Source: Ignavibacteria bacterium GWC2_36_12
GTDB lineage: Bacteria; Bacteroidota; Ignavibacteria; Ignavibacteriales; Ignavibacteriaceae
Assembly (NCBI GenBank): GCA_001802795.1
Contig: MGZZ01000156.1
Location: forward strand, 30,492 to 77,057
DNA length: 46,566 nt
Direction: 5' to 3'
In this document: positions 1-46,566 of the stretch, one piece after another
Position numbering within the stretch: the first letter of the stretch is position 1
Layout: the number at the start of each line of letters is the position of its first letter
Notes under the pieces: generated by a model
The model's input: the letters and a program-made list of their open reading frames with translations, nothing else
Databases searched by the model: none
What the model was told of the DNA's origin: nothing
Program-made: the position numbers and the translations under genes

Positions 1-2479
1 TACTCCATATCCACTCTTCACCAGCTTTGCTGCTGAAACCCGCCACTATTACATTTCCTGAATTATCAACTAATAAATCTGTTGGGGTACTTTGATAATC
101 CTCAAAAATATAGCTTTCATTCCATTGAAGAATTCCCTCCCCGTTATATTTTATTACAGCATATTCTGTATTGTTATTGCTGTATCCGGCAACATAAACA
201 TCGCCTAAATAATCGAGAGCGATATTATAAGGAATATCACTTCCGTTAGATTCACCGTTATAAGGAATTGCCCATTGCTGTTCTCCCAGCGAGTTATACT
301 TTACAGTTGTAAAATCATTATCAGTTCCCATTCCCTGGCTGACTCCGGTTACATAAACATTTTCATTTCCATCAACAGCAACATCGTAAGCATAATCATA
401 AGAGCTTGCCGGGTCATCCCATCTTGCAGCCCACTGTTCATCACCGGAAGAATTATATTTTACAGTAGCATAGTCTGTTTGTGTGTCATTTCCAAAACTC
501 CAACCAGTTACATATACATTTCCCGAACTATCTATTGACATTTCACTTGCCAAATCGCCATCATTTGCCGGTCCGTTATATCTTTTTATCCACTCTATAT
601 CTCCTGAAGAATTATATTTTAGAGTCACATAATCATAAAGTGATCCCGTGCTGTCACTTGTACCAGTAACGAATATATTCCCTGATATATCTACTTCAAG
701 ACCTTGAGCCAGATCATTACCATCGGCTGAACCGTTATATCTTTTTACCCATTGAAGCTGACCGAGGTTATTATATTTAACTGTGGCTATATCGAAAGAC
801 GAGTTTGAATTAATGCTGCTTCCTGAAATATATACATTCCCATTTGCATCTACGCTAATGAAACTAGCTATATCCGAACCAAAAGCAGGTGCATTATATC
901 TTACAACCCACAATTCATTCCCGGAAGAATCATATTTTATTGTTGTAAAATCATAATTAGTTCCTAGTCCTTTACTTCCACCGGTTACATATACATTTCC
1001 ATCCTCATCAACTTCAATATCATAAGCTTCATCAGAGCTATCAGCAGGTCCATCATATGTTCTAATCCATTTAATATTTCCTGAAGAATCACATTTCATT
1101 GTAATATAATCCCGCATATACTGATTTAACCCGCCAAAGCCGGTTATATAAATACTTCCCTCATTGTCTTTCTTTATGGCAGTTGGCTGGCAAAATCCTT
1201 TAAAATCTGAAATCCATCGCTGCGTTCCATTAGCATTTAACTTCAATATGTTGGGATGGACAGTTGTATTAACAGGGGAACTAACTAATAATCCTACGTA
1301 CAGATCATTTGAACTACCTAATACAATCTTTCTTCCATTAGCATATACATTAAAATTGCTATAACTATGTGCCCAAAGTGAATCTCCTGAAGAATTATAC
1401 TTTATAGTAATAGCATCCATTTGATTAGCCCAACTTCTATAACCTGTTATATAAACATTCTCATTTAAATCAATTTTTAAATCGTTCGGAATATCATCCA
1501 TACTGGCAGGACCATTATAAGATTTTGCCCATTGAAAAATGCCGTTTGAATTATATTTTAGGGTTATATAATCCCTTGTTTGAGAGCTCGCAGGATAATA
1601 ACTTCCCGTAATAAAAACATTTCCTGAAGGGCTTAATGCAAATCCACTAATGTCTGCCCAAATTGCACTATATTTTTTGTACCAAAGCAGATTTCCCTGC
1701 TGATCATATTTTAATATCCAAAATCCAAAATCCCCGGTATTTCCACCGACATTCGCTCCGGCTGAATAAATATTTCCCTCGTTATCTAAAGCAACATAGT
1801 CTGCCCTATCCTGTAAATCATTGTAAGACCTCGCCCACTGTTCTTCTCCATTTGCATTATACTTTATTGTTAAAAAATCATCGTTATTTAGACTACCCGT
1901 AACATATACGTTTCCCGTATCATCTATGGTAATACCATAACCCGCTGTGGAATTGTTGTAATCCACTCTCCAAACCAGATCACCATTTGAATTGTATTTA
2001 ATAGTAGAATATCCCGTTACATAAATATTCCCGACATCATCCACTAAAAAATCAGTTATGAAATTATTACTGTCTGCTTCCCAAACTTCCTGACCATCAG
2101 GATTATATTTGAGGATCAGGTACTGACCTCTGGTTTTAAATGTGTAACCTGAAATAAAACAATTCCCTTCATTATCAATTTCCAGATCGGTGGGAAAATC
2201 ATCTCTATTGCCGGCACCATTATAAATTCTAACCCATTCAACTATTCCGCTGCTCATAATTACCTTTAAGGTAATGATATCTAAATTATCATCTATAATA
2301 TCCTGAACATAACCAGTCGTATACAAATTTCCCTGGTTATCTTTTTCCATATCAACAATAGAAAAATTCTTATAATCAAAGCGTGGTGGGAAATTTAATG
2401 TCCAGTCATGCACAACAGGGTCCTGAGAAAATATTATTGAATATATTGCAAGGCTCAATAGAATAGTAAATCTTTTCAT
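1..2479 (-). CDS. Secreted SBBP-type beta-propeller repeat protein (partial, C-terminus outside window)
   Basis: The frame stays open from an ATG at 2479 to the window edge, about 826 codons, so the C-terminus is missing. A purine-rich GAGGAGGA lies just upstream of the ATG. The N-terminus (MKRFTILLSLAIYSIIFSQ) looks like a signal peptide. The rest is built from about 16 repeats of roughly 50 residues, each with a core like D-x-x-GN-V/I-Y-V/I-TG (DNEGNCFISG, DDTGNVYVTG, DSSGNVYVTG) followed by a strand like TIKYNSSGxxxWxxxYN. This is the pattern of SBBP (seven-bladed beta-propeller) repeat proteins. The gene follows the 2495-5149 gene after only 15 bp, so they are probably co-transcribed. By analogy with its neighbour the missing end may be a T9SS sorting tail, but that is inference. 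The biological role is unknown. Confidence 0.85.
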   Translation of the reverse strand, partial: MKRFTILLSLAIYSIIFSQDPVVHDWTLNFPPRFDYKNFSIVDMEKDNQGNLYTTGYVQDIIDDNLDIITLKVIMSSGIVEWVRIYNGAGNRDDFPTDLEIDNEGNCFISGYTFKTRGQYLILKYNPDGQEVWEADSNNFITDFLVDDVGNIYVTGYSTIKYNSNGDLVWRVDYNNSTAGYGITIDDTGNVYVTGSLNNDDFLTIKYNANGEEQWARSYNDLQDRADYVALDNEGNIYSAGANVGGNTGDFGFWILKYDQQGNLLWYKKYSAIWADISGFALSPSGNVFITGSYYPASSQTRDYITLKYNSNGIFQWAKSYNGPASMDDIPNDLKIDLNENVYITGYRSWANQMDAITIKYNSSGDSLWAHSYSNFNVYANGRKIVLGSSNDLYVGLLVSSPVNTTVHPNILKLNANGTQRWISDFKGFCQPTAIKKDNEGSIYITGFGGLNQYMRDYITMKCDSSGNIKWIRTYDGPADSSDEAYDIEVDEDGNVYVTGGSKGLGTNYDFTTIKYDSSGNELWVVRYNAPAFGSDIASFISVDANGNVYISGSSINSNSSFDIATVKYNNLGQLQWVKRYNGSADGNDLAQGLEVDISGNIFVTGTSDSTGSLYDYVTLKYNSSGDIEWIKRYNGPANDGDLASEMSIDSSGNVYVTGWSFGNDTQTDYATVKYNSSGDEQWAARWDDPASSYDYAYDVAVDGNENVYVTGVSQGMGTDNDFTTVKYNSLGEQQWAIPYNGESNGSDIPYNIALDYLGDVYVAGYSNNNTEYAVIKYNGEGILQWNESYIFEDYQSTPTDLLVDNSGNVIVAGFSSKAGEEWIWS

Positions 2480-2494
2480 ATCCTCCTCATCAAT

Positions 2495-5149
2495 TTATTT
2501 TATAAGATGAAAGACTTTAGACTCAATGAAACTACCAGCTCTTAGTTGATAAATGTAAATTCCACTTGCAAGTTTTCCTGCATCTCCGCCAGAGGCGGAT
2601 CCGCCTTCGGCGGAAAATTTTACTTCATAATCTCCTGCAGGTTTTTCTTCATTAACTAAAGTTGCTACTTCCCTTCCGAGAATATCATAAACTTTTAAGG
2701 ACACTAATCCGAAATCCCCAATCCGAAATCCGAAATTCGTAGTTGGATTAAACGGATTAGGGTAATTCTGGTAGAGCTTAAATTCTTTCGGAAAAAGAGA
2801 AGAAGATTCTTCACTTGAAGTTGTTTGATTTACTCTTATAAGATTAATTTTCTTTTCTGAAGAAGAACCTGCGAGACCTTCGACTGTTAATGTAACTGAA
2901 TAAACCCCCGGAGTTTGATAAACATGAACAGGATTTTTTTCTGTACTTGTTTGCCCGTCTCCAAAATCCCAAAAATATGATTGAACTCCCTGGAAGGAAT
3001 TGTTTTTAAATGATACTGTAAATGGATTATTTCCAACAATATTATCGGCATCGAAAGAAACATGAGGATGCAGCTTGCCTCTGAATATCTGTCCATAATG
3101 CAAATTGTTCGGTTCAAAATTATTTTTGTTCCACACAACTATATCGTTATCAACATAAGGTTCTAGATTTAAGTTGGACGGAGCCGTATTTGTTAACTGG
3201 CTTATTGTATTTCCATCATAAACACAAACTTCTCCATTTATAGGGAAGGCAATCTTACCATTGCTTAACCAAAGCCATCTGGCAGCAGTAGGGTTAAAGC
3301 GTGCAACTTTATGTGCTTTATTAGTAGCAATATCGTAGTACCACATTAATAGAACTGAAGGATTACTTTCAAACCAGACAATTTTTGAACCATCCGTAGC
3401 CGGTCTGTAGCTATCAGTAACACTATTCGTAATCTGGGTTTTAATTTGAGTAGTTACATCATACAACATAATCTGGTAGACATTGTTGATGGATTCACTC
3501 CAGACAATTTTACCATTTACAAAACTGAATTCATTGTAGACCGAAGAATCGGTTAATCTGCTTTTAGTATTTCCGTCATACAACATTAGCATAGAAATAT
3601 TGGAACTATCTCTGAACCAGCAGGCATAGTTTCCATCAACAAGAGTAAAAGTATTGGTAATTCCATCTGCAGTATCATTTGTAAGTTGAATTAGGTTAGC
3701 TTCATCAATTTTATAAAGCCATGCCTGATTAATATTATTGCCAGCATCAACTCTGAAACCATGAAAACCAATTGAGCCATCAGCCAAATACATATTTTCA
3801 CATTGTAAGCTGTCAAAAATTAATTGAGGGGGATTAATACCATCGTATAAATAAAGAGAGGTAAAATCGTGACGCCAGATTGTGTAGCCATCATTTGCCA
3901 TTATGAAATCTTTATAAACAGATGAATCTGTTAACTGGACAGTAGAAGTTCCATCTGAATAAAAAAGACGTGAGTTTGTGGAATTATCAAAATTACCCCA
4001 AATAACTTTCTCAACATCATTATTCTTAAATCTCGATTGTGCCCAGCCGTTTTCATTTCCTGAAGATAATTGCAAATAAGTAACAGGGACAAGTAAACTA
4101 ACCCCGTCTCCCAAAGTCCAGGCAACCTGTTCATCATCTATTACAGGATTAATTGCCGAACCCCATTCATCAGTTATTCCTGCGGCAATATTGTAAATCA
4201 TTAGCTTTTTCTGAACACCTGAACCTGAACTCCAGCAAACCAGACCATTATCTATGTGAAGCCCATGAATTTTTGCAGTATCGTTCAGAATTGTAAAAGA
4301 TTTTGTTTCCGAATTATAAATTTTTATTTCCGAATTGTTAGTTGATGAATCTGTAACTGATGTAACAGCAATTCCATTACTCAAATCATATCCTGAGATG
4401 AAGAATCCTTCATCCGCCTGGGCTAAAGTTGTTACTGAATCTCCATCAAAAAACATAACTCTATAATTGTTATTCAAAAACTGAAGCCATGTAACTTGCC
4501 CGTCTTTTACAATAGGTGTATAGTTTTTTGTTATTGATATGCCCGTAAGGTTTCGTGTTGTAAGTCCATCAAAGAAATAAATATTTGTAGTGGTGGTATC
4601 AGAAAGAAACTTTTGTACCCAAGCCAATTGACCATGATGTGGTGATGGTTCAAGATTCCAGACTCCGGCACTAAAAGTCGTATCCCAACCAGTTGCCAGA
4701 TTTTCTACGACAATCTCAGTTCCATTTCCTGAACTTCTTGCAAAAGCTAATTTGCCATTAGCTAAAGATATTGGTTGATTTGAACCCGGATTATAAGATG
4801 AAGAACTGATTAAAGTTGTTGACCAGTCTTTTGTATTAAATATTTTTATTTTTTCTGAAGGGGTATTCCATGCAATATAATCGCCATCGATAACAGTTGT
4901 AAAACCTGTTAAGTTTGAATCGAGCTTAAATATCTCTGAACCGGAAAACCACTTCAGGTTGTAAGTTCCCGTATTTAAGTCTTTATCTTTCCAAATAAGC
5001 CTGCCATGATTTATCTGCAATTGAGTTGGTTCTGAAGTATCAAGTGTTACATTAAGAATACGGTAGTCATTTATTTCCTGGGCAAAACCAGAATTTATTA
5101 CTATAAGAAAGGAAAAAAGAAATACAGACAAACGATAAATGTTTATCAT
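2495..5149 (-). CDS. Secreted TolB-like propeller protein with PKD domain and T9SS sorting tail
   Basis: The 884-residue product has a signal peptide (about 1-24, ending SGFAQ). Residues about 25-690 form a long repetitive region in which DGxxVxW or NGKIVW strands alternate with LYDGxTxxxLT, like TolB/WD40-type propellers. A PKD domain follows at about 696-774 with the typical WDFGDG motif. The C-terminal tail from about 790 carries LYQNYPNPFNPTT, LKVYDILGREV and ASGIYIYQL, the sorting domain that directs proteins through the type IX secretion system. Residues 846-855 of the tail are encoded by a tandem palindrome (see the repeat at 2585). The protein is probably secreted or surface-attached. 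The propeller may bind a ligand, but no enzymatic motif is visible. Confidence 0.85.
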   Translation of the reverse strand: MINIYRLSVFLFSFLIVINSGFAQEINDYRILNVTLDTSEPTQLQINHGRLIWKDKDLNTGTYNLKWFSGSEIFKLDSNLTGFTTVIDGDYIAWNTPSEKIKIFNTKDWSTTLISSSSYNPGSNQPISLANGKLAFARSSGNGTEIVVENLATGWDTTFSAGVWNLEPSPHHGQLAWVQKFLSDTTTTNIYFFDGLTTRNLTGISITKNYTPIVKDGQVTWLQFLNNNYRVMFFDGDSVTTLAQADEGFFISGYDLSNGIAVTSVTDSSTNNSEIKIYNSETKSFTILNDTAKIHGLHIDNGLVCWSSGSGVQKKLMIYNIAAGITDEWGSAINPVIDDEQVAWTLGDGVSLLVPVTYLQLSSGNENGWAQSRFKNNDVEKVIWGNFDNSTNSRLFYSDGTSTVQLTDSSVYKDFIMANDGYTIWRHDFTSLYLYDGINPPQLIFDSLQCENMYLADGSIGFHGFRVDAGNNINQAWLYKIDEANLIQLTNDTADGITNTFTLVDGNYACWFRDSSNISMLMLYDGNTKSRLTDSSVYNEFSFVNGKIVWSESINNVYQIMLYDVTTQIKTQITNSVTDSYRPATDGSKIVWFESNPSVLLMWYYDIATNKAHKVARFNPTAARWLWLSNGKIAFPINGEVCVYDGNTISQLTNTAPSNLNLEPYVDNDIVVWNKNNFEPNNLHYGQIFRGKLHPHVSFDADNIVGNNPFTVSFKNNSFQGVQSYFWDFGDGQTSTEKNPVHVYQTPGVYSVTLTVEGLAGSSSEKKINLIRVNQTTSSEESSSLFPKEFKLYQNYPNPFNPTTNFGFRIGDFGLVSLKVYDILGREVATLVNEEKPAGDYEVKFSAEGGSASGGDAGKLASGIYIYQLRAGSFIESKVFHLIK
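2585..2614. repeat. Tandem palindrome in frame inside a sorting domain
   Basis: Two adjacent 15-bp hairpins, TCCGCC-AGA-GGCGGA and TCCGCC-TTC-GGCGGA, lie inside the coding sequence of the 2495-5149 gene. They encode SAEGGSASGG at residues 846-855, in the loop between the KF(S/N/D)A and LASGIY strands of the T9SS tail. The GC-rich element contrasts with the AT-rich gene around it. Confidence 0.8.
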
Positions 5150-5334
5150 ATTAATTAAAAATGTTTTTAGGAGTTTTGGAAACGAACCTGACAGAAGTTA
5201 GGATTAGAAATATTCAAAAGCAATGAGGATTTTACCTGATTTGGATTTTAGCTTTCTTAGTATTGATAAGATTGATGAATACAGTTAATTTTATAGAAGT
5301 TTAATTGTTAATTTTTTTATATGGAGTTAAAGAT

Positions 5335-5685
5335 ATGACGAATCTTCTTATCTCACACGTCGAAATCCCTTCAACTAATCTTGATAAATCAAAAGACTTC
5401 TACAATAAACTCTTCGGCTGGGATTTTAAACCTTTTGGCAATGGTTATCTTCTATTCAATAACCATAAAGGAATTATGGTTGGATTAAGAAAAGTCGAGA
5501 AAATTGCTAATGGAGATAATACGGTATTTCATTTAAGTGTAGATAATATAGATGCCTGTCTTGAAAAGTGTCTTAAACTTGGCGGTTCAGTAAAAAGAAG
5601 AAAAACAGTAATACCAGCAATGGGCTGGTACGGTTTATTATTCGATTTAGACAGAAACACGATAGGACTGTTTCAGAAAAACTGA
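5335..5685 (+). CDS. Glyoxalase/bleomycin-resistance fold (VOC family) protein
   Basis: This small protein of 116 residues is the only convincing plus-strand gene in the window. The ATG at 5335 is preferred over the upstream TTG at 5305 because GGAG sits 8 bases before it and the protein then begins MTNLLISHVEIPSTNLDKSK. That is the usual start of VOC proteins: a first beta strand (HVEIPSTNLDKSKDFYNKLFGWDF) carrying the metal-site histidine. The second half has the paired strands FHLSVDNIDACLEKCLKLGG and WYGLLFDLDRNTIGLFQ, typical of the VOC beta-alpha-beta-beta-beta module. The D-x-x-G-N-x-x-G-L-F end matches many uncharacterised members. Substrate and reaction cannot be told. Confidence 0.85.
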   Translation: MTNLLISHVEIPSTNLDKSKDFYNKLFGWDFKPFGNGYLLFNNHKGIMVGLRKVEKIANGDNTVFHLSVDNIDACLEKCLKLGGSVKRRKTVIPAMGWYGLLFDLDRNTIGLFQKN

Positions 5686-5738
5686 TTGGAAATGTGTGAA
5701 GGAAAGTTGATAGATCGGCTGAAATAAATTAATAACAA

Positions 5739-5780
5739 ACCCCTCCTCGCCTCCCCATTAATAAAGGGGAGGACGAGTGG
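5739..5780. terminator. GC-rich inverted repeat between convergent genes
   Basis: CCTCCCC (5750-5756) pairs with GGGGAGG (5766-5772) around a 9-base AT-rich loop. Flanking CCCTCCTCG and CGAGTGG extend the stem imperfectly. It lies between the end of the plus-strand VOC gene and the end of the minus-strand membrane protein, a suitable place for a bidirectional terminator. It lacks a clear T-run on either side, so it could instead be a dispersed repeat of the kind seen at 9332-9383. Confidence 0.5.
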
Positions 5781-5788
5781 TATTCAAC

Positions 5789-6349
5789 TTAAATGGGCCA
5801 CAACCAGCCGAATATTCCAGCCGTAAAGAGTGCGTAAATCAATCCATCAAACATGGATTTGATTGTAGCCGACCATTTTTTCTTATACCATATACTATTT
5901 TGCATTAAAGCCAGACCGTAGCCAACAAACGCAGTACATCCGGTAAAACGAAATACGGCAAGATAATCAGCTCCCGGTGTAAGCGCACGCCCTGCAATGT
6001 AAGCAGCAAATATTCCAATTATAACACAGTATACAAACCATAACATCAGACTTGAGGCCATTCCCATTTGTCCTGCGGGTAAGACAGTCATTAATGCAAC
6101 AGGACCTTTATTCATTTTATCCTTAAATCCCTGGGACTGCCTTTCTTTGTTATCAGTACAATAAGGCATCATATAATCACCGAGTGGAATGTTAAATTTG
6201 CTAAGACTATCCATTACCTGGTCTTCAGATGGAAGCGTTTTGAAATCAGAATTGTGGTAACCTAAAAACATATGGATAATTGAACTGACAATGAATACCA
6301 CTACTGCTGATATCAGAATGGGAAGCAAGAGAGAAACTATTGAAACCAT
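5789..6349 (-). CDS. Conserved multi-spanning membrane protein, function unknown
   Basis: The 186-residue protein starts at an ATG preceded by AAAGGAG. Four hydrophobic segments are visible: residues about 3-28 (VSLLLPILISAVVVFIVSSI), about 90-120, about 130-148 (FRFTGCTAFVGYGLAL), and a last segment near the end (FDGLIYALFTAGIFGWLWP). Between the first and second lies a soluble stretch with HNSDFKTLPSEDQVMDSL and GDYMMPYC, which I remember as a conserved hypothetical family in Bacteroidetes and Acidobacteria but cannot name. It ends next to the converging VOC gene. No function is proposed. Confidence 0.75.
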   Translation of the reverse strand: MVSIVSLLLPILISAVVVFIVSSIIHMFLGYHNSDFKTLPSEDQVMDSLSKFNIPLGDYMMPYCTDNKERQSQGFKDKMNKGPVALMTVLPAGQMGMASSLMLWFVYCVIIGIFAAYIAGRALTPGADYLAVFRFTGCTAFVGYGLALMQNSIWYKKKWSATIKSMFDGLIYALFTAGIFGWLWPI

Positions 6350-6460
6350 TTCATCTCCTTTTATTTAAGTTTGAATATTTTTAATTAACCCTCGCAAGGA
6401 AAATAAGAAAAATCAAATGAGATTTGCAAAGTGTAAAGCCGGCTTTTAACGAAGCGCCTG

Positions 6461-6525
6461 GGAGTAATGGAGTATTGAAATGATTAAAAATTTTTCCAAT
6501 ACTCCAACATTCCATCATTCCAATG
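6461..6525. repeat. Imperfect inverted repeat of the GGAGTAATGGAGT type
   Basis: TGGAGTATTG (6468-6477) pairs exactly with CAATACTCCA (6497-6506). Outside the core, GGAGTAATGG and CCATCATTCC extend the symmetry loosely. It begins directly after the stop codon of the decarboxylase gene, so on the minus strand it could act as its terminator. It shares the words GGAATGATGG and GGAGTAATGG (or their complements) with the inverted repeat at 33008-33105, so it is probably a dispersed element. Confidence 0.6.
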
Positions 6526-6526
6526 C

Positions 6527-8008
6527 CTATAAATCCCCAAGTATTTCTTCAGCCTTTATTCTGATAATCTCCCAGGCTTTCTCAATATGCTTAAGCTCCA
6601 TCCTTAAACCGGACATATTAACTCTTAAAACATACTTAGCGTTAAGCCTTGTATGAGAGACCATTATATCACCACTTGTATCGAGTTCATTAAAGAACCG
6701 AAGATTTAATTTCTCAAGTTCATTTTCTTCATTAATATTTTTTGGATGAAGCCTGAAGCAGATCGTGCTCATGGGAACAGGAGCCATTCTTTCAAAATCA
6801 GGATGCCCATCAACCCACTTTGTAAATTCTTTGCCGAGAAAAAGATGATAACGAAGCCTATCCCTCAATCCTTCAACACCAAAATATCTTATTATGAACC
6901 AAAGTTTCAACGCCCTGAATCTTCTTCCAAGCTGGATTCCATAGTCCATATAATTATCAACAATATTCTCTTCGGGGGTTTTAAGATAATCTGCAACAAG
7001 AGAGAATGCTCTTTTCAGTACTTCGGGCTTTCGCGTGTAAAATGCTGTGATATCAACCGGATGGAAAAGCCATTTATGTGGATTAATTAGGAACGAGTCG
7101 GCTCTTTCTACTCCTTTAAAAATCCATCTCATCTCAGGAATTATTGCTGCAGTTCCTCCATGTGCACCATCGACATGAAGCCAGAGATTTTCTCTTTCAC
7201 ATATATCTGCAATCTTATCAACAGGATCAATGCTTGTTGTGGAGGTTGTTCCGACAGTTGCTACAATACAAAACGGAAGCAACCCACTTTTTTTATCTTC
7301 CTGAATTGCTTTATCAAGTTCATCTGGAATCATTCTGAAGCCATCGTCGGTTGGTATTTTTCTGAGAGCGTCTAAACCTATTCCAAGAGTAATGGCACTT
7401 TTATCAATTGAAGAATGCGCCTGCTCGGAAGCATATAACCGCAGCTTAGGAACATCATTTCTTCCGGCAAGCCCTTTCTCTCTAACATTAATTCCTGCTT
7501 GTTGTCTTGCTGCTGCAATTGCATGCATAGAAGCTGTTGACGCCGTATCATAAATAATCCCCCAAAAGCCCTCGGGTAAACCAAGCATCTCCCTTAGCCA
7601 CTGCAATGTATGTTGCTCAAGTTCGGCAGAGGATGGATTTGTTCTCCACAACATTCCATTTGAATTGAAAGCCGCAGAAAGAAGTTCTGCAAGGATGCCC
7701 GGACCGCTCGAAGATGAATTAAAGTACGCCATAAAATATGGATGGTTCCAATGCGTTACTCCCGGCGTTATTATTTTATCAACATCAGAAAGAATTTTAC
7801 GCATACCTTCACCTTCATCGGGAGGTGAAAGCGGTAACTGTTTTCTTATGTCTCCAGGCTTAACACATGACAAAACAGTATACCCTTCTATGTTCTCCAG
7901 ATAATTTGCAATCCAGTCTATTAATTCATAACCGAATTTCCGGAATTCATCTGCTGGCATATCTCCCAGAAATCTTATGTCTTTTCTATTTTTTGTTGAG
8001 GAATTCAT
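6527..8008 (-). CDS. PLP-dependent group II amino-acid decarboxylase
   Basis: The 493-residue protein has the full architecture of aromatic L-amino-acid/glutamate decarboxylases (group II PLP enzymes), which remove the carboxyl group from an amino acid. Visible landmarks are HWNHPYFMAYFNSSSS near 87-101, a cofactor-stacking histidine in EQAHSSIDKS (H198), the PLP-pyridine aspartate in LHVDGAHGG (D280), and the Schiff-base lysine in INPHKWLF (K312). Length is normal for the family. The substrate cannot be assigned. The gene stands alone between the membrane protein and the glycosyltransferase, with gaps of over 100 bp, and carries no signal peptide, so it acts in the cytoplasm. Confidence 0.92.
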   Translation of the reverse strand: MNSSTKNRKDIRFLGDMPADEFRKFGYELIDWIANYLENIEGYTVLSCVKPGDIRKQLPLSPPDEGEGMRKILSDVDKIITPGVTHWNHPYFMAYFNSSSSGPGILAELLSAAFNSNGMLWRTNPSSAELEQHTLQWLREMLGLPEGFWGIIYDTASTASMHAIAAARQQAGINVREKGLAGRNDVPKLRLYASEQAHSSIDKSAITLGIGLDALRKIPTDDGFRMIPDELDKAIQEDKKSGLLPFCIVATVGTTSTTSIDPVDKIADICERENLWLHVDGAHGGTAAIIPEMRWIFKGVERADSFLINPHKWLFHPVDITAFYTRKPEVLKRAFSLVADYLKTPEENIVDNYMDYGIQLGRRFRALKLWFIIRYFGVEGLRDRLRYHLFLGKEFTKWVDGHPDFERMAPVPMSTICFRLHPKNINEENELEKLNLRFFNELDTSGDIMVSHTRLNAKYVLRVNMSGLRMELKHIEKAWEIIRIKAEEILGDL

Positions 8009-8113
8009 TGTTAATTTTCCTTTAAATCCAAAATGTTTACCACATTAATCTATTAAAAAATAGATTACGAATGGAGTTCTAATAGAGGAAATAAAGTAAA
8101 TGCAGTTACGTTT

Positions 8114-9226
8114 TTATGGAGTTATTCTTTGATAAAATGAAATTAATTTTTCCGTTTGTTTCTCTACATCAAAATTTTCAACGACATGTTCCCTTGCTGC
8201 TTTGCCCAGTTCTTTTCTTATCTCAGGAGAGTCAATAAGTAATTTTAGTTTATCTGCAAGGTCATCCCTATCCTTTCTATTAAACAAATAACCGGTAACA
8301 CCTTCTTCAGCAATATCAAGAACGCCGGCAAACCTTGTAGCAACCGACGGCTTTCCCATCGCCATAGCTTCAACAAGAGCATTTCCAAAAGCCTCTCCAT
8401 GGGATGGAAAAGCAAAAATATCCAGTGCAGCAAGTACACCCGGAGTATCACTTCTGAATCCTGCAAATATCATTTTATCCTTTAAGTCATAACTTTCAGA
8501 AAGGGTTTTAATTTTTTCTCCATACTCTTTTTCATCAGGACTCGCTTCACCAACAATTAAAAAACGGAGATTACTATTAAGTTTTATCAACTTTTTTGCT
8601 GCATAAAGAAATTCCTCATGTCCTTTGCCGTAACTCAGTCTTGCAAGCATTCCAATTAAGATTTCGCTTTCTGTAATTCCGAACTCGTTTCTTATTTTCT
8701 TTCGATCTGAAAGAGACCGATCAAACCTTTTCAAGTCTACACTATTATGGTGGAGCAAAACTTTATCAGCAGTTACAGGACAAGTTTCAAGAACATTCTT
8801 TTCAATTTCCCTGCTTATTGCCAAAACAAAATTAACCCGTTTATACAATTGCCTGTGAAGAAAATCTTTCTTCACCACAAAAGATCCCATTTGCTTCGTA
8901 AGTATTAAAGGAATTTTCGAATACGCTAGCTTAAGAGAAGGTGAAAGTATCCAAAGATCTCTGGATAAATGTGTGTGGATAAGTTCATAACGATTTTTTT
9001 TAATAAGCCGGGAAAGCTTTATTATCTGAAAAGGATGAAAATATCCCGATGCTTTTAATGTTATACATTTTAATTTTCTTCCATTGGCTTCAATATTAAT
9101 TTTAGAGCCCGGATAGCAGAGGAAATCTACTGATAAACCCTTTTTTATTAATTGTTCTGCATCCTGAACAGCGCCCATTTCAAGCCCTCCCCAACTTTTA
9201 GAAAGACAGGAGTATAAAACCTTCAT
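8114..9226 (-). CDS. Glycosyltransferase family 4 protein
   Basis: The 370-residue protein has the two Rossmann halves of GT-B enzymes. The N-terminal half starts MKVLYSCLSKSWGGLEMGA, where GG is the acceptor-side loop, and has HTHLSRDLWI. The C-terminal half carries GMLARLSYGKGHEEFLYAAK, then SHGEAFGNALVEAMAMGKP, which holds the EX7E retaining-glycosyltransferase motif, and ends VENFDVEKQTEKLISFY. It transfers a sugar from a nucleotide donor, probably in cell-surface glycan or lipopolysaccharide synthesis, but no other glycan-assembly gene is adjacent. Donor and acceptor are unknown. Confidence 0.9.
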   Translation of the reverse strand: MKVLYSCLSKSWGGLEMGAVQDAEQLIKKGLSVDFLCYPGSKINIEANGRKLKCITLKASGYFHPFQIIKLSRLIKKNRYELIHTHLSRDLWILSPSLKLAYSKIPLILTKQMGSFVVKKDFLHRQLYKRVNFVLAISREIEKNVLETCPVTADKVLLHHNSVDLKRFDRSLSDRKKIRNEFGITESEILIGMLARLSYGKGHEEFLYAAKKLIKLNSNLRFLIVGEASPDEKEYGEKIKTLSESYDLKDKMIFAGFRSDTPGVLAALDIFAFPSHGEAFGNALVEAMAMGKPSVATRFAGVLDIAEEGVTGYLFNRKDRDDLADKLKLLIDSPEIRKELGKAAREHVVENFDVEKQTEKLISFYQRITP

Positions 9227-9331
9227 TGAAAAAAAATTATAATTTACTAATAACTAAAGCTATCACTTTTTAACAAATTATACCAAAATGGTGTAAAGGG
9301 GAAAATTATTTAGGAAGGTTAGATATTGTCT

Positions 9332-9383
9332 CTCACTCTCAATCTCCACTTAAAAAAGAGGAGAATTGAGAGCAAGAGTTGAG
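9332..9383. repeat. Imperfect inverted repeat CTCAATCTCC / GGAGAATTGAG
   Basis: CTCACTCTCAATCTCC and, after a short A-rich loop, GGAGAATTGAGAGCAAGAGTTGAG form an imperfect stem. It lies in the gap between the glycosyltransferase start and the DUF1501 remnant. The loop and stem design resembles the CTCCCC/GGGGAG element at 5739-5780, so it may be a degenerate copy of the same dispersed repeat. Confidence 0.5.
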
Positions 9384-9451
9384 TAGAAATTATTTATAAA
9401 CTTGTTTGAGGTACTCATTGCCAGATTATTGTACTGGGATATTTAAATTAT

Positions 9452-9763
9452 CTAAATCTGGATTTTACCAGGGATACCTCCCCTTGTATTTTTATCTTTT
9501 ACAAACATCAGAGCCGCTGTGCCGTGGTCGGTCCCGGCACACCCATTCTCTTCGACTCGCCTTTCAAATTCGGAAAATATCGTAATCAGATCCCTATCGG
9601 CTGCTCCTAACAATTGGAGACAATTCATAGAAACCGAGACCGAGTCGGCAAGTGTTTGTGATAAGTTTGAGTGTTTTCCTGGCTGGTTGAAATTAATATT
9701 CATTCCACCATTAATAACCCGGTAGAACTGATTTAAATTCTTAGTGCTGTAACCCTTCTCCAT
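9452..9763 (-). pseudogene. Decayed fragment of a DUF1501 (secreted sulfatase-like) gene
   Basis: The 103-codon frame contains IFSEFERRVEENGCAGTDHG followed by TAALMFVKDKNTRGGIPG. This closely matches the signature of DUF1501 proteins as I know it (MTxSEFGRRVxENGSxGTDHG, then a hydrophobic strand and GGxxGG). Intact family members are several hundred residues long, so both ends are missing: the N-terminal part degenerates near KNLNQFYRVINGG, and the frame stops 14 residues after the conserved TDHG block's glycine pair. No partner fragment is recognisable in 9764-10050. I read it as a relic, not a functional short gene. Confidence 0.7.
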
Positions 9764-9847
9764 TCAACCCGCCTCAAGATGTTAATCATAAAATCTTCGG
9801 GTATAGAGTTAGAAAATTATATGCCATCCGGGTGCAAATTAATGAAG

Positions 9848-9914
9848 ACCTTCTGGTCGGTTATAAAAAACCTTCTGAGCGGTGATAAAAAAACTTTCTG
9901 GTCGGTGTTAAAAA
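9848..9914. repeat. Three tandem 22-23 bp repeats
   Basis: Three consecutive units start at 9848, 9870 and 9893. Each follows the pattern AC(C/T)TTCTG(G/A)(T/G)CGGT followed by (T/G)(A/T)TAAAAA; the beginning of a fourth unit (ACCCTTTT) follows. The first copy contains the small inverted repeat GACCTTCTGGTC. They lie between the kinase gene end and the DUF1501 remnant. Function unknown. Confidence 0.75.
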
Positions 9915-10050
9915 CCCTTTTCCACAAGCAATAAATTTATCTTGAAACTTTTACTTGTAAGAGTTACAAATCTATTGTGAATTTACTGTTATAATTTGAG
10001 ATGTCTCATTTGATGAAATTAATAGCGAAAAATTTGTGTACCAGATTTAT

Positions 10051-12654
10051 TCAATCATCAGAAAGATTGTTTAATATCTCCTCATATTCTGAGACTTTCT
10101 CATTGTCAGATAGCTTCCCATAAACAACCGGCAACTGCTGAAGAAACCTGACGGTACTAGAATCTTTTTCCCCCAACGAAGCTTTGCATCCGTTATATCC
10201 GCTCAAAAGATATTTTTCAGCTTCATTTAATTTATTCTGTTTCAGAAGTGATAATCCAAGCTCTCCTTCGGTTATATAAATAAGATTATGCCCCTTCGGG
10301 AAAGCTTTTTTCCTGATTGACAAAGCTTTTCTAAAATTCAATTCGGCACTTTTATATCGTTGTTTTTCCAGTAAAGTTTTTCCTATCAAGTAATAGCTTA
10401 TGCCTGCCCAAACATGGTTTTGCGGTAATGTTTTTTTAAATTGACTAATTGCTTTTACAAAGTAGTCCTCAGCGCTATTAAAGTTTTTCATCTTAAGCTG
10501 AACTGCACCAAGATTATTCAAAGCCAGCCCAACATCGGGATGGTCTTCTCCCATGAGTTTCAGCTTTAGATTATATGATTTTGTAAAATATTCTTCAGCC
10601 TGAGCCAGATTATTCTTGTCCATTGCAACAAAAGCAAGATTATTATAAGTAGATGCGACTTCAGGACGGTCTTCCCCCAATAATTCGATATAGATTTCCT
10701 GAGATTTTAAATAATATTTTTCGGCGTTTTTAAGATCTTTCAAATAATGCAAATTTATAGCAAGATTATTCATAATAGAGGCTACATCAGTACTTTTGCT
10801 CCCATTAATTTTTTCCGACATATCAAGGGCTTCTTCAAAAAATTTCTTCGCTTCTTCATAACTACCAAGATCACTAAGGACAAGTGCATAATCATTTAGG
10901 TTATTAGCCATAGATTGTGTAGGCTCGTTTAACACTCTTCTATAAATACCGTCGGCTTTATGATATAAAGAATCGGAAATGTGAAAGTTTCCAAGCCAAT
11001 GATAGTAAAGAGCAATATCATGCAAGCTTGCAGCGACCTCTTGACTTTCTTCGCCGTAAATTCGTTCACTTAATTGCAAAGCCTTAAACAAATGAATCTC
11101 CGCCCGATCATATTCACCTAGACTAGTGTAAGTGTTCCCAATCGATCTTCTTATCTCGATTTCAGTTTCCGGCTGGTCTCTTAATTCGGTTTCAATATCG
11201 TTTGAAGCTTTTTCCAAAACATCATATACTTTTACATCCCTTCCTATTTCCCTCGGATTAACCGAAGAGAGCATGCCCTGAAGAAACATGTTAACTCTTT
11301 CTAATTTCCTTGCTTCTATTTTAGCTTTGTTCCTTTCGCTGGAGGCTATATCAGCCTGCCAGGCAATTGATATTATACTTGCAATAAGGAAGAGAACAAA
11401 AAGTATTGATATTATAAAACCCGTTTTGTGCCTTTGAACAAACTTGGAAAGCAAATATGAAGCAGTATCTTTCCTGGCGATTACTGGGAGTCCGACAAGG
11501 TGCCTTCTTATATCTTCGGAAAATTGTTCAACGGAAACATATCTCCTCGAAGGATCTTTATGCATTGCCTTCATAACTATATTATCAAGATCACCTTTAA
11601 GATGATTAAATAATTTTTCCGGCTTTTGATTTCTTCTTTTCCCTATGTCTGCAGGAGTTAATGTTTCTACTTCACCTTCAACAGATTTTATTTCCCGGGT
11701 TTTCTTAATAATATCGCTTGGCTTTAAAATATTCTCACCGGTTATCACACTGCTAATAGCTATGGGAGATACACTGCTTACATGGTAAGGTTTGTGTCCC
11801 GACAATACCAGGTAAAGCAAAACTCCCAATGAATAAATATCACTTGCAGTGGTAACATTTTCTCCTTTGATTTGCTCGGGGCTTGCAAATTCTGGTGTGA
11901 GGTGCCATATTCCTGTTTTAGTTAAACCATCTGCGATTCCTGCAAAATCTTCATCCAATAATTTTGCTATGCCGAAATCGAGAAGTTTAGGGACACCGGT
12001 TTCTGTAACAAGAATATTCCCTGGTTTTATATCACGATGAATAACTAAATTTTGATGAGCATATTGAACTGCTGTACAAACATCGGTGAATAACCTTAAT
12101 CTCTGCTCTATTGAAAGTCTTTTTTGATCACAATATTCTGTAATCGGAATGCCGTCAATAAATTCCATAATAAGATATGGAAGACCGTCTGTAGTTTTTC
12201 CACCGTCAAGGAGACGGGCTATATTCGGATGCTGGAGCTTTGCGAGTGTTTGTCTTTCAATCTGGAAACGTTTTAAATGATAATCTGAGTTGAAACCATA
12301 TTTTAATATTTTAATTGCAACCTTTTGTTCAAATTCTTTATCGTTTCTTTTTCCGGTGTAAACAATTCCCATTCCTCCAACGCCGGCTTTTCCATCAACA
12401 AGGTAATTTCCAATTTGCCTGCCGATAAGAACATCCTCCAGCTTTTTCCCGCTTTCATAAACACTTTCTAACTGAGATTCTAAAAAGTCTTCAGATTTTT
12501 CTATTGATTTAAGCAGGGACAGGACTTCATTTTTAAGCTCTGAATCATTTCCACACTTCAGGTTTAAGAATGATTCTCTTTCCGGCTGATTGAAACTCAA
12601 TGCTTCATCGAAGATAGACTTAATTTGTTGAAATCTTTCTTTGTCCAATTTCAC
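10051..12654 (-). CDS. Transmembrane Ser/Thr protein kinase with TPR sensor domain
   Basis: The 867-residue protein begins with a helical segment (DEALSFNQPERESFL) common in this kinase group. Kinase domain about 80-385: glycine loop GVGGMGIVY, VAIK lysine K115, catalytic HRDIKPGN (D208), DFG (D226) and the APE-like FASPEQ. A basic insertion (about 300-350) precedes the last lobe helices. One membrane segment lies at about 411-432 (FIISILFVLFLIASIISIAW). From about 500 to 850 are tetratricopeptide repeats with the NNLAxxxxxxxxxxxAExYxxKxxEI pattern. The kinase is thus cytoplasmic with the TPR region across the membrane. It lies 9 bp after the sigma factor gene, so the two form an operon and may share a signalling pathway; the targets are unknown. 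Confidence 0.93.
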   Translation of the reverse strand: MKLDKERFQQIKSIFDEALSFNQPERESFLNLKCGNDSELKNEVLSLLKSIEKSEDFLESQLESVYESGKKLEDVLIGRQIGNYLVDGKAGVGGMGIVYTGKRNDKEFEQKVAIKILKYGFNSDYHLKRFQIERQTLAKLQHPNIARLLDGGKTTDGLPYLIMEFIDGIPITEYCDQKRLSIEQRLRLFTDVCTAVQYAHQNLVIHRDIKPGNILVTETGVPKLLDFGIAKLLDEDFAGIADGLTKTGIWHLTPEFASPEQIKGENVTTASDIYSLGVLLYLVLSGHKPYHVSSVSPIAISSVITGENILKPSDIIKKTREIKSVEGEVETLTPADIGKRRNQKPEKLFNHLKGDLDNIVMKAMHKDPSRRYVSVEQFSEDIRRHLVGLPVIARKDTASYLLSKFVQRHKTGFIISILFVLFLIASIISIAWQADIASSERNKAKIEARKLERVNMFLQGMLSSVNPREIGRDVKVYDVLEKASNDIETELRDQPETEIEIRRSIGNTYTSLGEYDRAEIHLFKALQLSERIYGEESQEVAASLHDIALYYHWLGNFHISDSLYHKADGIYRRVLNEPTQSMANNLNDYALVLSDLGSYEEAKKFFEEALDMSEKINGSKSTDVASIMNNLAINLHYLKDLKNAEKYYLKSQEIYIELLGEDRPEVASTYNNLAFVAMDKNNLAQAEEYFTKSYNLKLKLMGEDHPDVGLALNNLGAVQLKMKNFNSAEDYFVKAISQFKKTLPQNHVWAGISYYLIGKTLLEKQRYKSAELNFRKALSIRKKAFPKGHNLIYITEGELGLSLLKQNKLNEAEKYLLSGYNGCKASLGEKDSSTVRFLQQLPVVYGKLSDNEKVSEYEEILNNLSDD

Positions 12655-12663
12655 CTTTTCAGT

Positions 12664-13233
12664 TTAACTGTTTTGCATTTCCCGGTAAAGCCAGGCTTTA
12701 GCAAAATTCCAATCACGCTTTGTTGTAGCCGGTGAGATTTCTAAAAACTCCGCAGTTTCTTCAATGGTTAAGCCTGAAAAATATCTCAACTCAACAATTT
12801 TACACGATCTCTCATCAACAGTTTCAAGCTTTTGAAGAGCTTCATCTAATGCAAGGATCTGATCGTCCATTTGCACTGAAACTGTCGGAGCGTCGTCGAG
12901 TGAAATATTGTCTTTTCCTTCCCCACGCTTTCTTGCATTCCTCCTTCTTGCATAATCAACAAGGATCTGCCTCATTGAGTTGGCAGCTAAACCGAAAAAA
13001 TGGGCACGGTTTTGCCACGAAACCTCGCTGCCTCCAATAAGCTTTAAATAAGCCTCGTGAACAAGCTCGGTAGTTTGAATTGTCCTGTTGCCGTATTCTT
13101 TATCGAGATATTTGGACGCCAGTTTACGGAGTTCATTATAAACAATTGGAAGAATCTTATTTATAGTTTCCTTGTTTCCGCTTTGCAATTCGTTAAGCAG
13201 CAATGTTACGTCGGTTTGTGATGATTTTTTCAT
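12664..13233 (-). CDS. ECF-type RNA polymerase sigma factor (TIGR02999-like)
   Basis: The 189-residue protein has a region 2 with TTELVHEAYLKLIGG and WQNRAHFFGLAANSMRQILV followed by DYARRRNARKRG, and a region 4 helix-turn-helix (LRYFSGLTIEETAEFLEIS and TTKRDWNFAKAWLYREM). These are the hallmarks of the ECF-like subfamily found next to Ser/Thr kinases in Acidobacteria, Planctomycetes and relatives, where RDWxxAxAWL is diagnostic. It would direct transcription of a small regulon. It is the first gene of the pair with the TPR kinase and carries no anti-sigma gene next to it, so phosphorylation-based control is plausible but inferred. Confidence 0.9.
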   Translation of the reverse strand: MKKSSQTDVTLLLNELQSGNKETINKILPIVYNELRKLASKYLDKEYGNRTIQTTELVHEAYLKLIGGSEVSWQNRAHFFGLAANSMRQILVDYARRRNARKRGEGKDNISLDDAPTVSVQMDDQILALDEALQKLETVDERSCKIVELRYFSGLTIEETAEFLEISPATTKRDWNFAKAWLYREMQNS

Positions 13234-13476
13234 AAAGCCGGATGTAAAAATTTTCTCCCTTTGCTAATGCAGTTAAGAAAAGATTAAATTTTTATTTCAA
13301 ATTCTAATATAAATTTATAAATGTAATGCAGCAGGAAATTAGTAATTAGAAGTGAGAAAAGATAGATTTGAGTTCCCTGCGATAAGGAATATAAACTATA
13401 TTATATGAAGATAAAAAAAACAGTAAACCCGTTCTTTTATCTGTAACCTCTCCGGAATAGCTATCTCAATTCGTTC

Positions 13477-15009
13477 TTACCAGAATATCAGGTAAAGAAT
13501 AAGTGTTACTGCAATAACAACTAACCCCACCCCGAGAATTCCCGGGGTCGGAGACATATCAAAATTTTCTCTCTTTGGAAGTTTAACAGGTTCCTTCAAT
13601 GGTTTAACAATAGTAATTATTGTCATCAGGAGAAGCACCACTCCGAAGGTTATAGCCATCCTGTTAAGAAAAGCGATTTCGTTAAACTGCCACTGTAAAA
13701 ATCCGTATACAGGCACGCAGGCTACCAAAGCTACGACACCTGCAGAAGGAGGAGCTTTTTTTACGGCAAATCCAAATACAAATGCTGCAAGGATACCGGG
13801 AGAAATATATCCCTGGAATTCCTGTATGTAAGTAAATATTCCCTGGAAGCTCGGATCACCGAGATAAGGAGCTATAAGACAACCCAATAACACAAAAAGG
13901 ATTGTCATTAAACGTCCGGTAAGAACCAGATTCTTTTGAGATGCATCTTTATTAAAATGTTTCTTATAAAGATCTAAAGTAAAAATAGTTGATGCAGAAT
14001 TTAACATTGAGGCTAAAGAACTGATTACTGCACCGGCAATAGCCGCGAGCATAAAACCGCGAAGCCCGGCAGGTATTAAATTCTTTATCAGTAAAGGATA
14101 TGCTGCATCGGTATTATTCATACTATCGCCGTAAAGTTGGGCTGCCATTATACCCGGAAATACAATTACAAATGGAATAATAAGTTTTAGAGCAGCCGCA
14201 AAAATAATTCCGCGTTGCCCTTCACGTAAACTTTTAGCAGCAAGTGTCCTTTGGGTAATATATTGATTCAAACCCCAGTAATAAAAATTTGGAATCCATA
14301 AACCTATAACTAAGGCAGTCCACGGAAGAACCGGATGATCCGCAGGCAGAATCATATGAAGCCTCTCTTCATTATGCTGAAAGAAACTATCGATACCTCC
14401 TACAGCAATTAAACCGAATACAAGAACAATTGCGCCGCCAATTATTAAAGCCGAACCCTGGAAGAGGTCAGCCCAGGCAACTGCTTTTAAGCCGCCCCAG
14501 GTTGTGTAAAGTGCTGCTATTATTCCAATAGCCCAAACAGAAGTCTTCATATCAACATCAAATATTGTATAAATTGTAATTCCACCCGAATAAATTACAG
14601 CCGAGATAGTAACTCCAACATAGATAACCATTGTATAGAAAGCCATCAGGGAGCGGGCAGTTGAGTTATACCTGTATTCAAGAAATTCAGGAATAGTATA
14701 GATTCCACTGCTCAAAAACTTTGGCAGAAAAAAGAAAGCCACAACTACAAGGGTAATTGCAGCCATCCATTCGTAGCTGGCAATTGCGAGACCAACATTT
14801 CCCGCACTTTGCCCGGACATTCCCACAAATTGTTCAGAAGAAATATTGGCGGCAATCAGCGAAATGCCAATCAACTGCCAGACTAATCCCCTGCTGGCTA
14901 AAAAATAATCTTCTCCTGTTTCTTCCTTGCGGCTTTTGTACATACTTGTACCAACTACAATAAGAAAAAAAGCAATGAACACGCTTATATCCGCAATTCC
15001 AAGTTCCAT
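13477..15009 (-). CDS. Sodium/sugar symporter (SSS family, vSGLT-like)
   Basis: The 510-residue protein has about 13-14 hydrophobic helices. SSS signatures are visible: EDYFLASRGLVWQLIG near the start, ANISSEQFVGMSGQSAG, and the central GGLKAVAWADLFQG. The helix with LAAIAGAVISSLASMLNSAS corresponds to the sodium-site segment of SGLT proteins. By family it imports a sugar with sodium across the inner membrane. It directly follows galK by 37 bp on the same strand and sits at the end of the galactan-degrading run, so galactose is the likely cargo, as in the well-known Vibrio vSGLT. Substrate is inference from neighbours. Confidence 0.9.
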   Translation of the reverse strand: MELGIADISVFIAFFLIVVGTSMYKSRKEETGEDYFLASRGLVWQLIGISLIAANISSEQFVGMSGQSAGNVGLAIASYEWMAAITLVVVAFFFLPKFLSSGIYTIPEFLEYRYNSTARSLMAFYTMVIYVGVTISAVIYSGGITIYTIFDVDMKTSVWAIGIIAALYTTWGGLKAVAWADLFQGSALIIGGAIVLVFGLIAVGGIDSFFQHNEERLHMILPADHPVLPWTALVIGLWIPNFYYWGLNQYITQRTLAAKSLREGQRGIIFAAALKLIIPFVIVFPGIMAAQLYGDSMNNTDAAYPLLIKNLIPAGLRGFMLAAIAGAVISSLASMLNSASTIFTLDLYKKHFNKDASQKNLVLTGRLMTILFVLLGCLIAPYLGDPSFQGIFTYIQEFQGYISPGILAAFVFGFAVKKAPPSAGVVALVACVPVYGFLQWQFNEIAFLNRMAITFGVVLLLMTIITIVKPLKEPVKLPKRENFDMSPTPGILGVGLVVIAVTLILYLIFW

Positions 15010-15046
15010 TTTTTATTCCTTAATTAATTATTTGCAATAAGTTGAA

Positions 15047-16324
15047 TTAGATTTCAATTACTTCTACTGCACCTGTTTGCCGTATTTGTAAATTCAGAAT
15101 TGAAAAATCGCTGAAAATTCCTTCCATGTATTTTTTGAACTCTGCAACAGATGATTCAGGAAGGAAAACCTGAATGGTTCCTTCAAAACCGCCTCCGTGT
15201 ATCCGGCAGGCACCCTGCCCAAGTTCGTCGATAAAATTTTCCGTCATTGCCAAGGCTAAAGATACAGGTTGATAATTAACATCATTAGTTGAATAAATAT
15301 TCTGAAGCCATTTGAATGATGAATTCCCCGAATCATTTACTTGATGAAGGAACTTAGCAAAATCATTTTTCTTCAATGCTTCAATCTGGTTTTTAACTCT
15401 TTCATTCTCCTTTAGAAAATGGTATACACGAAGGATCGCCCTGTCGCTTACTTTACTCCTGATTCTATTAATACTTTTCATAAAATAACTGAAGTCTATT
15501 TCCCTGCATACTTCTTTGCCAAAAACCGAAGCCACACTTTTCATTTCTTCAGGAATTGCCGCGTAATCATCGGTCAGGTTTATATGAGAGCCTCCAGTAT
15601 GTACAACAAGCAGGGAATATCCTTTCCTGTTAAAATCAAAATCAATCTTTTTAACAACAGGTTTATTTTTATCTTTAAAGTCTATCGATATGATCCCGCC
15701 AGTTGCACAAGCAACCTGATCCATTAACCCGCACGGTTTTTTAAAGAACTTATTTTCTGCAAACTGCCCTATTTTTGCTATTTCCTCTGCAGAAATTTTC
15801 CCATCATTATACAGATGATTAAAAATAGTCCCGATTAAAACTTCAATTGATGCAGAAGAACTTAAACCTGAACCTATAAGCACATCACTTGTAATACAGG
15901 CTTTTAAGCCCCCGATCTTATATCCTTTTTCGGATAGACCTGCAGCAATACCGCGTATTAACGCATAAGTAGTTCCTGCTTCATCATCTACAGGATTTAG
16001 ATTATCCAAACTGACTTTAAAAGGTCTGTTAAAACCGTCTGAATAAATTTCAACATCGGAATTACTCTTGGCAGCGCACGCAATTGAATCTAAGTTTATG
16101 CTTGCCGCTATTACAACTCCATTATTATGGTCGGTGTGATTGCCGCTTATTTCAGTTCTTCCCGGTGAACTAAAATATCTTACCTGAGCTTCTCTAAAAT
16201 ATTCTCTAAAATTTTTACTTAATTTTTTGTATCTCTTTTGTTGATAATCAATGATCTTTTCATCCTCGCCATAAAGATTTTTTAAGTAAACCCCGGTTTT
16301 TGTATCAGACAAGTCCCTATTCAT
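15047..16324 (-). CDS. galK: Galactokinase
   Basis: The 425-residue protein is a GHMP kinase with the galactokinase signature SSPGRTEISGNHTDHNNG at 52-69 (R56, E58, H63 and D65 contact galactose). It has the ATP-binding loop GSGLSSSASIEV at 151-162, the catalytic base in CGLMDQVACATGG (D202), and a C-terminal GGGFEGTIQVF motif. It phosphorylates galactose to galactose-1-phosphate, the first step of the Leloir pathway, in the cytoplasm. The variant GRTEISGNHTDH, with S and N in place of the usual G and E of IGEHTD, also occurs in other Bacteroidetes-like and Clostridial enzymes. The position between the galactosidases and the symporter supports the call. Confidence 0.95.
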   Translation of the reverse strand: MNRDLSDTKTGVYLKNLYGEDEKIIDYQQKRYKKLSKNFREYFREAQVRYFSSPGRTEISGNHTDHNNGVVIAASINLDSIACAAKSNSDVEIYSDGFNRPFKVSLDNLNPVDDEAGTTYALIRGIAAGLSEKGYKIGGLKACITSDVLIGSGLSSSASIEVLIGTIFNHLYNDGKISAEEIAKIGQFAENKFFKKPCGLMDQVACATGGIISIDFKDKNKPVVKKIDFDFNRKGYSLLVVHTGGSHINLTDDYAAIPEEMKSVASVFGKEVCREIDFSYFMKSINRIRSKVSDRAILRVYHFLKENERVKNQIEALKKNDFAKFLHQVNDSGNSSFKWLQNIYSTNDVNYQPVSLALAMTENFIDELGQGACRIHGGGFEGTIQVFLPESSVAEFKKYMEGIFSDFSILNLQIRQTGAVEVIEI

Positions 16325-16456
16325 CTTAGCAATTTTTTAAAATGATTTAATAGTGAAGTGAGCCATAATTTTTAGTCCTTATAATTTCTATTTTCGTAGT
16401 ATAAATAGCCAAATAATTATACTTATTCAAATAAGTTTAGCGGAAAATGTTTACTC

Positions 16457-19027
16457 CTAATCCGGTACAACAAATATGTTCCCTTCAACTGAATAAATAT
16501 TTACAAAGGCTTCTTTAAGTCCATCCGATTTAACAGTTAATTTTATTTTACCGGGTTTATTTGTCGATTGAATTATCGCAAGACATAATCCGTTAAAAGC
16601 ATTACGCTGATTAATTTTATATGAGCTGTAATCCTGGGGATTTCCGTTATCAACACCGATAATTTTCCCTTCACCCTCGATTGAAAATATTACTAAGTTA
16701 TTTGCTGTTGGTACAACATTACCGTCCGAGTCCACAACCAGTACTTCAATATGTGCAACATCCTGAGCGTTAGCTATCAAAGAATCAGTATCAAGATTTA
16801 AACGTATTGCAGCAGGTGCACCTGCAGTTTTTATCTCTTCTATACAAACAACTTTTCCGTCTCTTTTGCCTACAGCTTTAAGTATCCCCGGTTCATAAGG
16901 AACATCCCATTGAAGATGCAAATCTGCCGTGGTAGGAAAGACACGGGGCTTCTCATATTTATTCCATCCACCCGATGTGCCTTGTCTCGGGAATTCAATT
17001 CTTTTTTCACCAAATGATTTTCCATTGAGAAAGAGTTCAACTGCATCGCAGTTTGTATAACAAAGAACAGGAATAACCTGACCTTCACGCCCTTTCCAAC
17101 CTGCCTGCCGGACAGGCAGGTTCCAATGAGGAAAAATATGTATCATCGGTTTTTCTGTCCATTGGCTTTGATAAAAGTAAAACCCGTCTTTGGGAAAACC
17201 GCAAAGATCAAGAACACCGAAGCTTGCATGTTTATTTGGCCAGATAGATTCACCCAGGTAGTCAATTCCTGTCCACATAAAATCCCCGATAATATAATCA
17301 CGCGTCCGGACAAACTTCCAGATTTGTTCCGCTTCGATCATCCAGAAATTGTATGAGGGCAAAAAACTGTTTGAATCATTTTTTAGAGAGGTTTCACTCA
17401 TCCAGAAATTTATATCGGGGCGAACAGAAGAAGTATCATCACCAAAGGAATATTCACCACGGATTCCACCGCTATTTGAAATGCTTTCTGTCCCAATCAT
17501 TTTCCAGTCGGGATGTTCATGACGATCGATACTGTAAAATAATTCTCTTCGTTCATGCCAACGATCAACATAATTATAGCCGACAATATCAAGTATCTCC
17601 ATAAATTCAAGTGTCGTAGAACCTCCATCAGCAGCAATATTATCCAGCCCTGAAGTAACTGGCCTGGTCGGGTCTTCACGATGGCAGATATCAATTAGGG
17701 GTTTAAGCATCTCATCGCCTTTTTCATCTTTTTGTTCGGGAATTTCGTTACCGACACTCCACATTACAATCGATGGATGGTTGCGGTCACGGTGTATCAT
17801 TGCAGTAAGATCACGCTCTGCCCATTCATCAAAATATTCGTAATAACCATATTTTCGCTTGCCGTATTTCCATTCATCGAATGCCTCATCCATAACAAGA
17901 AATCCCATACGGTCGCACAAATCCAAAAATTCCGGCGCCGGAGGATTATGAGACGTACGGATAGCATTACATCCCATCTCTTTTAATTTTTCCAGACGGC
18001 GTTCCCAAACTGCTTCAGGTACCGCTGCACCCACGCACCCGCCATCATGATGCAGGCAAACTCCATTCATTTTTACATGTTTTTCATTCAGAAAAAATCC
18101 CTTATCAACATCAAACTCTATCTTACGAATTCCAAGATCGGTAGTTACTTCATCTATCTTTTTATTTCCTTCATAAATTATTGAGCGCAGTTTGTACATA
18201 TATGGTTCTTCTATAGACCACAACTCCGGGGAGTTAACTGTAAACTGCTGGCTTATCTCTGATGTTTTTCCAGTTTCAACAGAAAGATTGCTTTCTGTTT
18301 GAACAACTTCTTTTCCATTACTGTCAACCAAAATACTTTGCAGTTTTCCTTGTCTTAAATTCTTATCCGTATTTTCTATCTTTGTCATCACATTCATTAT
18401 CGCTGATTCTGTTGTTACAGAAGGTGTAAATGCATAAATACCCCAATGTGCAATATGAAGAGGATTAGTTTTAACAAGCCATACATGCCTGTAAATTCCT
18501 GAACCTGTATACCAACGGGTATTAGGCTGTTTTGAATTATCAACTCGCACAGCAATAATATTTTCTCCTTCAACAAGATATGGACTCAGCTCATAATAAA
18601 AGCTGCTATAACCGTAAGGATAATTTCCGAGATGGTGCCCGTTTAGCCAGACATCGCTGTTCATGTAAACACCGTCAAATTCAATCCATATATGTTTAGC
18701 CAAATCATCTTTTGTCATTTGAAAATGTCTTCTGTACCAACCTATGCCTGTGGGAAGATAACCGCCGCTTCCGCCTGTTGGCTCATCTTTATTATATTCT
18801 CCTTCAATGCTCCAATCATGAGGGAGATTTAATACACGCCAGTTGCCGTCATCAAAAGAAGTTTGTTCAGCGCCCTGTTTATCGCCAAGCTGAAATTTCA
18901 AGTTAAAATCCATTAGCAAACGCTGCCGGGTTTGTCCTTCATTCTTAGCAATGGCTTTTTCATAAAAAGAACTAATCAACATTAAAGAGATTATGAAATA
19001 ACCAGCTATATTTTTATAATGATTCAT
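16457..19027 (-). CDS. Secreted GH2 beta-galactosidase-like hydrolase with DUF4982-type C-terminus
   Basis: The 856-residue protein has an N-terminal signal sequence ending near AIAKN. A sugar-binding jelly-roll comes first (LPHDWSIEGEY, WYRRHF, DVWLNG, GIYRHVWL), then the immunoglobulin-like domain and the TIM barrel. The barrel carries the acid/base glutamate in MWSVGNEIP (E428) and the nucleophile in KMIGTESIS (E514). The C-terminal part has the pattern of DUF4982 and a further Ig-like domain. GH2 enzymes of this shape remove terminal beta-linked galactose or glucuronate in the periplasm or outside. It overlaps the preceding gene by 4 bp (ATGA). An in-frame palindrome adds LPVRQAG at residues 637-643. 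A paralogue lies at 35538-38006. Confidence 0.9.
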   Translation of the reverse strand: MNHYKNIAGYFIISLMLISSFYEKAIAKNEGQTRQRLLMDFNLKFQLGDKQGAEQTSFDDGNWRVLNLPHDWSIEGEYNKDEPTGGSGGYLPTGIGWYRRHFQMTKDDLAKHIWIEFDGVYMNSDVWLNGHHLGNYPYGYSSFYYELSPYLVEGENIIAVRVDNSKQPNTRWYTGSGIYRHVWLVKTNPLHIAHWGIYAFTPSVTTESAIMNVMTKIENTDKNLRQGKLQSILVDSNGKEVVQTESNLSVETGKTSEISQQFTVNSPELWSIEEPYMYKLRSIIYEGNKKIDEVTTDLGIRKIEFDVDKGFFLNEKHVKMNGVCLHHDGGCVGAAVPEAVWERRLEKLKEMGCNAIRTSHNPPAPEFLDLCDRMGFLVMDEAFDEWKYGKRKYGYYEYFDEWAERDLTAMIHRDRNHPSIVMWSVGNEIPEQKDEKGDEMLKPLIDICHREDPTRPVTSGLDNIAADGGSTTLEFMEILDIVGYNYVDRWHERRELFYSIDRHEHPDWKMIGTESISNSGGIRGEYSFGDDTSSVRPDINFWMSETSLKNDSNSFLPSYNFWMIEAEQIWKFVRTRDYIIGDFMWTGIDYLGESIWPNKHASFGVLDLCGFPKDGFYFYQSQWTEKPMIHIFPHWNLPVRQAGWKGREGQVIPVLCYTNCDAVELFLNGKSFGEKRIEFPRQGTSGGWNKYEKPRVFPTTADLHLQWDVPYEPGILKAVGKRDGKVVCIEEIKTAGAPAAIRLNLDTDSLIANAQDVAHIEVLVVDSDGNVVPTANNLVIFSIEGEGKIIGVDNGNPQDYSSYKINQRNAFNGLCLAIIQSTNKPGKIKLTVKSDGLKEAFVNIYSVEGNIFVVPD
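17098..17122. repeat. 25-bp palindrome in frame inside the first GH2 gene
   Basis: AACCTGCCTG (17098-17107) and CAGGCAGGTT (17113-17122) are perfect 10-bp arms around the loop CCGGA. On the minus strand it encodes NLPVRQAGW. Removing the seven residues LPVRQAG would restore HWNWKGREGQ, the usual sequence of this GH2 region. It belongs to the same family as the element at 37803-37825. Confidence 0.85.
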
Positions 19028-21621
19028 TCTGATCCGTTATTTGTTTTGATTAATATTTTATTTTCTATATAACTTATTTTACTGAGTTTAATTCCATAAT
19101 TATTCAAGTCTGTACCAGCTTTAGGTAAAGGAACGGCAATCTGAACAGATTCGAGTTCTAAATTCTTGGTATCAGCATCTTGCTGTGGTATCGATTGGAA
19201 CCAGTAAGGAAGAAAGGTAGGATATGGTCTGGGTAACAAAGCATATTTTAAGTTTTCCGGATGAGATAGTGCTATAACCACTTTTTCATAATGCGTCTTC
19301 AAATTTATTTTTCTTTCAAATCCGCTACCATTATTGAAAATCATTCTTACTAAAACAGAATCGGGACCTTTTGAATCTTTCTTTATTTCAAGTTCGAGTC
19401 TATCGTCATCAGCCCGATTTACACTCTTAATATAATCTCCGACATAAAGCTGCATTGCGAATTCAGGGAATTGCTCTTTTACTTTTCCTACCGTAACATT
19501 CAACTCTTCATCATTGTTCTCATCAAACGTATAATCAATTCTATACTCGGCAAATCTCCAGATGTTCGATAAAATAAGATTGTCAACATCTCTTTCAGGA
19601 TCATAAATAATTATTTTATTTGATTCAGGAAGAATTGAAAGTTTGTAGGAATCTTCAGGATCAAATGCCCAATATTCGGGAGTTATATTCAGTCTGCCGG
19701 GAAAAGTAAGAACATCTTCAGCTTTCTTAATAGTTATAAAATAATCCAGCAAGCCGTTTGAAGATATTTCATCGGGAAGTTTAAATTCATAAATAAAATC
19801 ATCAGTTTTCTCTAATTGAAATTTCCGATAGTTCCACCAACCGGGCTTTCGTATATAAACAGATGCTTCAGGCATTTCTTCTTTAGAATAAATTTCAACG
19901 GCAATTTTCTTTTCTTCATTCTCATAAAAAGCAGTTGGGGTAATATTTTTAATTTCAGTCAATTGAAAATCATTAATGAATTCGCCATACATTTTTATTT
20001 TTTCGAAATCAGTATCTGCCTTTTGAATATCTCTCCCGCCAAAGTCTTCATCATTTGAAATGAAGTAAACTCCGGGTTCAAGCATTACGGTATTATCAAC
20101 TGCTGTTTGAAATTTTTCCTTCTCTGAATAGATTTTAAAATCAGGTTTTAATCCAGGCAGTAAGATTTTCATCTTATGGAATTTCCAGATTAGCTTCGCG
20201 ACAGGTTCGTCGAGACCATTTCTGCCAAATGGATCTTTTATCCAGACAGCATCAGGAAATAATTCAAGTTTCCACAAACCATCATCGACCTTATCCAGAA
20301 AATAAGAACCTCTTCCATCGTACTTTATCAGTTTTGAATTTCCATATCCAGCAATATGGTTTAACTCTTTACTATCGACCGGCTGCACTGTGTTATTGTT
20401 AGAATAATAAAATCTTTCGGGCGTGTTTAATAAACTTAAATCATGGTCGTAATCAACCTGTGTGTTTCCTATAAAGACAGATGTACTATCAAATTTCTTT
20501 TCTGAAACTTTTTCATTTCTAAAAAGATGGGACGCAATAAGAAAGCCCAATGCTTTCTGAGGCGTGTAAAGTAAATTCAAAAAATGTGTTGAATACTCCG
20601 AATTATATTGAGCCAAAGCTGTCGGGTCATAACAGAACATAGCTGCCCATTGCATTCCCGCTTCTTTAAAGCTGTGTGCCATAACCGGATACATATAAGA
20701 TTTCCCGACATCGGCAGCATCAAATTCATAAACAATTTTGGCTTTATCTTTTACATTATCAGTATAATCGGGAATAGGATAGGACAATACATTTGAAAGA
20801 AAATTCCCTTTCAGCTCACTGTATTTTACCAATCCTGTAGGGTACCATTGAAAAGAGACTCCCTGAATGTTTGAAGATGCAACCCCTTCCCATTGTTCTT
20901 TTCCCGGATTCTCACTGATGTTAAAGAAGATCGGTTTGGTAACTCCCTCAACACGAATTGCACCGACTGTTGTATTTACATAATAATTAATTTTTTCTAC
21001 ATCTTTCGGGAGATTGGGTTCATTAAATATTTCGAAAGCTATTATGTTCTTTTCATCCTTGTACGATTTGCCTGTATAAGAATTAATATGATTGACAAAC
21101 TGTTTCAGATAATTAACATGCGATTTTAATACTTCCGGTTTTGTTGTTGATTCTATCTTTGAATAAAAAGTTGAAAACCCTGGAGTTTCTATATCGGGTT
21201 CGGGCCAACCTGTTCCCCACCAGGCTATTGGAGTAAGAATTATGTAAATGTCATTTTCTATCAATTTAGATATCAGGTAGTCGAGTAAGTCTATGTGCTC
21301 ATTATTCAACAAGTTGCCGTCTTTATCAGAAACTTCCCTGTCCCAAACGTGTATACGGTAAGCATTCAATCCGAGTCTCTTAAACTGTTGAACATCGGCA
21401 TCGATAATTTCTTTGTGTGAGATGCCTTTATTCTTTAAAGCCCTGTATGAAAAAGCAAAAGGGGTTGCATAATTCACACCGAAAAAATATGCTTCTTCAT
21501 TATTTACCCCCCATCTCATTCTTCCTGAGGAATCAACATATACAAGGTCAGATGAGCTTTGGGCAAAAACCGATATGGCAAATGCGAAAACAATAAAAAA
21601 TATCTTTAACAGAATTTTCAT
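19024..21621 (-). CDS. Secreted clan GH-A glycoside hydrolase, possibly GH147-like beta-galactosidase
   Basis: The 865-residue protein has a clear signal peptide (MKILLKIFFIVFAFAISVFAQ). Residues about 25-350 form a TIM-barrel of the clan GH-A type: LNAYRIHVWDREVSD on strand 2-3, the acid/base in FEIFNEPN (E201) and the nucleophile in KIVYEFDAAD (E299). The C-terminal 450 residues are beta-rich and lack a recognised motif. The start overlaps the stop of the GH53 gene by 4 bp, and its own stop overlaps the next GH2 gene, so translation of the three is coupled. Bacteroides galactan loci combine GH53, GH2 and GH147 enzymes; I recall the shape of GH147 as fitting, but the family assignment is only inference. 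A galactosidase acting on GH53 products is likely. Confidence 0.75.
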   Translation of the reverse strand: MKILLKIFFIVFAFAISVFAQSSSDLVYVDSSGRMRWGVNNEEAYFFGVNYATPFAFSYRALKNKGISHKEIIDADVQQFKRLGLNAYRIHVWDREVSDKDGNLLNNEHIDLLDYLISKLIENDIYIILTPIAWWGTGWPEPDIETPGFSTFYSKIESTTKPEVLKSHVNYLKQFVNHINSYTGKSYKDEKNIIAFEIFNEPNLPKDVEKINYYVNTTVGAIRVEGVTKPIFFNISENPGKEQWEGVASSNIQGVSFQWYPTGLVKYSELKGNFLSNVLSYPIPDYTDNVKDKAKIVYEFDAADVGKSYMYPVMAHSFKEAGMQWAAMFCYDPTALAQYNSEYSTHFLNLLYTPQKALGFLIASHLFRNEKVSEKKFDSTSVFIGNTQVDYDHDLSLLNTPERFYYSNNNTVQPVDSKELNHIAGYGNSKLIKYDGRGSYFLDKVDDGLWKLELFPDAVWIKDPFGRNGLDEPVAKLIWKFHKMKILLPGLKPDFKIYSEKEKFQTAVDNTVMLEPGVYFISNDEDFGGRDIQKADTDFEKIKMYGEFINDFQLTEIKNITPTAFYENEEKKIAVEIYSKEEMPEASVYIRKPGWWNYRKFQLEKTDDFIYEFKLPDEISSNGLLDYFITIKKAEDVLTFPGRLNITPEYWAFDPEDSYKLSILPESNKIIIYDPERDVDNLILSNIWRFAEYRIDYTFDENNDEELNVTVGKVKEQFPEFAMQLYVGDYIKSVNRADDDRLELEIKKDSKGPDSVLVRMIFNNGSGFERKINLKTHYEKVVIALSHPENLKYALLPRPYPTFLPYWFQSIPQQDADTKNLELESVQIAVPLPKAGTDLNNYGIKLSKISYIENKILIKTNNGSE

Positions 21622-22952
21622 TTCAAAAGAACAGCTTTTTTTGTCGATGTGTTTTCATCAGTTATAAATCTTATCAAATAAACTCCGGATGGCAGTATAT
21701 GATTATCTGAATCCCGTCCATTCCATTCAGTCAAATGTTCCCCAGCGTTTTTAACTCCATCAACAAGAATATTAACCTCCTCGCCAATAGAATTATAAAC
21801 AATTAGTTTTATGTGAGATTGATGCCTTAATTCATATTTAATATTTGTTACAGGGTTAAAAGGATTTGGATAGTTCTGATATAGCTCGAAATCAGAGATA
21901 ACATTTTCTTCCTGGGATACAGAAGTAACATATATACCTAAAAAAGCATCTAAAGCAACGGTTGGCTCTTTAGTCACAGGATCCCATGCCCCCAGTTGAT
22001 AACCTTGCCAGTTATAGCTTTCAGGCTCCCAATAAAAGACACCGAGCCCGCCAATTGATTTTGTTTTTTCTATTAGATCCAAAAGATAGTGATTGGCTTC
22101 GACCGGCTGGTTATAAAGATAGCCTGCCTCGCAAACCATAACTTTAGTATTATATCTTGTAATCATATCTTGCATAGTTAACATCGCCAGATTATTGTCC
22201 TCTGCCCATGGCAACCCAGCCCAGTAAGGATAAACTGACATTCCAATGATATCCCATTTAGCGCCATTGTCTTTCAGACCCTGAAACATCCATCTGAACA
22301 TTTCATTGTCGTGTCCGTTTGAAAGTTGAACAATTACCTGGATTGTAGTATCAATTGCTTTAACAGCATTATAACCGCTTTTAATCATCCCGGCAAAATT
22401 ATTCATATGTGTGGATGCTCTTCCATCTTCCCACAACATACCATCGTTGGTTTCATTTCCTATCTGCACCCATTTGGGAGTTACACCGAGTGATTTTAAC
22501 GTATCTAATACATCGTAAACATGATTATAAACATCTGTATTCAATTCTGTTATTGTATGAGTTGCCCAGGCTGCAGGTTTATTTTGATGCCCTGGATCAG
22601 CCCACCAATCACTTAGGTGAAAATTGATCATTATTTTAAATCCCATACTATCCGCCCGATGAGTCATATATGCTACATCTTGTTTACTACAATATTTATT
22701 ACTTGGGTTAACCCATACTCTGAACCGCAGCGCATTAATCCCTTTTTCTTTTAAGATTTCCATGCAATTCTTTGTGATCCCGGAATCATTTTTAAATATA
22801 TATCCCCTATCTTCCATTTCTGATAACCAGCCGATATCTGCGCCATTAGCAAATTGTTCCTGTGCTTTAACCGCTTGAGGTTGAAATAGAAATAAAAAGA
22901 TGAGGGAGGCACATAAATGCTTTATTAATTGTAAAAATTTAAAATTCTCCAT
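21618..22952 (-). CDS. Secreted GH53 endo-beta-1,4-galactanase with T9SS sorting tail
   Basis: The 444-residue protein has a signal peptide (cut after about QAVKAQ) and a GH53 barrel: FANGADIGWLSEMEDRGYI, INALRFRVWVNPS, INFHLSDWWADPGHQNKP. The acid/base is in WVQIGNETNDGMLW (E167) and the nucleophile in VMVCEAGY (E275). Residues about 355-444 are a T9SS tail with QNYPNPFNPVTNI and LPSGVYLIRF. The enzyme hydrolyses internal beta-1,4-galactosyl bonds of type I galactan and arabinogalactan outside the cell. It is the first gene of the overlapping GH53, GH-A, GH2 trio. The upstream 270-bp gap to the GH43 gene is AT-rich and is where a promoter would lie, although none can be proven. Confidence 0.93.
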   Translation of the reverse strand: MENFKFLQLIKHLCASLIFLFLFQPQAVKAQEQFANGADIGWLSEMEDRGYIFKNDSGITKNCMEILKEKGINALRFRVWVNPSNKYCSKQDVAYMTHRADSMGFKIMINFHLSDWWADPGHQNKPAAWATHTITELNTDVYNHVYDVLDTLKSLGVTPKWVQIGNETNDGMLWEDGRASTHMNNFAGMIKSGYNAVKAIDTTIQVIVQLSNGHDNEMFRWMFQGLKDNGAKWDIIGMSVYPYWAGLPWAEDNNLAMLTMQDMITRYNTKVMVCEAGYLYNQPVEANHYLLDLIEKTKSIGGLGVFYWEPESYNWQGYQLGAWDPVTKEPTVALDAFLGIYVTSVSQEENVISDFELYQNYPNPFNPVTNIKYELRHQSHIKLIVYNSIGEEVNILVDGVKNAGEHLTEWNGRDSDNHILPSGVYLIRFITDENTSTKKAVLLK

Positions 22953-23141
22953 TTTTCAGTCCTATTAAAAAAATTTAGATGCCCGGCTTGTTTCAAGGGA
23001 GACGAATCTGTCATAAGAAAAAAATTATTATTGTATAAATATTTTTTTTCATAATAAACTCTTTGATTATTATTATTAAAAAATTCCGGGACTTAATACA
23101 ACTTTTTATTTCAGATATTAGATATTATTGTTAAAAATATT

Positions 23142-23162
23142 TTACAGCTTTGTTAAAAAATC
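23142..23162. repeat. 21-bp direct repeat, copy 1 (downstream of the GH43 gene)
   Basis: The minus strand reads GATTTTTTAACAAAGCTGTA plus A, encoding DFLTKL and a stop in one frame. The 3' end of the GH35 gene (24396-24416) has the same 21 bases with two differences and encodes DFLTRL plus stop. The two copies flank the GH43 gene. In frame with copy 1, a short stretch reads YEDITYVELHKST before DFLTKL, which looks like the tail of a lost protein. Confidence 0.6.
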
Positions 23163-23222
23163 GGTACTTTTATGAAGTTCAACATATGTTATATCCTCAT
23201 ATTATTATTAAGTGCAACTAAC

Positions 23223-24341
23223 TTATTTGAGACCGTCAAACCAACCTAAATCCCATTCGTCTTTCCATTCAATAACTAATTTCCCGTCATTAAATTGAAT
23301 TGGCAGCCAGATATATCTTCCATCAATTGGATTTTGCGGTTTCCATCTATCAGCCATAAAAATATAAGCATTTTCCTTCCCCGGAACTTTTAATATAAAT
23401 GTACTTTGGGAATGAAATGTAAGAGCACTATCATCACCAACACAGGGATTGCCAAGTTCCTTCCACGGTCCCCAAATGGAAGGGGCTGAAGCAGATCTTG
23501 CCGCATTCGGATCCCAGCCCGTTGTTCCCGATCCAATGTAATAATATTTATCATCGTGTTTAAATACCGCAGGAGCTTCCATATTCCTATTAATAAATAC
23601 TCGCATATATTTTCCACCGGGCTTTAGATAATCGGAAGTTAATTGCGAAATATGCGTAGTTCGATTTTCTTCTGAAGTATATATGTGATAAGCTTCCCCA
23701 TCGCTATCAACATATAAGGTCATGTCACGTGACATCTGCCCGCCTTCGAAGTCTCTTTCAAGATAATTATCCTTGGCAGCAATTTTGTCTTCCTCTGTTA
23801 CATTAATAGGCCATTCCCCGGCATCCGGACGAAAAGAATATAAATATTTATATGGACCGGCAGGGGAATCACTAACTGCCACACATGTACGTGCTGATGC
23901 GTATCCTTGACTTTTTAACTCCAGATGAAACCACATGATAAATTTCCCTGTCATTTTATTATAAATAACCTTAGGTCTTTCAAGCACGCATCCTTTTGCT
24001 ATATCGTTGGTTGAATCATCCGAGATAGGCAGTGCAATACCCATGTCTTCCCAATTGAATAAATCACTAGATGAATAAACATGAACACCGACCATTGCTT
24101 TGTTTCCTGCTGGTCCTGCAATTTTATGCTCTCCAAACCAATAATAAACGCTATCATAATAAAGTATACCGCCTCCATGTGCATTAATTGGTTTTCCGTT
24201 AGTATCCAGCCAGATCTGACCCGGATAAAAACTCTTGTAATTAGTTTGTTGAGGGGCTGCTGAACAAGTAAAAATAAATAGAACAATTATCATAGCAAAG
24301 ATTCCAGAAGGGAAAATCTTGTATATATTTATTTTTTGCAT
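23223..24341 (-). CDS. GH43 protein of the exo-beta-1,3-galactanase type (GH43_24-like)
   Basis: The 372-residue protein begins with a hydrophobic export segment ending CSAAPQQ (a lipoprotein cysteine is possible). The five-bladed propeller starts IWLDTNGKPINAHGGGILYY and YYWFGEHK, followed by VYSSSDLFNWEDMG, ERPKVIYN (E121) and YTSEENRTTHI (E224/E225), then RDMTLYVDSDGEAY. The INAHGGG start and YWFGEHK strand are typical of the GH43 subfamilies that include exo-beta-1,3-galactanases such as Ct1,3Gal43A, which trim the beta-1,3-galactan backbone of type II arabinogalactan. The subfamily is therefore probable but not proven. There is no carbohydrate-binding module or sorting tail. The gene follows GH35 by 54 bp. 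Confidence 0.8.
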   Translation of the reverse strand: MQKINIYKIFPSGIFAMIIVLFIFTCSAAPQQTNYKSFYPGQIWLDTNGKPINAHGGGILYYDSVYYWFGEHKIAGPAGNKAMVGVHVYSSSDLFNWEDMGIALPISDDSTNDIAKGCVLERPKVIYNKMTGKFIMWFHLELKSQGYASARTCVAVSDSPAGPYKYLYSFRPDAGEWPINVTEEDKIAAKDNYLERDFEGGQMSRDMTLYVDSDGEAYHIYTSEENRTTHISQLTSDYLKPGGKYMRVFINRNMEAPAVFKHDDKYYYIGSGTTGWDPNAARSASAPSIWGPWKELGNPCVGDDSALTFHSQSTFILKVPGKENAYIFMADRWKPQNPIDGRYIWLPIQFNDGKLVIEWKDEWDLGWFDGLK

Positions 24342-24358
24342 AATGCTCTCTTTTAATA

Positions 24359-24378
24359 AATATTTATATATAAATATT
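24359..24378. promoter_or_regulatory. Perfect AT palindrome upstream of the GH43 gene
   Basis: AATATTTATATATAAATATT reads the same on both strands and lies 17 bp upstream of the GH43 start codon, in the 54-bp gap after the GH35 stop. It could be an operator or part of a promoter, but such sequence also arises by chance in AT-rich gaps. Confidence 0.25.
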
Positions 24379-24395
24379 AAACCATTGCATATCTA

Positions 24396-24416
24396 TTATA
24401 GCCTTGTTAAAAAATC
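24396..24416. repeat. 21-bp direct repeat, copy 2 (3' end of the GH35 gene)
   Basis: Copy 2 supplies the last codons and the stop of GH35 (DFLTRL, stop). It differs from copy 1 at 23142-23162 at two of 21 positions. Confidence 0.6.
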
Positions 24417-26792
24417 ATTTCCAATAAAAACCTGATAATTTTTTATTTTACCCTTAATATTATTACCTGCAATCGGAACATAACTGAATCCTGTAATCAA
24501 TTCTTCTTTCCCCAAATCGATTACTATATAGTGCGGGTAATCGGGCTTTTTGTTACTCCATTCGGAATGCCAATAGTTGAACGTTTGTCCGTCTATTGCA
24601 TTTTCAGCGCTTCCGTTTTCTTTTATTAATTCTTCGCTGCTAACGTAAGCAATTGTCCAGTTCTGATGGCTAATCGGTTTGCCGTCTATGTTAAGAATAT
24701 CAAGTTCAGCTATTCCTGCTGAATGCTTTTTATCCTGTGAGCTGAGCGCTTCAAAACAAAAATAGCGACCTTTGGCTGGTGCCGACAAATTAACCGTTTG
24801 CATCTTGTCTCCAGTCGTAAATTGTCCGATGATATTGGGCTCCAGGTTTTCAATATCAAATTTTACATCGGGGCGTTTGGAAAGTGTAAAGTCTTTTCCG
24901 GGTTGGAGTTCATTTAAGATCGGTTTGTCTAATCCTTGCAAAATGGGTTCTTCGGGTCCGACTATATCTAACACAAAAACTTTATTGCTTCCCTCATTTA
25001 ACCATGGTCCCGGTATATACATTGTTTGAGTTGGACCAATATTCCAATAACGCCCAAGGCAATGCCCGTTTACCCATACAACACCTTTTCCCCATTTGCT
25101 TAAATCAAGAAAAACATCGCCGACTTTTTCAACTGCTATTTCTCCCCGCCATATTCCGGGTGCAGATGGTATCGCTACTGTTTTTTCAAACTTCAGGTTG
25201 TTCAACATATTATCATCGTATGATAGATTGAATACTTTCCATTCTTTAACCGGAATAAAATTTTTGTCTTTATCTAAAAACCGGATAGGTGTAATTAATC
25301 CCTTTCTATCGTGGACTTCGGGTCCGAAGTTAATTCTTCCCATCGCGTGAACGAATATATCAATAGTAGTTTCCTTATCTCTTTCCGGAATTGTTATTTT
25401 GAAATTTTGTTTGCGTCTATCCATTACACCAAGTTTTTCACCATCTGCAAAAACCCAGGCAAAATCATGAACGGCATCTACTTTAAATATACATTCTTCT
25501 CCGGCCGGTAAAACAGTTCTATAAAGAATGCTGCCTCTTACCTGATCGTAATATTCCATTGTTTTAGGATCATCAGTAACAACCGGATCAGGAAGGTTTT
25601 CAAAAATCGATGCAAACTCGGTTAGCCGTATTGAGGGAAAAGTAGTTGTCGGATTTGGTACAGGCGGTTCGGGCAAAGCAGGTTCTCCCGGTATCAGGTA
25701 TTTGGAAATTAAATTTCTGGTTGCAAAAAATTTCTCTGTTGTCCAGCCTGCTTCACTAACAGGCGCTCCGTAATCGTAACTGGAAACATCAGGTTTAAAA
25801 GGTCTATCGGCACCGCACCAAAATCCGAAGGTAGTGCCCCCATGCGCCATATAAACACTGTATGAAGCCCCTGTTTTCAACATGTATTCCATAACTTTTA
25901 AATATTGATCGGTCTCTCCAAAAGTATGTGGGTTTCCCCAAGTATCGAACCAGCCCGAATAAAACTCTCCACACATCAGCGGACCTTCGGGAAGTATTTC
26001 ACGTAAAGCTTCAAATGACTCTTTAGGGTTTGATCCAAAATTTACAACTGGGAATAGATCATCCCTGTATCCTTTCTTTAGATGATACGGCGGGTTACAC
26101 GCAAAAAGAGGGACATCAAAACCCGCATCAATGATTGCGCTTCTCATTAATCCCATATATTCAGCATCATCGGCAAAGAATCCGTATTCATTTTCGACCT
26201 GCACCATTATTATTGGACCGCCATTTGTAATTTGTAATGGTCCTAAAACATGACCTATCTCCTTTAAATAATTTCGCGCGGCATTTATATATAACGGATC
26301 TTTTGTACGCAGCTTTATGCTGTCGTTTTTTAATAGCCACCAGGGTAAACCACCCATTTCCCATTCGGCGCAAACATACGGACCGGGACGCAGGATAACC
26401 CACAATCCTTCTTCCTGCGCTATTTTGCAGAATTCAACAACATCGGCTTCGCCATCCCACTTGAATACACCGGGAGTTCGTTCGTGGAAATTCCAAAATA
26501 AATAAGCGCATATTGTATTCATACCTAACGCTTTCATCATTTGAATGCGGTGATGCCAGTACTCTTTAGGTATACGGGCAAAATGTAATTCGCCGCATCG
26601 TATTTGAAATGGTTTTCCGTCAAGCATGAAATGTTCTTTTCCAATTTCAAAAGTATGCTTGGTTGCCTGCGTTTGAGAAAATGTTGTTCTTGCCGTTACC
26701 GATAATATACCTATCGAAATAAATGATATTATGAGCGACAATTTTAGTTTTCCAATTTCGTTTTGAATTAAGTTTAACACAATGCGTAACAT
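24396..26792 (-). CDS. Secreted GH35 beta-galactosidase, C-terminal domain cut short
   Basis: The 798-residue protein starts with a long basic N-terminus before a hydrophobic core (LSLIISFISIGILSVTARTTFSQ). The GH35 barrel has FQIRCGELHFARIPKEYW, GMNTICAYLFWNFHE and VILRPGPYVCAEWEMGGLP. The acid/base is in VQVENEYGFF (E202) and the nucleophile in PLMCGEFYSGWFD (E276). Jelly-roll modules follow, and the last region resembles an F5/8-type C domain (HYIVIDLGKEELITGFSYVP, IKNYQVFIGND). It stops at DFLTRL, where such domains usually run several dozen residues further, so the end is probably truncated. The enzyme removes terminal beta-galactose. The first codons, ATGTTACGCA, match the arm end of the inverted repeat at 33008. 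Confidence 0.92.
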   Translation of the reverse strand: MLRIVLNLIQNEIGKLKLSLIISFISIGILSVTARTTFSQTQATKHTFEIGKEHFMLDGKPFQIRCGELHFARIPKEYWHHRIQMMKALGMNTICAYLFWNFHERTPGVFKWDGEADVVEFCKIAQEEGLWVILRPGPYVCAEWEMGGLPWWLLKNDSIKLRTKDPLYINAARNYLKEIGHVLGPLQITNGGPIIMVQVENEYGFFADDAEYMGLMRSAIIDAGFDVPLFACNPPYHLKKGYRDDLFPVVNFGSNPKESFEALREILPEGPLMCGEFYSGWFDTWGNPHTFGETDQYLKVMEYMLKTGASYSVYMAHGGTTFGFWCGADRPFKPDVSSYDYGAPVSEAGWTTEKFFATRNLISKYLIPGEPALPEPPVPNPTTTFPSIRLTEFASIFENLPDPVVTDDPKTMEYYDQVRGSILYRTVLPAGEECIFKVDAVHDFAWVFADGEKLGVMDRRKQNFKITIPERDKETTIDIFVHAMGRINFGPEVHDRKGLITPIRFLDKDKNFIPVKEWKVFNLSYDDNMLNNLKFEKTVAIPSAPGIWRGEIAVEKVGDVFLDLSKWGKGVVWVNGHCLGRYWNIGPTQTMYIPGPWLNEGSNKVFVLDIVGPEEPILQGLDKPILNELQPGKDFTLSKRPDVKFDIENLEPNIIGQFTTGDKMQTVNLSAPAKGRYFCFEALSSQDKKHSAGIAELDILNIDGKPISHQNWTIAYVSSEELIKENGSAENAIDGQTFNYWHSEWSNKKPDYPHYIVIDLGKEELITGFSYVPIAGNNIKGKIKNYQVFIGNDFLTRL

Positions 26793-26894
26793 TATTTATT
26801 TCCTTTTTTAAATGATATTATTTTACTTCATCGATATTATGTATTTGTTAATGCTATTGTTATTGTTCCTTCTGCTTTTATGCATGACATTCTT

Positions 26895-27647
26895 TTATTC
26901 AAGAAGCCAGCCTCCGTCCACAATAAGGTTATGGCCTGTTGTAGCCCTACTGGAATCAGATAATAGAAAGAGTACATGATTTGCAATATCATCGGGCTGA
27001 ATTTTTATTTTTAACGATTGCATCGAGAATAAATTCTCGAGATGTTTCTTATTCTTTTCTTCATCTTTGGTATCAAAGTATTCTCTGGTTTGACGTTCTG
27101 TAAAAACCCAGCCGGGTGAAATACAATTAATACGGATTCCTTCTTTACCTAATTCTCTTGCAAGTCCGGTTGTTAATCCGATAATCCCGGCCTTGGTTGA
27201 TGAATAAATACTCCTTCCCGAAACGCCCAATCTATAATTAATAGAAGATATATTAACTATACTTTTTCCATCTCCCTTTTTTAACATTTCCAATGAAGAC
27301 CGAATGCAAAAATAGTAACCTCTTAGATTGAGATTTACAATTTGATTCCAATGTTTTTCATCTCCTTCTTCAAGAGAAATTTTAGGATCTATACCTGCAA
27401 CATTCACAAGGTAATCAACGGATTCTACCAGCGCCTTAATTGAGTTAAATGTCTTTTCTATTTCTTCTGTTAATTGCAGGTCGCAACAATAGTGGTTATA
27501 ATTTTCATGATCTATTGTCGCCGCATTACAATCAATTCCAAATACTTGTGCGTGTTGATTCAGCAATCCAATTGATGTTGCTTTTCCAATTCCATGAGAT
27601 GCCCCGGTAACAATCGCAGCTTTTCCATTTATATCATTAAAAACCAT
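26895..27647 (-). CDS. Short-chain dehydrogenase/reductase, probable sugar or alcohol oxidoreductase
   Basis: The 250-residue protein has the classical SDR marks: NAD(P)-binding TGASHGIG (14-21), NVAG (82-85), the catalytic serine in VNISSINY (S134/S135) and the YSSTK motif with Y148 and K152. It also has the C-terminal INCISPGWVFTERQT and GHNLIVDGGW. No signal peptide is present, so it works in the cytoplasm. It lies between the GH35 and LacZ-type genes, so oxidation or reduction of a released sugar such as galactose, arabinose, rhamnose or glucuronate is plausible, but the substrate is not visible in the sequence. A remnant of a GH43-like gene lies upstream, between it and lacZ. Confidence 0.9.
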   Translation of the reverse strand: MVFNDINGKAAIVTGASHGIGKATSIGLLNQHAQVFGIDCNAATIDHENYNHYCCDLQLTEEIEKTFNSIKALVESVDYLVNVAGIDPKISLEEGDEKHWNQIVNLNLRGYYFCIRSSLEMLKKGDGKSIVNISSINYRLGVSGRSIYSSTKAGIIGLTTGLARELGKEGIRINCISPGWVFTERQTREYFDTKDEEKNKKHLENLFSMQSLKIKIQPDDIANHVLFLLSDSSRATTGHNLIVDGGWLLE

Positions 27648-27724
27648 TTCGATTTCACCATAAGTTTTTGAAATAATGTCCTTACATATAAATAAAAAAG
27701 TATTATTAAACTTGACATTATACT

Positions 27725-27823
27725 TTAGTTATTATCAAAAAAATTTAGATTCCACTCATCTCTCCAACGGAGTACAATTTTACCTTCATCATTAAATTGA
27801 CCGCTCCGCAAGACTATTTTTTC
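27725..27823 (-). pseudogene. 3' remnant of a second GH43-like gene
   Basis: The minus strand between the SDR and the LacZ-type gene encodes a 32-residue piece ending in a stop at 27725. It contains QFNDEGKIVLRWRDEWNL followed by NFFDNN. The last residues of the GH43 protein at 23223 read QFNDGKLVIEWKDEWDL followed by GWFDGLK, so this is clearly the same protein end. An in-frame stop precedes it (27824-27826), and only about 70 bp separate it from the next gene, so the rest of the gene is gone. Confidence 0.85.
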
Positions 27824-27893
27824 CTATACTGATTTTCCTTTTTCTTTATAAAATTCAATGTTGATTAGAAACACAAAAAATTATTCTGGAAAA

Positions 27894-31112
<3,219 letters not shown>

Positions 31113-31124
31113 TTATATGTTTGA

Positions 31125-32957
31125 TTACTTAAGGACAATCATTTTTTTTGTTGAAATAAAATTACCTGCAGATAATTGATAGAAATAAATTCCGCTCGGC
31201 ATACCATTCGCGTTAAATTCAACCTTATAATCGCCCGGGAGTTTTTCTTCATTTACAAGTGTTGTAACCTCACATCCGAGTGTATCGTATACCTTTAACG
31301 TTGCAAAGACAGCTCGCCGGGTTGTCTTTACATTTGGAATTGTAAATAAAATTGTTGTGCTTGGGTTAAACGGGTTCGGGTAATTTTGATTGAGCTGAAA
31401 TGATTTAGGGATTTCTTCTCTCTTATTTACTCCTGTTATGGCGCTTCCATCAAGTTTACATACCAAAGTCACTACAGATTTTGAAGGTATTTTATAAATG
31501 CTGTCAACAGAAACAGGGTCGTATGCTTTTAAATTATCTTCTAATTTATTGCTGGTGATATAAGGAGTAAGGTATTTAATTTCCTGTGACGAATCCAGGC
31601 CTGAGAAGCTGAATTCTAATTCCCTCTCATTATTACCAACATTAACAAATACCAAAATTACTTTTGTACCGGCTGAATCAAGATATGCAGAAGCCATTAA
31701 TCCGTATTTATCATTTGCCCCTGAACAGCCGATTCTTTGAGAACCAGGACGAATGTACCTGCTGTAATTACCTAATGCCCACAAAGTTTTAGAAGGAATA
31801 ATACTTTGAGATGTACCTGTAACCCCATAATTGGTAAATATTAAACCATCTTTATAATCATACTTTGAAACTGCAAGCCACCATTGCCATGCACTTGCAT
31901 TGGTAATAGCCAAATCAAAATGAATTATCCGGGCAATATCCAAGGCAGTTGTCATTGTAAGATCGCGACCGCTTCCACCCTGACCACTCGTGCCTTCTAA
32001 AATGCAATACTCTGTAGCCCAGTATTTATAACCTAATGATAAATACTGCTCCATATAACTATATAGTGATTGTCTCGCCTGCACTACTTCCGAGCTTAGC
32101 AAATCCGACCAGTAAGAGTGTCCAGCAAAAATTTTAGCGGCTTTTGTTGTAATACTTGCATCATTAAAAAGGGAGTTAAGATAATTGCCATAAGTTTTTC
32201 CGTATTTGCTGCTTATTGAGGATGCTGTTGTATACCAGCCAGGCAGTTCACCGCTTTCGGGGATAATTATTTTTGTAGAAACATTTTGATTATTCAATTC
32301 AGCATAAAGTGAATCAACCATCTTTTTTATATCATCGTTACTTGCTCTGTTTCCTTCCTGCCCGCTGCCGTTCCATTCCCATTGAGGTTCATTAACCGGA
32401 CTTACATAATCAAAGTTTACTCCCACGCTGTCCCGGAAATGTTTTAAAATATCAACAAGGTATTTTGAGAATTGATTATAATAACCATCTTTCAAATTTG
32501 TTGAACCGAGACCATCTGTGCAGTATGTATGACCATTAAGCGTCATACTTTTAGGAGGGCTATTCACAAAAGCTATAAACTGATTAACTCCTCTTTCTTT
32601 AGCTGCCTTAAGAAACCATTGACCGCCTTCATTACGTGTCCAATCATAATTGCCGGGTGAAACTTCAAATGTTGTTACAGTTCTCCACGAATCGGAAATT
32701 GACACATCTATACCGCCGCCCAAATTGAATCTCCATGCAGATAAGCCGATTCCTTTTGTTGGTGAAAATAAGAGATCAGCTATTGAATCTTTATTAGCGA
32801 TACTCCAATTTCCAATTTTATGCGCCCACCAGCAGTCTGATGCAGAAAAATTATCTATGGTTTGATATTTCTGATTCAAATCAACATCGATAGAAATTGT
32901 CTGGGCAACGATTTCAGCCCCCATAATAAAAAGCATTGAAAATATTTTTAATTTCAT
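31125..32957 (-). CDS. Secreted GH30 endo-beta-1,6-galactanase-like enzyme with T9SS sorting tail
   Basis: The 610-residue protein has a short signal peptide and a GH30 barrel beginning YQTIDNFSASDCWWAHKIG, then SAWRFNLGGG and FVNSPPKSMTLNGHT. The acid/base lies in YVSPVNEPQWEW (E190) and the nucleophile in KYWATEYCILEG (E316). The DCWWA and NSPPxxMTxNG patterns fit the bacterial and fungal endo-beta-1,6-galactanases of GH30 (subfamily 5), which cut the beta-1,6-galactan side chains of arabinogalactan; the subfamily is inference. A beta-sandwich follows at about 410-500, then a T9SS tail (LNQNYPNPFNPSTT, LKVYDTLGCEV, MPSGIYFYQL). A palindrome at 31305-31329 encodes part of that tail. It acts outside the cell. 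Confidence 0.88.
   Translation of the reverse strand: MKLKIFSMLFIMGAEIVAQTISIDVDLNQKYQTIDNFSASDCWWAHKIGNWSIANKDSIADLLFSPTKGIGLSAWRFNLGGGIDVSISDSWRTVTTFEVSPGNYDWTRNEGGQWFLKAAKERGVNQFIAFVNSPPKSMTLNGHTYCTDGLGSTNLKDGYYNQFSKYLVDILKHFRDSVGVNFDYVSPVNEPQWEWNGSGQEGNRASNDDIKKMVDSLYAELNNQNVSTKIIIPESGELPGWYTTASSISSKYGKTYGNYLNSLFNDASITTKAAKIFAGHSYWSDLLSSEVVQARQSLYSYMEQYLSLGYKYWATEYCILEGTSGQGGSGRDLTMTTALDIARIIHFDLAITNASAWQWWLAVSKYDYKDGLIFTNYGVTGTSQSIIPSKTLWALGNYSRYIRPGSQRIGCSGANDKYGLMASAYLDSAGTKVILVFVNVGNNERELEFSFSGLDSSQEIKYLTPYITSNKLEDNLKAYDPVSVDSIYKIPSKSVVTLVCKLDGSAITGVNKREEIPKSFQLNQNYPNPFNPSTTILFTIPNVKTTRRAVFATLKVYDTLGCEVTTLVNEEKLPGDYKVEFNANGMPSGIYFYQLSAGNFISTKKMIVLK
31305..31329. repeat. Palindrome in frame inside the GH30 sorting tail
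   Basis: AAAGACA (31305-31311) pairs with TGTCTTT (31323-31329) with additional G-T-tolerant pairing inside. It lies at codons about 543-551, encoding KTTRRAVFA just before TLKVYD. Sister tails without the element are five residues shorter here. Confidence 0.7.
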
Positions 32958-33007
32958 TTTATATATATCCTATAACTGTGAAAGCTCATCATAAAAAATA
33001 TTAACTC

Positions 33008-33105
33008 ATGTTACGCAATAACTGGAATGATGGAGTAATGGAATTCGCCTAAAAAGTACTCCATTATTCCAAAATTCCATTATTCCAGAGAGTTGTGCGT
33101 AACAT
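33008..33105. repeat. 98-bp imperfect inverted repeat element
   Basis: ATGTTACGCAATAA (33008-33021) and TTGTGCGTAACAT (33093-33105) are inverted ends. Inside are TGGAATGATGGAGTAATGG on one side and CCATTATTCC blocks on the other. It fills most of the 147-bp gap between the GH30 and propeller-GH105 genes and touches the stop codon of the latter. On the minus strand it could also stop transcription. It has no coding capacity, so it may be a non-autonomous dispersed element. Confidence 0.7.
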
Positions 33106-35492
33106 CAGTAATTGCTATTTAATAGAATTATCATCTCTCTTCCGCAAAGCAGAAACGCTCCGGTTGCATAAACCTGCCATTGATATTCAAAGAAAGGATA
33201 TGGATCGCCGGCAACCTGCTGAACATAACCTAATCGTCCCCATTCATTAACATTTGCACAAAGTGCCGACCATGCCTTTTTTACCGCTGGCTCAAAAACT
33301 TCTTTATCAAGAAGTCCGTTATTGATTCCCCATGCAAGAGCAAAAGTAAAAAAGGAGCTGCCGCTTGATTCACCCAATGGCAGTTCATCCGGATCATACA
33401 AACTTGCAGTCCACAGCCCATGTTCTCTTTGTAAGGACAATAACTTCTGAGCCATTTCTTTAAACTGGTTTTCAAATTTAATTCGAGAGGGATGAGAATG
33501 AGGGATTATATTTAACATTCTTGCTAACCCGGCAGCTACCCATCCGTTACCTCGGCACCAAAATATTTTCTTGCCGTTTTCAGATCTTCTATCAAAAAAT
33601 CTATCATCTCTAAAAAAGAGACTATCTTCTTTTGAGTAAAGATAATCCGAAGTTATCCACCAATGATCAACTGCATATTTTAAATAGCTGGTATCATCAG
33701 TTGCCTGGTACATTCTTGCAAAAGAGGGAGGAGCCATAAAAAGTGCGTCGCACCATGTCCACCATTCAAATCTATAATTATTTGCATCATAAGCAGGATC
33801 GGATTTTACAGTTCTTACTTTGTGTATATCCATAACCCATTTGGCAGTCTCAATCATCTCGGGATCATTTTTTATTTCGTAAAGCCAGGCATAAACATCT
33901 GCTATTGTAAGTCTATCCGCATTAAAAATGTGATTCAATAATCCCCACTCATGCTCTTGTCCGATATTAATCATTTCATTTAAATATCTGTCTTCTTTTA
34001 CTGTTTCATAAAGAGCTTCCAAGCCAATGTAAAAAGCTCCGTAATGCCAATCGAGGCGTGATTCTCTTGTTACGGGATTTGCCAATTGCCAATCCGCAGT
34101 TTGATGCATTATGTTTTTTATATCTTCTACATTAAGCGGGTTGGTAATTCGGGGAGAAAGAATATTCATTTTAATAGAAGCAAAATAATCGGTGTAGTGG
34201 ATGTACTTTGTATTCTGCATCCAAAGAACTTGCAAAGGATTTCCTTCTTTTGCATTGCTTACTGCAAAAGGTCTAACGTTATCCTTGCTCGAACCTTCTG
34301 TTATTGCTTCAGCTTCCCAATTTGTTCCGCCCGCGTTAATCCATTTCTCAATCTCAAAAACAGAATCTCTTTTTACCGATAGATAAACTTCGTTTGTATT
34401 TTCATGATCTATAAAAATTCCGCCGGAATAGTTTGGTTCTCTTTCAAATGTACCGGCTTCTGTTTTGGGAAACCATTTCCCCGAATTTATTAAATCACTT
34501 GTAATCCATCTTTCCCCGTTCCATTTTGTATAAGAATAAACATGAGTTGTATCATTGGGAAACTTTGCATAAACCAACACGGGATTTTCATTTTCATCAA
34601 GTGCTACATCCCATATCCATGCTTTCTGTTTTGTTATTGCTGCATCGTAAACAACGGAAGCTTCACCTGGTGCTATTGGTTTATCTCCCAGCGATCCGAT
34701 TTTTGCTTCTTCAACATTATATAATGCACCGTTTTTATAGTACATATAATAGATGCTGTTTTCATTTTCATTACGCGGGTGTCCGTCGGTAAAAGCAAAA
34801 ACGATTTTATCTTTACCGTTCGAAGCAATTTTCATGTATGGTCTGCGTAATTGATAAATCCTTTCGGGCAAAATAAAAATTCTTCCTTTGCTCCACGTCT
34901 CTCCCATGTCGTCCGAATAAGAGTAATTCGGTTTATAATCCATACCTCTCCAGAAAAGATATATCCTGTTGTTTTCATTTGATAACATTACAGGACACGC
35001 ATAAGTATAAGTACTTTGAAATCCTTCATATTTTTCTTTGTCATTAAGCAGCAATTCTTTTTTCTCCCAGGAGAAAATATCTTCCGGATTTTTCATTGTA
35101 ATAAGAATGATAGGATTTGCAGTGCTGTGTTTTACAAAAAACACCATCAATTTTCCTCCCGGTGAAAAAAGCAGAGCAGGAGCAACGTGATCGTCCTTTT
35201 CAAAATTATCTTCCAGTACAACTGTTTTTATTTCTTTGCTATCATGATCATAATAGCCCACAATCACATCGCCATGGCTGTCGACCCAGGTTGCATAAGT
35301 ACGTTTATGTTCACCTTCATAATAAATGGCACGCGGATCAGAAAACCAGCACCAGGCGCCGTCGAAAGTAAAGGAACAGTAACTTTCGGAATTATTACCG
35401 GAATCTTTATTTAAAGATACTTTCAACAAATTCTGTGAAATTAAAAGTGATGAAAAACCAAAAAATATTATTAGAAAAAATTTCTTACCCAT
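33105..35492 (-). CDS. Two-domain protein: BNR/PL-type beta-propeller fused to GH105 unsaturated-uronyl hydrolase
   Basis: The ATG at 35492 is preferred over 35528 because GCAGGGTG sits just before it and a signal peptide follows (MGKKFFLIIFFGFSSLLIS). Residues about 38-440 are a propeller: AWCWFSDPRAIYYEG, DDHVAPALLFSPGGKLMVFFVKH, TYTYACPVML, YQLRRPYMKIAS. Residues about 450-795 are a GH105 (YteR-like) alpha/alpha barrel: LDWHYGAFYIGLEALYE, WWTWCDALFMAPPSFARMY (catalytic-type D582), FWCRGNGWVAAGLARML. GH105 enzymes remove the 4,5-unsaturated uronic acid left by a polysaccharide lyase. A propeller of this kind is the fold of several lyase families (PL24, PL25, PL27), so lyase plus clean-up enzyme in one chain is plausible. 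The lyase role is inference. Confidence 0.85.
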   Translation of the reverse strand: MGKKFFLIIFFGFSSLLISQNLLKVSLNKDSGNNSESYCSFTFDGAWCWFSDPRAIYYEGEHKRTYATWVDSHGDVIVGYYDHDSKEIKTVVLEDNFEKDDHVAPALLFSPGGKLMVFFVKHSTANPIILITMKNPEDIFSWEKKELLLNDKEKYEGFQSTYTYACPVMLSNENNRIYLFWRGMDYKPNYSYSDDMGETWSKGRIFILPERIYQLRRPYMKIASNGKDKIVFAFTDGHPRNENENSIYYMYYKNGALYNVEEAKIGSLGDKPIAPGEASVVYDAAITKQKAWIWDVALDENENPVLVYAKFPNDTTHVYSYTKWNGERWITSDLINSGKWFPKTEAGTFEREPNYSGGIFIDHENTNEVYLSVKRDSVFEIEKWINAGGTNWEAEAITEGSSKDNVRPFAVSNAKEGNPLQVLWMQNTKYIHYTDYFASIKMNILSPRITNPLNVEDIKNIMHQTADWQLANPVTRESRLDWHYGAFYIGLEALYETVKEDRYLNEMINIGQEHEWGLLNHIFNADRLTIADVYAWLYEIKNDPEMIETAKWVMDIHKVRTVKSDPAYDANNYRFEWWTWCDALFMAPPSFARMYQATDDTSYLKYAVDHWWITSDYLYSKEDSLFFRDDRFFDRRSENGKKIFWCRGNGWVAAGLARMLNIIPHSHPSRIKFENQFKEMAQKLLSLQREHGLWTASLYDPDELPLGESSGSSFFTFALAWGINNGLLDKEVFEPAVKKAWSALCANVNEWGRLGYVQQVAGDPYPFFEYQWQVYATGAFLLCGREMIILLNSNY

Positions 35493-35537
35493 TTTCACCC
35501 TGCTTGTTTTTTTATTTATTAATAACATGGCTAATAC

Positions 35538-38006
35538 TTATTGAGCATCTATTGATAATTTGCCGGTACTCAATTCTTTGGAAGTTACTTCGATTTGTAT
35601 AGCTCCTTTTTGTCCGTTGGACTGAATAAATACTCGTGCTTTACCCTGATATACCTGGTGATTGTCATCCTTGTAAGGTTCAATGTTCTTATTATCGCCG
35701 TTACCAAAGCCGGCATTAAATCCTGCACCGGTAATATTAATTGTAACCTGGTTATCTGCATAAGGGACAATATTACCATCACGATCCATCACCAAAACTT
35801 TAACGCTGGCTATATCTTTCCCATCAGCATAAATTGAAGACCTATCGCTTTCCAATATTATTCTATCAGGCTTTCCTGTTGTTTTTAAAATATTTTCCGC
35901 TGCTTTTTCTCCATTTTTATAAGCTATCGCTTTTAATACTCCGGGTTCAAAAGGTACCTTCCAATTCAATACGGCATTATTAGAATCGGTTAATTCCTGA
36001 GAGCCTAACAACCTGTCATTCAAATACAAGTTTACTTTATCGCAATTTGTAAAAGCCACAACGGAAATTTCTTTTCCGGCGAACTTATCCCAATTCCAGC
36101 TATCAACATGACGAAATCGGTCATTTGTTTCTTCAGGTGAAACACAGGAAATATGAACCATTGGATTTTCTGTCCATAAACTTTGTCTATAATAAAACTC
36201 CGGCTTTTTGAAATCACTTAAATCAACTAAACCTGATAAGTTGCTGCGGTTGGGAAATCTGCCGGCTTCCCCCAAATAATCAATTCCCGTCCATAAAAAC
36301 TGGCCAGGAATAAATTTATTATTTTTTACTGCCAGCCATTCTTGATATGAATCTCCGTTTTCACTGCCTATTATTTTTCTATCAGGAAATTGCTTATGAT
36401 CTTCTTCATAATATTGTTCCTGATAATTATAGCCCACCACATCAAGAACCTCTGCATAACCAATTTTATTTGACAACGAAATATTTGCCAACGCAGCGGT
36501 TACCGGGCGCGTAGAATCTATCTCTTTTACATAATCATAAAGGTTGCTCGCTATTTCAGTAAGCTGATACGCCTGGGGTCTCCACTGTTCGAAATTATCG
36601 CGCGAAGGGTCGGTATAGGGATCATTCGGATAATCTATTTCATTGCCGATACTCCAAAGTATTATTGACGGATGGTTACGATCTCTTCTTACCATATCCT
36701 GAATATCTTGTTTTGCCCATTCCTCAAAATAATCGCTGTAACCGTGCTGAGAATAATATTTATTAAGTCCTGCAGCGCCTTCATCCTGTCCAACGTTCCA
36801 GCCTTTAATCCATTTCTTCTTACCAATTTCCCATTCATCAAAGGCTTCATCCATTACAAGAAATCCCATTCTATCGCACAGATCCAATAATTCAGGAGCG
36901 GGAGGATTATGACTAGTCCTTATTGCATTAGCTCCCATTTCTTTCATTAGAATTAGTCTTCGTTCCCATTCTCTTTCGGGAACTGCCGAACCCAATGCTC
37001 CGGCATCATTATGAAGACAAACTCCTTTTATTTTAACCGATTCTCCATTTAAAAAGAATCCGTTATCAGCATCAAATTGAATAGTACGAATTCCAAATGC
37101 GGTTGAGTCTCTGTCAACTAATTGTTTTTCGATATAAACTTCACTTATCACGGAATACATATACGGACGTTCCAAAGACCATAGCACTGGTTGTTCAACA
37201 TTAATTAACTGATCAAAGTCATATTTAGTATTCGATTGAAAAAAAATATTAGAAGATGTTTGTCCAACTATCTTACCGGCAGAATCAACAACTACGCTTT
37301 TCAAAGTTACTGACTGTTTTTCCTGAGAATCATTTTCAATCGTTGTTATAATTCTTACATCGGCAGAATTTTTATTAACAGCCGGAGTTGTAATATATGT
37401 TCCCCAATGAGCTACATGAATTTTATTCGTTACATATAACCATACATGTCCGTAAATACCTCTGCCGGTATACCAGCGTGAATCAGCTACCTGTGAATTA
37501 TCAACACGGACGGCTATAATGTTTTTTTCATTTACGAAATGAAGGTATGGAGTAAGGTCGTAACAGAAACTAATAAAACCGTACGGGCGTTTTCCAAGAT
37601 AATGACTGTTTATCCATACTTCACTATTTTCATAAACTCCATCGAACTGGATTTCCACATGTTTGTTGTTATCGGTTTCCGGCAAAGTGAATTCTTTTCT
37701 GTACCATCCTATGCCTCCCGGTAAATACCCTGTACCGCTTGCATTTAGAGAATCAAATTTTCCTTCGATACTCCAGTCGTGTGGAACATTTAAGAGTCTC
37801 CAACCTGCCTTGCCGTCAGGCAGGTCGTCATCATTAAATTCAGGATTGTTCGCTCCAAATATGACTCCCAAATGAAACCTCCAATTGAAATCCATTGAAA
37901 GACACCTGCTGTTTTCTTTAAGCTCCTGTCCGCTAAGATGCAATTGAATAAAGAAGCATAGAAAAATGAAGAACGAACACTTAATTGATTTTAATAAGGC
38001 ATTCAT
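35538..38006 (-). CDS. Secreted GH2 beta-galactosidase-like hydrolase, paralogue of the 16457-19027 gene
   Basis: The 822-residue protein has a signal peptide ending near LHLSGQE. The order of domains matches the paralogue: LNVPHDWSIEGKF, WYRKEFTLPE, WYTGRGIYGHVWLY, then the barrel with IILWSIGNEIDYP (acid/base E456) and RKIIGSENGDSY (nucleophile E549), then Ig-like C-terminal domains. GH2 enzymes of this group act on terminal beta-galactose or beta-glucuronate. An in-frame palindrome gives LPDGKAG at residues 62-68, where the paralogue reads DDGNWR without the extra residues. The propeller-GH105 gene follows closely, and a decayed aldose 1-epimerase lies on the other side. Confidence 0.9.
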   Translation of the reverse strand: MNALLKSIKCSFFIFLCFFIQLHLSGQELKENSRCLSMDFNWRFHLGVIFGANNPEFNDDDLPDGKAGWRLLNVPHDWSIEGKFDSLNASGTGYLPGGIGWYRKEFTLPETDNNKHVEIQFDGVYENSEVWINSHYLGKRPYGFISFCYDLTPYLHFVNEKNIIAVRVDNSQVADSRWYTGRGIYGHVWLYVTNKIHVAHWGTYITTPAVNKNSADVRIITTIENDSQEKQSVTLKSVVVDSAGKIVGQTSSNIFFQSNTKYDFDQLINVEQPVLWSLERPYMYSVISEVYIEKQLVDRDSTAFGIRTIQFDADNGFFLNGESVKIKGVCLHNDAGALGSAVPEREWERRLILMKEMGANAIRTSHNPPAPELLDLCDRMGFLVMDEAFDEWEIGKKKWIKGWNVGQDEGAAGLNKYYSQHGYSDYFEEWAKQDIQDMVRRDRNHPSIILWSIGNEIDYPNDPYTDPSRDNFEQWRPQAYQLTEIASNLYDYVKEIDSTRPVTAALANISLSNKIGYAEVLDVVGYNYQEQYYEEDHKQFPDRKIIGSENGDSYQEWLAVKNNKFIPGQFLWTGIDYLGEAGRFPNRSNLSGLVDLSDFKKPEFYYRQSLWTENPMVHISCVSPEETNDRFRHVDSWNWDKFAGKEISVVAFTNCDKVNLYLNDRLLGSQELTDSNNAVLNWKVPFEPGVLKAIAYKNGEKAAENILKTTGKPDRIILESDRSSIYADGKDIASVKVLVMDRDGNIVPYADNQVTINITGAGFNAGFGNGDNKNIEPYKDDNHQVYQGKARVFIQSNGQKGAIQIEVTSKELSTGKLSIDAQ
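37803..37825. repeat. 23-bp palindrome in frame inside the second GH2 gene
   Basis: ACCTGCCT (37803-37810) pairs with AGGCAGGT (37818-37825) around the loop TGCCGTC. On the minus strand it encodes DLPDGKAGW. The same ACCTGCC/GGCAGGT arms occur in the palindrome at 17098, which gives LPVRQAG in the other GH2 gene, so both insertions derive from one element family. Confidence 0.85.
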
Positions 38007-38048
38007 AACTTATTCCGTCACAAAAAATAATTTTGATTTTTGCTAATT

Positions 38049-38660
38049 CTATAAACCGTTTTTGCTTAAATAAATTCCGTAACTGGAAACGTATTCTTTC
38101 CCGGGAGCTAATTGAATTAAACCTTCGCCGTTATTAAAAGAATTTATATTGGATGTCATCGGTTCGACTGCAATGGATCTTCTTCCAGGAGGAGTATAGA
38201 CCACAAGATATTCATACTTATTATTCCCGGTTTCCTGCCAGATATTTAAATCAATATTATTAGCCGGTGCAATTAATTTTGTTACAGCTTTTCCATTATT
38301 ACTGCAATTTTAAAACAAGAATCAAACTGAGAGTTTCCAATCTTTTTAGGAATTCTGAAATTATTATAAAATTCTTTTTCACCAGTCGGAATGTTTCGTA
38401 AATCCAGCTTTACTATTTCAGGTACATTTAATTTTAATTCCAGCTCATCCACTTTGATTCCAAGATCAAAGTAATGATGCCATCCGTCGCTAAGGGGAAC
38501 TGTATTTTTCGAGTTATTAATAATCCTGGTTGTACATATTAATCCCTCCAAAGCAGTTATTATATAGGTTATCTCAATTGAATAGCTAAACGGATAACCT
38601 TCATTCTCATTTTCATAAAGATATACAAGCGCTCAATAGCGCCTTTTCATCATTAACAAT
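38049..38660 (-). pseudogene. Frameshifted aldose 1-epimerase (galM-like)
   Basis: In sequence order the minus strand encodes KIVNDEKALLSACISL, then YENENEGYPFSYSIEITY (next frame), then GWHHYFDLGIKVDELELKL and FDSCFKIAVI, then (next frame again) NNGKAVTKLIAPANN, RRSIAVEPMTSNINSFNNGEG and a tail ending LSKNGL with a stop at 38049. NEGYPFSYxxExxY, DGWHHYF and AVEPMTSxxNxFNxGEGL are family marks of aldose 1-epimerase-like proteins, which interconvert alpha and beta sugar anomers. At least two frameshifts break the gene (near 38615 and near 38300), and the N-terminus is missing. The AT-rich 38661-38778 holds nothing recognisable. Sequencing error is possible but two breaks favour true decay. Confidence 0.8.
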
Positions 38661-38778
38661 TTTAAAGCTCCGCTACCTCACTCACAGTAATTCTTTATAA
38701 ACTATTGCATCCTTGAATGAGCCCAAATTCTATTTGTTTATTCTTTTACTCCTATTAAATCATAATTTATTCATCTAA

Positions 38779-40128
38779 TTAATTATTTAATTCTATCTCC
38801 AATATTGATACTAGCTGCGGTGTAATGCTTTCTAATGTTTCTGAGTCCCCTTGTCCAACATTTTGAATAAATAAATTTAATTTCCCGGAAGTTCTCCAAA
38901 GTTCAGTATCATACGTCGGTTCCCACATTCCAACCGAGAAGTTTGTTAGGTTTTTAGTCTGCCAAAAATTGTTTTTAATATTATTACAAACCGACATTGA
39001 AACTTTATTTCCCGTTTCTATACTTCTATACACCAAGTGTAAAACATTTTTCTTATCACATAAAATTAGCGGACGTGAAATCGGGATGTGTTTTGTACCG
39101 CCTCCGCTTAAACTGAATGGTGTTTTTAACTCAGAAATTTGCTTGGTCTGCCAATCTTTTCCATCATTATAAATTATATGATATTGAGGAATTTTTTCCC
39201 CTTTGGGGATCCAATAATTGGTAATGTATGGATAGCCATTTATATCCGTGCTCATAGATGTTTGATTAATTAATCCGCTGCCTTGAGGAATCTTTGCAGC
39301 GTATTCAGCACTCTCCATTGTAATTGGAAGGTTATATTTTTCACCATTTGATTTTTGCCAGCTTACACCGTCGTCAATAGATTTAGCATAACAGATATCA
39401 TGATTTGTTTCTACATCCCATGTTTCGCGCCATACCCATGAAAGATGAATAACTCCATTTACATCAACTGTCAATTGCCAATATGCATTTCTCTTTCCTT
39501 CGCCATCAATTAAATTATTATGCAGATTACTCCATTTTTTTTCTTTGGTGCTGTAATAATTCATTACCATGTTACCATTGCCGGATTCACCGTCTCTATA
39601 GACAAATATCAGATTCCCATCTTTAAGTTTGTGAAACTCGGGGTATGAAACACTTTGTTCATATTCTCCCAGCATTTGCAGTTCACCTGTTAATTCTAAG
39701 CTCTCCGGTTGTGTGCTTTTACAATAATGTAATTTAGTATTATGTTCGTTCCAGACCATGTGAATATATCCATCTCCATCAACCATAATACTTATACTAT
39801 TATGTGCATCTTTTACATTACCGGTATAACGGGTTCTTCTTAATTCCCAATCAGATGAATTTAGTTTTCTTCTGGCAAGCACTACATGTCCGATGGAATC
39901 ATAAAAAGCAGCATACTGATGTTGATTAAAACTGACAACAGAATTACGGCGAAATATTACAGTGTTGATTGAATTCGCTGCCCATCCTTTTTCAATATTA
40001 ATTATTTTTACTTCAGAACCTGGAGAACAACAACTCACTGTTAAAAGAATCAGTAATATTATATTTACTTTTTTGGGCAAAACTTTTATATACAAATAAG
40101 ATCCCATAAACTGAAGTTGTTTTCCCAT
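38779..40128 (-). CDS. Exported BNR-type (BNR_4-like) beta-propeller, possible rhamnosidase or lyase
   Basis: The 449-residue protein has a hydrophobic N-terminal segment ending LLTVSCCSPG, where a lipoprotein cysteine (C33 or C34) is possible although the lipobox is weak. The rest is a propeller with repeating blades: VVSFNQHQYAAFYDSIGHV, KDAHNSISIMVDGDGYIHM (H109), VWNEHN (H129), YPEFHKLKDGNLIFVYRDG, YWQLTVDVNGVIHLSWVWRE. These fit the BNR_4 family, which includes enzymes on L-rhamnose-alpha-1,4-glucuronate caps (GH145) and polysaccharide lyases (PL24, PL25). In this locus a role on the rhamnose caps of arabinogalactan would make sense, but the exact family is not decidable by eye. Confidence 0.75.
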   Translation of the reverse strand: MGKQLQFMGSYLYIKVLPKKVNIILLILLTVSCCSPGSEVKIINIEKGWAANSINTVIFRRNSVVSFNQHQYAAFYDSIGHVVLARRKLNSSDWELRRTRYTGNVKDAHNSISIMVDGDGYIHMVWNEHNTKLHYCKSTQPESLELTGELQMLGEYEQSVSYPEFHKLKDGNLIFVYRDGESGNGNMVMNYYSTKEKKWSNLHNNLIDGEGKRNAYWQLTVDVNGVIHLSWVWRETWDVETNHDICYAKSIDDGVSWQKSNGEKYNLPITMESAEYAAKIPQGSGLINQTSMSTDINGYPYITNYWIPKGEKIPQYHIIYNDGKDWQTKQISELKTPFSLSGGGTKHIPISRPLILCDKKNVLHLVYRSIETGNKVSMSVCNNIKNNFWQTKNLTNFSVGMWEPTYDTELWRTSGKLNLFIQNVGQGDSETLESITPQLVSILEIELNN

Positions 40129-40241
40129 TATTAGATTAAAGCTGATTTACACCTGAACAAATTTTCCAATTTACCTTTCCTTTCAAAGGATCAGTTTCTA
40201 CATCATATGTATTATTTATTTAAAAAAGCTTTTGGGGAATT

Positions 40242-42248
40242 TTATTTTTCAACATGAAAGAAAATTCCGTCTTTCACTTCTTCCTTTTCACCGCCGGGTG
40301 CTTTCATCTTTAAATTCAAGCCGCTGCCACCGCCTCGCTGAAAGAAAGAAATATTAATATTATGGTAACCTTCACTAAGAAATAAGCTGCCTGATTTTTC
40401 AACCATTGCGTGCAAACCATCGTTTAAAACAATCTCTTTATTATCAACACTCAGCTTTGAACCATCATCCGAAGTGAGATAAAATTCATAAAGCCCCTCT
40501 TTATCAATTTTGATATATCCCTCATAAGTCAGCCCGAAATTGTTCGCGGGCGTACCCTCAGGATAGATAACATTATTAATACTGCCGGAACGTTTTGGTT
40601 CTATTTCATAAAAATCCGGAAGCCTGTTAAGTTCTCCTTCATAAAAATTAAAAGAGAGACCGGGTTTCAGCTTAGAAAAGTCAACTTCCGCAGATTTTAA
40701 ATTCAAATCACCGGTAAGTTCAACAGCTATTACCGAATGTTTTGGAACATTAATTTCTATTTTATTTTCTGAAGTTTTAAAATCATCAAAAGGTTTTATG
40801 CCTACATTGTCCGGCTCATCAAATGTATTATGCGCATTTAATTTATCGGAAGTTAATATCTGACCGGAAGCCGATCGAACAGTGAATGAATTAAAACTGC
40901 AGACTAGTTTTTCATTCTCCTCCGCATTAAGATTGCATGCTGTTATATGTATCTTGCCATCTTTATCAAGAGAGGAAGAAATATGGAGTGCCGGAATTTT
41001 TCCCTGATCTGTATCTATGCTGTCGGTTTCTAAAGAGATAGGAATCATTACAGCATCCTGGTGAACTTTATACATATCAAACACATGGTATGTTGGAGTT
41101 AAAACCATCTTTTCATCTTTAGTGAGAATAAGAGACTGCAGTACATTAACAGTCTGAGCAATTGCAGCCATTTTTACCCTGTCGCAATGATTGTTAAAAA
41201 TATTCAAATTGATACCGGCTACTAATGCATCACGCAAAGTGTTTTGTTGATATAGAAATCCGGGATTAGTGCCCGGTTCAACTGCATGCCACATTCCCCA
41301 TTCATCAACAACAAGAGCAACACTCTTCCCCGGATCATACTTATTCATAATAGCGGAATGACGGGTAACAAGTTCTTCCATCACCAAGGTATTATGCATT
41401 GTATTGTACCAGCTCTTTTCGGTAACATCGGTTGCATGTTCACCTGTATTCCAGGTATAGTAATGAAGTGCCAAACCCCATATTGAATTTCCGAGTTCAT
41501 GCATTATCACATCCGTCCAGTTATAGTCGTTACCATTCGGACCAACGGCAATTTTATTAAGAGTTGTATTGCCAAAATCTTTCATGAATCGACCATATCT
41601 TCTGGCTAGGTCAGAATAATATTGTGGTTTCATATCTCCGCCGCATCCCCAAGACTCATTCCCAAGTCCCCAATAAGGCACATTCCATGGTTTTTCTCTA
41701 CCGTTTTTCTTTCTCAATTCTGTCATCGGACTAACATTGTCCGAGTTAACATATTCAACCCATTGAGATAATTCGCGAATAGTTCTGCTACCCAAATTTC
41801 CGCTGAAATATGGCGCACTACCAATTTGTTCACATAGATCAAGAAATTCGTGAGTGCCGAAACTATTATCTTCAGTTATCCCGCCCCAGTTAGTATTTAT
41901 CATGGTTGGTCGTTGCGAGCGCGGACCAATACCATCCATCCAATGATATTCATCGGCAAAGCATCCGCCGGGCCAGCGCAACACCGGAACTTTAATTCTT
42001 TTCATTGCTTCTACAACATCGCTTCTAATTCCCCTTACATTAGGTATAGAAGAATTTTCACCTACCCAAAACCCGCCGTATATACAACGTCCAAGATGTT
42101 CGGAGAAATGACCGTAAATATTCCTGCTGATTTTGTAGTGTGCCTTGTCGAGATCGAGTATTGCATTATTTACAGTTTGTTGAGCAGATAGAGTACTAAA
42201 TAATATTAAGAGCAAAAGCAGAGGCGGATGAATAAATTTTTGTTTCAT
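40242..42248 (-). CDS. Secreted GH51 alpha-L-arabinofuranosidase with C-terminal PA14 domain
   Basis: The 668-residue protein has a signal peptide (ending LSAQQT). The GH51 part begins [20 protein letters not shown] and has [13 protein letters not shown]. The acid/base glutamate is in [13 protein letters not shown] (E198) and the nucleophile in [10 protein letters not shown] (E316). After the beta-sandwich, residues about 535-660 form a PA14 domain ([34 protein letters not shown]), a sugar-binding module. The enzyme removes terminal alpha-L-arabinofuranose from arabinan and arabinogalactan, so it would debranch the polymer for the galactanases nearby. There is no sorting tail, so it is probably periplasmic. 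Confidence 0.93.
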
Positions 42249-42310
42249 TATGTGTTTCCCCTTTTCGATTGTTCAATTAAATAAAAGATATTCAGGTGAA
42301 TCATTTGATA

Positions 42311-43930
42311 CTATCTAAGCAATATCATTTTATTGGTTTCTATAAAACTACCGGCAATCAATCTATAGAAATAAATTCCACTCGTCATTTCTCTACTTCG
42401 CTCGAAATGACCAGCATCAAATATTACTTTATAATTCCCCGGTGCTTTTTCTTCGTTAACAAGAGTTCCAACTTCTCTTCCTAGGATATCGTACACTTTT
42501 AATTGTACGGACACAGCATATCGTGTTCCTACGGTTGGAATAGAATAACTTATTATTGTGGTTGGATTAAAAGGATTAGGATAGTTTTGCTCAAGCCTGA
42601 AATTCTCAGGCAATTCATTAATATCTGAATTTATTGTTGTTGTTTCTATTTTAAATTGATCATCCATCCACTCTGCTCTTTCTATCATGTAATTTTTTAA
42701 ATAGTCAACTTCTTTTTGATATGTATCTCTATTTTGATATCCATCTGTTTCTCTCCAAAGAAAGACTCCTAATATGGGCCACTTTTCAAAATTTCTTTCC
42801 TGTGCTTCTGCAAGATAATTTGCACACGAATCAATGAATAATAAAATATTTTCATCACTGAATTTATCTTTCCTTAGTTCATTCCACCTAATTCTTAGTT
42901 TATTGTTAAATCCATCATCATCAAATAATTTTTTCCAGAAGAACGGATGCCATTTAGTGCTTCCTATAATCCAGCCTGTAGTTTTTTCGCCTTCCAGATA
43001 GGATGAATTTCCGGATGATTGATCAAAATCCCACACAGGTCCCGCACTTAATTTCTTATCTCTATCTTTATGAAAATATCCGCTCCATCCGTAAGCATCG
43101 CTGTTTCTCATAAATTCCTGAACAATTATCTCGTCAATAAATGATTCCGTATCTATGAACTTCTCATAACCATTAACAGGATCACTGAATGTAGGAAACA
43201 ACATCACATATCTAAATCCATCATCGTAATTTCTGATGTATGCCAACTGTTCATCAGTTATGTCTTCAAATTCAGGATAATGAAGCAATCTGTTTTCGCC
43301 GAAGTCACCGCCGAATCCTGTTATTTCATAAATATATCCCCCGGTAATATCTGTACTGCTTGTGTCATCGGGATCAAGCTTTTTTATATCAAGTCTGTTT
43401 TTGTCGCGTTTAATTTTTTCGGTAAGTATATAAACGCCCATATATTCATCATTAACAATAACCTCACAAAATCTGCAGCGGCTCGACCATCTTCCGGTTA
43501 GAGACGAAAGATAATGTGCTAACGGATCTCTTATAAATGTACGGTCTATGTATGAAGCCAATAAAATCCAATCGTTATCTGCCGGTATTCCCAATAAAGA
43601 AACATCCAGGTTTTCACCAAGGCTATCTCTTGTTTCAATTAAATATGGTTTTTTAGGAAAGATATTTTGTGTTGAATTTCCTCTTAACTCAATTCCAATA
43701 CTTCCATTGTAATCAGTATAAGGATCGGTAACATTATTTCTGTTGCCGGGACCATTATTAATTATGCCCATAGTTGCTATAATCTTAGGTTCATTCACAA
43801 TGGTTTGACCGTGAGTATCAATAATAATTATTGGGAGGTTTGAAGATATAAAATCGTTAATTTTTCTACTTTGCGGTTGAATAAGCAGAGTTAAAGTTAA
43901 GATGAAAAAAATTACCCTGTATAAAGACAT
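42311..43930 (-). CDS. Secreted CotH-type kinase-fold protein with T9SS sorting tail
   Basis: The 539-residue protein has a signal peptide (ending LLIQPQS). Residues about 75-400 match CotH proteins: GIELRGNSTQNIFPKKPYLI, DWILLASYIDRTFIRDPLAH, YMGVYILTEKIKRDKNRLD, GGYIYEI and AGPVWDFDQSSGN, which holds the metal-binding aspartates. Bacillus CotH is an atypical protein kinase acting on spore coat proteins; secreted homologues in Bacteroidetes are common but their substrates are unknown. A T9SS tail follows (EQNYPNPFNPTT, LKVYDILGREV, TSGIYFYRL), interrupted by two palindromes (42384-42411 and 42505-42532). GH51 follows 62 bp downstream, so it may be part of the locus, though its role in glycan use is unclear. 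Confidence 0.88.
   Translation of the reverse strand: MSLYRVIFFILTLTLLIQPQSRKINDFISSNLPIIIIDTHGQTIVNEPKIIATMGIINNGPGNRNNVTDPYTDYNGSIGIELRGNSTQNIFPKKPYLIETRDSLGENLDVSLLGIPADNDWILLASYIDRTFIRDPLAHYLSSLTGRWSSRCRFCEVIVNDEYMGVYILTEKIKRDKNRLDIKKLDPDDTSSTDITGGYIYEITGFGGDFGENRLLHYPEFEDITDEQLAYIRNYDDGFRYVMLFPTFSDPVNGYEKFIDTESFIDEIIVQEFMRNSDAYGWSGYFHKDRDKKLSAGPVWDFDQSSGNSSYLEGEKTTGWIIGSTKWHPFFWKKLFDDDGFNNKLRIRWNELRKDKFSDENILLFIDSCANYLAEAQERNFEKWPILGVFLWRETDGYQNRDTYQKEVDYLKNYMIERAEWMDDQFKIETTTINSDINELPENFRLEQNYPNPFNPTTIISYSIPTVGTRYAVSVQLKVYDILGREVGTLVNEEKAPGNYKVIFDAGHFERSREMTSGIYFYRLIAGSFIETNKMILLR
42384..42411. repeat. 28-bp palindrome in frame inside the CotH sorting tail
   Basis: GTCATTTC (42384-42391) pairs with GAAATGAC (42404-42411) around a 12-base loop. 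On the minus strand it encodes GHFERSREMT. It lies in the same loop of the T9SS tail (between the VIFDA and SGIY strands) as the 2585-2614 element does in another protein. The GTCATTTCGAGC word is one I know as a dispersed repeat in several bacterial genomes. Confidence 0.8.
42505..42532. repeat. Imperfect palindrome before the LKVYD strand of the CotH tail
   Basis: GTACGGACAC (42505-42514) pairs with GTGTTCCTAC (42523-42532), 8 of 10 positions. It encodes VGTRYAVSV just before QLKVYD. It is at the same tail site as the 31305-31329 element in the GH30 protein; sister tails are five residues shorter. Confidence 0.6.
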
Positions 43931-44014
43931 TACAATTCTTTTGAAGAATATTTTTAGAAAACTTTACCACTCTAAAATGAACAGAAAAATTATGTTGTTA
44001 TCACTATAGAAACA

Positions 44015-44089
44015 GGACAAAGGTACAGCACTTATAAAGCACTGTACCCCTTGTCCCATTATCATTGACTAGCTAGGGTATTTCCCTAG
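44015..44089 (-). terminator. Two hairpins downstream of the beta-helix gene
   Basis: GGACAA-AGGTACAG (44015 on) pairs with CTGTACC and TTGTCC (to 44056) in a long stem with one mismatch region and the loop around CTTATAAAG. A second hairpin, CTAGGG-TATTT-CCCTAG, lies at 44073-44089. Both are in the 201-bp gap after the 44132-45859 stop and before the CotH gene. On the minus strand TGTTTCT follows the long stem, so termination is plausible. An mRNA stabiliser is the alternative. Confidence 0.55.
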
Positions 44090-44131
44090 TATAACTTTCT
44101 TGAAAAAACAAATTTATTCTTCATAATATTG

Positions 44132-45859
44132 TTATTTCAAAAGCATCATTTTCTTTGTTAAAGTAAAATTACCCGATTGAATCTTATACATATAAATCCC
44201 GCTTGCTAAATTTGAAGCGTCAAAATCTACAACATATTGACCGGGTTTTTGTTCTTGATTTACTAGAGAAGCAACTTCCTGTCCCAAAACATTGAAAACT
44301 TTCAGTGTTACAAACCCGCTGTTTATGATACTATAATTAATCTTCGTTGTTGGGTTAAATGGGTTCGGATAATTCTGGCTTAAGCTGAATTTTGTTGGTA
44401 CAGAATTCGGAATTTCTCTAACTCCTACAGTAATTTCAGGATACCAGGTTAAGTCGCCTATAGGATTACCATTTGGATCAGCAACTAAAAGAGTTGCATT
44501 TGTATAACGTAAGTTCTCTCTTACAGGATAACCTTGTGTGGTTTTCCAATCAGCAGGAACACCAGCATATGGATTTGAAGGACTAGCAGAATTATGAAAA
44601 GGTCTTGAACCTGTTCCATCGCCGCCATTTTCCCAGATGTATCTGACAAATCTTGCCATACTATCGGAAGCAGCATCTACCAAAGCAGCATCGAAACCAG
44701 GATCTACTCCAAAGTTGTCTGCCTCAGCTATTTGAATGTTTGGCAAGGTTAGAATAGCTTCCGCTCCTGGTCTTGCAGCAGCCCATACCGGAGCCGTAAT
44801 TCTACCACCAACTACTTGATATTTTGGATCGCTATTTAAAGTTGTAAAGTTATCTACAATTTTTTGCGGCCAAAAGTAAGCATTGTTTTCGGCTACAATA
44901 TTTCTGTCTGCCTCTGTAAGGAAATAGGGATCACCTTCTAATTGTTCATAAAGTGAGTCCATAGTAAGAACTGCAGGCGGGCTAAAGAAATTGGCATTAT
45001 AAACCTGCGAATTATATATATGGTTTGAATCCAAACCTGCAGAATAAACACTAAAGAAAATATTGTTGGTGATCTTTGCATTATGCATTTGCCGCATTGA
45101 GAATGGAGAAGATTTAGTATGCATGAATATGGTATTGTGGTCAAATTCTATATAAGCCATCGATGAACCTGAGCCCTCAATATTACCGCCCATTACAAAG
45201 AAAGTGCTATTTGTTACACTCATTGTGTCAATAGCATTTACCCCGGGACCAGCCCAGTTCATACCCGGATTTTGTGGAATATTACTTTGATTATTACGGA
45301 ACAGAGTATTTCTAACAAAAATATCCGAACCAATAGCATTCCAGGTATTTAATATGTTAGGTGTTCCTGTTGAACCGAAATTCTCAATAATACAATTTTC
45401 CACTGTCAATCTGCAGCTATCACTGGTGCTTATCAACTGTTGTGTAACCTGAGAACCATCTATGCGTGTTCCTATAAGATATAGATTATCAAAATGAACA
45501 TATCCATTATCTATAGCAACAGCAATATTACCAGGTGAGCTATTATCCGCATTAATCCAAGGTGCGATTACCGGGGGGTATCCTGTACTGGTGATTTTCC
45601 CAACAAGGTCCAAATTCTTAATCCTGATTTCTTCTGTTATAAAATAAGTGGTATCTGAAGTAAGCACATAAACGTGTGCACTTTCACCTGTTGATGTGGT
45701 ATCTCCGTTAATCGTGTTATTTAGGGTTCCCGCAGGCCACGCATAAACAACAAGGGAATCTTTCTGTGCAAAAGACTGTATACTTGTGATTGATAAAAAG
45801 AGCACCACAAGTAATAATATCTGGGTAAATAACTTCATGTTGAACGTAAATAAGTTCAT
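44132..45859 (-). CDS. Secreted right-handed beta-helix protein with T9SS sorting tail
   Basis: The 575-residue protein starts at an ATG preceded by AAAGGAG, with a signal peptide ending SFAQKDS. Residues about 60-330 show the irregular strand-turn pattern of a parallel beta-helix: RIKNLDLVGKI, VHFDNLYLIGTRI, CRLTVENCIIENFG, FVRNTLFRNNQ, YIEFDHNTIFMHTKS, NAKITNNIFFSV. The typical role of such folds is binding or cleaving polysaccharide, as in pectate lyases, but no catalytic residues are evident. The tail carries LSQNYPNPFNPTTKINY, LKVFNVLGQEV and LASGIYMYKI, without repeat-derived insertions. It lies between the TonB-dependent receptor and the CotH gene; a surface glycan-binding role fits the neighbours but is inference. 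Confidence 0.8.
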   Translation of the reverse strand: MNLFTFNMKLFTQILLLVVLFLSITSIQSFAQKDSLVVYAWPAGTLNNTINGDTTSTGESAHVYVLTSDTTYFITEEIRIKNLDLVGKITSTGYPPVIAPWINADNSSPGNIAVAIDNGYVHFDNLYLIGTRIDGSQVTQQLISTSDSCRLTVENCIIENFGSTGTPNILNTWNAIGSDIFVRNTLFRNNQSNIPQNPGMNWAGPGVNAIDTMSVTNSTFFVMGGNIEGSGSSMAYIEFDHNTIFMHTKSSPFSMRQMHNAKITNNIFFSVYSAGLDSNHIYNSQVYNANFFSPPAVLTMDSLYEQLEGDPYFLTEADRNIVAENNAYFWPQKIVDNFTTLNSDPKYQVVGGRITAPVWAAARPGAEAILTLPNIQIAEADNFGVDPGFDAALVDAASDSMARFVRYIWENGGDGTGSRPFHNSASPSNPYAGVPADWKTTQGYPVRENLRYTNATLLVADPNGNPIGDLTWYPEITVGVREIPNSVPTKFSLSQNYPNPFNPTTKINYSIINSGFVTLKVFNVLGQEVASLVNQEQKPGQYVVDFDASNLASGIYMYKIQSGNFTLTKKMMLLK

Positions 45860-45981
45860 ATTGAACTCCTTTCATTAAAGATTAATTGATTGATTAATTA
45901 ATTTTTATCCCCCTTACTACTTGAATTTGCTTCTCATATGCTCTGCCTCCTTTTCTTTATGAGTTTTGTGATTAAAAGCAT

Positions 45982-46566
45982 TTATAGGAAATTTACTCTA
46001 AATCCCAATTGAGCGGTTAAACCGTATGATTCATCTGTACGCCGAAAATTATTTCCTCTCACCAGATAGGTATCTTTCTCTCCATTCAGATTATTCAGAT
46101 TCATGAACATTTCAATGTTATACCAGGGTAATTTCTGTCTTGCAACAACATCCCAACGCAGGTATTCTGCCTTATCAGTTCTTAATCCATTCCAGAAATT
46201 TGTACTATTGAAAATAGCTGATTGGTAAATCGCGGAAACTAAAACTGAAAAACCTTTATAGTCATATCCCAAAGAAACATTTACAATATCATCCGGTTGG
46301 TTTATTAAACGATCAGTATATGTTGTATCAGTATAAGTGGTTTGGAATAGTGGAGGTCCGGAATTACCAACAACAGTTAGAGGATATTTTGCTTCCGAAA
46401 ATACATGTGTATAATTCACATTCAGAACCAGTCCACTTAATACGCCCGGTAAGTACCAGAAATGTGTCTGCCAATCGGATTCAATACCCCATAATTCAAC
46501 TTGATTAGGATTATTATAGTATGTTCTAATCGAATATCCTCTGACATTCAAATTTGGATATCGTGG
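45982..46566 (-). CDS. TonB-dependent receptor, C-terminal part (N-terminus outside window)
   Basis: The frame is open to the window edge (PRYPNLNVRGYSIRTYYN) and ends at a stop at 45982, so the 194 residues are the C-terminus of a larger protein. The sequence is strand-rich with alternating aromatics: ELWGIESDWQTHFWYLP, SGLVLNVNYTHVFSEAKYP, VNVSLGYDYKGFSVLVSAIY. It ends ESYGLTAQLGFRVNFL, with a final aromatic/leucine pattern like the last strand of an outer-membrane barrel, as in TonB-dependent receptors. Such receptors import siderophores, vitamins or oligosaccharides. Position at the head of the locus suggests a glycan, but no SusD-like partner is seen downstream. Confidence 0.75.
   Translation of the reverse strand, partial: PRYPNLNVRGYSIRTYYNNPNQVELWGIESDWQTHFWYLPGVLSGLVLNVNYTHVFSEAKYPLTVVGNSGPPLFQTTYTDTTYTDRLINQPDDIVNVSLGYDYKGFSVLVSAIYQSAIFNSTNFWNGLRTDKAEYLRWDVVARQKLPWYNIEMFMNLNNLNGEKDTYLVRGNNFRRTDESYGLTAQLGFRVNFL

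Follow-up and report, generated by a model that had tools for sequence, protein, structure and literature searches.

The window analysed here, a stretch of 46,566 nucleotides from Ignavibacteria bacterium GWC2_36_12, carries a real bacterial gene cluster of approximately 41 kb for which the galactose-rich glycans of plant-gum arabinogalactan-proteins (AGP) are the most likely target. With a probability of about 70%, we read it as a polysaccharide-utilisation locus (PUL) for type II arabinogalactan/AGP glycans that includes an additional, GH53-based arm for beta-1,4-galactan. The whole gene set proposed in the sequence-only reading (GH43, GH30, GH35, two GH2, GH51, a propeller-GH105 fusion and a stand-alone propeller) was recovered with Pfam and NCBIfam between positions 23,223 and 42,248, where every enzyme gene lies on the minus strand, and the strong Pfam E-values of these genes (1e-13 to 1e-111) exclude chance as an explanation for the enzyme calls. 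The arabinogalactan type and the removal of rhamnose caps proposed in that reading also stand, but the cluster is larger on both sides, and GH53, galactose catabolism, the uptake system and the lyase route of the propellers had been overlooked. To the left, the cluster extends within the window to position 13,477 with a T9SS-tailed GH53, a GH5-like gene, a GH2, a galactokinase and an SSF symporter; to the right, a CotH protein and a second T9SS-tailed protein (here called SURF) lead to the window end, and a TonB-dependent receptor, a LacZ-type GH2, GalT and LacI are found further upstream on the same contig. The features are as follows:

45982-46566, minus strand: TonB-dependent transporter (TBDT), C-terminal part; runs of N separate it from the N-terminal part, L002:293-2389 of the same contig; 68% identity to the Melioribacter roseus TBDT
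44132-45859, minus strand: SURF, T9SS-tailed protein with a right-handed beta-helix model; Por_Secre_tail is its sole domain match; called from TBDT adjacency and fold
42311-43930, minus strand: CotH-domain protein with T9SS tail; 49% identity in M. roseus
40242-42248, minus strand: GH51 alpha-L-arabinofuranosidase with C-terminal PA14; GNES and VDEW motifs; 78% identity in M. roseus
38779-40128, minus strand: PL42 (ex-GH145) propeller, BNR_4, predicted L-Rha-alpha-1,4-GlcA lyase; H109, H129, Y162 and R352 kept, His48 replaced by F67
35538-38006, minus strand: GH2, GalA/GalB-like beta-galactosidase, below equivalog cut-offs; 64% identity in M. roseus
33105-35528, minus strand: fusion of an N-terminal BNR_4 lyase-like propeller (D113, H114, H134, Y176, R194) with a C-terminal GH105/88 (D594), from profile, fold and residues
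31125-32957, minus strand: GH30 (GH30_4-like) with T9SS tail; catalytic pair E190/E316
27894-31091, minus strand: LacZ-type GH2 beta-galactosidase; NCBIfam Bga2A above cut-off
26895-27647, minus strand: SDR oxidoreductase; nearest model xylose 1-dehydrogenase, far below cut-off
24396-26792, minus strand: GH35 beta-galactosidase with F5/8C domain; 69% identity in M. roseus
23223-24341, minus strand: GH43_24, exo-beta-1,3-galactanase-type; 398 bits to 6eug
21618-22952, minus strand: GH53, endo-beta-1,4-galactanase-type, with T9SS tail; from domain search
19024-21621, minus strand: GH5-like/clan GH-A protein, 865 aa, without confident family; 4-bp overlaps with both neighbours
16457-19027, minus strand: GH2 (GalB-like); 62% identity in M. 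roseus
15047-16324, minus strand: galactokinase, from domain search
13477-15009, minus strand: SSF sodium/solute (sugar) symporter; PRK10484 above cut-off

Rfam and tRNA scans of the window gave no matches, and the direct repeats correspond chiefly to paralogous GH2 genes and T9SS tails. Frameshifts were considered for the TonB receptor and for GalT and rejected, the breaks being runs of N in the assembly.

The assignment to type II arabinogalactan draws first on the GH43 enzyme. As anticipated in the sequence-only reading, this protein is of the exo-beta-1,3-galactanase type: by sequence comparison it clearly belongs to GH43_24, with exo-beta-1,3-galactanases as nearest characterised relatives (6eug, 398 bits; 6euf, 255; 3vsf, 191; 7bys, "Galactan 1,3-beta-galactosidase", 174), versus just 24 bits for the top xylosidase-type match. 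The endo-beta-1,6-galactanase look attributed to the GH30 protein did not hold up. Indeed, it scored 272 bits against 3clw, a GH30_4 enzyme (PMC13431644), versus 53 bits against the GH30_5 enzyme Sa16Gal30A (24td), so that pairwise bit scores, rather than a subfamily tree, place it nearest GH30_4 and not GH30_5. The proposed export of endo-enzymes by T9SS agrees with the tails that were found: the Por_Secre_tail C-terminal domain exceeded the Pfam cut-off in GH30, GH53 and SURF and the NCBIfam cut-off in the CotH protein, and a T9SS tail is also present in a GH16 of the related M. roseus locus, so export of these proteins is predicted. No GH16 was found within the window locus. When the whole M. 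roseus GH16 was used as query against genome G000, T9SS-tail matches dominated, and among the matches listed there was one GH16-domain match (33%, C33), outside the window's contig. This GH16 could not be placed as an endo-beta-1,3-galactanase, its best PDB relatives being laminarinases (approximately 80 bits); mannanase-like matches of the 865-aa GH5-like protein were likewise too weak to assign a family. Since the GH30 is not of the GH30_5 type and the window locus lacks a GH16, the identity of the main surface endo-enzyme is uncertain.

The GH53 enzyme is a pointer towards type I (beta-1,4) galactan and was counted against the type II reading. A locus directed mainly at pectic side chains (type I arabinogalactan/beta-1,4-galactan and arabinan), with the lyase and GH105 enzymes acting on rhamnogalacturonan ends, would accommodate this T9SS-tailed enzyme together with the GH2 and GH35 beta-galactosidases and GH51, and genome G005 contains another locus (L048) with a TBDT, SURF, GH53, GH2 and galactose genes. 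We nevertheless regard pectic side chains as a quite improbable main target: the substrates of GH43_24 (beta-1,3-galactan) and of PL42 (Rha-GlcA ends) are both features of arabinogalactan-proteins; pectate lyase, rhamnogalacturonan lyase and GH28 were not found in the window; and the M. roseus locus is devoid of GH53 and the GH5-like gene yet keeps GH43_24 and PL42.

The second line of evidence for AGP glycans comes from the stand-alone propeller, whose sequence assigns it specifically to PL42 (formerly GH145). It aligned over its full length with Bacteroides proteins at 498-530 bits (BT3686, 530 bits) and scored 112 bits with FoRham1, and the NCBIfam BT3686 model gave 627 bits, under its equivalog cut-off of 700. 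The roles of residues at the lyase and hydrolase sites of BT3686 have been described (PMC8377490; PMC8406133). The anterior-site lyase residues H90, H110, Y143 and R333 correspond to H109, H129, Y162 and R352 in the window protein, which has lyase residues in common with the known L-rhamnose-alpha-1,4-glucuronate lyases FoRham1, BACCELL_00856, BACPLE_00338 and BT3686. In contrast, the posterior hydrolase residue His48 of BT3686 is replaced by F67 in the window protein and by Ser in M. roseus; lyase-only activity is therefore predicted, as for BACCELL_00856. His48 is no criterion for PL42 membership, because some family members lack it. The enzyme should accordingly cleave rhamnose caps by beta-elimination, supplying GH105 with its substrate.

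The fusion protein appears to add a second lyase-like propeller, probably from an unclassified lyase family. Its GH105 half matched PF07470 with 248 bits and, as closest relative, the ulvan enzyme 4ce7 with 231 bits, and the conserved Asp/Trp motif (W590, W592, D594) is invariant in seven fusions. In the propeller half, H114, H134, Y176 and R194 align with the PL25 catalytic set and are invariant in eight propellers; an eight-sequence profile of such propellers finds PL25 ulvan lyase at 31 bits, whereas the fused propeller alone gave no phmmer matches in the PDB. Folds of the fusion model resemble PL25, BT3686 and GH105, matches that are no more than supportive given the modest pLDDT of 62.5. 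Fold and four catalytic positions are thus shared with the PL25 ulvan lyase PLSV_3936 (5uam/5uas), but the window propeller differs in its fusion to GH105 and in its gene neighbourhood, and with a profile similarity of just 31 bits, short of the family level, filing it as PL25 was rejected. It also forms a clade distinct from PL42 (17-21% identity). One polypeptide probably performs both the elimination and the removal of the unsaturated uronate, which, if correct, would make the fusion a possible tool for gum analysis.

Rather than being a second Rha-GlcA lyase, the fused propeller may act on terminal GlcA or its 4-O-methyl form by eliminating water or methanol, respectively, with the fused GH105 clearing the product; this protein would then deal with uncapped and methylated uronate ends, Rha-capped ends being left to PL42. 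The presence of PL42 in the same locus, the separation of the two clades and the precedent of the oligosaccharide dehydratase P29_PDnc, which feeds GH105 in ulvan degradation (PMC8511951), speak for this possibility, which we hold to be tangible though unlikely; the residues probed in P29_PDnc were of other types (D, E, R, K, Y), that enzyme may be unrelated to the fused propeller, and the present evidence fits each of the leaving groups (Rha, water, methanol) alike. Counted in favour of the arabinogalactan reading are the neighbours of fusion orthologues: KDPG aldolases with a sugar kinase in L021, KduI with SDR and LacI in L022, and GH127 with GH51 and LacZ in L024. Elsewhere the fused propeller also lies beside sulfatases or fucosidases, so its substrate is not fixed. 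The resemblance to 4ce7 and to the PL25 fold, the sulfatases adjoining two distant fusion relatives and the hydrolysis of agarose by M. roseus could suggest a Rha-GlcA glycan of algal or sulfated type (agar or ulvan-like) as the target. This is far less probable than arabinogalactan, as no sulfatase was present among the scanned window genes and GH43_24, GH51, GH53 and galactose catabolism are ill-suited to ulvan.

Uptake of AGP fragments would depend on a transporter of the TIGR01782 type rather than SusC, a typing that rests on homologues, the window's own copy being broken by runs of N. Five SURF-paired homologues scored 310-365 bits against TIGR01782 (curated cut-off 310), and homologues of the window TBDT reached at most 81 bits with the SusC model TIGR04056 (cut-off 368), versus 732 for a true M. 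roseus SusC; a SusC-like nature of the SURF-paired receptors was thus rejected. No PF14322 (SusD) match was found anywhere in this genome, and SURF adjoins the transporter in the place of SusD. Whichever of the two served as the starting point of the search, SURF follows a TonB receptor in all cases checked within the class, and each full-length TIGR01782-like TBDT tested has SURF after it amid widely differing enzymes. We infer that SURF substitutes for SusD. Its predicted right-handed beta-helix resembles the PL6 alginate lyase (Foldseek E 5.7e-7, TMt 0.32), as would be expected if it were a secreted PL6/pectate-lyase-like enzyme merely neighbouring the transporter; this is unlikely, as an enzyme of single specificity would not pair with transporters in such different enzymatic contexts.

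The set of propeller, GH2, GH30, LacZ, SSF, GalK and GalT recurs in another class, where it is accompanied by SusC/SusD. On balance, we lean slightly towards a SusD-free capture system across a large part of Bacteroidota (Ignavibacteria plus one or more other classes), in which a TIGR01782 TonB transporter cooperates with a T9SS-exported beta-helix surface lid or binder and enzyme sets are interchangeable with SusC/SusD. No description of a T9SS protein replacing SusD was found in the open-licence literature. If the partner works in this way, it would be a systematic alternative to SusC/SusD, and glycan uptake loci may have been overlooked, since they are usually recognised by SusC/SusD.

Placement of the window in Ignavibacteria, already suggested from its sequence, fits the order shared with M. 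roseus, which has a syntenic version of the locus of approximately 39 kb (1,110,649-1,149,963 in strain P3M-2), a point in favour of the type II reading. The locus type had been called unfamiliar in the phylum; a search of the open-licence literature indeed yielded no account of an arabinogalactan locus from this class, but its presence in M. roseus means that it is not confined to one organism. The M. roseus genome paper attributed the hydrolysis of agarose and of lichenan to Mros0970 and Mros0976; judged by gene number, these may fall inside this locus, which was counted against the type II reading. KduI, present in both genomes, speaks for that reading, whereas RhaA, for which the window genome gave no more than a weak match, speaks against it. 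These data would extend arabinogalactan-protein degradation to Ignavibacteria, with M. roseus as a cultured organism for testing.

In the pathway that we propose, whose compartments are predicted solely from signal and T9SS sequences, the exported endo-type GH30 and GH53 (and GH16 in M. roseus) would open the glycan at the cell surface, and fragments would be imported by the TIGR01782-type transporter with the beta-helix protein as putative capture partner. In the periplasm, family-level assignments suggest that GH51 would remove arabinose, PL42 would take Rha caps off GlcA by beta-elimination, GH105 would clear the unsaturated glucuronate so formed, and GH43_24, GH35 and the GH2 enzymes would degrade the galactan to galactose, which the SSF symporter, GalK and GalT would channel into the Leloir pathway.

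Compared with known systems, the locus resembles the AGP PULs of Bacteroides (B. thetaiotaomicron, B. plebeius PUL5) in its GH43_24, PL42/GH145 and GH105 for Rha-GlcA caps, arabinofuranosidase and beta-galactosidases, but differs in the T9SS tails on endo-type enzymes, the fusion of GH105 to a second propeller, the presence of GH53 and galactose genes, and the replacement of SusC/SusD by a TIGR01782 transporter and a T9SS beta-helix protein. As in SusC/SusD pairs, a TonB-dependent transporter and an adjacent gene for a surface partner occur together in a carbohydrate locus; whereas SusC is partnered by a SusD-fold lipoprotein, here a T9SS-tailed beta-helix protein accompanies the TIGR01782 transporter. 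CUT-type TIGR01782 TonB transporters occur in Xanthomonas and Caulobacter and belong to the same transporter family as the window TBDT, to which the window type adds a CarboxypepD_reg domain at its N terminus and a partner protein of its own, predicted to be exported by T9SS.

The GH35, LacZ-type GH2, GH2, GH51, GH105 and BNR_4 calls of the sequence-only reading are strong family matches, and all the enzymes it named were found, on the minus strand. The interval 23,223-42,248 proposed as the locus contains these enzymes, but it is too small, since further genes lie on both sides. The carrying contig, C156, spans 86.9 kb of a draft genome of 3.83 Mb (194 contigs, 94% complete), and its relevant features are as follows.

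Below the GH2 of the next line, toward lower coordinates: a galactokinase, then an SSF symporter
Below 23,223: a GH53 with a T9SS tail, then a GH5-like protein, then a GH2, neighbours overlapping by 4 bp each
33,105-35,528, minus strand: the fusion, a protein of 807 aa made of a lyase-like BNR_4 propeller and GH105
38,779-40,128, minus strand: the PL42 protein, a stand-alone BNR_4 propeller
Above 42,248: CotH, then the T9SS-tailed protein SURF (44,132-45,859, minus strand), then a TonB-dependent transporter (TBDT)
Beyond the TBDT, same contig: a LacZ-type GH2 with a laminin-G insert, GalT and LacI

The TBDT is broken up by runs of N (L002:1-81 and L002:328-411), and another run interrupts GalT; these breaks are assembly gaps rather than frameshifts. 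The GH5-like protein (19,024-21,621; 865 aa, clan GH-A) has a long C-terminal part matching no family. Downstream of the symporter lie an ECF sigma factor gene and, directly after it, one for a TPR-repeat Ser/Thr kinase (10,051-13,233), which might regulate the locus. Positions 2-5,149 encode two large proteins, of which one has SBBP propeller repeats and the other combines a PKD domain with a T9SS tail.

Gene content, residues, synteny and transporter pairing are read from sequence, and localisation, substrate, the function of SURF and the leaving group of the fused propeller are inferred. The locus is real, conserved and of arabinogalactan type; its best reading, to which we give a probability of about 0.7, is that it serves type II arabinogalactan and has an additional arm for beta-1,4-galactan. 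The GH43, previously proposed to be of exo-beta-1,3-galactanase type, is indeed close to 6eug and 6euf, both GH43_24 structures, as well as to named galactan 1,3-beta-galactosidases, and distant from xylosidases. Placement of the GH30 in the endo-beta-1,6-galactanase subfamily is not supported: it scores 272 bits against 3clw, assigned to GH30_4 (PMC13431644, 2026), versus 53 bits against 24td, the first GH30_5 endo-beta-1,6-galactanase structure. Nevertheless, GH30_4 clefts resemble those of GH30_5 on the glycone side (PMC13431644), so this GH30 may still act on galactan.

Regarding the rhamnose cap, family GH145 has been renamed PL42, and in its member BT3686 the hydrolase site is posterior (His48) and the lyase site anterior (His90, Tyr143, Arg333); members lacking His48 are lyases whose unsaturated product passes to a neighbouring GH105 (PMC8377490, PMC8406133). 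The window PL42 protein keeps the lyase positions (H109, H129, Y162, R352) and has F67 in place of His48 (Ser in Melioribacter roseus), and it is therefore predicted to be a lyase rather than a rhamnosidase. The GH105 of the locus would be the natural next step.

A profile of eight fusion-type propellers matched PL25 ulvan lyase. Fusion residues H114, H134, Y176 and R194 align with the PL25 catalytic set and are invariant across the eight, Asn replacing the aligned His in the complex structure 5uas. The predicted structure, of modest confidence, matches PL25, BT3686 and GH105. Full-length relatives are rare: M. roseus has one (76%), five Bacteroidales MAGs have them (55-60%), and a phylum sample added few more. 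Fusion genes adjoin two KDPG-type aldolases, an MFS transporter and an FGGY kinase in MAG L021; KduI, SDR and LacI in L022; and GH31, GH127, GH51 and LacZ in L024. Genome G502, from another class, encodes a stand-alone propeller (53% identical) in a locus that also has GalT, GalK, SSF, aldose epimerase, LacZ, GH2 (57%), GH30 (36%) and SusD; the adjacent TonB receptor there carries a SusC-like plug sequence. Other relatives lie beside sulfatases or fucosidases. The aligned residues and neighbourhoods thus give good support to a two-step action, in which a uronate undergoes beta-elimination and GH105 then acts, with Rha, water and methanol as candidate leaving groups.

Elsewhere, a Bacteroidota locus (L124/L125, G394:C37) encodes two fusions of propeller and GH105 together with a further, unfused GH105 and a sulfatase, a combination that points to a sulfated substrate containing uronate. 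On Persicobacter psychrovividus plasmid pPP8 (L112), the halves are two adjacent genes adjoining fucosidases, GH43, SusD and uronate catabolism. BNR_4 propellers of haloarchaeal megaplasmids (H8-H11) are 27-29% identical to the fused one.

M. roseus, of the same order (Ignavibacteriales in NCBI) and a different family, carries GH35, GH43_24, GH2, LacZ, CotH, fusion, GH2, PL42, GH51, GH30, SURF, TBDT and LacZ-LamG in a single 39-kb stretch (48-78% identity), with an extra T9SS-tailed GH16 adjoining the fusion; GH53 and the GH5-like gene were not found within that stretch. Its locus also contains a subtilase with a beta-helix region and T9SS tail (L018:17312-19999), whose target could be the protein core of arabinogalactan proteins. 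PL42 is rare in the class (any match in 9 of 294 genomes, clear in only four); one of the four, G221, has the order TBDT, SURF, PL42, GH88/105 protein, GH2.

SURF carries no second Pfam family besides its T9SS tail, and the generic Beta_helix model touched 2 of 16 relatives. SURF is modelled as a right-handed beta-helix (pLDDT 72.5); the folds closest to it, at low TM-score, are those of PL6 and pectate lyases. A TonB transporter lies immediately upstream, on the same strand, in all 16 class loci fetched via SURF, and upstream in 16 of 20 matches outside the class. Conversely, a SURF relative (E 1e-148 to 2e-26, model without the T9SS tail) follows all 17 further full-length transporters found by transporter search in the window genome, G005 and M. 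roseus. The transporters tested score 310-365 bits with TIGR01782 (cut-off 310), which makes them members of that type and not SusC; the sole true SusC/SusD pair of M. roseus, in a starch operon, scores 732 for TIGR04056. PF14322 detected no SusD in the window's genome. As SURF stays constant while surrounding enzymes vary between loci, this pairing favours a capture or lid role over that of a single-specificity enzyme. In TBDT-SURF loci of several genomes (L050, L051, L058, L059), N-termini inspected by eye make an approximately 800-aa protein look like GH94 and, in some, another protein look like GH18, which hints at loci for chitin oligosaccharides.

By itself, the enzyme list is of a known kind; the novelty lies in the lyase-GH105 fusion and in the T9SS beta-helix partner of a TIGR01782 transporter.
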